A DNA stretch of 64,000 nt from Liolophura sinensis (lineage: Eukaryota; Mollusca; Polyplacophora; Chitonida; Chitonidae): positions 5,765,991 to 5,829,990 of the forward strand of contig NC_088297.1 of NCBI RefSeq assembly GCF_032854445.1. Reading direction: 5' to 3'. Positions within the stretch are counted from its first letter, which is position 1. Each line of letters begins with the position of its first letter. Shown here piece by piece: positions 1-64,000 of this stretch. The translations under genes were made by a program, and so were the position numbers. Under the pieces are notes generated by a model. It was not told where the DNA came from. It ran no database searches and saw only the letters and a program-made list of their open reading frames with translations.

Positions 1-88
1 ATAAGCTGGACTCACAGCGACCGTATTGATGAAAGGTTCCCGAGTCATTGCGCCGCACTAGCTTGCTACCCCCCTCAGGGCCACTTAT
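1..88 (-). repeat. SINE head fragment (tRNA-derived), cut by window edge
   Basis: Read on the minus strand this matches the tRNA-like head of the full-length SINEs at 21643, 25644 and 34636: a GGGGCC start, a TAGYGC segment, a GTCGCTGTGAGTCCAG B-box region. The A-box part is diverged and the rest of the element lies off the left edge. Confidence 0.6.
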
Positions 89-1474
89 AAGGCCCCATGA
101 ACAGTGATTACAGTATAATACTATAATACTATGATATATATCATTCATTCATATCATTATCAACACAACACACATCGGGGTATGTTTTAAAAGTTATTTT
201 AATTCGTATTATGCCAATAGAAAAAATAATATCAAAAGGAAAAACCAGATTACACACCGGATATGTAAGTACTGGAAAAATCGATCACAGTGAATTACTT
301 ATATATATATCGCTTGAAAAAATTTAATTCAAGCACAAAACTGAACACTTTCCCTGATACACAAAGAAATGTATGTGTACACTGTACAAACTAAAATGTT
401 ATAATAGGGTCAAAATGGCCTTTATACGTTGCGTCGTATACAACACACGCTGATCCCACACCATGTAAAAAAAAATTCCGTCTAAATCTGTAATGGACAC
501 AAAAATTGGCAGTTTTAAATCTCTTAGGTCGAATACAATACTGCGTATGTGCAGGATTACATGAAATTCCCAGGTATAGATTATCCAGTGCGTGTGTGTG
601 TACATATTGCCAGGAGAAAATATTCTCATCCTAAACCTCAACCAATAATACACGATAATCAATAAGATCTGAGAGTTCCAAGAAATATGTCAGATCTTCC
701 ACTCAGCTAGAATGGCTTCGACTCGTGACGTCATCGCTTGCGCATTATGCTAATGAGATAGTATCACACTATGACGTCACTCCGCCTGAGATTTAATGAG
801 CACACACTCTCAAGTATTGATTGTGAAATGTTTTAATTGAATAACTCAATTATAACACCTTGAAACTTTACCTCTTCCTGGTCATTTAATGGTGTAAAAT
901 TGTGAGCTTGTAAAATATAGGCCTATATGAAGCTGTACATATAACAATTAAGAAAATCACAATTCAACTATATGGTAGAGAATTCCTAAACATTGGCAAG
1001 ATATATATAATTTAAAAAATAAAATTACTGTAACAAGCGACAGGTAATTAATACACACATATATATATAATAAAAACAACTGTTTGCGATAAAATAACTT
1101 TAGCACCTACTAAAATATCTTTAATAGAACACAAAAAATGGAACTGCTGACAGCAAAATTAAAATTCGTATCACACGATTGAGCGGCTCAAGTTCGCCAT
1201 AACAAATATTGATTAAAAACAAATCGCTTACTGTACGCATTCGTTCGAAATTCATCAGGAGCTACATTTATATGAAAACAGAACTGTCCTCATAAAAGGA
1301 AATGCACAGGCCTATATATCTATAAAAATGATATTATGACTAAAATGACATCTGTCAGTCCATCATAACTTAGGCCCCTTACACCATTAATTAACATGCA
1401 AAATAGGTTAAAATGGTCCTATCTGTTTCACGTGCTTTTCGTACCTATTTTCTGCGCTTCAAGATGTATAACAG
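89..1474. other. AT-rich intergenic DNA, no gene recognised
   Basis: Only short chance ORFs are present and none resembles a protein family. It includes the 3' flank of the minus-strand ASB-like gene; no clear AATAAA was found on that strand close to the stop codon. Two perfect CRE palindromes lie at 726-733 and 772-779. Confidence 0.6.
726..779. promoter_or_regulatory. Pair of perfect CRE palindromes (TGACGTCA)
   Basis: TGACGTCA occurs at 726-733 and again at 772-779, 46 bp apart. This is the classical CREB/ATF binding site. No adjacent transcript can be assigned, so a regulatory role is inference. Confidence 0.4.
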
Positions 1475-2797
1475 TTAACCTGACATGGTCAAAAAGTGTT
1501 TCAGCGTCCCTGGTACTTCAAAATCTTCAACGACAGATCTCAGCGGGGAATATTTCACGTTTCGTCGAACAGAAACGCGACACCAGTCAGACAGAGTAAA
1601 ACGTTTCCGGCATAAAGTAATCCGTTTTCGGCTTTCCTCGGTGTCTGGAGCGCCTGGTTTTACAGTGGCTCCCGATTTGAGCAGCAGTTCCAAAATAGCT
1701 TCATCCGATTGGCTGGCAGCCAATTCCAGTGGTGACATCTGACGGTAACCGTAGTCATTTCCGACGACCGGCACGTTTCCGGTACAATTGACGTCACATC
1801 CGTTTTGCAGCAGGAAAGACACAGTATGCAGCTGTTTTGCGTCGATAGCCATCAGCAGCGGCAGACATTCGTGTACGTCGGTTTTGTTTACATCCGCACC
1901 TGCACGAACCAAAATTCTGAGGCAATCCTTCACATTGTTGCTGTGTGTCAAGGATACAGCGTTCATGAATGCCTTGTTAACATCTGCTTCAAAAATGTCC
2001 CTGTTTTCAGGACTGTCTCTCGAAATGTTTTTAAAAGCTTCGACCAACAAGGCCGTTTCTTTTGGCTTGGATGCGTAAACAGCCGCCTCTAGAGGAGACA
2101 TTCCACATTTCTCAGACGTCATCAAGTCCACGCCATGACACAGCAGTTCTCCTACTATACCAGCGTTTGCGTACAAGATGGCGCACATCAGGGGAGAAAA
2201 CTCGTCCACGGCAACTTCCGGTGTGTGGTCGTCGTCGGGTGGAAGTTCAATCTCCTGAGCGTTTGGGCTGCATCCGTTTTGCAGACATACTTTCACCAGT
2301 TTCTCGTTACCGTTGATGATGCAGTGTTTCAAAGCCCCCATACCTTTACATGCACAGTCCGTAAGTTTAAATCCTCTGTTCACCAAGGTTTCAAATGTGA
2401 TCTCGTCCCAGTCTCGGACGCACATCCAGCTAACGACGGAGCAAAGGTTCACGGTTTGAATCTGTTGCACGAGATACCGGGCGCAGCGGAACGAGGCGTT
2501 CAAGATGGAAGAACGCAAAAGCTCTGTCTCGATGGCTGGGCACATTTCTGTCGAATTCATGCACGAGAGAATGGTTTGGAACAGAGCCAAGTTGTCGTTT
2601 TCACATGACTTACACAAACACGTGAACAAATTCCTCATGGCTCTGTCGACGCCATCTTTACCCGTGGCCGCGTCGACGGTGATTGATTCGATGAGACCAG
2701 GGAGCGCAGTCAGTTCCCCACATGTTCCGCTATCCAACACTGCCCCAGGCTCAGTCGCCACTTCCACAGAACTACCGCTGGGCAAAGGCGATGCCAT
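1475..2797 (-). CDS. Ankyrin repeat and SOCS box (ASB-like) protein, single exon
   Basis: A 440-residue protein from one uninterrupted ORF. The start has a strong context (A at -3, G at +4). The middle holds ankyrin-type repeats, visible as SPLMCAIL (201-208), MSPLEAAV (233-240), LRILVRAGADVN (293-304), LLQNGCDVN (329-337) and MSPLELAA (354-361) followed by LELLLKSGA. Residues about 400-437 match a SOCS box: a BC-box TLSDWCRVSVRR, where CR and the downstream R are the Elongin C contact positions, then EVPGTLKHFL in place of the usual LPLPxxLxxYL Cul5 box. ASB proteins are substrate receptors of Elongin B/C-Cullin 5 ubiquitin ligases, the ankyrin repeats binding the target. The substrate cannot be told from sequence. 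The N-terminal 50 residues are low-complexity and acidic. A non-coding 5' exon is possible. Family assignment is firm; which ASB orthologue is not. Confidence 0.85.
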   Translation of the reverse strand: MASPLPSGSSVEVATEPGAVLDSGTCGELTALPGLIESITVDAATGKDGVDRAMRNLFTCLCKSCENDNLALFQTILSCMNSTEMCPAIETELLRSSILNASFRCARYLVQQIQTVNLCSVVSWMCVRDWDEITFETLVNRGFKLTDCACKGMGALKHCIINGNEKLVKVCLQNGCSPNAQEIELPPDDDHTPEVAVDEFSPLMCAILYANAGIVGELLCHGVDLMTSEKCGMSPLEAAVYASKPKETALLVEAFKNISRDSPENRDIFEADVNKAFMNAVSLTHSNNVKDCLRILVRAGADVNKTDVHECLPLLMAIDAKQLHTVSFLLQNGCDVNCTGNVPVVGNDYGYRQMSPLELAASQSDEAILELLLKSGATVKPGAPDTEESRKRITLCRKRFTLSDWCRVSVRRNVKYSPLRSVVEDFEVPGTLKHFLTMSG

Positions 2798-3147
2798 TTT
2801 TTTTCATACACCTGCAGAAAGTCTTTTTTCTGTTTAGAAACTGCCCAGCCTTGTCCAGAAAGCTCTAAGGGTGGAACAAGAGGGTTATTCCCCTGGAATA
2901 CGTCTAAAGTCGACACAGTTCTTGTTTTGTGAAAAGCCCTGTAGTCTGGCACATATCTATTCCACTTTAAAATGCTCCGTACAACTTTCTGGAAACATCT
3001 GCAAATACAAGCAAAATCAACGAATTAACAAAAGAACATCCTTATTGAGTCGTCTTATCACACTTATTTCTGTACCCAGAAATTACAGAGTTACAGCGTG
3101 TAAACAAATAAAAAAAATATTTGTTTACAAATTTTCATATGTTCGTA

Positions 3148-3349
3148 CGTCAGCATGCGATGAGCAGACAGAATAAAGAACCTCTTGGCATTGGTTGCCA
3201 GCGCCGATTACGTCGTGGTCGTATATGACGTCACAAAATGAATCCGACAGGCAAACGTACTTTGTCAATGTTTCCGTCATTGACTGTGACGTACGTTGTC
3301 GTACGCAGAGATTGTTGACGTATGTCATGAACAATCATTGATTATGACG
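3148..3349 (-). promoter_or_regulatory. CRE half-site cluster upstream of the ASB-like gene
   Basis: A perfect TGACGTCA at 3226-3233 sits with half-sites at 3148-3152 (CGTCA), 3275-3279 (CGTCA), 3287-3291, 3316-3320 and 3345-3349 (TGACG). An inverted CCAAT (ATTGG) is at about 3190. The cluster is 350-550 bp 5' of the minus-strand ATG at 2797, so it is a good candidate for that gene's promoter or proximal enhancer. CREB/ATF binding is inferred. Confidence 0.45.
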
Positions 3350-3835
3350 TTGTTACAGAAGGAGTTCACAGGCTGTAAGAAAAGTCACGTAGCACTATAA
3401 TGTTATTTCAAGTGTGAACGAGATAAAGATCAGAAGACATGCAGTAGTGCGAAAGCTGGTTTCCCTTTTCTCATTTCATCCAAGCAAGATGCGACACGCA
3501 AACGTAAATGTGCTTGATGGGAACAAATCGTGGCCTCGCATAGCTCAGCAGCTCAACAGCTGCGTTGATGAATTCGAATCCCGAAACAGCGTCTGTCATG
3601 AAACGTCAGCTACCATCAGAGAGATAGTTTAGTCCCAATGCTGTCATGGCTTGTTTTCTTGTTAGCCTTTGTCTGTAAACGTACATTATCTCGGTGGGTA
3701 GGAGGGTATTTTATGATAAAAGCATCAGATATGATATATTTAACATCCAAGGGTCACTTCTTTTTAACATGGCTTGTATAACATTGATGTAGCAACATAA
3801 AAGATTGTTTCCTTCAACAGAGCAAGGTCTGTCAG
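3350..3835. other. Intergenic; tRNA-like fragment only
   Basis: No gene recognised. At about 3536-3587 an A-box-like TAGCTCAGCAGC is followed by a B-box-like GAATTCGAATCCC, resembling a SINE head or decayed tRNA. No acceptor stem could be paired, so it is not called as a tRNA gene. Confidence 0.4.
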
Positions 3836-3961
3836 AAACCAGCGGATGGTCGTGGGTTTCCCCCTGGCTCTGCCCGGTTTCCTCCCACCATAATGCTGGT
3901 CACCGTCGTATAAGTGAAATATTCTTGAGTTCGGTGTAAAACACCAATCAAATAAATGAAC
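3836..3961 (+). repeat. SINE, 5'-truncated (central and tail part)
   Basis: It begins in the CGGATGGTCGTGGGTTTCC core and runs through CCACCATAATGCTGG and GTATAAGTGAAATATTCTTG to the CACCAATCAAATAAAT tail of the dominant SINE family. The tRNA head is missing. Confidence 0.85.
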
Positions 3962-5547
3962 AGAGCAATATTAAGGAGTATTTGATAATATCTGGAGTCT
4001 AGTAGTCTTTTTAGCAACACAATAAATAGATTAAAAACAACATAAAGAGGAAAAAGATAAGACAGAAGCACGGAAAAAAAATAAATAAAACAGAAACCCG
4101 GTAAGGCAGACTTGGTGCGTTCTATATGATATAAGTGCCTTCGCCGTCTACGATATTTTGCTGTACCAGTAACAAACCGGTTCCCTGGATGGTGGCAAAA
4201 TATAACGGTATATTTCAACGGGATCTAAACCTATGGGTCACAAAAATAATCTGGATCATCCTATTACTTGGTGAAATGTGGGATATGCATGGCACTGACA
4301 GAACCTTTCGTAACTTGTAGTCTACAGTCAAGAAATCATCAAATGCAAACAAACAAAAATGACATATAAAAACTTACAGATTGAACACGGTGCAAATGTC
4401 TTCATAAACACCTATAGGTCTCTCTACAAGGTACCAGTATACAGGCGGATCTTTATCAATCGTGCAAGCAGGTTATTAAAACTGTGTGGACACAGATATA
4501 ACTGCAAAGAACAATCTGTATATATGCCACAGAAGCCGCGCCCGATTGGTCATGAGGTAATTCTTACACACACTCTGGTATCCGTCCTTCGGGTAGTGGA
4601 AAGATTGGTTTCGCTCTACACTGCTTAAGGTGCAGATGCACTTATGTTTTCCTGTACAATTAACGATGTCTTTCTGCACTTCAAGCTGGCAGAATGACAA
4701 ATGTAAATACTGAGACCATCGATTCAGGTTTAAGCTTATATGTCCAATTTCTTCACCCAAGCGAAGACGCCAGTGGGATGTCTAGCACAACATGCCATAA
4801 GAGAACCTGTTATCTACACGACTTCCGATTCTAGATAAAACCTTGAAAAGTGTCACTCACTAACACTGAGTGGTCACTCTCTGGTATTACAATAACCCCT
4901 GACGAAGCCCCAAGGCCGCGGATTTCAGGGTTTGTGTAACCGCTTTACCCTAAAAAGGGATTAGTTACGCATTATAGGCACATGTACCCTGAGGGGAGCT
5001 GTAGGTGGTGAGGGGCGGGGATGGGGTAAGGGATTGGATGAGAATTCGGGTTGAGAGATGCGCTTAACAGTACACCTCCACAACTGAATACCCATTTACC
5101 CTAAACAGTCAACGGGTTTCACGGCGTTGTCACGCTATGGGTTTTCAAACTTCGTTTTATGAGAAACCCTGAGCAATTCTGTCTTAAGTTTTGCGAGAAG
5201 TAGCTATTTGACGTAAAACAAGTACATTCTAAATACACCATGCACAACAATTTAATTGCAGCAATTCATAGTCGTACAATGACGTCATGCCTGATTTGGG
5301 CAAATAGCTTGTACTTTCTTTGGCGACGTGAAGACAGTACGGGAGGTAGTTTTTAACCTCGACGACACAGGCCTCGAATTAGATTTTACCGTTGAAAATA
5401 AACATTACACACTTTTGGTCAGAAATTCTTTCTCTATACGTAATGAGAATATGTCTGTCCATCGACTATGGCTAAAAATCTGAAAAAATCAGCATGGTCT
5501 TAGCGAAGACCCGGATGATCGCAAGTATGAATAGCATCAGCATACAA
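3962..5547. other. Intergenic, no gene recognised
   Basis: The ORFs are short and unlike known families. A perfect CRE (TGACGTCA) lies at 5280-5287. A G-rich stretch occurs near 5000-5030. Nothing else was identified. Confidence 0.5.
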
Positions 5548-6215
5548 TTGCCCAGCTTTTCTCACATTCATTCCACACATCAATAAAACAAAGTTGGACA
5601 GGATTTTCTCATAATCATTTCTTACGTCAAAATAGAAGTACAGAAATTAGGACAACTTTTCTCACTTTCATTCCATACATCAATAAAAATGTTGGACAGG
5701 CTTTTCTCATAATCATTCCTTACGTCAATATAAAAGTTGGGGCAGCTTTTCTCACCTTTCTACCAAAAACTAAGTACAGAAGTTGGGACAGCTTTTCTCA
5801 CATTCATTTCATATACAAATATCGGTATAGAAGGTCGATCAGCTGATCTCATGTTCATTCTATACATTGGTATACAAGTTAGGCCAGCTTTTCTATTGGA
5901 CCAGCTTTTCTCACATTCATTCATAGATTTAGCCAGAATTTGAAATCAGGCCATCTCATTTTCAATTTTTTCCTATTTTCCCTGTCTCTCCAGTGTTATT
6001 TTTGTCAGTATAGGGCATCTCAAAGACAGACACCCCCTGGCAGTTCCAAAATAGCTTCTCACATTCATAGCTATGCATTCATTCCATATATCAACATCGG
6101 TACAGAAATTAGTACAGCTTTTCTCACATTCCATTCCATATATCAATACCGGTATAGAACTCAAGAATTTCCATCGGTATATATTAAGTAAAAGGCTACA
6201 GCTTTTCTCATATTC
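5548..6215 (+). repeat. Diverged tandem repeat around AGCTTTTCTCACATTCATTCC
   Basis: The phrase AGCTTTTCTCA followed by CATTCATTCC and a CATCAATA or GGTATAGAAG stretch recurs about every 60-75 bp for roughly nine copies, with many indels. It looks like an old minisatellite. ORFs in it are not credible as genes. Confidence 0.7.
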
Positions 6216-6988
6216 TATTACCTAAACATATAAGTTAATGGATATAGATTTCCCCCTATTGTGTAGCATAGACTACGTCAGTATATACGTTAATGAGACA
6301 GTTCTTTCTTACTCAAACTTGACTGAGAAATATAGCATAGACGAGAAGCGGATTTACCGTGATACTCTCTGTGTCATATGTCTATATAAGGAAATGGTGA
6401 CCTCGAAATCAGCTTGGTAGATATCCACTTATACAGAGAATGGATGAACGAGTAGCATTATATATAAGCCAACAGACATGTCATTAGAGTCTTGCTACTA
6501 TTATTCCCACGAGTCTCTTTTAAGCCTATTTTCTAACTACACGTAGCAATGGAATAATATCCATCTACTGTTGGGCAACTGGTCGTGAATTTCAACGAGG
6601 GAGAAAGGCCGTCTAAGCGCTTTATTTACGCACGAAGCCCTTTCCTGTGGTTCCATACAGTTTGAGAAAAGTCCTGAACCATTAAGCTTACATGCTGATA
6701 TAATTCAATGATGTACTCCAGTCAGACTTTTTCCATACCCCTCCCCCAACCCCCTCGATGTCCCCTCAAACAAGAGAATGCAGAATTGTTGCTTGGAATG
6801 CAACTTGTAATTGTATTTTCTCAACCGCTCGTTGTTTTTACACAATACAACATATACCTGCCTGGAAAACCCAAGTGACAGAGTGTGACAGAGTGACTAA
6901 ATCAAAGTTTGGATCGTTTCAGCCAATGTGCCATGCCTTCAAGTAAAGAAACGGATCCCTATTTGTTGTTATATATATATATATACGA
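6216..6988. other. Intergenic, no gene recognised
   Basis: Nothing protein-like was found. A short (TA)n tract is at about 6970-6985, directly beside the foldback element at 6989. Confidence 0.5.
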
Positions 6989-7133
6989 GTAGTGTAACTC
7001 TGAAAAACGAAAGTCTCATTTTGACTCATATTTCGGCACTTTAGTCTCCATCTTTAGTTCCCCTGATGGTTGCAAAATGAAGAGCCGAATTATTGAGTCA
7101 AACTGAGCCTTTCGTTTTTCGGAGATACACTAC
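6989..7133. mobile_element. Short foldback element (inverted repeat, MITE-like)
   Basis: The left arm 6989-7036 (starts GTAGTGTAACTCTGAAAAAC) is the imperfect reverse complement of the right arm 7084-7133 (ends TTTTTCGGAGATACACTAC), with a 47-bp loop. Length and structure suit a non-autonomous DNA element; no target duplication is certain because the left flank is a TA repeat. Confidence 0.6.
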
Positions 7134-7686
7134 TGGTGCATTACGTTAATCTAATCAGTGGAACACAGGGTTTCAATCCCTATATCCACGCTGACACAGT
7201 CTGAAATTCTACCCAAAATATGAACATGCCTCATTCCTCATACCTCAATTATTGCTCCGTTCGCCCACGGTGACAAGCTGTATTACCCTTAAGACTGACT
7301 GGGTCTTACCTTCAAAACTGTTAATACATGGCCTTACCTGTGGATTTTTGGCTTTACTATACTTTCAATAATACACTGTCTAGGCTGCTTTATACATAAT
7401 ATATATGTAGTCCTTTACCCCAGTCTGCATAAACGCATATACATATATGAAGATACATAGACAGCTGTAGTAATCAGAGTTTACACACCGTTCACAGCAG
7501 GTTTCTATGGACACAGACTTGACGCCTAACAACCTATGACTGTGAGGTGTGAACAATCTTGAATTAACTGACAAAACAGATTAAGCTTGATTATATCAGG
7601 TGTACAAACCAGTTCAGAGTTTTAGCCACATCTGCTGTCCCAAGGACCTACATGTTATGTTTACCATAGCCGAATAACTCATCCGG

Positions 7687-7782
7687 GGATAACACGTACA
7701 GCGTAACATTTTCCCTGGGATTATATGCACATCGTAACATCTTCCCAGGGATTATACGCACAGCGTAACATTTTCCCATGGC
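7687..7782 (+). repeat. Three tandem copies of a 31-32 bp unit
   Basis: Units at 7687-7719, 7720-7750 and 7751-7782 share CGTAACATYTTCCCWKGG followed by ATTATAYGCACA. The surrounding 7134-7902 interval shows no gene. Confidence 0.7.
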
Positions 7783-7902
7783 CAGGACACATATTTCTAT
7801 TGATACTTTACAGATATTTTTGTTCTGTCACAGAGAGCATTTAAAATAAGATGGGCCTATATCACGGTGAATTTCTCACAGTTAAGTAATAGGACCATAA
7901 GT

Positions 7903-8023
7903 GACTGGTGTTTTATGCCGTACTCAAGAGTATTTCACTCCACCCTAATGGCGGCTGCCGTCCAATTACAGGTGAAATATTCTTCAGCATACAGGGCAAA
8001 ACACCAATCAAATAACTGATAAT
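7903..8023. repeat. Two SINE tails fused head to head
   Basis: The left half (GTGTTTTATGCCGTACTCAA then TATTTCACT) is the SINE tail in minus orientation. The right half (GTGAAATATTCTT to CACCAATCAAATAA) is the same tail in plus orientation. The two meet near 7955-7975, giving a palindromic composite. Confidence 0.65.
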
Positions 8024-8764
8024 AAAGCTTGATCGATAATCAGTTTAATTTGAGAGAAAGTATGGTGTCATGATACGAAACATCTGCATAGAAATGCAAT
8101 TTGTTACTGCGTCTGTTTGTGAACCGGTTAACCCCCTTTCCTAACCCTCCCAGCCGAATATCACACCTGAACAGGTATGAATGGAACCCTAATATCATGC
8201 TTAAAGCCCACTTCAAGTTTCTGTGAATTATTACTCTATAATTAAAGAATGTAGCTACTTGCATAATCTCTTATAGCCACACGGCAAAGGTAAGCCGTAT
8301 TAAAAGCTGAGGTCTTTTACTGTAAGTCATATATCATAGCTTAAAGCGACGTCAGCTTTACCGATTGAGCTTAAGTGAGGAGTTCTAATCTCTCCCCAGC
8401 CTCAAGTGAAAACCAATGATTTGGAGGGGGGGGGGGGGGGGAGGGTGAGAGGAGGGTTAAATTAACGTTTTCCCCTCGCCGGCTTTCTGAAACCGTCGTT
8501 CCAAAAGTTCAAAATAAAGTTCAATAACGACCAAATTACAAAACACAAATCCTACAATTCACAGTTCCGCAGTGATGTCATGGCTACTCTGAGCCAATCA
8601 AATGCACACGCTTTGGTCACGTGATTAGAGGTGAAAAGCGAATTTAACCCAAGTGAGACAGGCATTGGAGAAGATTTTTACATAGAAAATGAAACATAGC
8701 CTTTTGGGTAGGAAATTCCGTCTGGAAAAGTTATCAGAATGTATCTAGCCTTCAGATATGATAG
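8024..8764. other. Intergenic with a poly-G tract
   Basis: A run of about 18 G at 8424-8442 followed by GAGGGTGAGAGGAGGG could form a G-quadruplex. Nothing gene-like was identified on either side. Confidence 0.5.
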
Positions 8765-8895
8765 TTATGACAGCTGCTGGCAGACCTTCCCAAGTACGAC
8801 CAGAGAGGGAGTCGGCGTGTGGTGGACTTGAACCCACAGCGACCGCACTGGCAAACGAGATGCTCCGCAGTTATTGTGCTACGAGCACTAACAGA
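8765..8895 (-). repeat. SINE head fragment, diverged
   Basis: On the minus strand it reads a tRNA-like head ending in GTGCGGTCGCTGTGGGTTCA then a TCTGGTCGTACTTGGGAAGG segment, as in the full-length SINEs. The 5' part differs, suggesting a subfamily or decay. Confidence 0.65.
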
Positions 8896-10705
8896 TTAGG
8901 TAGGCCTATAGTAGCTATATTCATATCAACCGAAGACTAGTAAATGTCTCCCGTATAGTATCCCAGCAGTGTACGTGTGCCGCGCCACTGTGCTATTTTT
9001 AACTACACGCGTACAACCCAGGTATCTGTAACCATGTGTACATACCCTGAAAGGGTGAATCTGGTATGAAAGGTAAGAGCTGCATGGTAAAAGTCCAAAA
9101 TATTGTGAAAACGAGATTTCCCCCAACACTCATTATTTGTTGATCATGTATCCTGTGTAGACTAGCTAGCGGGTTCCACATCAGCTGATTGTGAACACCC
9201 CACTCTGGGGCCTCAAGTACAGGCCCAATGAGTCATTCCGTCTCTAAGCATAGTAAAGGAGGCGTGTAAAACTCGCTTGAGCATTTTCTCAAGAATACAT
9301 CCCCAATATCTAGCAAAACTGTGTTTACAAACTCACCTGTATACGACGGGCTGCACCCGTAGTCTGACAACTGACAAGACATCGTTCTAATATTGCAGAC
9401 GACAGCGTAGTGTCCGGTCAAATTATGCAGCAATGCCGAACAGCTGCCGGCGTTCAGATTTGTGTAGAGGTGCTACGCACTGCCTGGCGACCTCACATTG
9501 CTGCGGAAGTTACGGAGTAAGGCGTTCGGCAGGTTTCGTATTTTCCGGGATTGCGCGAATCAATGACACTGTAAACAACGCGTCATGTGCCGGTGTTTAG
9601 TAGACCATAGCTAACCGTATAGCTAGATCCTGGATTACGGGTAATCTTTAAATGCGGAATGTAACTCTGAAATCGAGCAACACAGTTACCGGAGTTACAG
9701 AGAGAAACCGCCCCAAATATGACGGATTGAGGGTAAGGAAAATTTACCGCTGTTCACCAGTGTATTAAATCTGCCCGAGCATAAATTGGCGTCAACCATG
9801 TGGTCTCTACGTAATTTTTTAACTTGTGAGACTCACCGAGCCTAAAGGGTTGGTTCTTGACAATCACGTCTGTTCATGAAAAATAGTCACATTTTCCGAG
9901 CCTATTCCATAGCGTGTAGTGACTTTTAAAGGTTTTTTTTTTTTTTTTTTTCCAATTTGTGATATCGCCATGGACTATTTTTGGTTACGCCAACATAAGA
10001 TTGGGTTCGTCAGTTTGTAAGAGCATGCGGTTGACACTGATTTATGCCAGGGAAGATTTAATGCCTGTGTGAACGTAAGTAAATGTTCTTCCCGTCTCTG
10101 CGACACATTTGGGGCAACTAGGCTAATCTTTAATAGGTGGTGAAACTGAGGAAGGCGATGGTACTGAAGGGGCAAAAAAAAAAACAAAAAAAAAAGACTT
10201 GAATTCACCATGAGTAATGGTAATATGAAATAATCTGGTCTCATAAGTTGAACTGAATATTTTTTCATACCTTGCCACTGTATGTTAGGAAAAGTCACCA
10301 ACTGAACACATCTGTGCAGCAATGAAATCTTTAGTCGATGACACATGGATCAATAATACTGAATGAATATTCTGTCTAGAGGGCTGATAGACTCATTCAA
10401 CAAACTGCTGATCTTTCCCCCGACACCTTGTCATATACACATCCACTCGCTTGCACAAACTTATCTGTGAATAAAGATTAAAATTTAAACAAGAAGTCAC
10501 AAAAATGCGCCCAGGAAAGAGATAAAAAAAGTAAGGAATCAATGGTATTTAAAAAATCATTGTCTCAACAAATCAAAAAAATAGCCAGTGTATAAATTAC
10601 ATGTAATTACTTAGACAATAGCCAGTTCATATATAAAAATGTGTCATGTTAATACAATATGTGAAAGACTCATCCCATGCCAAGATTCAGTCAGACAAAG
10701 GCTTA
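8896..10705. other. Intergenic; poly-T tract and one orphan splice-donor-like site
   Basis: No protein family recognised. A 22-base poly-T lies at about 9931-9952. Region 9330-9640 is more GC- and CpG-rich than its surroundings and contains a minus-strand ORF (9233-9433) interrupted by a consensus donor, ACAG|GTGAGTTTG, with the exon side ending at about 9342; it could be a first exon of an unrecognised gene but nothing confirms it. Confidence 0.35.
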
Positions 10706-11166
10706 AAAAATTGGGGTGCAGTTACTTGGGATGTGGATGGCTTAACAACTTGGGTGTGCAGTTACTTATGTGCATTTACTTTAGATGTGCATATACTTGG
10801 GATGTGGAAGGCTTAACAACTTGAGGTGTGCAGTTACTTGGGATGTGGATGGCTTAACAACTTGGGGTGTGCAGTTACTTGGAATGTGGATGGCTTAACA
10901 ACTTGGGGTGTGCAGTTACTTGGAATGTGGATGGCTTCACAACTTGGGATGTGCAGTTACTTGGAATGTGGATGGCTTAACAACTTGGAGTGTGCAGTTA
11001 CTTGGGATGTGGATGGCTTAACTTGGGGTGTGCAGTTACTTGGGATGTGGATGGCTTAACAACTTGGGGTGTGCAGTTACTTGGGATGTGGATGACTCTG
11101 CAACTTGGGAGTGTGCAATTACTTGGGATATGCATTTACCTGAGATGTGCATTTACCTGAGATGTG
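10706..11166 (+). repeat. Minisatellite, 41-bp unit
   Basis: About nine to ten copies of a unit containing GTGTGCAGTTACTTGG, GATGTGGATGGCTTAACAAC and TTGG. Spacing of GTGTGCAG between adjacent copies at 10826 and 10867 is 41 bp. Edge copies are shortened (for example GATGTGCATTTACCTGA at 11130-11150). Confidence 0.9.
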
Positions 11167-11707
11167 CACTTCCTTGTTTTTTGAGGATTTAACACCACTT
11201 CAGTCTATGCTACAACTAAGTTAATAATTTTGCCTGATTTTGAGGTGCTCTTTATAGAGAGGTGCTGTAAAATTTGTTAACAAGGTAGGATGATATTGTA
11301 CTGGAAAGTTTCACCACCCCCCCCCCCCGACCCCAATAAAAAAATGCATACCAAATCAAAGTAGTTATGAAACTTGACATTTGTCATCATCCTTGTTCAG
11401 TGTATGACACGTAAATGAAAAAGCAGCAGTACAGATAAGTTTCTCAGCCTACTTTCTTCTGGTGTAAGAATGGTGTTACAGACATGACGCCCTAACAAGA
11501 CAGTGTGCTAAACAAGTGGTGAAGAGAAGCAACAAATTCGACGCGTTAAGAATGACCAGACCCAGGACTGAACCTGAATGCTCATGTACGAGGCTCTAAG
11601 CATCCCTCATCAATTTAAAATCAATAAACTGATAAATCACTGACTGACCTGAACATGCCCAATTCTGTTCTTGTTGTCTTGATCCTCCCATTAACCTGAG
11701 GATGCAT
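11167..11707. other. Intergenic, no gene recognised
   Basis: Contains a C-rich tract at 11316-11328. No coding signal was seen. Confidence 0.5.
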
Positions 11708-11850
11708 CATTTATTTATTTATTTATTTATTTATTTGATTACTGTTTTTCTCCATACTCAAGGATATTTCACTTATATGAGGGTGCACAGAATTATGGTA
11801 GGAAGAAAATGGGCAGAGCCCGGGGGAAACCCATAAGACCATGGTTGAAG
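11708..11850 (-). repeat. SINE tail and core, minus orientation
   Basis: Starts with (TTTA)n and TTTGATTACTGTTTTTC, then TACTCAAGGATATTTCACTT and AGAATTATGGTAGGA, ending in CCCGGGGGAAACCCAT. This is the reverse complement of the dominant SINE from tail into core, with the head missing. Confidence 0.8.
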
Positions 11851-12112
11851 TTACATGTGATGATTCTTAAGTATGGTGTAAAATGCGAGAAACTTTAACC
11901 GTTTAATTAACAAAACCTAATACTGATCCAAAGTCCCTTAAATATCTATGTGATAAAACAGTTGATTATACATTGTACATTATTGTACATTAAGCTGATA
12001 TTTGATAAAACAGAAAACAAAATCAAGATTATCATGATAAATAAATCTGATAATCAACATTGTTACAATAGTCACCTACATGACAGCAACCTGAAGATGG
12101 TTGTCAGTTCCC

Positions 12113-12205
12113 TGCCCCCCCCCCCACCCCCCCCCCCACCCCCACCCCGTAAAGCTGGCTGTCATCATATAAGTGAAATATTGAGTACCATTCAAATAAA
12201 TAAAA
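12113..12205 (+). repeat. Interrupted poly-C tract plus SINE tail scrap
   Basis: A C tract broken by single A bases at 12113-12148 could form G-quadruplex or i-motif structure. It abuts a degraded SINE tail (CATATAAGTGAAATATTGAG then CAAATAAATAAA) at 12160-12203. Confidence 0.6.
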
Positions 12206-13230
12206 TAGTCACCTGCACTGCAAACTGCATTCAAAGGAAGTCAGATATCTGAATTAAATAAGCAAACAAATCAATAAATAAGTACATCAATAAATAAACA
12301 GAAATTAATCACAGCAAACCACAATAAAAGGAGGTCAGAAATCCCAATTAAACAAACAAATAAATACATAAGTAAATAAATAGAAATTAAGCAGTAGACA
12401 GTGTTTATATAACTAGTATAAAGCAATAAACTCTATCTATATTTAACTAAAAAAGCAGTTGTGAACAGACTTCATCAGGCTTCTAACTTAATTTTTGAAA
12501 GGTGGAAATCCATCAAGAGAAAAGACGTCTATAAATCAAAGTAGGCATCACTAAACAGACCATTTAAAACTATGAAAAAATATACTTTCATTTACTTCTT
12601 AAATTTTTTGTGAAAAGAGTTACAGGTGCTCAGACATTTGAATTCTAAGCTGGGCTTTATGGACCATACTATCAGAGGTTAGGAACCAACAAGATGTTTA
12701 TCTAAGCATGACACTGAATGTTGGAATAACTCTTTTTACCCATGAGTAAAAGATTACTGAAATAATGTTCCCTAAAATTCCTTCCTTCTGATCGAAAAAA
12801 GGTGATGTGACATCAGAGTTCCTAGATACTGTCAGTATGGCTCACAAAGCCCACCATAGTATTCAAATATCTGAATGCCTTTCATCGCTCTTAAATAAAA
12901 ATCTGAAAAAATACAAGAAAGTATTTTTACGCATAGTTTTCAGTTGTCTTTATGAAGAACCTTACCTTACATTTCAGCTGTCTTTTATTTAAAAGAATTT
13001 TCTACCAACATGTGCTTATACTTTGTACAATACTGCCATATTCATCTTCTTTTCAAGCTGAAAACTGAACACATTTTACAACTAACAATCCCAAAAAGAT
13101 TTTGTAAATACGGTCTCCATCTGGAAAAGCAATAATGTGTTTCAAAAGAAAGTGAAAAAAATACAAAATCAAATTAGGCACCAAAAACCATAACAACGTA
13201 GTGTCTTCAGACTGCATTTACGGCCACCGT
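12206..13230. other. AT-rich intergenic, AAATAAATA-rich
   Basis: Repeated AAATAAATA/ACAAATAAATA patches occur at 12255-12400. No gene was recognised. Confidence 0.5.
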
Positions 13231-13290
13231 GGCGGGGGAGGGCGGGGGGGTGGTTAGCGTGTTAGCACAACACAATTACTGCACTTACAA
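13231..13290 (+). repeat. G-rich block joined to a SINE head fragment
   Basis: GGCGGGGGAGGGCGGGGGGG at 13231-13250 is a strong G-quadruplex candidate. It is followed by TGGTTAGCGTGTTAGCACA, which resembles the SINE head around its A-box before similarity is lost. Confidence 0.5.
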
Positions 13291-13658
13291 CCATGTTCCT
13301 GAGGAAACGCTTTCCATTCAATTTGACCTAGATATGAGTGGCTAACTACTGTACGGTACAGACTGTGCCGATATTTTCCCCGATGAATCACATACAAAAT
13401 GTTTTGTTTGGTTTCCATATGTGCAAAGACTTTTACTCCTGGCAAAACCAGAATTAAACCTCACCCAATGGCTGTATGAATTTCGCAGATCAAAACGACC
13501 CGCCATTGGTCCTGGATGCATATGACGAAAAGCAAACAATTATTTCTATCTTAAAACAGAAATACAATGTTCTCACAACGTTCAATAAATGAGCTACATG
13601 TATATTTCAACACCAAGCTCCAACAAATGTCCTGTTTAAATCTTCTGTAAACATTGGA
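13291..13658. other. Intergenic between SINE scrap and sHSP-1 promoter
   Basis: Two overlapping short minus-strand ORFs (13254-13445 and 13342-13539) match no family. Nothing else was seen. Confidence 0.45.
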
Positions 13659-13666
13659 AAATCGGA

Positions 13667-13865
13667 GAAAATTCGCGAATTGTCAACATTGACCTTCCTC
13701 AACTAACCTATCCCATGACGCCAAGCGCAGCGCGAATCTCGAAGCAGACGGTATGGAGAAATTTCTTGTCCATGTTAATTACATTCAGGTGGTTCCTACT
13801 TGGTGGTCATTTGTCTGAAAAGGGCATCTAAAACATTCCTCAGGTCGTTGGCCACCCCATAAAAG
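13667..13865 (+). promoter_or_regulatory. Heat-shock promoter of sHSP-1, decayed TATA
   Basis: A perfect three-unit heat shock element GAAAATTCGCGAA is at 13667-13679. A CCCATGACGC block resembling a ZNF143/Staf site follows at 13712-13721, then a second HSF pair GAAATTTC at 13758-13765. The TATA position reads CATAAAAG (13858-13865) where the other four copies have TATAAAA. HSF control is inferred from motif matches. Confidence 0.7.
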
Positions 13866-14040
13866 CGCGTGAGGAAAACCGCTAGGTTCAGATTGAGTTG
13901 CTAACCTGCACAGAAAATACGAGAGACGAAAGCATTTGTTCCAGTGAACAACAACAACGCACGGCTACGGTGATCCTGTGATCTTAAGTAAAGCTTGATT
14001 GTATCTAGGCATCTTGAACTATCATTGTCAAGATACTGCA

Positions 14041-14514
14041 ATAGCTTTACCCAGACTCATTGCCATTGGATATGAAGACGATCTGTGGAGTGGCCTGTCG
14101 TCCGATTTGGAGTGGATGAACCAACAAATGCGCCGAATGAACAACCAGTACAGCAGTTTGGTTCCAAATCAGCAGCCAATGGACATCGGCTGGAATGAGG
14201 CGTTCAGAATGGACAACCCCATTGTCACTGACAAAGACGGCAACAAGAAATTCCACCTCGAGTTCGACCTGCGTCAGTTCAAACCTGAAGAAATCAACCT
14301 GTCCACTGCCAACAACGTGCTGACCGTTGAGGCGAAGCACGAAGAAAAAAGCGACGGTAGATTGTCGTATCGGGAATACCGACGTCAGTACACCATCCCA
14401 GAAGGCGTCAACGTGGAAACGCTCAAGTCCAAGCTGGCCCAAAATGGCTTCCTATCCATAGAAGCTCCTGTACAGAAGAAACAAGACATGGCAATTCCCA
14501 TCAGACACATGTAA
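14041..14514 (+). pseudogene. Small heat shock protein copy 1 (sHSP-1), start codon lost
   Basis: This aligns codon for codon with the 157-residue sHSP-2, with an intact reading frame to a TAA stop, but the start position reads ATA (14041-14043) instead of ATG. A TGA stop lies in frame at 13996-13998, so no upstream in-frame ATG is available. The first in-frame ATG is at 14116, in a weak context, and would give 132 residues lacking the N-terminal 25. The alpha-crystallin domain (about residues 61-146) is complete; the C-terminal IxI motif is present as IPI, followed by RHM where the others have KHK or KHN. The G-F-L change in the LSIEAP strand replaces the valine found in all other copies. 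With the weakened TATA box this suggests a recent pseudogene; a sequencing error or use of the 14116 start are alternatives. Confidence 0.65.
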
Positions 14515-14616
14515 ATGTTCATTGCTATGTATGTCCAAGGTCCTCACCTGACCGCTGGCAGTGCCACGATGAGACAGGGAGACGTCAAACCCGGTAACGC
14601 TCACAGACGTTTGTTA

Positions 14617-14782
14617 ATGGAATAAGACTGTTTTCATACTTGTATGACCATGTTAAAAAGCACTTTATTTCACTAGAAAGTTTGAAGTTTGAGCATTACT
14701 GGAGCAAAGCCTGATCAGTATTAGCACTTTTTTGTTCTTAACTTTTTTTGTTGCATTACACATTTCTATGTGTTTGAACTTT
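14617..14782 (+). repeat. 3' UTR segment of sHSP-1, first copy of a direct duplication
   Basis: The stretch from GGAATAAGACTGTTTTCATA to ATTTCTATGTGTTTGAACTT recurs at 15349-15519. sHSP-2 has a single copy in the matching place, so the duplication is private to sHSP-1 and brackets inserted DNA. Confidence 0.85.
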
Positions 14783-15010
14783 ATAATACTGTTGCTTGTG
14801 ATTCACCTCCTTAAGACAAGAGAACTTCCAAAGGAAGTACATGCAGTAGTAGTATACGGTGGAGGAAAAGACATTGAAAACACTGTCAAGGAAAATAGCT
14901 TGAGTTTTGTATTTGTTTGACCATTTTGTGACATCATATCACATTTTTATCACTCAACATGCATATTGCCAGATTTCTGTTTTCAAATTTCATGTACAAG
15001 AGCACATGAA

Positions 15011-15342
15011 TGCCCACCTGGTCCAATCACTTCACCACAGAATCCTGTGTTTTACAAGCATTTCATCTGGTTGGAAAAAAATTCTAATAAAAATGTTATT
15101 TAATGGTCTCTCATGTGATAGCTTTCTCTGCCTTATAGGCTGGGAATGTTGGTGCATCCACGTGTGGCGCATTGTCCAAGTGTATTGGTTAACCTTCTCT
15201 CATAGTATTTGCTAGAAAGGGATGTGAAGTCTGGTGTTTTTACCATGGGCATTCCAGGCAGTGAGGGAGATGCATAAAACACCAACATGGGGATAGGTTA
15301 GCATGCTGTCTGCACCAAAACAGTGTTAAACCCGTGTCAAAC
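15011..15342 (+). repeat. Dispersed ~330-bp repeat, copy 1 (inside sHSP-1 3' UTR insertion)
   Basis: It runs from GCCCACCTGGTCCAATCACT to CAGTGTTAAACCCGTGTCAA and matches 16959-17313 at high identity with small indels. Being present in two unrelated contexts indicates an interspersed element of unknown class. Confidence 0.8.
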
Positions 15343-15348
15343 AAACAG

Positions 15349-15519
15349 TGGAATAAGACTGTTTTCATACTTGTATTACCGTGTTAAAAAGCACTTTATT
15401 TCACTAGAAAGCTTCAAGTTTGAAGTCTGAGCAGTACTGGATCAAAGCCAGATCAGTATTGGCACTTTTTTGTTCTTAACGTTTTTTGTTGCATTACACA
15501 TTTCTATGTGTTTGAACTT
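15349..15519 (+). repeat. 3' UTR segment of sHSP-1, second copy
   Basis: Second copy of the 14617-14782 segment with scattered substitutions. It continues into the tail shared with sHSP-2, including the AATAAA signal at 15572-15577. Confidence 0.85.
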
Positions 15520-15952
15520 GGGTTATGAATAATTTGTTATTGTGTACCATTTGTATGGAGACCTGTGTTAAAATAAATGTCTGTATCATCAGCTTATAAC
15601 GTTTATTTACATCTTTATCGGTCGCCAGAGCTATACTTTTGAAGACCAGAGACTTTATTGAAAGCAACGAACAGTTGTCAGTTTTTTTGTTGTTTTTTTT
15701 TTTTTTTTAGCTGATGCTGCAGAATTTTGTGTCCTGCAAAATAAAACAATAGGATTTTCATTAAAAGCATGTGTGTTCTTGTGTGTAATTTGACATGATT
15801 GTCATCTTGTCTGGTGTCAACAACAGTAGTATCGAGAATATTTCACTTATAGGCTGGTATGACAGTATAACCGCTACTTATACGTGTAACCCACAACCGT
15901 TTGCAGGTTGCTGATCTGACCTAGCCATACCTGAGGTGTTTTAAGTGCATGC
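15520..15952 (+). other. Distal 3' flank of sHSP-1 with AATAAA signals
   Basis: AATAAA at 15572-15577 is the likely polyadenylation signal, shared with the sHSP-2 copy at 19601-19606. A poly-T tract lies at 15690-15708. The similarity to the right arm ends at 15886. Confidence 0.6.
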
Positions 15953-16263
15953 GAGCCGTAGATCCAAGGTCAGTCCTGGGTCGAGTCACACCTAAGACAT
16001 TAAAAGAGGAAGTTGTAACTTCCTCACTTGGGGTTCAGCATGAAGGAGATAGTGCAACGACTGGTTAATCCGTATCATTATAGTGACTCGGGCGAGACAG
16101 CTGACTTGCCTTCGTCTCAGCGAAGAAGCACTAAATAAAAGAGCGATGGAAATCCGTCCTGCAACAAGGAGGCACATTACATGCGCACTAAGGATTCCTT
16201 CGTCGTCATATGACTGAAAAATTGTTAAGTACAATGTTAAACCCCAAGAACTCATTCACTCAA
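15953..16263 (+). repeat. Second SINE family, plus orientation
   Basis: It carries a tRNA-like head remnant (TAGATCCAAGGTCAGTCC), an internal GGAAGTTGTAACTTCCTC stem and a tail TTAAACCCCAAGAACTCATT. The same element is present in minus orientation at 48505-48870. Confidence 0.75.
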
Positions 16264-16364
16264 CTGCATGCATGATTAAGTACAGGACCGGAACTAAGCT
16301 GGCTTGTGTTGATCAGAGTTTCTGTTGATCAGAGTTTCTGTTGATCAGAGTACTACGTATGTAT

Positions 16365-16455
16365 TTATTAATTTATTTCATTGGTGTTTTACGTCGAGTC
16401 AAGTATATTTCACTTCTATGACGGCGGCCAGCATTATGGCAGGAGGAAAACTGTA
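16365..16455 (-). repeat. SINE tail, minus orientation
   Basis: TTTCATTGGTGTTTTACG, then CAAGTATATTTCACTTCTAT and CGGCGGCCAGCATTATGG are the reverse complement of the dominant SINE tail. Confidence 0.85.
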
Positions 16456-16958
16456 GAATGTGAGCTGTGTGGGTGTTTCAACTTAAACAGTCGTGATATA
16501 TTCTTTACAAGTTACCTTTGTCTTCTTCATGTGATGTATAGCAGCATGTCACAATTAGCCAGTGTATCGTCTAAAGATCAAGTGCCCCGCCAATAAGGTT
16601 GCACGTTCGAATCCAACTCTCAGTAGTTTGGGCATTCACAGGTCTACGTTTGCATTCCAGAATTCAGTCAGCACTTATGTCTGCCCGACTTTCTCATGGG
16701 CTCATAAGACTGATTAACGTCTCTTGTGAAAAGAGCAACCTTTTTGGACAATAGAATAAAACATTTTTATTTCTGTTCTGTGACGAATGATTATTTTTTA
16801 AAGTAAAGGAAAGCTAAAATGTGAAGTAAGGTTCATCATACCTACAACTGAAAACTATGCGTAAAATTATTTATTTTTTCAAATTTTTTCTAAGAGTGGG
16901 GAAAGGCATCCAAATATTTGAATACTGTGGTCGGCATCATGAACCATACTGACGGTAT
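16456..16958. other. Spacer of the inverted duplication, no gene
   Basis: A B-box-like GTTCGAATCC at about 16607 with flanking sequence suggests a decayed tRNA-derived repeat. Nothing else was recognised. Confidence 0.4.
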
Positions 16959-17313
16959 CTATGCCCACCTGGTCCAATCACTTCACCACAGAATCCTGTG
17001 TTTTACAAACATTTCATCTGGTTGGAAAAAATTCTAATAAAAATGTGTTTAATGGTCTCTCATGTGATACATACTCCATTTTAATAGCGCTTTCTCTGCC
17101 TTATAGGCTGGGAATGTTGGTGCATCCACGTGTCCCGCATTGTCAAAGTGTACTGGTTAACCTTCTCTAATAGTATTTGCTACAAAGGGGTGTGAAGTCT
17201 GGTGTTTTTACCATGGGTATTCCAGGCAGTGAGGGATATGCATAACACCAACATTGGGATAGGTGAGCATGCTATCTGCACCAAAACAGTGTTAAACCCG
17301 TGTCAAACAAACA
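16959..17313 (+). repeat. Dispersed ~330-bp repeat, copy 2
   Basis: Matches 15011-15342 end to end, with a short extra segment around 17064-17085. It lies in the spacer of the inverted duplication, outside any gene. Confidence 0.8.
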
Positions 17314-17329
17314 ACTCAACTAGTCATGT

Positions 17330-17553
17330 CATACCGGTAATAATCCACTGGCTAGGTGAGACTATCGGGCCCTTGGCCTGAGGTGTGTATTCGAATCCAT
17401 TTATCTCTGATTTACCCGCACTTTTAAGTAGTTACCTATAGAGAAATGTAGAGGGGTTTTCCGGAGTCCGGTTTCCTTCAGCCATAAGCCTGCCACCATA
17501 CAAGTGAAAAATTATGGAGTGCGACGCTATGAGCATCAATCAAATAAATAAAT
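17330..17553 (+). repeat. Diverged SINE, tRNA-like head and tail
   Basis: A head-like segment (about 17345-17400, with TTCGAATCC) and a degraded core (GGAGTCCGGTTTCCTTCAGC) lead to a tail GAGCATCAATCAAATAAATA. It appears to be an older copy of the dominant family. Confidence 0.6.
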
Positions 17554-18773
17554 AATGCATTTTAGTATTTCTCGTACTTACAACGGCCAGTCTTCTGAAT
17601 TATTGCCCATGATTAAACAAAATAAACATTATACATGTTCATCTTAATTACCTAAATCTGATACAGATCATAATATTTATGAGAACATATATGAAGTCAG
17701 AAGATTTTCAGAGGTGTTCTAAAAATGTTTTTAAAAATCCACAATGCTTATTAACAGAATAAATAGTAAATGGTATTTCTCACTACCGACACACTTACTT
17801 GGTAATTTAGGAACTCCCCTGCACCATGGGTACTAACACGGTTCCATTATTAAGTGTACGTGGTCGGGCATGGGCTTTAGAAAGCTCAAACAAAACTGCC
17901 AGATAAATTGCATTAAAGCTATAGTTTTCAAACGACGGAAGTTTCATTGAGTTTGGCAGTGAGGGCGAATGTCGTGGACAGTCGTCCTCGGCTTTCTGCG
18001 GTCCTTTTCGCCTTTATCTTCCCTAATCCAGAAATCAGAGAATGTACCGAATAGAATTAGGCCATCTGATGTGGAACAGATTCTTTACTCTCGATATTTG
18101 GAAGATGTTCTCTTAATTAATCGGGTTTCGATAACGAAAAAATTATGTTCACTGAAATCTTCTCAGTCTTACAGGACAATGATTGTCTGGAGCCGATTAT
18201 ATTGACAGTTTTGCGAAATGCTCCGAAAATCAGGAGTTGTCGGCCTTGAATCAGGAAAATCTGTTTGTCTATACTTATGTAACTGACCAGAGATTTTTTT
18301 TCCTTTGAACACCAGTCCTGCTTAGCGAACACCTCATTTTCATTTTCAGTCCTTGCCAATTTGGTTCATTCTACTTCAACGGTGTTCAGATGAACTTGTA
18401 ACAGTTTTTATGTAACAGTTTTATCTTTATTATTAGTACACGTTTTGGGAGAATAGAAAAGTTTATGGTTGTCCCACATATTCAGCTGTTTTTACGAAAA
18501 ACAGCTTTTCAATAAAACTTACGTCCCCCCTTGCCGACCACCTCCCCCCCCCACCACCCTATAGCCAAATATCTCCAAATGTGTTTCCAGGTACAAGTAG
18601 TTCCTCTTTAGTAATTCTCCGCAAGGTATTTTTTCCTTCTGATCTCACAGAAATACTTTTCTCTGGGATTAACATATTAAGGCAAGAAGAAACACACCTG
18701 GAGAAGAAAATCATGTACGAGGAAACCAATTTGGCACCTAGAAAACCTTTTAATAGGATAACAAGCTTTTCGT
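17554..18773. other. Spacer of the inverted duplication, no gene recognised
   Basis: A 78-codon plus-strand ORF at 17969-18205 matches no family. A C-rich stretch occurs at 18524-18560. Confidence 0.45.
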
Positions 18774-18900
18774 GCCGAGGACAAAACGTTAGCACCACAA
18801 AGGAAACTTCTCCCCGTTCAGAATATCTGTAGTAGCGCGAGGACAAAACGTTAGCACCACAAAGGAAACTTCTTCCCGTTCTGAATATCTGTAGTAGCGC
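18774..18900 (+). repeat. Two tandem copies of a 62-bp unit
   Basis: CGAGGACAAAACGTTAGCAC recurs at 18776 and 18838, followed in both by ACAAAGGAAACTTCT and GAATATCTGTAGTAGCGC. It is a local tandem duplication with about three differences. Confidence 0.85.
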
Positions 18901-19287
18901 GGAGATATCTTGGCCCAGGATCAATAACTATGCTTTCCTAGACTCAAGTTATTTTTAAGTCAAAGTTAGTACTAAGTTCACAGTTTTACTGTGCCAAATA
19001 AAATTAGTAAATTACTTTAGAAATTTTGCTGTGGACTTTGGTAACAAAAGCTGAAAATTAGATTAATGTTTACGGTAAGTTCACAAAATAATGCCACAAG
19101 TAGGCTGACTTAAGTCTAAGACAGCTTCGTGATCCAGCGGCCAGACGATAATCCTTGCCTTTTGGCACATTCCATGTCCGGTGTTCATTTTCAGAAATTT
19201 GATGTAGTTTCACGAAATCCACGTCGTCTATTAATTCCAGTAACTGATTTCCCCAGCGAGTCACCGTCCATGCGTAATTTACTTATT
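18901..19287. other. Spacer, no gene recognised
   Basis: No recognisable feature was found up to the edge of the right duplication arm. Confidence 0.45.
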
Positions 19288-19600
19288 CACGTATAGGTAG
19301 CGGTTATACTGTCATACCAACCTATGAGTGAAATATTTTCGACACTACTGTTGTTTCCACCAGACAAGATGACAATCATGTCACATTACACACAAGAACA
19401 CACACGCTTTTAATGAAAATCCTATTGTTTTATTTCGCAGGACACAAATAAAATTCTGCAGCATCAGCTAAAAAAAAAACAAAAAAACAAAAAAAACTGA
19501 CAACTGCTCGTTGCTTTCAATAAAGTCTCTGGTCTTCAAAAGTATAGCTCTGGCGACCGATAAAGATGTAAATAAACGTTATAAGCTGATGATACAGACA

Positions 19601-19606
19601 TTTATT
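19601..19606 (-). terminator. AATAAA polyadenylation signal of sHSP-2
   Basis: TTTATT on the plus strand, AATAAA on the minus strand, 320 nt beyond the sHSP-2 stop codon. The same signal is present in the sHSP-1 copy at 15572-15577. Confidence 0.6.
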
Positions 19607-19926
19607 TTAACACAGGTCTCCATACAAATGGTACACAATAACAAATTATTCATGACCCCAGTTCAAACACATAGAAATGTGTAATGCAACAAAAAAAGTT
19701 AAGAACAAAAAAGTGCTAATACTGATCAGGCTTTGCTCCAGTACTGCTCAAACTTCAAACTTTCTTGTAAAATAAAGTGCTTTTTAACATGGTCATACAA
19801 GTATGAAAACAGTCTTATTCCATTAACAAACGTCTGTGAGCGTTACCGGGTTTGACGTCTCCCTGTCTCATCGTGGCACTGCCAGCGGTTAGATGATCGC
19901 CCTTGGACATACATAGCGATGAACAT

Positions 19927-20400
19927 TTACTTGTGTTTGATGGGAATGGCCATGTCTTGTTTCTTCTGTACAGGAGCTTCTATGGATAGGACGCCATTAT
20001 GGGCCAGCTTGGACTTGAGCGTTTCCACGTTGACGCCTTCTGGGATGGTGTACTGACGTCGGTATTCCCGATACGACAATCTACCGTCGCTTTTTTCTTC
20101 GTGCTTCGCCTCAACGGTCAGCACGTTGTTGGCAGTGGACAGGTTGATTTCTTCAGGTTTGAACTGACGCAGGTCGAACTCGAGGTGGAATTTCTTGTTG
20201 CCGTCTTTGTCAGTGACAATGGGGTTGTCCATTCTGAACGCCTCATTCCAGCCGATGTCCATTGGCTGCTGATTTGGAACCAAACTGCTGTACTGGTTGT
20301 TCATTCGGCGCATTTGTTGGTTCATCCGCTCCAAATCGGTGGCCAACGTTGGCCAAAGATCGTCATCAAATCCAATAGGCACGTATCGGGATAGAGCCAT
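19927..20400 (-). CDS. Small heat shock protein copy 2 (sHSP-2)
   Basis: A 157-residue, intronless alpha-crystallin family chaperone. The start is the ATG of MALSRYVPIG; the frame stays open a little further upstream but without another ATG. The N-terminal 60 residues hold an FDDDLW patch and an MNQQMRRMNNQY helix, likely for oligomer contacts. Residues 61-146 form the alpha-crystallin domain, with KFHLEFDLRQFKPEEI, LTVEAKHEE and YREYRRQYTIP; the last arginine of YREYRR aligns with Arg120 of human alpha-B-crystallin. NGVLSIEAP is the conserved closing strand. IPI near the end is the IxI motif that docks on neighbouring subunits. These proteins bind unfolding clients without ATP. It lies tail to tail with sHSP-1 and has its own heat-shock promoter, so heat or stress induction is expected. 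Confidence 0.93.
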   Translation of the reverse strand: MALSRYVPIGFDDDLWPTLATDLERMNQQMRRMNNQYSSLVPNQQPMDIGWNEAFRMDNPIVTDKDGNKKFHLEFDLRQFKPEEINLSTANNVLTVEAKHEEKSDGRLSYREYRRQYTIPEGVNVETLKSKLAHNGVLSIEAPVQKKQDMAIPIKHK

Positions 20401-20579
20401 TGTCCTTTCGTTGCAACGGTGATTCACTTGCTAGGTTCAAGATGTCTAGATTCCCCCAATGCCTAGATCACACGATCAACGCAGTGCGTTAATGTTGAGC
20501 ACGAACGGATGCTTTCGTCTCTTGTATTCGCTGTACAGAGTAGCAAATCAATCTGAAGTCTGCGTGTCTCCTCACACAC

Positions 20580-20772
20580 TTTTATAGCCTGGCCAACGAC
20601 CAGGTGAATGTTCCCGATGCGTCTGCAGGTCAATGACGGATCGAGCCTGTACTAGGATGTAAACATCAACAAGAAATTTCTCGATGCTGTTTCATTTAAG
20701 ATTCGCGCTGCGCGTGGCATCATGGGATACGGTCAGCTGTGAAAGGTCAAGGTTAGCAGTTCACGAAGTTTC
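20580..20772 (-). promoter_or_regulatory. Heat-shock promoter of sHSP-2
   Basis: On the minus strand, a perfect heat shock element GAAACTTCGTGAA (plus coordinates 20760-20772) precedes CCCATGATGCCACGCG (20711-20726), a ZNF143/Staf-like block, then GAAATTTC (20673-20680) and TATAAAA (20580-20586), about 180 bp before the ATG. Confidence 0.8.
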
Positions 20773-20780
20773 TCCGAATT

Positions 20781-21630
20781 TTTGTGTACGCGTTTTTTCG
20801 TAATTTTATCGGAGTTGTGTGTTTGAATATAGCTTATAGCAGGGTGGAAGTTTGATGTTGATAACTATATTTTGGGTGACTTTTATTTTCAAACCTAAAT
20901 TTAGAATGGCTTTGATTTTCAAGACAGGAGGCTCTGCTTCCGTCCTTAGAGCGCATAAATGTATTCAACAACAACCCATGTTGTGTAGGCGAAAATGCTT
21001 AATTTTGGTTCGATATTTCAGCATTTTATTTTGCCATCATCGCAAGTGATAAAACTCGCATCAGTGGATCTACTGGATTTACAACGCAACAACTTTCCTG
21101 TCTCCTCAGCCAGAGAAGTTCATTTATATTTTTTATCGCGATACACAAATAAGACGATCAATTGTCATATTCTGTGGTATGAAGGATAACAAAGCTTGTA
21201 GAAAAAAAAAAATAAAAAATAAAAAAAATGTTCATTTTATCCACACAGTAGGCCTATACTGTTGATTTGCAATACAATGGACCATTTACACACGGATACA
21301 GTACATTAATACTGGGTGGGGGAGAGGGGAAGTGTATAACAGAAACATGAAAGAAGAAGGTACGTGTAATATTAGACAACCCATATAGTGTATGATAATA
21401 AGTGTTCAGACAGTAATGTATCAACACAGAGCAGAATGAACATTTTACCAATGATTGTTAAATTTAGCTTGTATGTAGAATTAGATCACAACTGACAACA
21501 ACAAATTCATGGCACAAACTATCCTCAAGGGTTATTGCTGATAATGTCAATTCTTTTTCTGTGTTTTTCTCATTCTTGTTCAAAATGTTACATCGAAACC
21601 AGCTGGGTTAATTCTGATATAATAATTACC
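20781..21630. other. Intergenic, no gene recognised
   Basis: Contains an A-rich stretch at 21200-21230. Short ORFs match nothing. Confidence 0.5.
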
Positions 21631-21921
21631 TATTTGATTTCAGGGGGCCTCCGTGGCTCAGTCGGTTAGCGCGCTAGCACAGCGTAATGACCCAGAAGCC
21701 TCTCACCAATGCGGTCGCTGTGAGTTCAAGTCCAGCTCATGCTGGCTTCCTCTCCGGCCGTAAGTGGGAAGGTCTGCCAGCAACCTGCAGATGGTCGTGG
21801 GTTTCCCCCGGGCTCTGCCCGGTTTCCTCCCACCATAATGCTGGCCGCAGTCGTATAAGTGAAATATTCTTGAGTACGGCGTAAAACACCAATCAAATAA
21901 ATAAATAAATATTTGATTTCA
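21631..21921 (+). repeat. Full-length tRNA-derived SINE with 12-bp target duplication
   Basis: The element at 21643-21909 has a GGGGGCCTCCGTGGCTCAGT start with A-box, a B-box GAGTTCAAGTCC, the CCACCATAATGCTGGCCGC core and an (AAATAAAT)n tail. TATTTGATTTCA flanks it on both sides (21631-21642 and 21910-21921), a perfect target-site duplication showing insertion by retrotransposition. Confidence 0.95.
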
Positions 21922-23006
21922 CAATATGGACAACATTTGGTAATAAACACCATAATATTAGTAATTTCTGGTAAACGATTGTTAAATCTATATGTCTTAA
22001 AGCCAGAGACAGCACCTAACTAATGTTTATGTACATTGAAAGACAACCATTCAAAGTACCTTAACCCAGCGTTAAATGTTTTGTAGATTTTTTCAACCCA
22101 GTAAAACTTAAGTGAAACTTCATGTTGTCACAGCTTCAGCGCATATCTATTATCGACATCTGGACAGAGTCACTTTAGCGGTAGCTCTCTAACGTCGCAG
22201 GTCTTTCTAGTATCATAGTGTAGGCAGTAGACAATGGCAGATTAAAATTGTGGACTTCACTGATGAAGGACCAAGTGATAAATAGCTTTCTGGGAAACTG
22301 GACATACTGTAAGGATGTTTCTTCCACTTGAACTGCTTGAACTGTTCATACAATGGGCCTACTGTATCACTTATGCAGTTTACGAGTAGCCTGCAGATGC
22401 ACAGCCGGAGTATTCCTGGTTCAGGTGGTAGCCTCCGGAGGGCTTGTGACTATTAAATGTTTACAAAATTACAATAGGATAGTTGTCCAACTGGATTCGT
22501 GCTTTGTTCTGACACAAATGGAAATAAGTCTAAGCACCACTGAGGCTGATCGACGTATTTGACTGTCGCTGCATTTTGTACTTCAGTTTTGGAGTGGTGG
22601 CTTCTAAGATGAGAGCAGTGCTGACCTAGTTATCACAGACGTCAGAGAAAGCAACTTGGCTTAAACACAATGTTTCAATGAATTTACTGTATTTTATAAA
22701 AGAAAACAGAAAAAAACACCTCTTGCATGCGAGAAAGACAAAAGGGCAAAGTTTAAATTCTTCATTTCTAATAAATTCAGAGAAAAAAAAAATTATAAGA
22801 TTTAATTAATTTTAAGCTTTGTCTGATGAGATGCCATCTTCTCATTTCCACAAACCTTTGGTATTCCTATTGAATTAATCACTGACCCAGATATTTGTTA
22901 TTTAGCAACTACATGCTGACTTAATGCTAACATGAATGAAAAAAAAAATGTATTTGTATAAATTGAACAGCGTGTCTAAACAGGCCTAAGGTCTAATGGG
23001 GAGATG
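21922..23006. other. Intergenic, no gene recognised
   Basis: Short ORFs only, such as 22353-22562 on the plus strand; none matches a known family. Confidence 0.5.
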
Positions 23007-23056
23007 AATATGTTTATTTATTTATTTGATTGGAGTTTTACGCCGTACAGATGAAT
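23007..23056 (-). repeat. SINE tail fragment, minus orientation
   Basis: TTTATTTATTTATTTGATTG, then GAGTTTTACGCCGTACAGAT, is the extreme 3' tail of the dominant SINE reversed; the rest is absent. Confidence 0.75.
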
Positions 23057-23121
23057 ATCTTTTGGGCCTGGAAATATGTTTTAGCCAGGGGCTGTCTTGT
23101 CCTTTAAGTAAATATCTATTG

Positions 23122-23126
<5 letters not shown>

Positions 23127-23169
<43 letters not shown>
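23127..23169. repeat. (AT)n microsatellite
   Basis: About 21 perfect AT dinucleotides. ORFs crossing it on either strand are artefacts. Confidence 0.95.
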
Positions 23170-23172
<3 letters not shown>

Positions 23173-23216
23173 ATTTCAAGGGAAGATGGACTATATGTTG
23201 TATTTTTTACATACAT

Positions 23217-23396
23217 TTATTTTATATGTGGGCCTACAGGTACGGATTCATATTTACAAATGGTTTAGGTGATGCTTTACCTACATCTATTTTACATGTA
23301 GGCCTACATGTACCGATTTATTTGTGCAAATGGTTTAAATTTATTTTATATGTAGGCCCACAGGTAACAATTTATACCTACAAATGGTTTAAAGAA
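23217..23396 (+). repeat. Three imperfect tandem copies of a ~60-bp unit
   Basis: TTTTATATGTGGGCCTACAG, TTTTACATGTAGGCCTACAT and TTTTATATGTAGGCCCACAG each begin a unit that ends in ACAAATGGTTTA or GCAAATGGTTTA. Confidence 0.75.
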
Positions 23397-23754
23397 TGTT
23401 TAACAATAAGAATTCCATTTCTGATTCTTAGTTCAGTGCTAAAGCCATTTGAAAAGAAATCAAATAACGTCATCCAGTCCAGCACTTGTAATGTGTGTTG
23501 TTGATGTACGTGTTGGGTGAGGGCACTGTCCTGTCAGCAAGGAGCAGTTTCTCGGTCCGTCTGCAAAAAACACAGGAGGTCAATGTACGTGCTTGCACGC
23601 AGGTGTTCAATCAGGGAAAATGTTCGGCTGCCAAAACCAGGTCATTCTGATGCACACATAGCGTATTAGTCCTTCAAATCTGCACAAAATTGTAGGGAAG
23701 TGCAAAAATATCATACACGGTCACTTTGACAATATTGACCTAGTTAACTTGATA

Positions 23755-23872
23755 CCCCATGATGCTTTGCGAAACCAGGTACTGGTTCTGTCTGGTCGAC
23801 GACCTCGCGACGAAAGTTCTAGACGTGATTGGCGAGAAATTTCTGTATGTTGTTAAACGGTACGGTATAAAA
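23755..23872 (+). promoter_or_regulatory. Heat-shock promoter of sHSP-3
   Basis: CCCATGATGCTTTGCG at 23756-23771 is the ZNF143/Staf-like block. A near-perfect heat shock element GAAAGTTCTAGAC is at 23812-23824, a second pair GAAATTTC at 23836-23843, and TATAAAA at 23866-23872, about 200 bp before the ATG. The distal heat shock element found in the other copies is degenerate here. Confidence 0.78.
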
Positions 23873-24067
23873 GCTGGATAAAACGCCCATCTTCAGTTCA
23901 AGCTCATAGCGATACACTTGGCAGAAGACCGAAGTCAGAAGCCTGCGATCACATACTCGTGCACGGTAACGCTCCCATCGTGACAGACATACACATAGGT
24001 GTGCGGTGATATTATCAGACAGTTTGATTGGATTTATACGTTAGCAAACTCAGCTGTACGATACATC

Positions 24068-24541
24068 ATGTCTCTTTCATTATTTGTGCCGTCTGGTTAT
24101 GAGGATGATCTGTGGAGGAGTTGGGCCTCCGATCTACAGCGAATGAACCAACAAATGCGGGGTCTGAATGACAGATATGGCTGTTTGGTGCCACCTCAAC
24201 CACACGACGTTGCGTGGAACGAGGCGTTCAGAATGGACAACCCCATTGTCACCGACAAAGACGGCAACAAGAAATTCCACCTCGAATTCGACCTGCGTCA
24301 GTTTAAACCTGAAGAAATCAACCTGACAACTGCCAACAACGTGCTGACCGTTGAGGCGAAGCATGAAGAAAAAAGCGAAGGGCGAACGTCATATCGGGAA
24401 TACCGACGTCAGTACACCATCCCAGAAGGCGTCAACGTGGAATCGCTCAAGTCCAAGCTGGGCCAGAATGGCGTCCTATCCATAGAAGCTCCTGTACAGA
24501 AGAAAGAAGACGTGGCCATTCCTATCAAGCACAATAAATGA
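24068..24541 (+). CDS. Small heat shock protein copy 3 (sHSP-3)
   Basis: 157 residues, intronless. The ATG of MSLSLFVPSG is chosen because it aligns with the start of the other copies; no in-frame ATG lies further upstream in the open stretch. It has the same plan as sHSP-2: a variable N-terminus (here GYEDDLWRSWASDLQRMNQQ), an alpha-crystallin domain from about residue 62 to 147, and the IPI docking motif before KHNK. It is the most diverged core of the five, with LTTANN, SEGRTSYREYRR and KKEDVAIPI. Its closest relative by 3' UTR is sHSP-4, since both end in an AAAATAAAATATTTGG polyadenylation region. It should be a stress-induced, ATP-independent chaperone in the cytosol or nucleus. Confidence 0.93.
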   Translation: MSLSLFVPSGYEDDLWRSWASDLQRMNQQMRGLNDRYGCLVPPQPHDVAWNEAFRMDNPIVTDKDGNKKFHLEFDLRQFKPEEINLTTANNVLTVEAKHEEKSEGRTSYREYRRQYTIPEGVNVESLKSKLGQNGVLSIEAPVQKKEDVAIPIKHNK

Positions 24542-25631
24542 GCGGAGTAGATTCAGGAATTTATGTCATTCTAATGATTACTGGAACAGTTGATGACCAT
24601 GCGCTGTCCTCATTACTGAAAAGATGATCGTTATATACGCTTGGCTAAGATCAGAGAGGACTTGGGTTCAAAGCCGGTAAAAGACAAACTTTTCTATATA
24701 CTGTAGTTATATTAGTCTTTGTATTGACAATGCATTCTGTCAACCGGCTGGAGAAAGTGCTGATACCGATATCACGTTGAGCGTGTGGAATGTAAATTTC
24801 ACGTTTAAAATCCGCTTTCAATATGAAATTAAATGTGATCCTGGGATATTTCTAAATCTCTCGTATGTGCATGAACTTGAAATTAAATGCGATTTATTTT
24901 GCACAAAACTGTCAATTTTCTCTCGAAATTTAATACATGCAATCGCAAACCTCTACAATGAACGTACATGGAACTACTTGTGTATAACCAGAAATCGCCA
25001 TGTGCTCTTTCTTTAATGTCGAAATATGTCAAGCACAAACTCCGATCAGTATTTTGTCTTTTCCGTTTTACGTTTACGATCCAGCATCGTTTTGTATTGT
25101 AGAAGCTGTGATGTCTTCGCGGCTGGACCATGCAGGTTGTATTCTTATTTTGTATTGTTTATAGACACTTTTATAGTGCATGGTTTACTAATGGTACCTG
25201 ATCAGCTGTTCTAAATATGATTTATGCAGCTTATGTAATATATATAAATTATGTTTTGTCTGTCCCACAAAATAAAATATTTGGACGTTGAAGTGAAACT
25301 GTTGTTGTTGTTCGAACTTCTGATTCATTTCATACGTTTTAATTTGAGTACCCTTTTTTCTTAAACTGTTCTCTCGAAAAGGACTAAATAGAAATTGTTT
25401 TGCTTTATACACGTATATTTTAGATATAGTACTACATAGTACATATCTAAAATATATACCTGAGGGAATGACGCATTTTGTCTGAATTATATGGATATAA
25501 TTTTACATTCTTTTGAAAAGGTTAAGAAAGTAGGGTACTGTGTGTTATTATGCCATTGTTGTTTAGCGTCATTGATACTCAAGAATTTTTTTTTAGCGCA
25601 ATACTGTATCTATCTGGTTGTGTTAATAACT
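24542..25631 (+). other. 3' UTR and flank of sHSP-3
   Basis: AATAAA at 25271-25276 would give a 3' UTR of about 740 nt. The sequence around it matches the sHSP-4 3' end. A tRNA-like B-box (GGGTTCAAAGCC) at about 24664 may mark an old repeat. Confidence 0.55.
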
Positions 25632-25930
25632 TCATTGCTACTCGGGGGCCTCCGTGGCTCAGTTGGTTAGCGCGCTAGCGCAGCGTAATGACCCAGGAGT
25701 CTCTCACCAATGCGGTCGATGTGAGTTCAAGTCCAGCTCATGCTGGCTTACTCTCCGGCCGTATGTGGGAAGGTCTGCAGCTACCTTCGGATGGTCGTGG
25801 TTTCCCCCGGGTTCTGCCCGGTTTCCACCCACCATAATGCTGGCCGCCGTCGTATAAGTGAAATATTCTTGAATACGGCGGAAAAACACCAATCAAAAAA
25901 AAAAAAAAAAAAAAAAAATCATTGCTACTC
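25632..25930 (+). repeat. Full-length SINE with poly-A tail and perfect 12-bp target duplication
   Basis: The element at 25644-25918 has the head, core and tail of the dominant family but ends in about 27 A. TCATTGCTACTC flanks it exactly at 25632-25643 and 25919-25930. The intact duplication and pure poly-A tail indicate a young insertion. Confidence 0.95.
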
Positions 25931-26734
25931 AAGAATTTTTCACATGTAATAATGGATCTATTTGGTTGTTGTTGAACTTCAGAGATACTCAAAAAAATTT
26001 TCTATTATAATAATGTATCGATATTTTTTTTTTGATGCCATTGATGCTCAAGGTCTTCTTTCTATATGGTTATTTTTTGACGTCACTGACATTCAAGAAT
26101 TGTTTAGATACAATTTATAAGCGTTTATATATTTGTTTGCTCGAACGTCAAATACAATAGTCGTCAATTGTCAGGGATAGAGGAAAAGGCGACCTTTGCA
26201 CCTTTGGTGAAACACGGAACAAAGGTAAGACTCTTCTCCACGCAGAAGCCTCTTCAACCGACTGTTAGCTGTCTATGCGTTAAAACAGACATTAGTACAA
26301 CAGCCGTCAACCAACAAGAACGTTACAGGTCAGTAATCCCACGGCCAATTCTCAGAATGACTTTTAATACAAACTGTCAAAGGACTAAGAACATAAATAA
26401 AGTACGAAAGTAGGACGGAATCATGCAAAAGAAGCAGTCAGCAGTTACGGCAGGTATTGTAATCGCTTGATTGTTTTTATTACGCCATCAAGAAGTTTTC
26501 ACTTGTGCGATCGAGCTCATCTCATACATTAAAGAGCTACTACAGTGTGAAGACCTGAATGTCTTGAAAGGAGGGTGAAATGAAAAGGATTAAGATAGTC
26601 TGAATTGACTTCCTAAATTGTTAAAAAATACCAATGTATTAAAACCGCCGTCACTAGTTTCGCGGGATAGTTTGGGTAGGAAGTTTTCTGTCGTTTACAG
26701 TTTTACTTAGTCTGTGTCATGCAAGAACACTTGG
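25931..26734. other. Intergenic, no gene recognised
   Basis: Repeats of ACTCAAGAATTTTTT or similar phrases occur at 25925-26105. An 81-codon ORF at 26168 matches nothing. Confidence 0.45.
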
Positions 26735-26868
26735 CGTCACCCATCCCTGACGTATAACAACAAATGGCGTCGCACTTTCACACGCGCATTACGTCATTCC
26801 AGCATAACTGCATTGCTCGACGTCATGTCTACTTGACTCGTCGTCACATAAGGACCATTATCACGTCA
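26735..26868. promoter_or_regulatory. Dense cluster of CGTCA/TGACG half-sites
   Basis: CGTCA or TGACG occurs at about 26735, 26748, 26791, 26821 (as GACGTCAT), 26842 and 26864, six sites in 134 bp. The density suits a CREB/ATF-type regulatory element, but no associated gene is recognised. Confidence 0.35.
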
Positions 26869-27370
26869 TAACAGGAAAACTTTACGGAAACTGCCGAAGA
26901 TTTTGTTTTTGAGGACTCTTCAGTTATACAAGTTAAATAGTGCTATTCATCGTAAATCTTTTTAACCCTGGTGTTAGCTCTGTCCCCTGGGGTATCGTTC
27001 ATATCATTTTAATATTTCTGCGTAGCTTCTCTTAGGACTAAAGTATCACTTTAACAATTCTAAGCCCCAAAATTTGTGACGGAAAAAGCTTTCTATTCAA
27101 CATATACCGCGCGGATATATAAAAGTAATCTTTCTACAACGGACATAACCCTTCAACTGCAGAGAAAATCTATAACGGAGAAAAGCTTTCTCTTACATGA
27201 GGAAAACGTTACACCATGGAAAAAACGAGTCCGTATACACATTCATTCATTGAGAAATCCTTTCTGTCATGGGAAAACTTTCCTGCTGTATGCATGGGCT
27301 AACTTTACTACCACGGAGAAAACCTTTCTACTATGCATAATTCAACCTTTCTACGATGTGTAGAGAATGC
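26869..27370. other. Intergenic leading into a minisatellite
   Basis: From about 27070 phrases such as GGAAAACTTTCC and GAGAAAACCTTTCTA recur loosely and may be diverged edge copies of the 29-bp array that follows. Confidence 0.4.
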
Positions 27371-28090
27371 ATTTACATAACAAAGTGCATGGAGAATTCC
27401 TTTACATAACAAAGTGCATGGAAAAAAACCTTTACATAACAGTGCATGGAGAAAACTTTTATATAATACTGTGCATGGAGAAAACGTTTAACCAATACTG
27501 TGCATGGTAAAAACTTTTAAACAATACTATGCATGGAGAAACCCTTTACATAATACTGTGCATGGAGAAAACCTTTACATAATACAGTGCATGGAGGATG
27601 CCTTTACATAATACAGTGCATGGGAAATGCCTTTACATAAGACTGTGTATGGAGAATGCCTTTGCATAATACCGTGCATGGAGAATGCCTTAACATAATA
27701 CAGTGCATGGAGAATGCCTTAACATAATACTGTGCATGGAGAAAACCTTTACCTAATACAGTGCCTGGAGAATGCCTTTACACAATATAGTGCATGGAGA
27801 ATGCCTTTATATAACACAGTGCGTGGAGAATGCCTGTACATAACACAGTGCATGGAGAATGCCTTTACATAATACAGTGCATGGAGAATGCCTTTACATA
27901 ACACAGTGCATGGAGAATGCCTTTACATAATACAGTGCATGGAGAATGCCTTTACATAACACAGTGCATGGAGAATGCCTTTACCTAATACAGTGCATGG
28001 AGAATTCCTTTACATAATACAGTGCATGGAGAATGCCTTTACACAATATAGTGCATGGAGAATGCCTTTATATAACACAGTGCGTGGAGA
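27371..28090 (+). repeat. Minisatellite, 29-bp unit, about 25 copies
   Basis: The unit reads ACAGTGCATGGAGAATGC followed by CTTTACATAAT. GTGCATGG start points at 27906 and 27935 give a 29-bp period. Copies are most uniform in the centre (27830-28020) and decay outward, as expected for an array expanding internally. Confidence 0.95.
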
Positions 28091-28719
28091 AAAAAAATCC
28101 TTAACAAAAGTAAAAACTTTCCTATCGCAGAAAAATCCTTTCTACCGCCTATATAATACATCTATTATCAAAGTGGATTGTGGCTGTGTGTGTATGTGTA
28201 TGGTGTTAAACAGCAATGAAATAAATATTAATATCATTACACGCAAAACTAGTTTGGTGAGAAGAAAACCGTGTTCCGTGGACCACTCAGATGGCGCGGG
28301 TCCTGCGGGCAGGGTTATTAAGGTCGTGGTTTAATCGGACGCTATCAGCCACCACAATTTACACACTATGTGGCAGGCATGAAATACCTCACACGAACAT
28401 CGCATTTCAAATGAAGTGGAAACGTTTCGATTGGTGTAGAGGTTTTCATTTCGTTATGACCAATGAAAGGAATATATACATGTATTTGGATATACGTGTG
28501 CATATGCGCAGACTTTCTGTTTCAAGGAAATAATAATTTGATCAGTAAGAAATTCTTCTGAAGGCTTATTTTGCACGAAGATGTTGAGAACGACTTATTC
28601 TCTATTTGGGTTAAAACCATCTTGTGATTGATTTGATTGGTTGATTGATTAATTGGTTGGTGTTTAATGTACTCAAGAATTTTTCATATATAGCCCGGCG
28701 TTGATGGGTCGGACTTATG
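28091..28719. other. Intergenic with a SINE tail scrap
   Basis: 28650-28700 (TTGGTTGGTGTTTAATGTAC, then TCAAGAATTTTTCATATA) resembles the SINE tail reversed. No gene was recognised. Confidence 0.45.
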
Positions 28720-29157
28720 GGTGGAGGAAAACGTAGTGCCTGGAGAATACCAGTGTCCTTAACCGGTGGAGAAAGTGCCCGGAGAAAGACAATGTCATTC
28801 ACCTGTGGAGGAAGTGCATGGAGAATACCAGTGTCCTTCACCAGTGGAGGAAGTGCTCGGAGAAAACCAGTATCCTTCACCAGTAGAGAAAGTGCACGGA
28901 GAAAACCCGTATCCTTCACCAGTGGAGAAAGTGCACGGAAAAAACCGGTGTCATTCACCGGTGGAGAAAGTGCTCGGAGAAAACCAGTATCCTTCACCAG
29001 TGGAGAAAGTGCACGGAAAAAACCAGTGCCCTTCACCGGTGGAGAAAGTGCACGAAAAAAAACAGTGTCATTCACCGGTGGAGAAAGTTCCCGGAGAAAG
29101 CCAGTGTCCTTCACCAGTGGAGAAAGTGCTCGAAGAAAACCAGTGTCATTCACCCAA
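28720..29157 (+). repeat. Minisatellite, 39-bp unit, about 11 copies
   Basis: The unit reads CCTTCACCAGTGGAGAAAGT then GCACGGAGAAAACCAGTGT. TCCTTCA starts at 28834, 28873 and 28912, a 39-bp period. Because 39 is a multiple of three, long ORFs run through it in several frames on both strands; these are by-products of the period, not evidence of a gene. The phrase AGTGCAYGGAGAA is shared with the 29-bp array nearby. Confidence 0.92.
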
Positions 29158-29267
29158 AAGAAGAGGTTATTTTTTATAGGGGGCCCAGGTTTGCAAGCTC
29201 TTACACCGAGTAATTATTTTTTGTTAGATGCTTGAATAAATGAAAAGATCTTGAGTGTGTTATATAT

Positions 29268-29395
29268 AGTTATTTATTTATTTGATTAGTGTTTTACGCC
29301 GTACTCAAGAATATTTCACTTATACGACAGGGGCCAGCATTATGGTGGGAGGAAACCGGGCAAAGCCCGGGGGAAACCCACGACCATCCGGAGTG
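29268..29395 (-). repeat. SINE tail and core, minus orientation
   Basis: It runs from TTATTTATTTGATTAGTGTT through GGCCAGCATTATGGTGGGAG to CCCACGACCATCCGGA, the reversed dominant SINE without its head. Confidence 0.9.
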
Positions 29396-29890
29396 TGCTA
29401 TAAAAGCTGTGTCACAAACGTATCACATAAGGCCTTTATGTAGCTTTGAAAGTGCATTTTTACATATCAAACTTAAGGTGAAGGACAGCAGTGGCCTATT
29501 CATGAAGGCCTACCGTACAGTCATAATAATAACGCTGGTAGGCCTATATATATTTACTAATATGTCGGACCAACATACCATTCAATTTATGAAGCAGGCG
29601 AACGGACACTGCACAGGCCGATGTAACACACATTAAATATAACAAATAAAGATTCAAAACATGAGTTGTTTACTTCTGGAAAACCCCGTGATAAATCCTT
29701 ATGTTGTTGTTGTTGTACATTTGCATGAAAGAACATGCAGTTTTGAAATTCTCTGACGGATGAAACCTTACTAATCAAAAGCAGTGGTTCATCCAGTGAA
29801 AGTATTCAACAGTATTATAATAAACTGATACACATGTAACAACTAAGTTAATGATTATGTTTTATAGATGCAATTGGAAAGGAAATCACA
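29396..29890. other. Intergenic before the sHSP-4 promoter
   Basis: Short ORFs only; nothing else recognised. Confidence 0.5.
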
Positions 29891-30046
29891 GAAAATTCTT
29901 GAACTGTCGCCATTGACCTAGTTAGCTGACCTTATATCCCATGATGCACCGCGACCCAATGTTTACATCCAGCTCGGCCGGCGTGACCGCGTGTAAGTTG
30001 CAGACAGCGTCGAGAAATTTCTACATGTCGCTAACATATTATAAAA
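29891..30046 (+). promoter_or_regulatory. Heat-shock promoter of sHSP-4
   Basis: Perfect heat shock element GAAAATTCTTGAA at 29891-29903, a TTGACCTAGTTAGC block, then CCCATGATGCACCGCG at 29938-29953 (the best ZNF143/Staf-like match of the five), GAAATTTC at 30014-30021 and TATAAAA at 30040-30046, about 200 bp before the ATG. Confidence 0.82.
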
Positions 30047-30247
30047 GCTTCGACTAGACTCCAACGGCGTTAGACATAACCGACTACAGCGTAGACGGAA
30101 GACAGACGACATAAGCCTGTATAAGCGAGCTTTAGTCTTTCACGCACAGCGTTGAGAGTTTATCGTTCAAGTCAAGTCAGCCGGCAGTATATTGTGTGTA
30201 CCAGGCCTGTATAGAACGTGTGTTGCAACCTATACCACTCCGTTATC

Positions 30248-30718
30248 ATGGCGCTTTCATTGTTTGTACCCTATGGTTATGAAGATGATTTGCTGGGGAG
30301 CTGGGCATCTGAAATTCAGCGAAGGAACAACCAAGTTCGTCGGGCGAATAGCCCACACAACAGAATGGCGCAAACTCAGCCGTTGGACATCGGCTTGAAT
30401 GAGGCATTCAGAATGGACAACCCCATCGTCACCGACAAAGACGGCAACAAGAAATTCCACCTCGAGTTCGACCTGCGTCAGTTCAAACCTGAAGAAATCA
30501 ACCTGTCCACTGCCAACAACGTGCTGACCGTTGAGGCGAAGCATGAAGAAAAAAGCGACGGTAGATTGTCGTATCGGGAATACCGACGTCAGTACACCAT
30601 TCCTGAAGGCGTCAACGTGGAATCGCTCAAGTCCAAGCTGAACCAAAACGGCGTCCTATCAATAGAAGCCCCGGTACAGAAGAAACAAGACGTGGCCATT
30701 CCCATTAAACACAATTAA
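30248..30718 (+). CDS. Small heat shock protein copy 4 (sHSP-4)
   Basis: 156 residues, intronless, starting at the ATG of MALSLFVPYG, which aligns with the other copies. Its N-terminus is distinct (EDDLLGSWASEIQRRNNQVR), while the alpha-crystallin domain (about 61-145) is nearly identical to the others, with REYRRQYTIP and the IPI C-terminal motif before KHN. At the DNA level it is a mosaic: the middle carries AAGCATGAAG and GAATCGCTC as in sHSP-3, but the 3' end (GAAGCCCCGGTACAGAAG) matches sHSP-5. This pattern suggests gene conversion. Function as an ATP-independent holdase is known for the family. It has the best heat-shock promoter of the set. Confidence 0.94.
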   Translation: MALSLFVPYGYEDDLLGSWASEIQRRNNQVRRANSPHNRMAQTQPLDIGLNEAFRMDNPIVTDKDGNKKFHLEFDLRQFKPEEINLSTANNVLTVEAKHEEKSDGRLSYREYRRQYTIPEGVNVESLKSKLNQNGVLSIEAPVQKKQDVAIPIKHN

Positions 30719-32225
30719 GTGAATCTGAACGGCATACATGGTGTCTGTTTGCCAACAGCGAGTGAGTGTACAGACATGGCTTTGAACCGGTCAGCTCAGA
30801 CAAGACATTGCTTCAAAACCGTAATATGGTTGGACCCTTGACTTTGTTTAAGTGTGTATTCTCTTGAGTTTTGCCTTAATGTAAGCTTCTGTGTGTTGCT
30901 TTTAGTGCTCTGTTTATATCATGAAGTAAAAACAAACTGTTAGCATGCAAAAAGGATGTATTGAAGATCAAACAAAAATGCTTATATTAAAGAGACCTTT
31001 TTGCATAACGTAGAGAAATATGGTAAAGTAATGTACAGCCAGCAACTCTAGAAAGTTATTGTGTAAGCTGTCAATTCGTGTTCTGCATATACATTCGTAT
31101 TGCACAATGTTTTAGGCCATGGAGTGCAAAATGATCTTTAATGTTTTCCCCTTATATACATATTCTATTATGTAAAATTTCAAATGTTTGTCAGTATTTT
31201 TTATATATATATATTCGTACATGCTTGCTTCTCAAAATACAGGAGTTAACGAACAGTATTGAGTTCTTTTAATACTTTTTTGTAATTTGCAATACTTAGT
31301 TTATGTTAGTGTGGATGCGAATGTGCATGGTGGTGAAAGTTAAGTCTTCAACTAATTATATAAATTGAAATTTGTTACAGCGCTCCAAAATAAAATATTT
31401 GGGCTGAAAATGAAAATTGGCTGTGATTGTGCTTAGTTTCATTTCGTTGTTTTACTTACACCCTTGTATTGTATGGATATACATTGGTGAAGTTGTATAT
31501 GCGGAGAGTGTAGTAATGTCTGCTAATGTTAATGTAGACTCCACAAGGCTAGTTTTGACTTTTGTCAGAATTCCAAATTTTGATTTACTCGCTTAATTTG
31601 AAAATCTAAGCAGTATTAATGTAGGCAGACATCCTATTACAACTTGGGCTTTTATGGCTTTTATGGATTAACCTATGTGGCTTATTGACTTCTTAAGCTG
31701 ACAAAAAGTCAAAGATTGGTGTGTGGACTTACCAACTTATTTGATTGGTGTTTTTAAATACATGCCATACTTAAAAATGAACATTGCACTATATATGTTT
31801 TTTTTTACATGTACAAGTTACAAATGTATGCATAATAAATCAGTGATTAACTGACAATATATGCGTTAATAAATAAGGTGCGCATGCCTGTCAACCTTTG
31901 GGACACATGAGGTGCGGGTTCAAAACCGGTCTTGGAAAACAACTACTTTAATTCTTCAACCTTTTTAACCTCCTCTGCAACCAATACTTCGAAATATTCT
32001 CAGAAAACTATGGTATTGAGGGTAATTTGCACAGATTTATGAAGCTTACTTCTATAATGACAAACAAATAATTTTATTTGTTATTCTATTTTATTATTAT
32101 ATCATATTCATGATAATTATAGGCATAAAAGAAAACAGTGTTTTAGTGGTTCAAAAGATTGAAGATTTACAGTAAGTAAATTTAAAACACATGGAGTTTT
32201 CCTGTTCATGGTATTCCTCGACTTA
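30719..32225 (+). other. 3' UTR and flank of sHSP-4
   Basis: AATAAA at 31389-31394 lies in a stretch shared with sHSP-3 and would give a 3' UTR of about 680 nt. A tRNA-like piece (GGTGCGGGTTCAAAACC) is at about 31911. No other gene was seen. Confidence 0.55.
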
Positions 32226-32351
32226 ATTACAGCTGGTGGGTTTCCCCCGGGCTCTGCCCGGTTTCCTCCCACCATAATTCTGGCCGCCGTCGTATCAGTG
32301 AAATATTGTTGAGTACGGCGTAAAACACCAATCAAATAAATAAATAAACAA
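32226..32351 (+). repeat. SINE, 5'-truncated
   Basis: Starts at GGTGGGTTTCCCCCGGGCTC and ends CACCAATCAAATAAATAAAT; core and tail of the dominant family. GACTTAATTACAGCTGG-like sequence precedes it and AATTACAGCTGGGG follows it, consistent with a target duplication of AATTACAGCTGG. Confidence 0.9.
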
Positions 32352-33058
32352 TTACAGCTGGGGATTCAAATTTTATCGTCTTACAGATATCCATACCTTA
32401 ATCACATCAACTAAAATGAAAGTAGTTAATTAGAACTCACCTGCTGCTTAAAACATGACTCGGTATGATCAAGTATGAACTCGGCTAAATCTGCACGATA
32501 CACATGTACACTGTATTCACTTATACCATCAATAACACCTCAGTCTACATGTAGACCTACCACTTGGTTTGTCAGTGAATGCTACACGTCGATCACTTGG
32601 TATGTGGGATTCTAACGTAATGATCCCGGGTTTTTTTTTTTAAATATTACGTATATTGTTGAGAGATCAGAAAATTTCACCAGCATTCACTATTAAATTT
32701 TACCTGAATGGTAGATAGAATTGTCATTTTTTAAATTCGATACATGCATGTAGACTCATACATGTACCTTCAAATGTACATATAGCGGTATAGGGGGAAA
32801 AAAAACAAACAAAAAAAAACGCATCACTGCCCGCACTTCAGCGAGACATTGTCCTGATTTATAAAGTATTCAGAAGAAATGGATCATATATACTAGCATA
32901 ACCGTGCGTCCACACGCGTGCGCAGTTTTATCCATTTTAACAATCTTATTTGTTTATGCTACTGGTACAAGATTATCCTGTACGCCTATACATGCATCTG
33001 TTGTGCATACCGCAGTCAGAGTAAAAATAGCACAGACGCTATTTTCAGATTTATGGTA
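32352..33058. other. Intergenic before the sHSP-5 promoter
   Basis: Poly-T at 32632-32641 and A-rich stretches at about 32800-32818. No gene was recognised. Confidence 0.5.
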
Positions 33059-33231
33059 GAAAATTCGTGAACGCCTACTTTCATTGACAAAACTACGCTA
33101 ACCTTATCCCATAATGCCACGCGCGGAGAGAAATTTGCATACAGCTCGGTCAACGACCTCGACAAAAATAGCAGGTCTACGGCGTCTGGAATTTTCTCCA
33201 TGCCATTTGCCTGTCGCAACCAGATATAAAA
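33059..33231 (+). promoter_or_regulatory. Heat-shock promoter of sHSP-5
   Basis: Perfect heat shock element GAAAATTCGTGAA at 33059-33071, CCCATAATGCCACGCG at 33108-33123 (ZNF143/Staf-like), GAATTTTC at 33189-33196 and TATAAAA at 33225-33231, about 217 bp before the ATG. Confidence 0.82.
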
Positions 33232-33447
33232 GCAACAGAGTAAAGCTATCGTGTTCAGTGCAACCAGTGCTTCCGTTGGCTTTAGACGATACGTGTCATT
33301 TGTGGACTTTACAGTCAGACTTTTCCTACAAAAGTGCAGTTTTTGATAACTGTCAGTTGTACAAAGCGAGCTGCTTTTAATTTTCAAGAGGCCACGTGCG
33401 TTTACTATTAACAGTATTTGGAGTAGCTCAGTTATTTAGCAAGTACC

Positions 33448-33918
33448 ATGGCTTTATCTCGTTTCGTGCCGATTGGACTTGACGACGATATGTACGGTAT
33501 GTTTGCTTCGGATTTGAATAGAATGAACCAACAGATGCGTCGTATTAACGACCAATACCACAGCATGGCTCCCGCACAGCCCAGAGACATCGGCTGGAAT
33601 GAGGCGTTCAGACTGGACAACCCCATTGTCACCGACAAAGACGGCAACAAGAAATTCCACCTCGAGTTCGACCTGCGTCAGTTCAAACCTGAAGAAATCA
33701 ACCTGTCCACTGCCAACAACGTGCTGACCGTTGAGGCGAAGCACGAAGAAAAAAGCGACGGTAGATTGTCGTATCGGGAATACCGACGTCAGTACACCAT
33801 CCCAGAAGGCGTCAACGTGGAAACGCTCAAGTCCAAGCTGGGCCATAATGGCGTCCTATCCATAGAAGCCCCGGTACAGAAGAAACAAGACGTGGCCATT
33901 CCCATTAAACACAAATAA
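33448..33918 (+). CDS. Small heat shock protein copy 5 (sHSP-5)
   Basis: 156 residues, intronless, ATG in a strong context (ACCATGG). Residues 1-60 are the variable N-terminal region (MALSRFVPIG, DDDMYGMFASDLNRMNQQ). The alpha-crystallin domain spans about 61-145: KFHLEFDLRQFKPEEI at 69-84, LTVEAKHEE at 93-101, and REYRRQYTIP at 110-119 with Arg114 matching Arg120 of alpha-B-crystallin. NGVLSIEAP is at 134-142. The IxI motif is I151-P152-I153. Over about 220 bp of the core it is identical to sHSP-1 at the DNA level, although the two N-termini and UTRs differ. A short 3' UTR is predicted from AATAAA at 33958-33963. Confidence 0.95.
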   Translation: MALSRFVPIGLDDDMYGMFASDLNRMNQQMRRINDQYHSMAPAQPRDIGWNEAFRLDNPIVTDKDGNKKFHLEFDLRQFKPEEINLSTANNVLTVEAKHEEKSDGRLSYREYRRQYTIPEGVNVETLKSKLGHNGVLSIEAPVQKKQDVAIPIKHK

Positions 33919-34623
33919 GAACTGTGGTGCAAAGCAAATGATTGAAGATGACCTTTGAATAAAGAGCTCAAAAGTGACAGAAGGCTGGAACAGGAAACTC
34001 TGGATGTTGTGTTGACATTATTTAACAGTGTTACAAAAGAAAAAAAAACCGTGATGCACACAAACTAAGTGTTGTCTCCCCAGACAAGTGCTATATATTG
34101 AACGCTAAACATGGATGTGTCGCCAGGTAATCCTGCCCAGGCTGAAGCACTCTTGTGCATGCTCATCAATTTAGTTGATTACTCACATCTTTGTTTACCA
34201 CTCTTGCATTTCGTCAGTATTACAAATCTGTGTATGTTTTATACGTTTGTTTTTTTTTGTTTTGGTAACATTTTGCTTACATGTTTTTGGTAAAAGAAAT
34301 TGTGTGAGTGATCTTTCATATCATGACCAGTTAAGTGTTCTGTTTTGTGATTTACATACAATTCAGCTTCAATGTGTAAGTGCTGCGTTTTTCATTAGCA
34401 CAGGTTTCATTGGCAGATATCCTGCACATACATGTATTTACAATCGATCATCTTGCATAGCAAGTCGTAACTGATTAATTTACAAGTCGTCTATATTTTG
34501 TATAGTTAAAGTGAAAAATATACACAAGCTTAAAGTTACATATAACTTCGTTGTTTTTCCACCGATTTAGTCCTTGTACAAAACTGCGCTGTAGGTTACT
34601 AGTGATAATGTTTACATGAGACC
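33919..34623 (+). other. 3' flank of sHSP-5
   Basis: AATAAA at 33958-33963 is 40 nt past the stop. Further on, no gene was recognised. Confidence 0.55.
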
Positions 34624-34915
34624 TCTGTGTCAGTAGGGGCCTCCGTGGCTCAGTCGGTTAGCGCACTAGCGCAGCGTAATGACCCAGGAGTCTCTCACCA
34701 ATGCGGTCGCTGTGAGTTCAAGTCCAGCTCATGCTGGCTTCCTCTCTGGCCATAAGTGGGAAGGTCTGCCAGCAGCCTGCGGATGGTCGTGGGTTTCCCC
34801 CAGGCTGTGCCCGGTTTCCTCCCACCATAATGCTGGCCGCCGTCGTATAAGTGAAATATTCTTGAGTACGGCGTAAAAACACCAATCAAATAAATAAATC
34901 AAATCTGTGTCAGTA
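34624..34915 (+). repeat. Full-length SINE with perfect 12-bp target duplication
   Basis: The element at 34636-34903 is flanked by TCTGTGTCAGTA at 34624-34635 and 34904-34915. Head, core and tail are all present. Confidence 0.95.
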
Positions 34916-35524
34916 TTATACATGTAGTGCATGCTTAGTGATAGGATATCAGCTCTAGAGAAGTGATATTTGAGTGCGAAGCACAAGTTCAATGTTTCCT
35001 GTCGAGATTAAGGTTTTTAACTCACTCTAGGCGTGTAGAAATCCTGGCTCAAGTAAAACGTGCAACTTATCCTGACCAGGTTGTCATTAAAACGGTTTTA
35101 CTTGTCCTGCGTTTTACTCCTGGTTCCAAAATTAAAGCTATACTGATGTAGCTATAGGCTGTTGCCTCTAGAACATAGTGGTACCTAGTTCAAATCCACA
35201 TACCAAGTGTCACAAGAGAAATGTTGAGCTGTGGTGAAATGATTTGATTGGTGTTTTACACAGCACAAGGATATTTGACTTGTACAATGGTGGCCAGCAA
35301 TACATGAATCGAAATAACTTAGTCCATTCAAAAGTTGCATTACTTCTTCACATTCACATTCTTTTTCACAGGTCTCCATTTCCGAGAATATTTCATGAGC
35401 ACCACTGAAAACGAAATTGGAATCGGAGGAATTCCATGACTTGACCCTGTAGCAGATCAAAGTGGATTTAGAGAGAACGTGATTGGTTGTTTACCATTAA
35501 GAATCCCTCATATGAGAAATCAGT
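34916..35524. other. Intergenic with a SINE tail fragment
   Basis: 35241-35300 (TGATTTGATTGGTGTTTTAC, then TATTTGACTTGTACAATGG) is a reversed SINE tail. No gene was recognised. Confidence 0.5.
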
Positions 35525-35912
35525 AGAGGAAACTTGACCCTGTCTGTAACAAAGTCACTGCAGGGTGAAGGAAACTTGACCTTGTATCCAATGGTCACTC
35601 CGACGTGGAGAAACTTGGCCCAGTCTGTATCAAAGTAATCCTAGGAGAAGGGAACTTGACCCTGTATGTAACAAAGTCACTCCTGGATGGAGGAAACTTG
35701 ACTTTATCTGTAACAAAGTCACTCCTGGGTGAAGGAAACTTGATATTGCCTGTAACAAAGTCACTCCTGGGTGAAGGAAACTTGATATTGCCTGTAACAA
35801 ATTCACTCCTGGATGAAGGAAACTTGACCCTGTCTGTAACAAAGTCACTCCTGGGTGAAGGAAACTTGACCCCCTGCCTGTAACAAAGTCGCTGCTAGGC
35901 GGAGGAAACTTT
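35525..35912 (+). repeat. Minisatellite, 42-bp unit, about nine copies
   Basis: The unit reads GGTGAAGGAAACTTGACCCT then GTCTGTAACAAAGTCACTCCTG. A 42-bp period is divisible by three, so ORFs of 72-92 codons traverse it on both strands without coding meaning. Confidence 0.9.
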
Positions 35913-36940
35913 ACTGGGGAATACCAAACCAGTACAACAAATCTGAGTTAGGGAATCCAACCAAGCTTGCTGCAAATCACTAGCTAATGGAGAACCAAGC
36001 CAAACTGTATCATAGAGCTATGCCAATCCGCCCTATACTTCACATTTTTGGCCAAAAATAATGCAGCTACGAATCTGGTATTTGCTGAAAGGCAATAATT
36101 TAAACTGTTCTTGGTAAATATAAACGAAACAGTTGAAATTATCAATGAAAATAGATTTTTTTGCCATAAATCTCTAGTACAAGTCCATAAAACAAATCGC
36201 TGTTAAGTAGAGGAAACCTAGTAGAACCAATCAAATCATTTATGAGAAATGGATACGAGTGTAGAAAGCCACAAATCATCAACAGGACTCCTTTTCACCA
36301 AACTCCATCTATCAGCCTTTTTGTAACATTTTTCTTGTATATCACCTCACCTTAACCCAGAGATCTCTTACTGAAAACGGTCTGGGGATGGGGGGTGGGG
36401 GTGAACCTGAGAAAGAAAGTTTTGAGAAAGTGGCCCAGAAACTGTAACAATACAATGAAGTTCCACACTGTGTAATCGATACATCTGCCAGGACTGTTCT
36501 GGAATCCTTCCGATTGTACAAGATTATAAAGAAATTTGATAGGACGACAAGAGTTATGTAATGTTCCTATATAATATTCATGAATATGGGGCAACCTACA
36601 GAGGATTTTTATGGAGAGAATCATATTTGAAAAACAAAAAAAAATTTCAAAAGCGTATGATTATTGAAGTCAAGCCCAATTCAAACCTGCAAAACCGTCA
36701 GAATGTACACAAAAGTCGATAGGAGTTTGTTCTGCGCTTAAATTTGTGTGATTAACTGTACAAGTAACAGGATTTCAGGGTTAACTGATGAACCTAAAAG
36801 CTTACTTAACTGTTCCTAGTACTACAGATTTAAATTTTTCTCCAGATCAGCCTAGTCTAAAAGCAAATTTACAAATATTTCACTTCTTGCAAACATTAAC
36901 TTTTGATAAAAATTGTATAAGTAACAGCTATTTACACACA
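35913..36940. other. Intergenic, no gene recognised
   Basis: Last copies of the 42-bp unit decay to about 36000. A GGGGATGGGGGGTGGGGG stretch is at 36384-36401. Otherwise nothing was seen upstream of the MCM3 polyadenylation site. Confidence 0.45.
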
Positions 36941-36946
36941 TTTATT
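36941..36946 (-). terminator. Candidate AATAAA polyadenylation signal of MCM3
   Basis: TTTATT on the plus strand, 370 nt beyond the MCM3 stop codon on the minus strand. Confidence 0.5.
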
Positions 36947-37315
36947 TTGCATAGAAAGTATAACAATGTATAAGTAAGTTAAGTTTTTTTCAGCTTGGTA
37001 TTTTTTCTCACTTACAACATATATGATTACACACACTGAGTGGTGCAGCAGCGAATGTTCTTCCAAAGTTCACAATCTTGATTACACAAGACAGAGTTAC
37101 CTCCCTTGACAAAAGCGATGCAGTTAAAATCAGTTGTTCAGCAAACTGTAATAACTTAACATCACTTTGCTTTAGTTCAACAGTATTTTTTACCAGATAA
37201 ATGAGCTTACATCCTCTCATGCTGAGAGCTTTTCACATGATTAAGTCAAATGTTACTGCAACTCATGGGTGCGTCCGTTTTTCTAAAAATGAAGTCCAGA
37301 CATGACTCAATGAAA

Positions 37316-56297
<18,982 letters not shown>

Positions 56298-56642
56298 TTT
56301 GATGGGTAAATCGGCAGAAAGTTGTTTAACACTGCTTCCACGTTTCTCCACACAACACCAGCAACAAAGCCCTATTTCCCGCGGATTTACACCACGTGAT
56401 ACCAAACCGCGGGTATTTAAATCACGTGACTGGATTTTGCACGATGCACAGCTTGTGTACTTCGGGAGCTACCGCCTGTAATTTTCAGAGATAAATACAT
56501 CTTGAATATCATACGACTAAACAGAAATGTTAAACAACAGGTTTTCTGCAAAATATCTTTCAGATAAGCTGTAAACTGCTATTTTTTTTGATCGCCCATT
56601 GAAAATATTGCATGAAGTCCATCACTACCGTAGCGCAAAGTT
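56298..56642. promoter_or_regulatory. Bidirectional MCM3/TSEN34 promoter with E2F site and two E-boxes
   Basis: 345 bp separates the divergent start codons. TTTCCCGC at 56375-56382 is a consensus E2F site 78 bp upstream of the MCM3 ATG; MCM genes are established E2F targets. CACGTG occurs at 56393-56398 and 56423-56428 (the latter as TCACGTGAC), with CCGCGGG between. No TATA box is obvious for either gene. Co-regulation is inferred from spacing and motifs. Confidence 0.7.
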
Positions 56643-56796
56643 ATGTCCCTTTGTTTATCGCACATGGCGATAAACTGTCACCGTGGAAAGATGTCTGCGG
56701 ATGATTCCATCACACCTCAAGACGAAATTTTACAGGAAAAGCAGAAAATCTGTTTATTTCTTGCGCATGGAAATATATTTGTATGGAATCCCAATG
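56643..56796 (+). CDS. TSEN34: TSEN34 exon 1
   Basis: Ends KICLFLAHGNIFVWNPN with donor GTATGAGT after the first base of an Asp codon. The outermost ATG at 56643 lies inside a GTTATGTCCCTTTG repeat-like motif, so the 56691 start may be the true one. Confidence 0.85.
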
Positions 56797-59700
56797 GTAT
56801 GAGTACAGTGTTAAGTGAGATCATAGCAGGATTTTATATAAATAGAGCTTTCCACTTTCATTCACAGTAAATAAAACTATTTTCACTTGGTCAAAATTTG
56901 AAATGTCTATGTTGGATTTAGCAACACTGAACAAGTGATAGACGTTATGACAGACATCTTCAAATTTCACGTGTTATATTAAGTTTTTTTTTTAAAATTA
57001 AATACTAGTTAAAATGTATTAACGTGAATGACATACAGCCCAGAAAGTAAAACCAGAGCAGATGTGAGAGCTTCGAGTGTGATAGCTGGCAAATGGTCTC
57101 GCATGTTACCGGTGCAATACACTTTATCTGCGAGAGACCATACTAACACTATGGCTTAAGCAGAGTTACTGAAGGCGATGTTACTTGCATTTTATTAGAT
57201 ATTAGTGGTCAACGACCAAAGACTCCCTACATTTAAAGAAGAAGAAAATTTAAATATTAATCAAATGCCATTGAAAAGAGTATGTATATCCTTGCAGGTG
57301 CATGCCATAAAAAAATTCTAACATGTACCACAAGTTGATAAATTATAAATAAAGTCAGCACCAAAATCCGCTGTGGGCAACTCCACTTTGCCTAAGAACT
57401 AGTCCCGAAGTCTTCTGTGTTAGGAGGAGAATTGCTGTCGGAAACTGCTGAAGTGCAGTTCGTACATTTCCGGTAGAACTCTTCTTCCCAGAAGGTTGCG
57501 AACAGTACAGTTCAGACAGTAGCATACCGTCCAAACTGCAAGCCGCGTAATGTGCAACGATGGTATCACAAATGATGTCAGACAGTAGCATACCGTCCAA
57601 ACTGCAAACTGCGTAATGTGCAATGATGGTATCGCAAATAATGTCAGACAGTAGCATACGGTCCAAACTGCAAACTGCGTAATGTGCAACAATGGTATCG
57701 CAAATTATGCCAGACAGTAGCATACCGTCCAAACTGTAAGCCGCATAATGTGCAACAGTGGTATCGCAAATAATGTCAGACAGTAGCATACGGTCCAAAC
57801 TGCAAACTGCGTAATGTGCAACAATGGTATCGCAAATTATGCCAGACAGTAGCATACGGTCCAAACTTCAAGCCGCATAATGTGCAACAATGGTATCGCA
57901 AATAATGTCAGACAGTAGCATACGGTCCAAACTGCAAACTGCGTAATGTGCAACAATGGTATCGCAAATTATGCCAGACAGTAGCATACGGTCCAAACTG
58001 CAAGCCGCATAATGTGCAACAATGGTATCGCAAATAATGTCAGACAGTAGCATACGGTCCAAACTGCAAACTGCGTAATGTGCAACAATGGTATCGCAAA
58101 TTATGCCAGACAGTAGCATACCGTTCAAACTGCAAGGTGCATAATGTGCAACAATGGTATCGGAAATAATGTCAGACAGTAGCATACGGTCCAAACTGCA
58201 AGCCGCATAATGTGCAACAATGGTATCGCAAATAATGTCAGACAGTAGCATACGGTCCAAACTGCAAGCCGCATAATGTGCAACAATGGTATCGCAAATT
58301 ATGCCAGTCAGTAGCATACCGTCCAAACTGCATTCATCTCCCCAGCAGACCCTAGGCCTACTTAGACACGCTGTTCAAATTATACAGATACATTTTTTGT
58401 CGTTCATTTTACAGTTTAGTCAGAAGTTCCTAAATAACAAGTCAGAGTGAGTGAAAAACTCATTAGGGATGCCGAAGGTTGATGGAAACAAGAAGACAGT
58501 ATTTCACTGGACAATGCTTAAAATTAATGAAATCTTATGCCGTAATTTTTTTTCTCTAAATTTATAAGAATTGAAGAATTTAGCTTTTGCTCCTTCGTCT
58601 TTCTTGCTTACAAGGGATGATTTTTTCTCATGTCTTTTATCAAATACAATAAAATCATTGAAATGCTGTGTTCAAGCTGAATTGCTTTCTCTGACGTCAG
58701 CACTGCTTCATCTTAGAAGCCACCACCACAAAACTGAACAGTCCAATGCCTACATCAGCCTCAGTGGTGACTAGATTTATTTCCATTTGTTTCAGAATTA
58801 AACATGAATCTTGTTGTACTACAATCACTAAACTTTTACTGCGTTGACAAAGAACTAAAAAAAAAATTTTTAATGCTGGTTTAAGATACTTTGAATGGTA
58901 GTCTTTCAGGGGATATAAACATTAGTCAGGTGCTGTCTTTCACTTTAAGAATGGCCTAATTAACGCTTATTATGATATTTAGTCATATGATATGTTGCTA
59001 CGAGGTATTTCTTTACCAAAAGATACCTTGATATATTCTAAGTATAAAATAGTAATTCGCACATGTCGAGACAGAAATCTTAAGGAGCCATTTCATATCG
59101 CAATGCATGTAAAATGGAGAAACTTTTGTGCATTTTTAGTGATGCACCTCATCCACTATTTTTAACAGGTAATAAAAAAAATCTATAATTAATTTTCTAG
59201 TATATAGATGTATTAAAGACTTTTGTTGGAAATCTCTTGTTTAACCTTACTTTTCAGTTCTGTATTGTAACAGGTGATATGTAAGCGCCATCAACCTCCG
59301 GGAGGGAAGGAATTTCCCTTTAGTCTGGTGTTAGAAATGTGGACTGGTAACCCAGTGATCGCTGGTTCAAATCCCCAGCTGGTAAGCTCCGTAATAATAT
59401 GATACCTAACACTGATGAACCATCAAAATTTTCATTTTGCATTTCAGATGTGTGTACCTTGCGAGAACGTCACCGTATTGTCGGGACTCTTGTCGGGTGC
59501 CTTCCTCGTCTGCCGCGTCAGAATGCGCACCTTGGCATACCTTTACAGCTGATGAAGGAGGAAGCTTCACTGCTACTAGAGACAGGTGAGAACAGTAGCT
59601 GAAATCTCGAATTATCAATTTGACAGTTGGAAAAGACACTGGCCACAAGCTCTGTATTTTCTTTTTAAGGTGAAAGGAATACAAAAAATGATGGTGGATG

Positions 59701-62653
59701 GGTAAAAATTTTGTTAAAAAATGCTTGTTGATATTTTCAGTTAAATTTTTTTCAGTTAAATACATTTAAATGTTTCATTTTTATGGTGGGGTTTATTTAT
59801 CATACAGCTCTGGTTGATTCCACATACCCGTTTCCGACTCACGTCAAAATTTAGAATCTCTTTACAGTGCTTAGTTTTTGGTTCTTGAAGTAGAAATTTG
59901 GAATCTTTTGTCTTTAGCTAATACTGGTGAGGTGGACAAAATTTTAACTTCTAAAGCTGAAAAATAAATTTTGTGATCGTAGTTCAAATTTTGACTAAAG
60001 TCAAATATGGCTTTTTGGAATCTACCTATGGTGTTTAACAATCTACCACGGAACTCTTAACCTGACACAGCCAACGAGGTCTCAAGCACAATAAATAAGG
60101 CAGGTGTCTTGATTCATTTATTCCTAAAACTTTGATTTGGTGCTACCATTATCAATTATCTATCAACTTGAGCCATCTTTGATGTGATTGACTCATCTTC
60201 TGCTCTGCATTTAGGTGTCTGTCGCTTGATAGATGACACCAAACCTTTGATGTCACCCAAACCTGCACAGGTGAGCTGTTTTCAGGAGCTTCGGAGAAAT
60301 CAACATCAAGAACAGGTGAGTCAAAAATCCAGTGCGATTACAAAATAATAATGTCATTAATTTCCGCTTATCTTCAACTTTTGATAAAAACGTCTTCTGG
60401 AGAATAGGATTTGGCCTACATAGAAACTGTTGTAGATGTTTTTTTTTTTTGTTTTTGGCTTGCTCTGACCATCAGGCCTCTTTGTTAATGCGGCCGCTTT
60501 AGCAATTCATGTGTTTTGGCTGCGACACAAAGTCAGGAAATTTGTCATTCCAGGGCTCCTCCACCCACATTCGCAGAAAATTTTTAAGCGCAGCATTGAA
60601 CAAATAAATAAATAAATATAAGTATAAATAAATAAGTACAGTAAGTTAATGTCACATACATATGGCTGCACAGGGAGAAACCATTGGCCTAAAAAATATG
60701 GAGGGGCCTCCGTGGTTCAGTTGGTTAGCGCACTAGCACAGCGTAATGACCCAGGAGTCTCTCACCAATGCGGTCGCTGTGAGTTCGAGTCCAGCTCCTG
60801 CTGGCTTCCTCTCTGGCAGTACATGGGAAGGGTTGCCAGCAACCTGCGGATGGTCGTGGGTTTCCCCGGGCTGTGCCCCGTTTCCACCCACCATAATGCT
60901 GGCCGCCATCGTATAAGTGAAATATTCTTGAGTACGCCATAAAACACTAATGAAATAAATAAATAAATAAAAAACATAGAACTGAAATATTCGTGAGGCG
61001 TTCCATTAATCGGTAATTCAAATCAAACTGTATATTGTAACAGAGCATTATACCTCGTTCGCCTTTCTAATGATCACTGTAGATTGAGATGTACAGGGAA
61101 GAAAGAAGAGAAGAGATGCGCAGACACCTTCCAAAAATTCTTGAGGGGCGGAAGGCCAAGAAGAGGAAACTAAAGGAGTCGCAGAAGAGCTATGAAGAGT
61201 CAGGAAGTACGGCAGAAGAGGAGGAGGAAGTCAGCTTTGATGTTGAGAGTGTGAACATACCAGCGATCTCCACTGACCATACAATGGTGCAGTTGTTCAC
61301 AGGTAAGCCTTTATTCATGTTTCATGGGATTGTAAAACTGTAAAATGGATCCTTCGATTCATTCAGCTGGGTGAGCACTAGGGTGTCTAGTGTCATGTAT
61401 GGTGTCTAGTGTCATGTGTGGTGTCTAGTGTCATGTAAAATGGATCCTTCAAATCATTCAGCAGGGTGAACACTTGGGTGTCTGGTGTCATGTATGGGTT
61501 CCAGTGCCATGTGTGGTGTCTAGTGTCATGTAAAATGGATCCTTCAATCCATTCAGCTGGGTGAGCAAAGAAGTATTTATCGTGATGATGTTTTTGATGC
61601 TCAGTGGTATGATGTTTTAGCTATGTGGGATGTCGGGTGTCTGATGTGGTGTCTAGTGTCTGATCTGGTATCTAGTGCCATGTGTAGTGTCTAGTGTCAT
61701 GTATTGTGTTTTGTGCCATGTGTGGTGCCTAGTGTCATGCATGGTGTCTAGTGTGATGTCTGATTTCACATGGTGTCTAGTGTCATGTGTGGAGTCTAGT
61801 AGGGTGCTGAACTAAAATCATGAGGCACACCAGGTGCTGGACTAAAACCATGAGGCACACCATTTGCTGGACTAAAACTGCGAAGCACACCAGATACTTT
61901 ACCAAAGTTGTGAGGCACACCAGGTGTAGGATGAAAACCACTGTCTGTCTGTCAGCAACCTGCGGATGGTCGTGGGTTTCCCTCGGGCTCTGTCCAGTTT
62001 CCTCCAACCATAATGCTGGCCGCCATCGTATATGTGAACCATTCTTGAGTACGACGTAAAACACCATTCAGATTGTAAACACCTTTGCCTTTGGTGCTCT
62101 TGCAGCCGTACATTCATTCCTTTCTCTTCGAGCAGTGATTAGGGTTACAAATCTAAACCTTAGATACACTTTGATACACATTGTTTTTTATGCACTGTCA
62201 TATTGCATATTGCACACCACGAAAAATCTTTAACGAAGCTTCTTTTAGTGGTTTGGAATAAAGTCATTTGTGCACTGTATCTTACATTTATAAGACAAAC
62301 TCCAACAAAAAATGTAGGTTATTTCTTTTCTGATGTCTTCAGCATGGTGTTACAGTGAGGCAGCACTATGAATGTGACCAAGCATTTAGACCATCTTGTA
62401 GCAATGAGACACGGACATATAATCTACTCTTTGAAAGTGGTGTTGAACCATAGGCAAATTTGATTTGATGTGAGTTATCTCCCTTGTTCAGAGAACCCCT
62501 GGAGAGAGAAAAGGACAGAGGTCGCTGTTGAGTGGAATTTCCCATTAAGTGAACAGGAAGTGATGCGCTGTCAAGTTTTCAGGGACTTGTGGGAGAGAGG
62601 CTATTTTCTGACATCAGGCTGCAAGTTTGGTGGAGATTTTCTGGTGTACCCTG
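56643..62653 (+). CDS. TSEN34: tRNA-splicing endonuclease subunit Sen34 (5' part, exons 1-5)
   Basis: Five exons join in one frame to about 259 residues before running off the window. TSEN34 is a catalytic subunit of the nuclear TSEN complex and cuts the 3' splice site of intron-containing pre-tRNAs. The N-terminal domain reads ICLFLAHGNIFVWNPN, then LRERHRIVGTLVGCLPRLPR and QNAHLGIPLQLMKEEASLLL, matching the human PRQNSRLGLPLLLMPEEARLL block. A charged, lysine- and glutamate-rich linker follows (exon 4). Exon 5 opens the nuclease domain: FRDLWERGYFLTSGCKFGGD then FLVYPG, where the Tyr is the catalytic tyrosine of the family. The catalytic His and Lys lie in later exons outside the window. 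Three candidate ATGs in frame: 56643, 56664 and 56691; the last has the best context (A at -3) and 35 codons in exon 1. Confidence 0.93.
57510..58333. repeat. 66-bp satellite with 132-bp higher-order units, in TSEN34 intron 1
   Basis: About 12.5 copies of a unit beginning CAGACAGTAGCATACGGTCC and containing AATGTGCAACAATGGTATCG. GACAGTAGCA at 57581 and 57647 sets the 66-bp period. From about 57643 to 58160 two variants alternate (CAAACTGCGT with AATTATG; CAAGCCGCAT with AATAATG), a dimeric higher-order repeat of 132 bp. Since 66 is 22 codons, open frames of 152 and 169 codons appear on the minus strand but look like by-products. Confidence 0.95.
58334..59447 (+). other. Rest of TSEN34 intron 1; tRNA-like fragment near the end
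   Basis: At about 59325-59395 GGACTGGTAACCCAGTGATC, GCTGGTTCAAATCCCCAGC resembles the 3' half of a tRNA with a good B-box. No complete cloverleaf could be drawn. The remainder has no recognised feature. Confidence 0.4.
59448..59585 (+). CDS. TSEN34: TSEN34 exon 2
   Basis: Encodes DVCTLRERHRIVGTLVGCLP, RLPRQNAHLGIPLQLMKEEA and SLLLETG, the diagnostic N-terminal block. Acceptor TTTCAG, donor GTGAGAA. Confidence 0.95.
60215..60315 (+). CDS. TSEN34: TSEN34 exon 3, with an internal alternative donor
   Basis: Encodes GVCRLIDDTKPLMSPKPAQ then VSCFQELRRNQHQEQ. An internal CACAG|GTGAGC at 60266-60276 is a second good donor; using it would drop 15 residues in frame. Confidence 0.85.
60316..61082 (+). 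repeat. TSEN34 intron 3 with a full-length SINE
   Basis: A full-length dominant-family SINE lies at about 60703-60970 (GGGGCCTCCGTGGTTCAGTT to CACTAATGAAATAAATAAAT). AAAAAATATGGA before and AAAAAACATAGAA after it may be a decayed target duplication. Confidence 0.88.
61083..61302 (+). CDS. TSEN34: TSEN34 exon 4 (charged linker)
   Basis: Encodes MYREERREEMRRHLPKILEG, RKAKKRKLKESQKSYEESGS, an EEEEEV run and ISTDHTMVQLFT. It corresponds to the low-complexity linker of human TSEN34, and KAKKRKLK is a likely nuclear localisation signal. The acceptor may be TGTAG (used here) or ATTGAG six bases later. Confidence 0.88.
61375..61800 (+). repeat. Tandem repeat of GGTGTCTAGTGTCATGT, TSEN34 intron 4
   Basis: The 17-23 bp phrase recurs about 15 times with variants such as GGTGTCTGATGT. 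Two longer copies (AAAATGGATCCTTCAA with CATTCAGCTGGGTGAGCA) are interspersed. Confidence 0.85.
61801..62072 (+). repeat. Second tandem repeat joined to a SINE core/tail, TSEN34 intron 4
   Basis: GAGGCACACCAGGTGCTGGA then CTAAAACCAT recurs about five times with a ~30-32 bp period at 61801-61945. From 61950 a dominant-family SINE core and tail follow (CAGCAACCTGCGGATGGTCG to AAAACACCATTCAG). Confidence 0.8.
62492..62653 (+). CDS. TSEN34: TSEN34 exon 5 (start of nuclease domain)
   Basis: Encodes ENPWREKRTEVAVEWNFPLS, VFRDLWERGYFLTSGCKFGG and DFLVYPG, with the catalytic tyrosine in VYPG. The acceptor tract GTTATCTCCCTTGTTCAG repeats a motif found at two MCM3 acceptors. Donor GTAAGTC; the next exon was not found before the window ends. 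Confidence 0.95.
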
Positions 62654-63413
62654 GTAAGTCAAATCATCTGTAGCATTGATGAAAGATTGGGTGGAATCGC
62701 AAATAGCTAGCAGGTTTGATTCTCCAGGAAGAAGCAAGGGGGATTTCTGGCTCAATGCCATCAGAGTGATGACCTTGACAAAAACTGAGGTCATCCATTA
62801 TGGCTTATAGGCGTGAAATGTACAAGATCCCATTTTATATCTATGTTAAACAACATGGAAGTGAATAAAATACAACAGTCAATCATTTATGACTCTGAAA
62901 TTTGGAATATTTGCATGATGCAAAAGTCATCTTTGTGATGATCTGGGCTCAGTTTGAGGTCATCTTTTCTGTTTCGCAGCTCTCCATACAGTCTTGAACC
63001 TATTTCCCTGAAACTAAGCGTACATCTCCCACCCTATGATCTAAACTTGTGTATACATATGTTTATTTTAGTCAGGTAATTAATTTCATAATTACTTCCA
63101 TTCATTCTCTATGCAGTCTCTTCTGATTGCTACATTTCTCCATTCTAACTGGACGTACAAATAAGCTGTCAATACGGCCTATGAAATAATCTGTATGAAA
63201 CCAAACTAAGTAACATGATGTGGACGGGACAGTATTTCAGACATCTGGATTCTAGGTGTTTTGAGCTCTTAGAACCGAGTGAAAGACAAAACGTTTTGAC
63301 CTCAAAGCGGACATATGGTACAATAACATTACAGCTAGGCTAAATGGCATAATAGGAAATACTTTAGGTTTGAACTTAGCCCACATCAGATGAAATACTG
63401 TGTTTTTTTTCTT
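62654..63413 (+). other. TSEN34 intron 5, first part
   Basis: No exon encoding the expected catalytic His region was found. No repeat was recognised. Confidence 0.5.
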
Positions 63414-63812
63414 TGACAGCAATGGTCACATAGGGGACGTATATATTTCCGTATCCTGCAGTGCATGCCGATGTGTATGTGTCATGACTAGGTTATGTCC
63501 CTTTGTTCTGCTGGGAAAACAACGACGAGTTAACTTTGTAACATGGCCTCTCCTAGTAGGACGGTTACTAACACCCTATATTGTTGTATCCTGACAGTCA
63601 GTAACTGTGTAACGAATTCCCCCTATACATATGTTACCCCAGAAATCCTATGAAATAAGCGCAGAGGGCCAGTGTACAGGTCAGTCACTTCAGCATCGTC
63701 ATTGTTGCTACAGCCAAACAAAGGGAGATAACCCTGTCAACAGACACATATGGTATCTGCTGCAGGATACAGGAATATACACGTCCCATAGGTGACCGTT
63801 CCTGTCCAATGA
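63414..63812. mobile_element. ~400-bp inverted-repeat (MITE-like) element in TSEN34 intron 5
   Basis: The left arm (63414-63532: GACAGCAATGGTCACATAGG, TATCCTGCAGTGCATGCCGA, GTTATGTCCCTTTGTTCTGC) is the imperfect reverse complement of the right arm (63690-63812: GCATCGTCATTGTT, CAAAGGGAGATAACC, TGCTGCAGGATACAGG, CGTCCCATAGGTGACC). Arms of about 115 bp and a ~160-bp loop fit a non-autonomous DNA transposon. An arm-like copy is at 45612-45693. Confidence 0.8.
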
Positions 63813-64000
63813 TGACAGGAGTATTTTATCTGGGGTGTGGGATAAGTTTGCAAATCCTATCACAGAGTAACCACGTAATCATTAAAACCAGAGCCTGTCA
63901 AAATTTTAGCAGAGATCTGAGCCAGTCACTTTTTAAAGGCCATCCTGAAAAAATATCATTGGTCAGTAGTGGGGGGGGGGGTTTGATTCAGGCTAATGAT
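63813..64000 (+). other. Window end, still TSEN34 intron 5
   Basis: A 12-base G tract at about 63970-63981. No exon was recognised. Confidence 0.4.

Follow-up and report, generated by a model that had tools for sequence, protein, structure and literature searches.

The metazoan heat-shock promoter carries two clusters of heat shock elements (HSEs) shortly upstream of a TATA box, and at the Drosophila hsp promoters the GAGA factor acts with HSF. ZNF143/Staf activates snRNA and housekeeping genes constitutively, with the tRNA-Sec and U2 genes as classic vertebrate targets. The published consensus for its binding site (SBS) is YWCCCRNMATSCMYYRCR (PMC5006282), and ZNF143 aids transcription initiation in human cells (PMC11118474). 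The mouse chaperonin gene CCT1 (Tcp1/Ccta) is under both HSF1/2 and ZNF143/ZNF76 (reviewed in PMC9117761) and in part sets a precedent for a chaperone gene that receives both HSF and Staf-family input; its HSE lies in the first intron and its heat induction is weak, whereas in the sHSP genes considered here, where the joint input is predicted from sites, those sites lie in one compact heat-type promoter. Our literature searches found no report of HSF/ZNF143 pairing at sHSP genes.

The window that we analysed is a 64-kb stretch (C3:5765991-5829990) of a 609-Mb animal genome, and contains five sHSP genes (at 14.1, 19.9-20.4, 24.1, 30.2 and 33.4 kb; Table 1), with an HSP20 domain (PF00011) in genes a, c and e at E values of 1e-18 to 1.6e-19. 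Searching the whole genome for HSP20 yielded 25 matches, all five genes among them; 16 regions were then taken for promoter inspection. The pattern CCCATRAYGC has five matches in the window, one in each sHSP promoter, where about 0.3 would be expected, bearing out the original prediction of a block conserved across all five. (This expectation and those for the genome-wide pattern searches come from Markov models and not from reversed patterns, because the reversed pattern is richer in CpG.) The predicted core stands as well, but the conserved sequence is longer than had been claimed: the full block reads TAYCCCATRAYGCnnnGCG, with the terminal GCG present in 11 of 11 copies.

Table 1. Features of the five sHSP genes and their promoters (window positions; cores are those of the blocks).
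Feature	Position	Strand	Remark
Gene a distal HSE GAAAATTCGCGAA	13667..13679	+	
Gene a TTGACC	13689..13694	+	
Gene a block TATCCCATGACGCCAAGCG	13709..13727	+	most diverged copy; core CCCATGACGC at 13712
Gene a TATA box (ATAAAAG)	13859..13865	+	
sHSP gene a, HSP20 domain	14116..14514	+	ATA where sister genes have start codon
sHSP gene b, 157 aa	19927..20400	-	
Gene b TATA box	20579..20586	-	
Gene b proximal HSE GAACATTC	20606..20613	-	
Gene b block TATCCCATGATGCCACGCG	20711..20729	-	core CCCATGATGC at 20717-20726
Gene b TTGACC	20745..20750	-	
Gene b distal HSE GAAACTTCGTGAA	20760..20772	-	
Gene c TTGACC	23726..23731	+	
Gene c block TACCCCATGATGCTTTGCG	23753..23771	+	promoter without distal HSE; core CCCATGATGC at 23756
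Gene c near-perfect HSE GAAAGTTCTAGA	23812..23823	+	between block and TATA box
Gene c proximal HSE GAAATTTC	23836..23843	+	
Gene c TATA box	23866..23873	+	
sHSP gene c, 157 aa	24068..24541	+	
Gene d distal HSE GAAAATTCTTGAA	29891..29903	+	
Gene d TTGACC	29913..29918	+	
Gene d block TATCCCATGATGCACCGCG	29935..29953	+	nearest Staf consensus among G-type blocks; core CCCATGATGC at 29938
Gene d forkhead-like TGTTTACA	29960..29967	+	
Gene d proximal HSE GAAATTTC	30014..30021	+	
Gene d TATA box	30040..30047	+	
sHSP gene d, 156 aa	30248..30718	+	
Gene e distal HSE GAAAATTCGTGAA	33059..33071	+	
Gene e TTGAC	33084..33088	+	degenerate, without second C
Gene e block TATCCCATAATGCCACGCG	33105..33123	+	core CCCATAATGC at 33108
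Gene e proximal HSE GAATTTTC	33189..33196	+	
Gene e TATA box	33225..33232	+	
sHSP gene e, 156 aa	33448..33918	+	

The perfect distal HSE GAAnnTTCnnGAA is found, as predicted, in four of the five promoters (at 13667, 20760 on the minus strand, 29891 and 33059), and the near-perfect fifth site at 23812 is likewise present, with one mismatch and at a different position. The further claim that every block lies between two HSEs holds for these four and fails for gene c, where no recognisable distal HSE occurs upstream of the block and the near-perfect site lies downstream of it. At least three inverted nGAAn units occur near the TATA box in four of the five window promoters; most of the proximal HSEs are GAAnnTTC sites of two units. 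The predicted spacing of about 33-37 bp from distal HSE to block is roughly right in the window (32, 33, 34 and 36 bp) but is not strictly fixed, as one copy on C13 has a gap of 23 bp. An additional common element, TTGACC, lies between the distal HSE and the block; it is similar to a nuclear-receptor half-site.

Beyond the window, the block is present at 11 of 11 genes of one sHSP clade: the five on C3, five in tandem on C13 and one on C1. At the other sHSP loci (C5, C6, C7, C13:2.7 Mb and C3:5.3 Mb) it is absent, apart from a CCCATCACGC variant close to a single gene on C7. In its strict form, TCCCATRATGCNNYGCG, the block is matched 22 times genome-wide, nine times in promoters of the clade, against 1.5-1.9 expected overall, and a strict HSE followed within 18-48 bp by the block occurs nine times in 609 Mb, seven of these in sHSP promoters of the clade. 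Two further HSE-plus-block matches on C1 (30746559 and 75503229) were set aside as near chance (about 0.45 expected), as was C2:17608639, where a block has TTGACC and HSE-like sites close by, as a candidate additional heat-shock gene, no gene being recognisable there. All 11 carriers are paralogues, and they therefore constitute one evolutionary case rather than eleven.

Alignment of the 11 promoters, cut around the block, reveals five islands whose order does not change: distal HSE, TTGACC, TAYCCCATRAYGCnnnGCG, proximal HSE and TATA box. When the 900 bp preceding the coding start were aligned instead, for eight genes, the block was still the best-conserved 15-mer, with a mean pairwise identity of 0.85 versus 0.25 overall; the proximal HSE (0.70), distal HSE (0.69) and TATA box (0.68) came next, and TTGACC also ranked behind the block. 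Such likeness could in principle reflect nothing beyond the shared ancestry of tandem duplicates, free of selection, since every carrier belongs to one clade and the C13 copies are 94-100% identical at fourfold-degenerate codon positions. Between loci, however, fourfold positions are 43-67% identical and upstream DNA about 0.25-0.32, but the block 0.85-0.87, and it has been retained in order with the HSEs and TATA box; given the fourfold divergence, the likeness of the blocks is therefore not a product of recent copying. We regard the shared-ancestry explanation as largely refuted and highly improbable, and the simplest reading of these comparisons is that purifying selection acts on the block.

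Which factor the block might serve is a separate matter. The original prediction likened it to the ZNF143/Staf site. When the published consensus is applied without weights, the blocks in the window match it at 13-16 of 18 positions, and scores of at least 16/18 are expected 2.2 times per 64 kb, so that the published consensus alone cannot tell the blocks from chance. The block shares with the Staf SBS the CCCAnNATGC core and the GCG tail; it departs from it in having G at the M (A/C) position in 10 of 11 copies and in lacking the ACTACA extension of the SBS1 form, and in several blocks a purine takes the place of the first Y of the consensus. The SBS1 form is itself rare in this genome (three matches versus about 0.7 expected).

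The likeness gains from its three-locus conservation and from sites elsewhere in the genome. The pattern TCCCANNATGCNNYGCG, which leaves two core and two tail positions free, has 61 matches genome-wide, 52 of them outside sHSP promoters, where 11-13 are expected. Among these 52 sites an A directly follows ATGC in 36 (p=6e-9), a pyrimidine follows that position in 34 (p=0.02), and the base preceding ATGC is A, C, G or T in 23, 15, 13 and 1 cases, compared with about 4, 3, 2 and 3 expected. These preferences, including the A/Y/Y series, fit YWCCCRNMATSCMYYRCR save for G, which is seen 13 times versus 2.2 expected; the genome therefore has a Staf-like class of sites that accepts G, the form of most sHSP blocks. 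A candidate binder is also at hand in a ZNF143-type gene at C6:73944147-73947637 with three finger exons, which are 74, 88 and 85% identical to what we take to be the human ZNF143 fingers (at most 54% elsewhere). Its recognition helices are near-identical to the presumed human ones, with fingers 2-6 identical, as would suit a local orthologue; a PDB comparison found no solved ZNF143 structure. Taken together, these observations make a ZNF143/Staf-like identity of the putative site likely.

Two other classes of binder deserve consideration. The block could be functional and yet be bound by a different factor, for example another C2H2 or a THAP-type protein of overlapping specificity: constraint on the block is clear while the identity of its binder comes from motif similarity, the G-type core deviates from the published consensus, and C2H2 genes are many in this genome. 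We consider this unlikely, given that the 52 other sites show Staf-like A/Y/Y-GCG preferences with G, A and C accepted alike, and that the GCG kept at the 3' end is the Staf tail. The block might instead be a C/EBP-ATF composite (ATF4-type, TGATGCAAY) or a CRE-like half-site, coupling the heat-shock and integrated stress responses. A TGATG half-site does occur within ATGATGC, and TGATGCAAC stands in the C1 copy and TGACGC in gene a, but the AA that a composite requires after TGATGC is variable (CA, AC, TT, AG), and the 5' CCC and 3' GCG, dispensable for a composite, are invariant; this reading is very unlikely.

Among the classic Staf targets, no Staf-like core was found upstream of tRNA-Sec or three U2 genes. 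The U6 genes carry CCCATCATGC at about -64, between the octamer and the TATA box; because this is near the position of the PSE, the sequence is positive but ambiguous as a Staf control, and these genes together give a mixed picture. The same U6 array raises the prospect that the block acts as a core-promoter element, PSE-like or otherwise. Against this, the sHSP blocks lie 103-147 bp upstream of the TATA box, and the U2 and tRNA-Sec genes, which lack the block, share an ACACGG-type element at the PSE position, leaving this the faintest of prospects.

The original prediction went further in proposing a fixed HSF and ZNF143-like pairing at heat-shock genes, and as a general rule this does not hold. 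In seven HSP70 genes (C10, C1) the block is absent from the proximal promoter; these promoters have two HSE clusters before the TATA box and TTGACC in five of seven, and at the position equivalent to the block they carry CACGTGrTGTAAACA. The 4.3 kb between the two HSP90 genes contain HSEs and no block. With the other sHSP clades also without it, the pairing is restricted to one sHSP clade.

We favour, at a probability of roughly 0.6, the interpretation that the block is a functional SBS2-type site for the local ZNF143/Staf orthologue, situated in the ancestral heat-inducible promoter of this clade. The ancestral promoter would have had the order distal HSE, TTGACC, SBS, proximal HSE and TATA box, and the module would have been retained as the clade dispersed to three chromosomal loci. 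ZNF143, bound constitutively, would hold the promoter open and aid assembly of the initiation complex at the TATA box; upon heat stress, HSF trimers on the flanking HSEs would then bring about full transcription. We infer the binding of ZNF143, the binding of HSF and the cooperation of both from sequence features.

This arrangement resembles the metazoan heat-shock promoter in its two HSE clusters shortly upstream of the TATA box, and differs in the invariant ZNF143-like block and the TTGACC between them; unlike the usual Staf sites of housekeeping and snRNA genes, the sites here are in TATA-type stress promoters. The pairing suggests that two normally separate switches jointly control these stress genes. 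It would parallel that of the GAGA factor and HSF in combining a constitutive opener with inducible HSF, although factor and site are unrelated to those of Drosophila and the opener role is here a proposal. A broader reading, which we hold tentatively and at somewhat below even odds, is that in this lineage ZNF143 was recruited to partner HSF permanently in a promoter type dedicated to sHSP genes, and that the module reached three chromosomal loci intact. If so, a conserved, sequence-specific constitutive partner of HSF exists besides the Drosophila GAGA factor, selected per gene family (sHSP and not HSP70 or HSP90).

The module is a defined, testable unit with natural variants: the distal HSE is missing from one copy and TTGACC from another, and in a third the block has decayed. 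TTGACC is absent from one C13 copy and is therefore not essential to the module; where present, it could supply a third regulatory input.

In each array, the start codon that the sister genes use is no longer present in the leading sHSP gene: the codon there is ATA in C3a (gene a of the window) and CTG in C13_1 (first gene of the C13 array). Because C3a also has the most diverged ZNF143-like block, its sequence suggests decay.

Immediately after the block, genes a and b and the C1 copy carry CAGCGCG, and the C13 copies carry ACGCGCAA instead; either may possibly constitute a further site. At the place of the sHSP block, the HSP70 promoters (L062-L068, on C10 and C1) conserve CACGTGrTGTAAACA, which we read as an E-box plus a forkhead-like motif. 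A forkhead-like TGTTTACA is present in the window too, at 29960 and 20658. Within the U6 array on C8, built of units of 1.0 or 1.4 kb, an octamer and CCCATCATGC lie immediately upstream of the PSE region. The repetitive minus-strand frames at 57355-58317 are likely a tandem repeat array.

Coordinates of the features (window positions unless a contig or locus is named)
Feature	Position	Strand	Remark
U6 gene array	G000:C8:16687180-16752830		at least 48 genes
CAGCGCG	13728-13734 (gene a); 20704-20710 (gene b)		adjoins block
Lost start codon regions	13980-14116 (C3a); L001 near 1813 (C13_1)		
Repetitive open frames (MLLSDIICDTIVAHYAACSLD...)	57355-58317	-	without Pfam match
Open frame, SARRKPVSFTSGE-type repeats	28717-29235	+	without Pfam match
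Ankyrin-repeat protein gene, intronless, 440 aa	1475-2797	-	Pfam Ank_2
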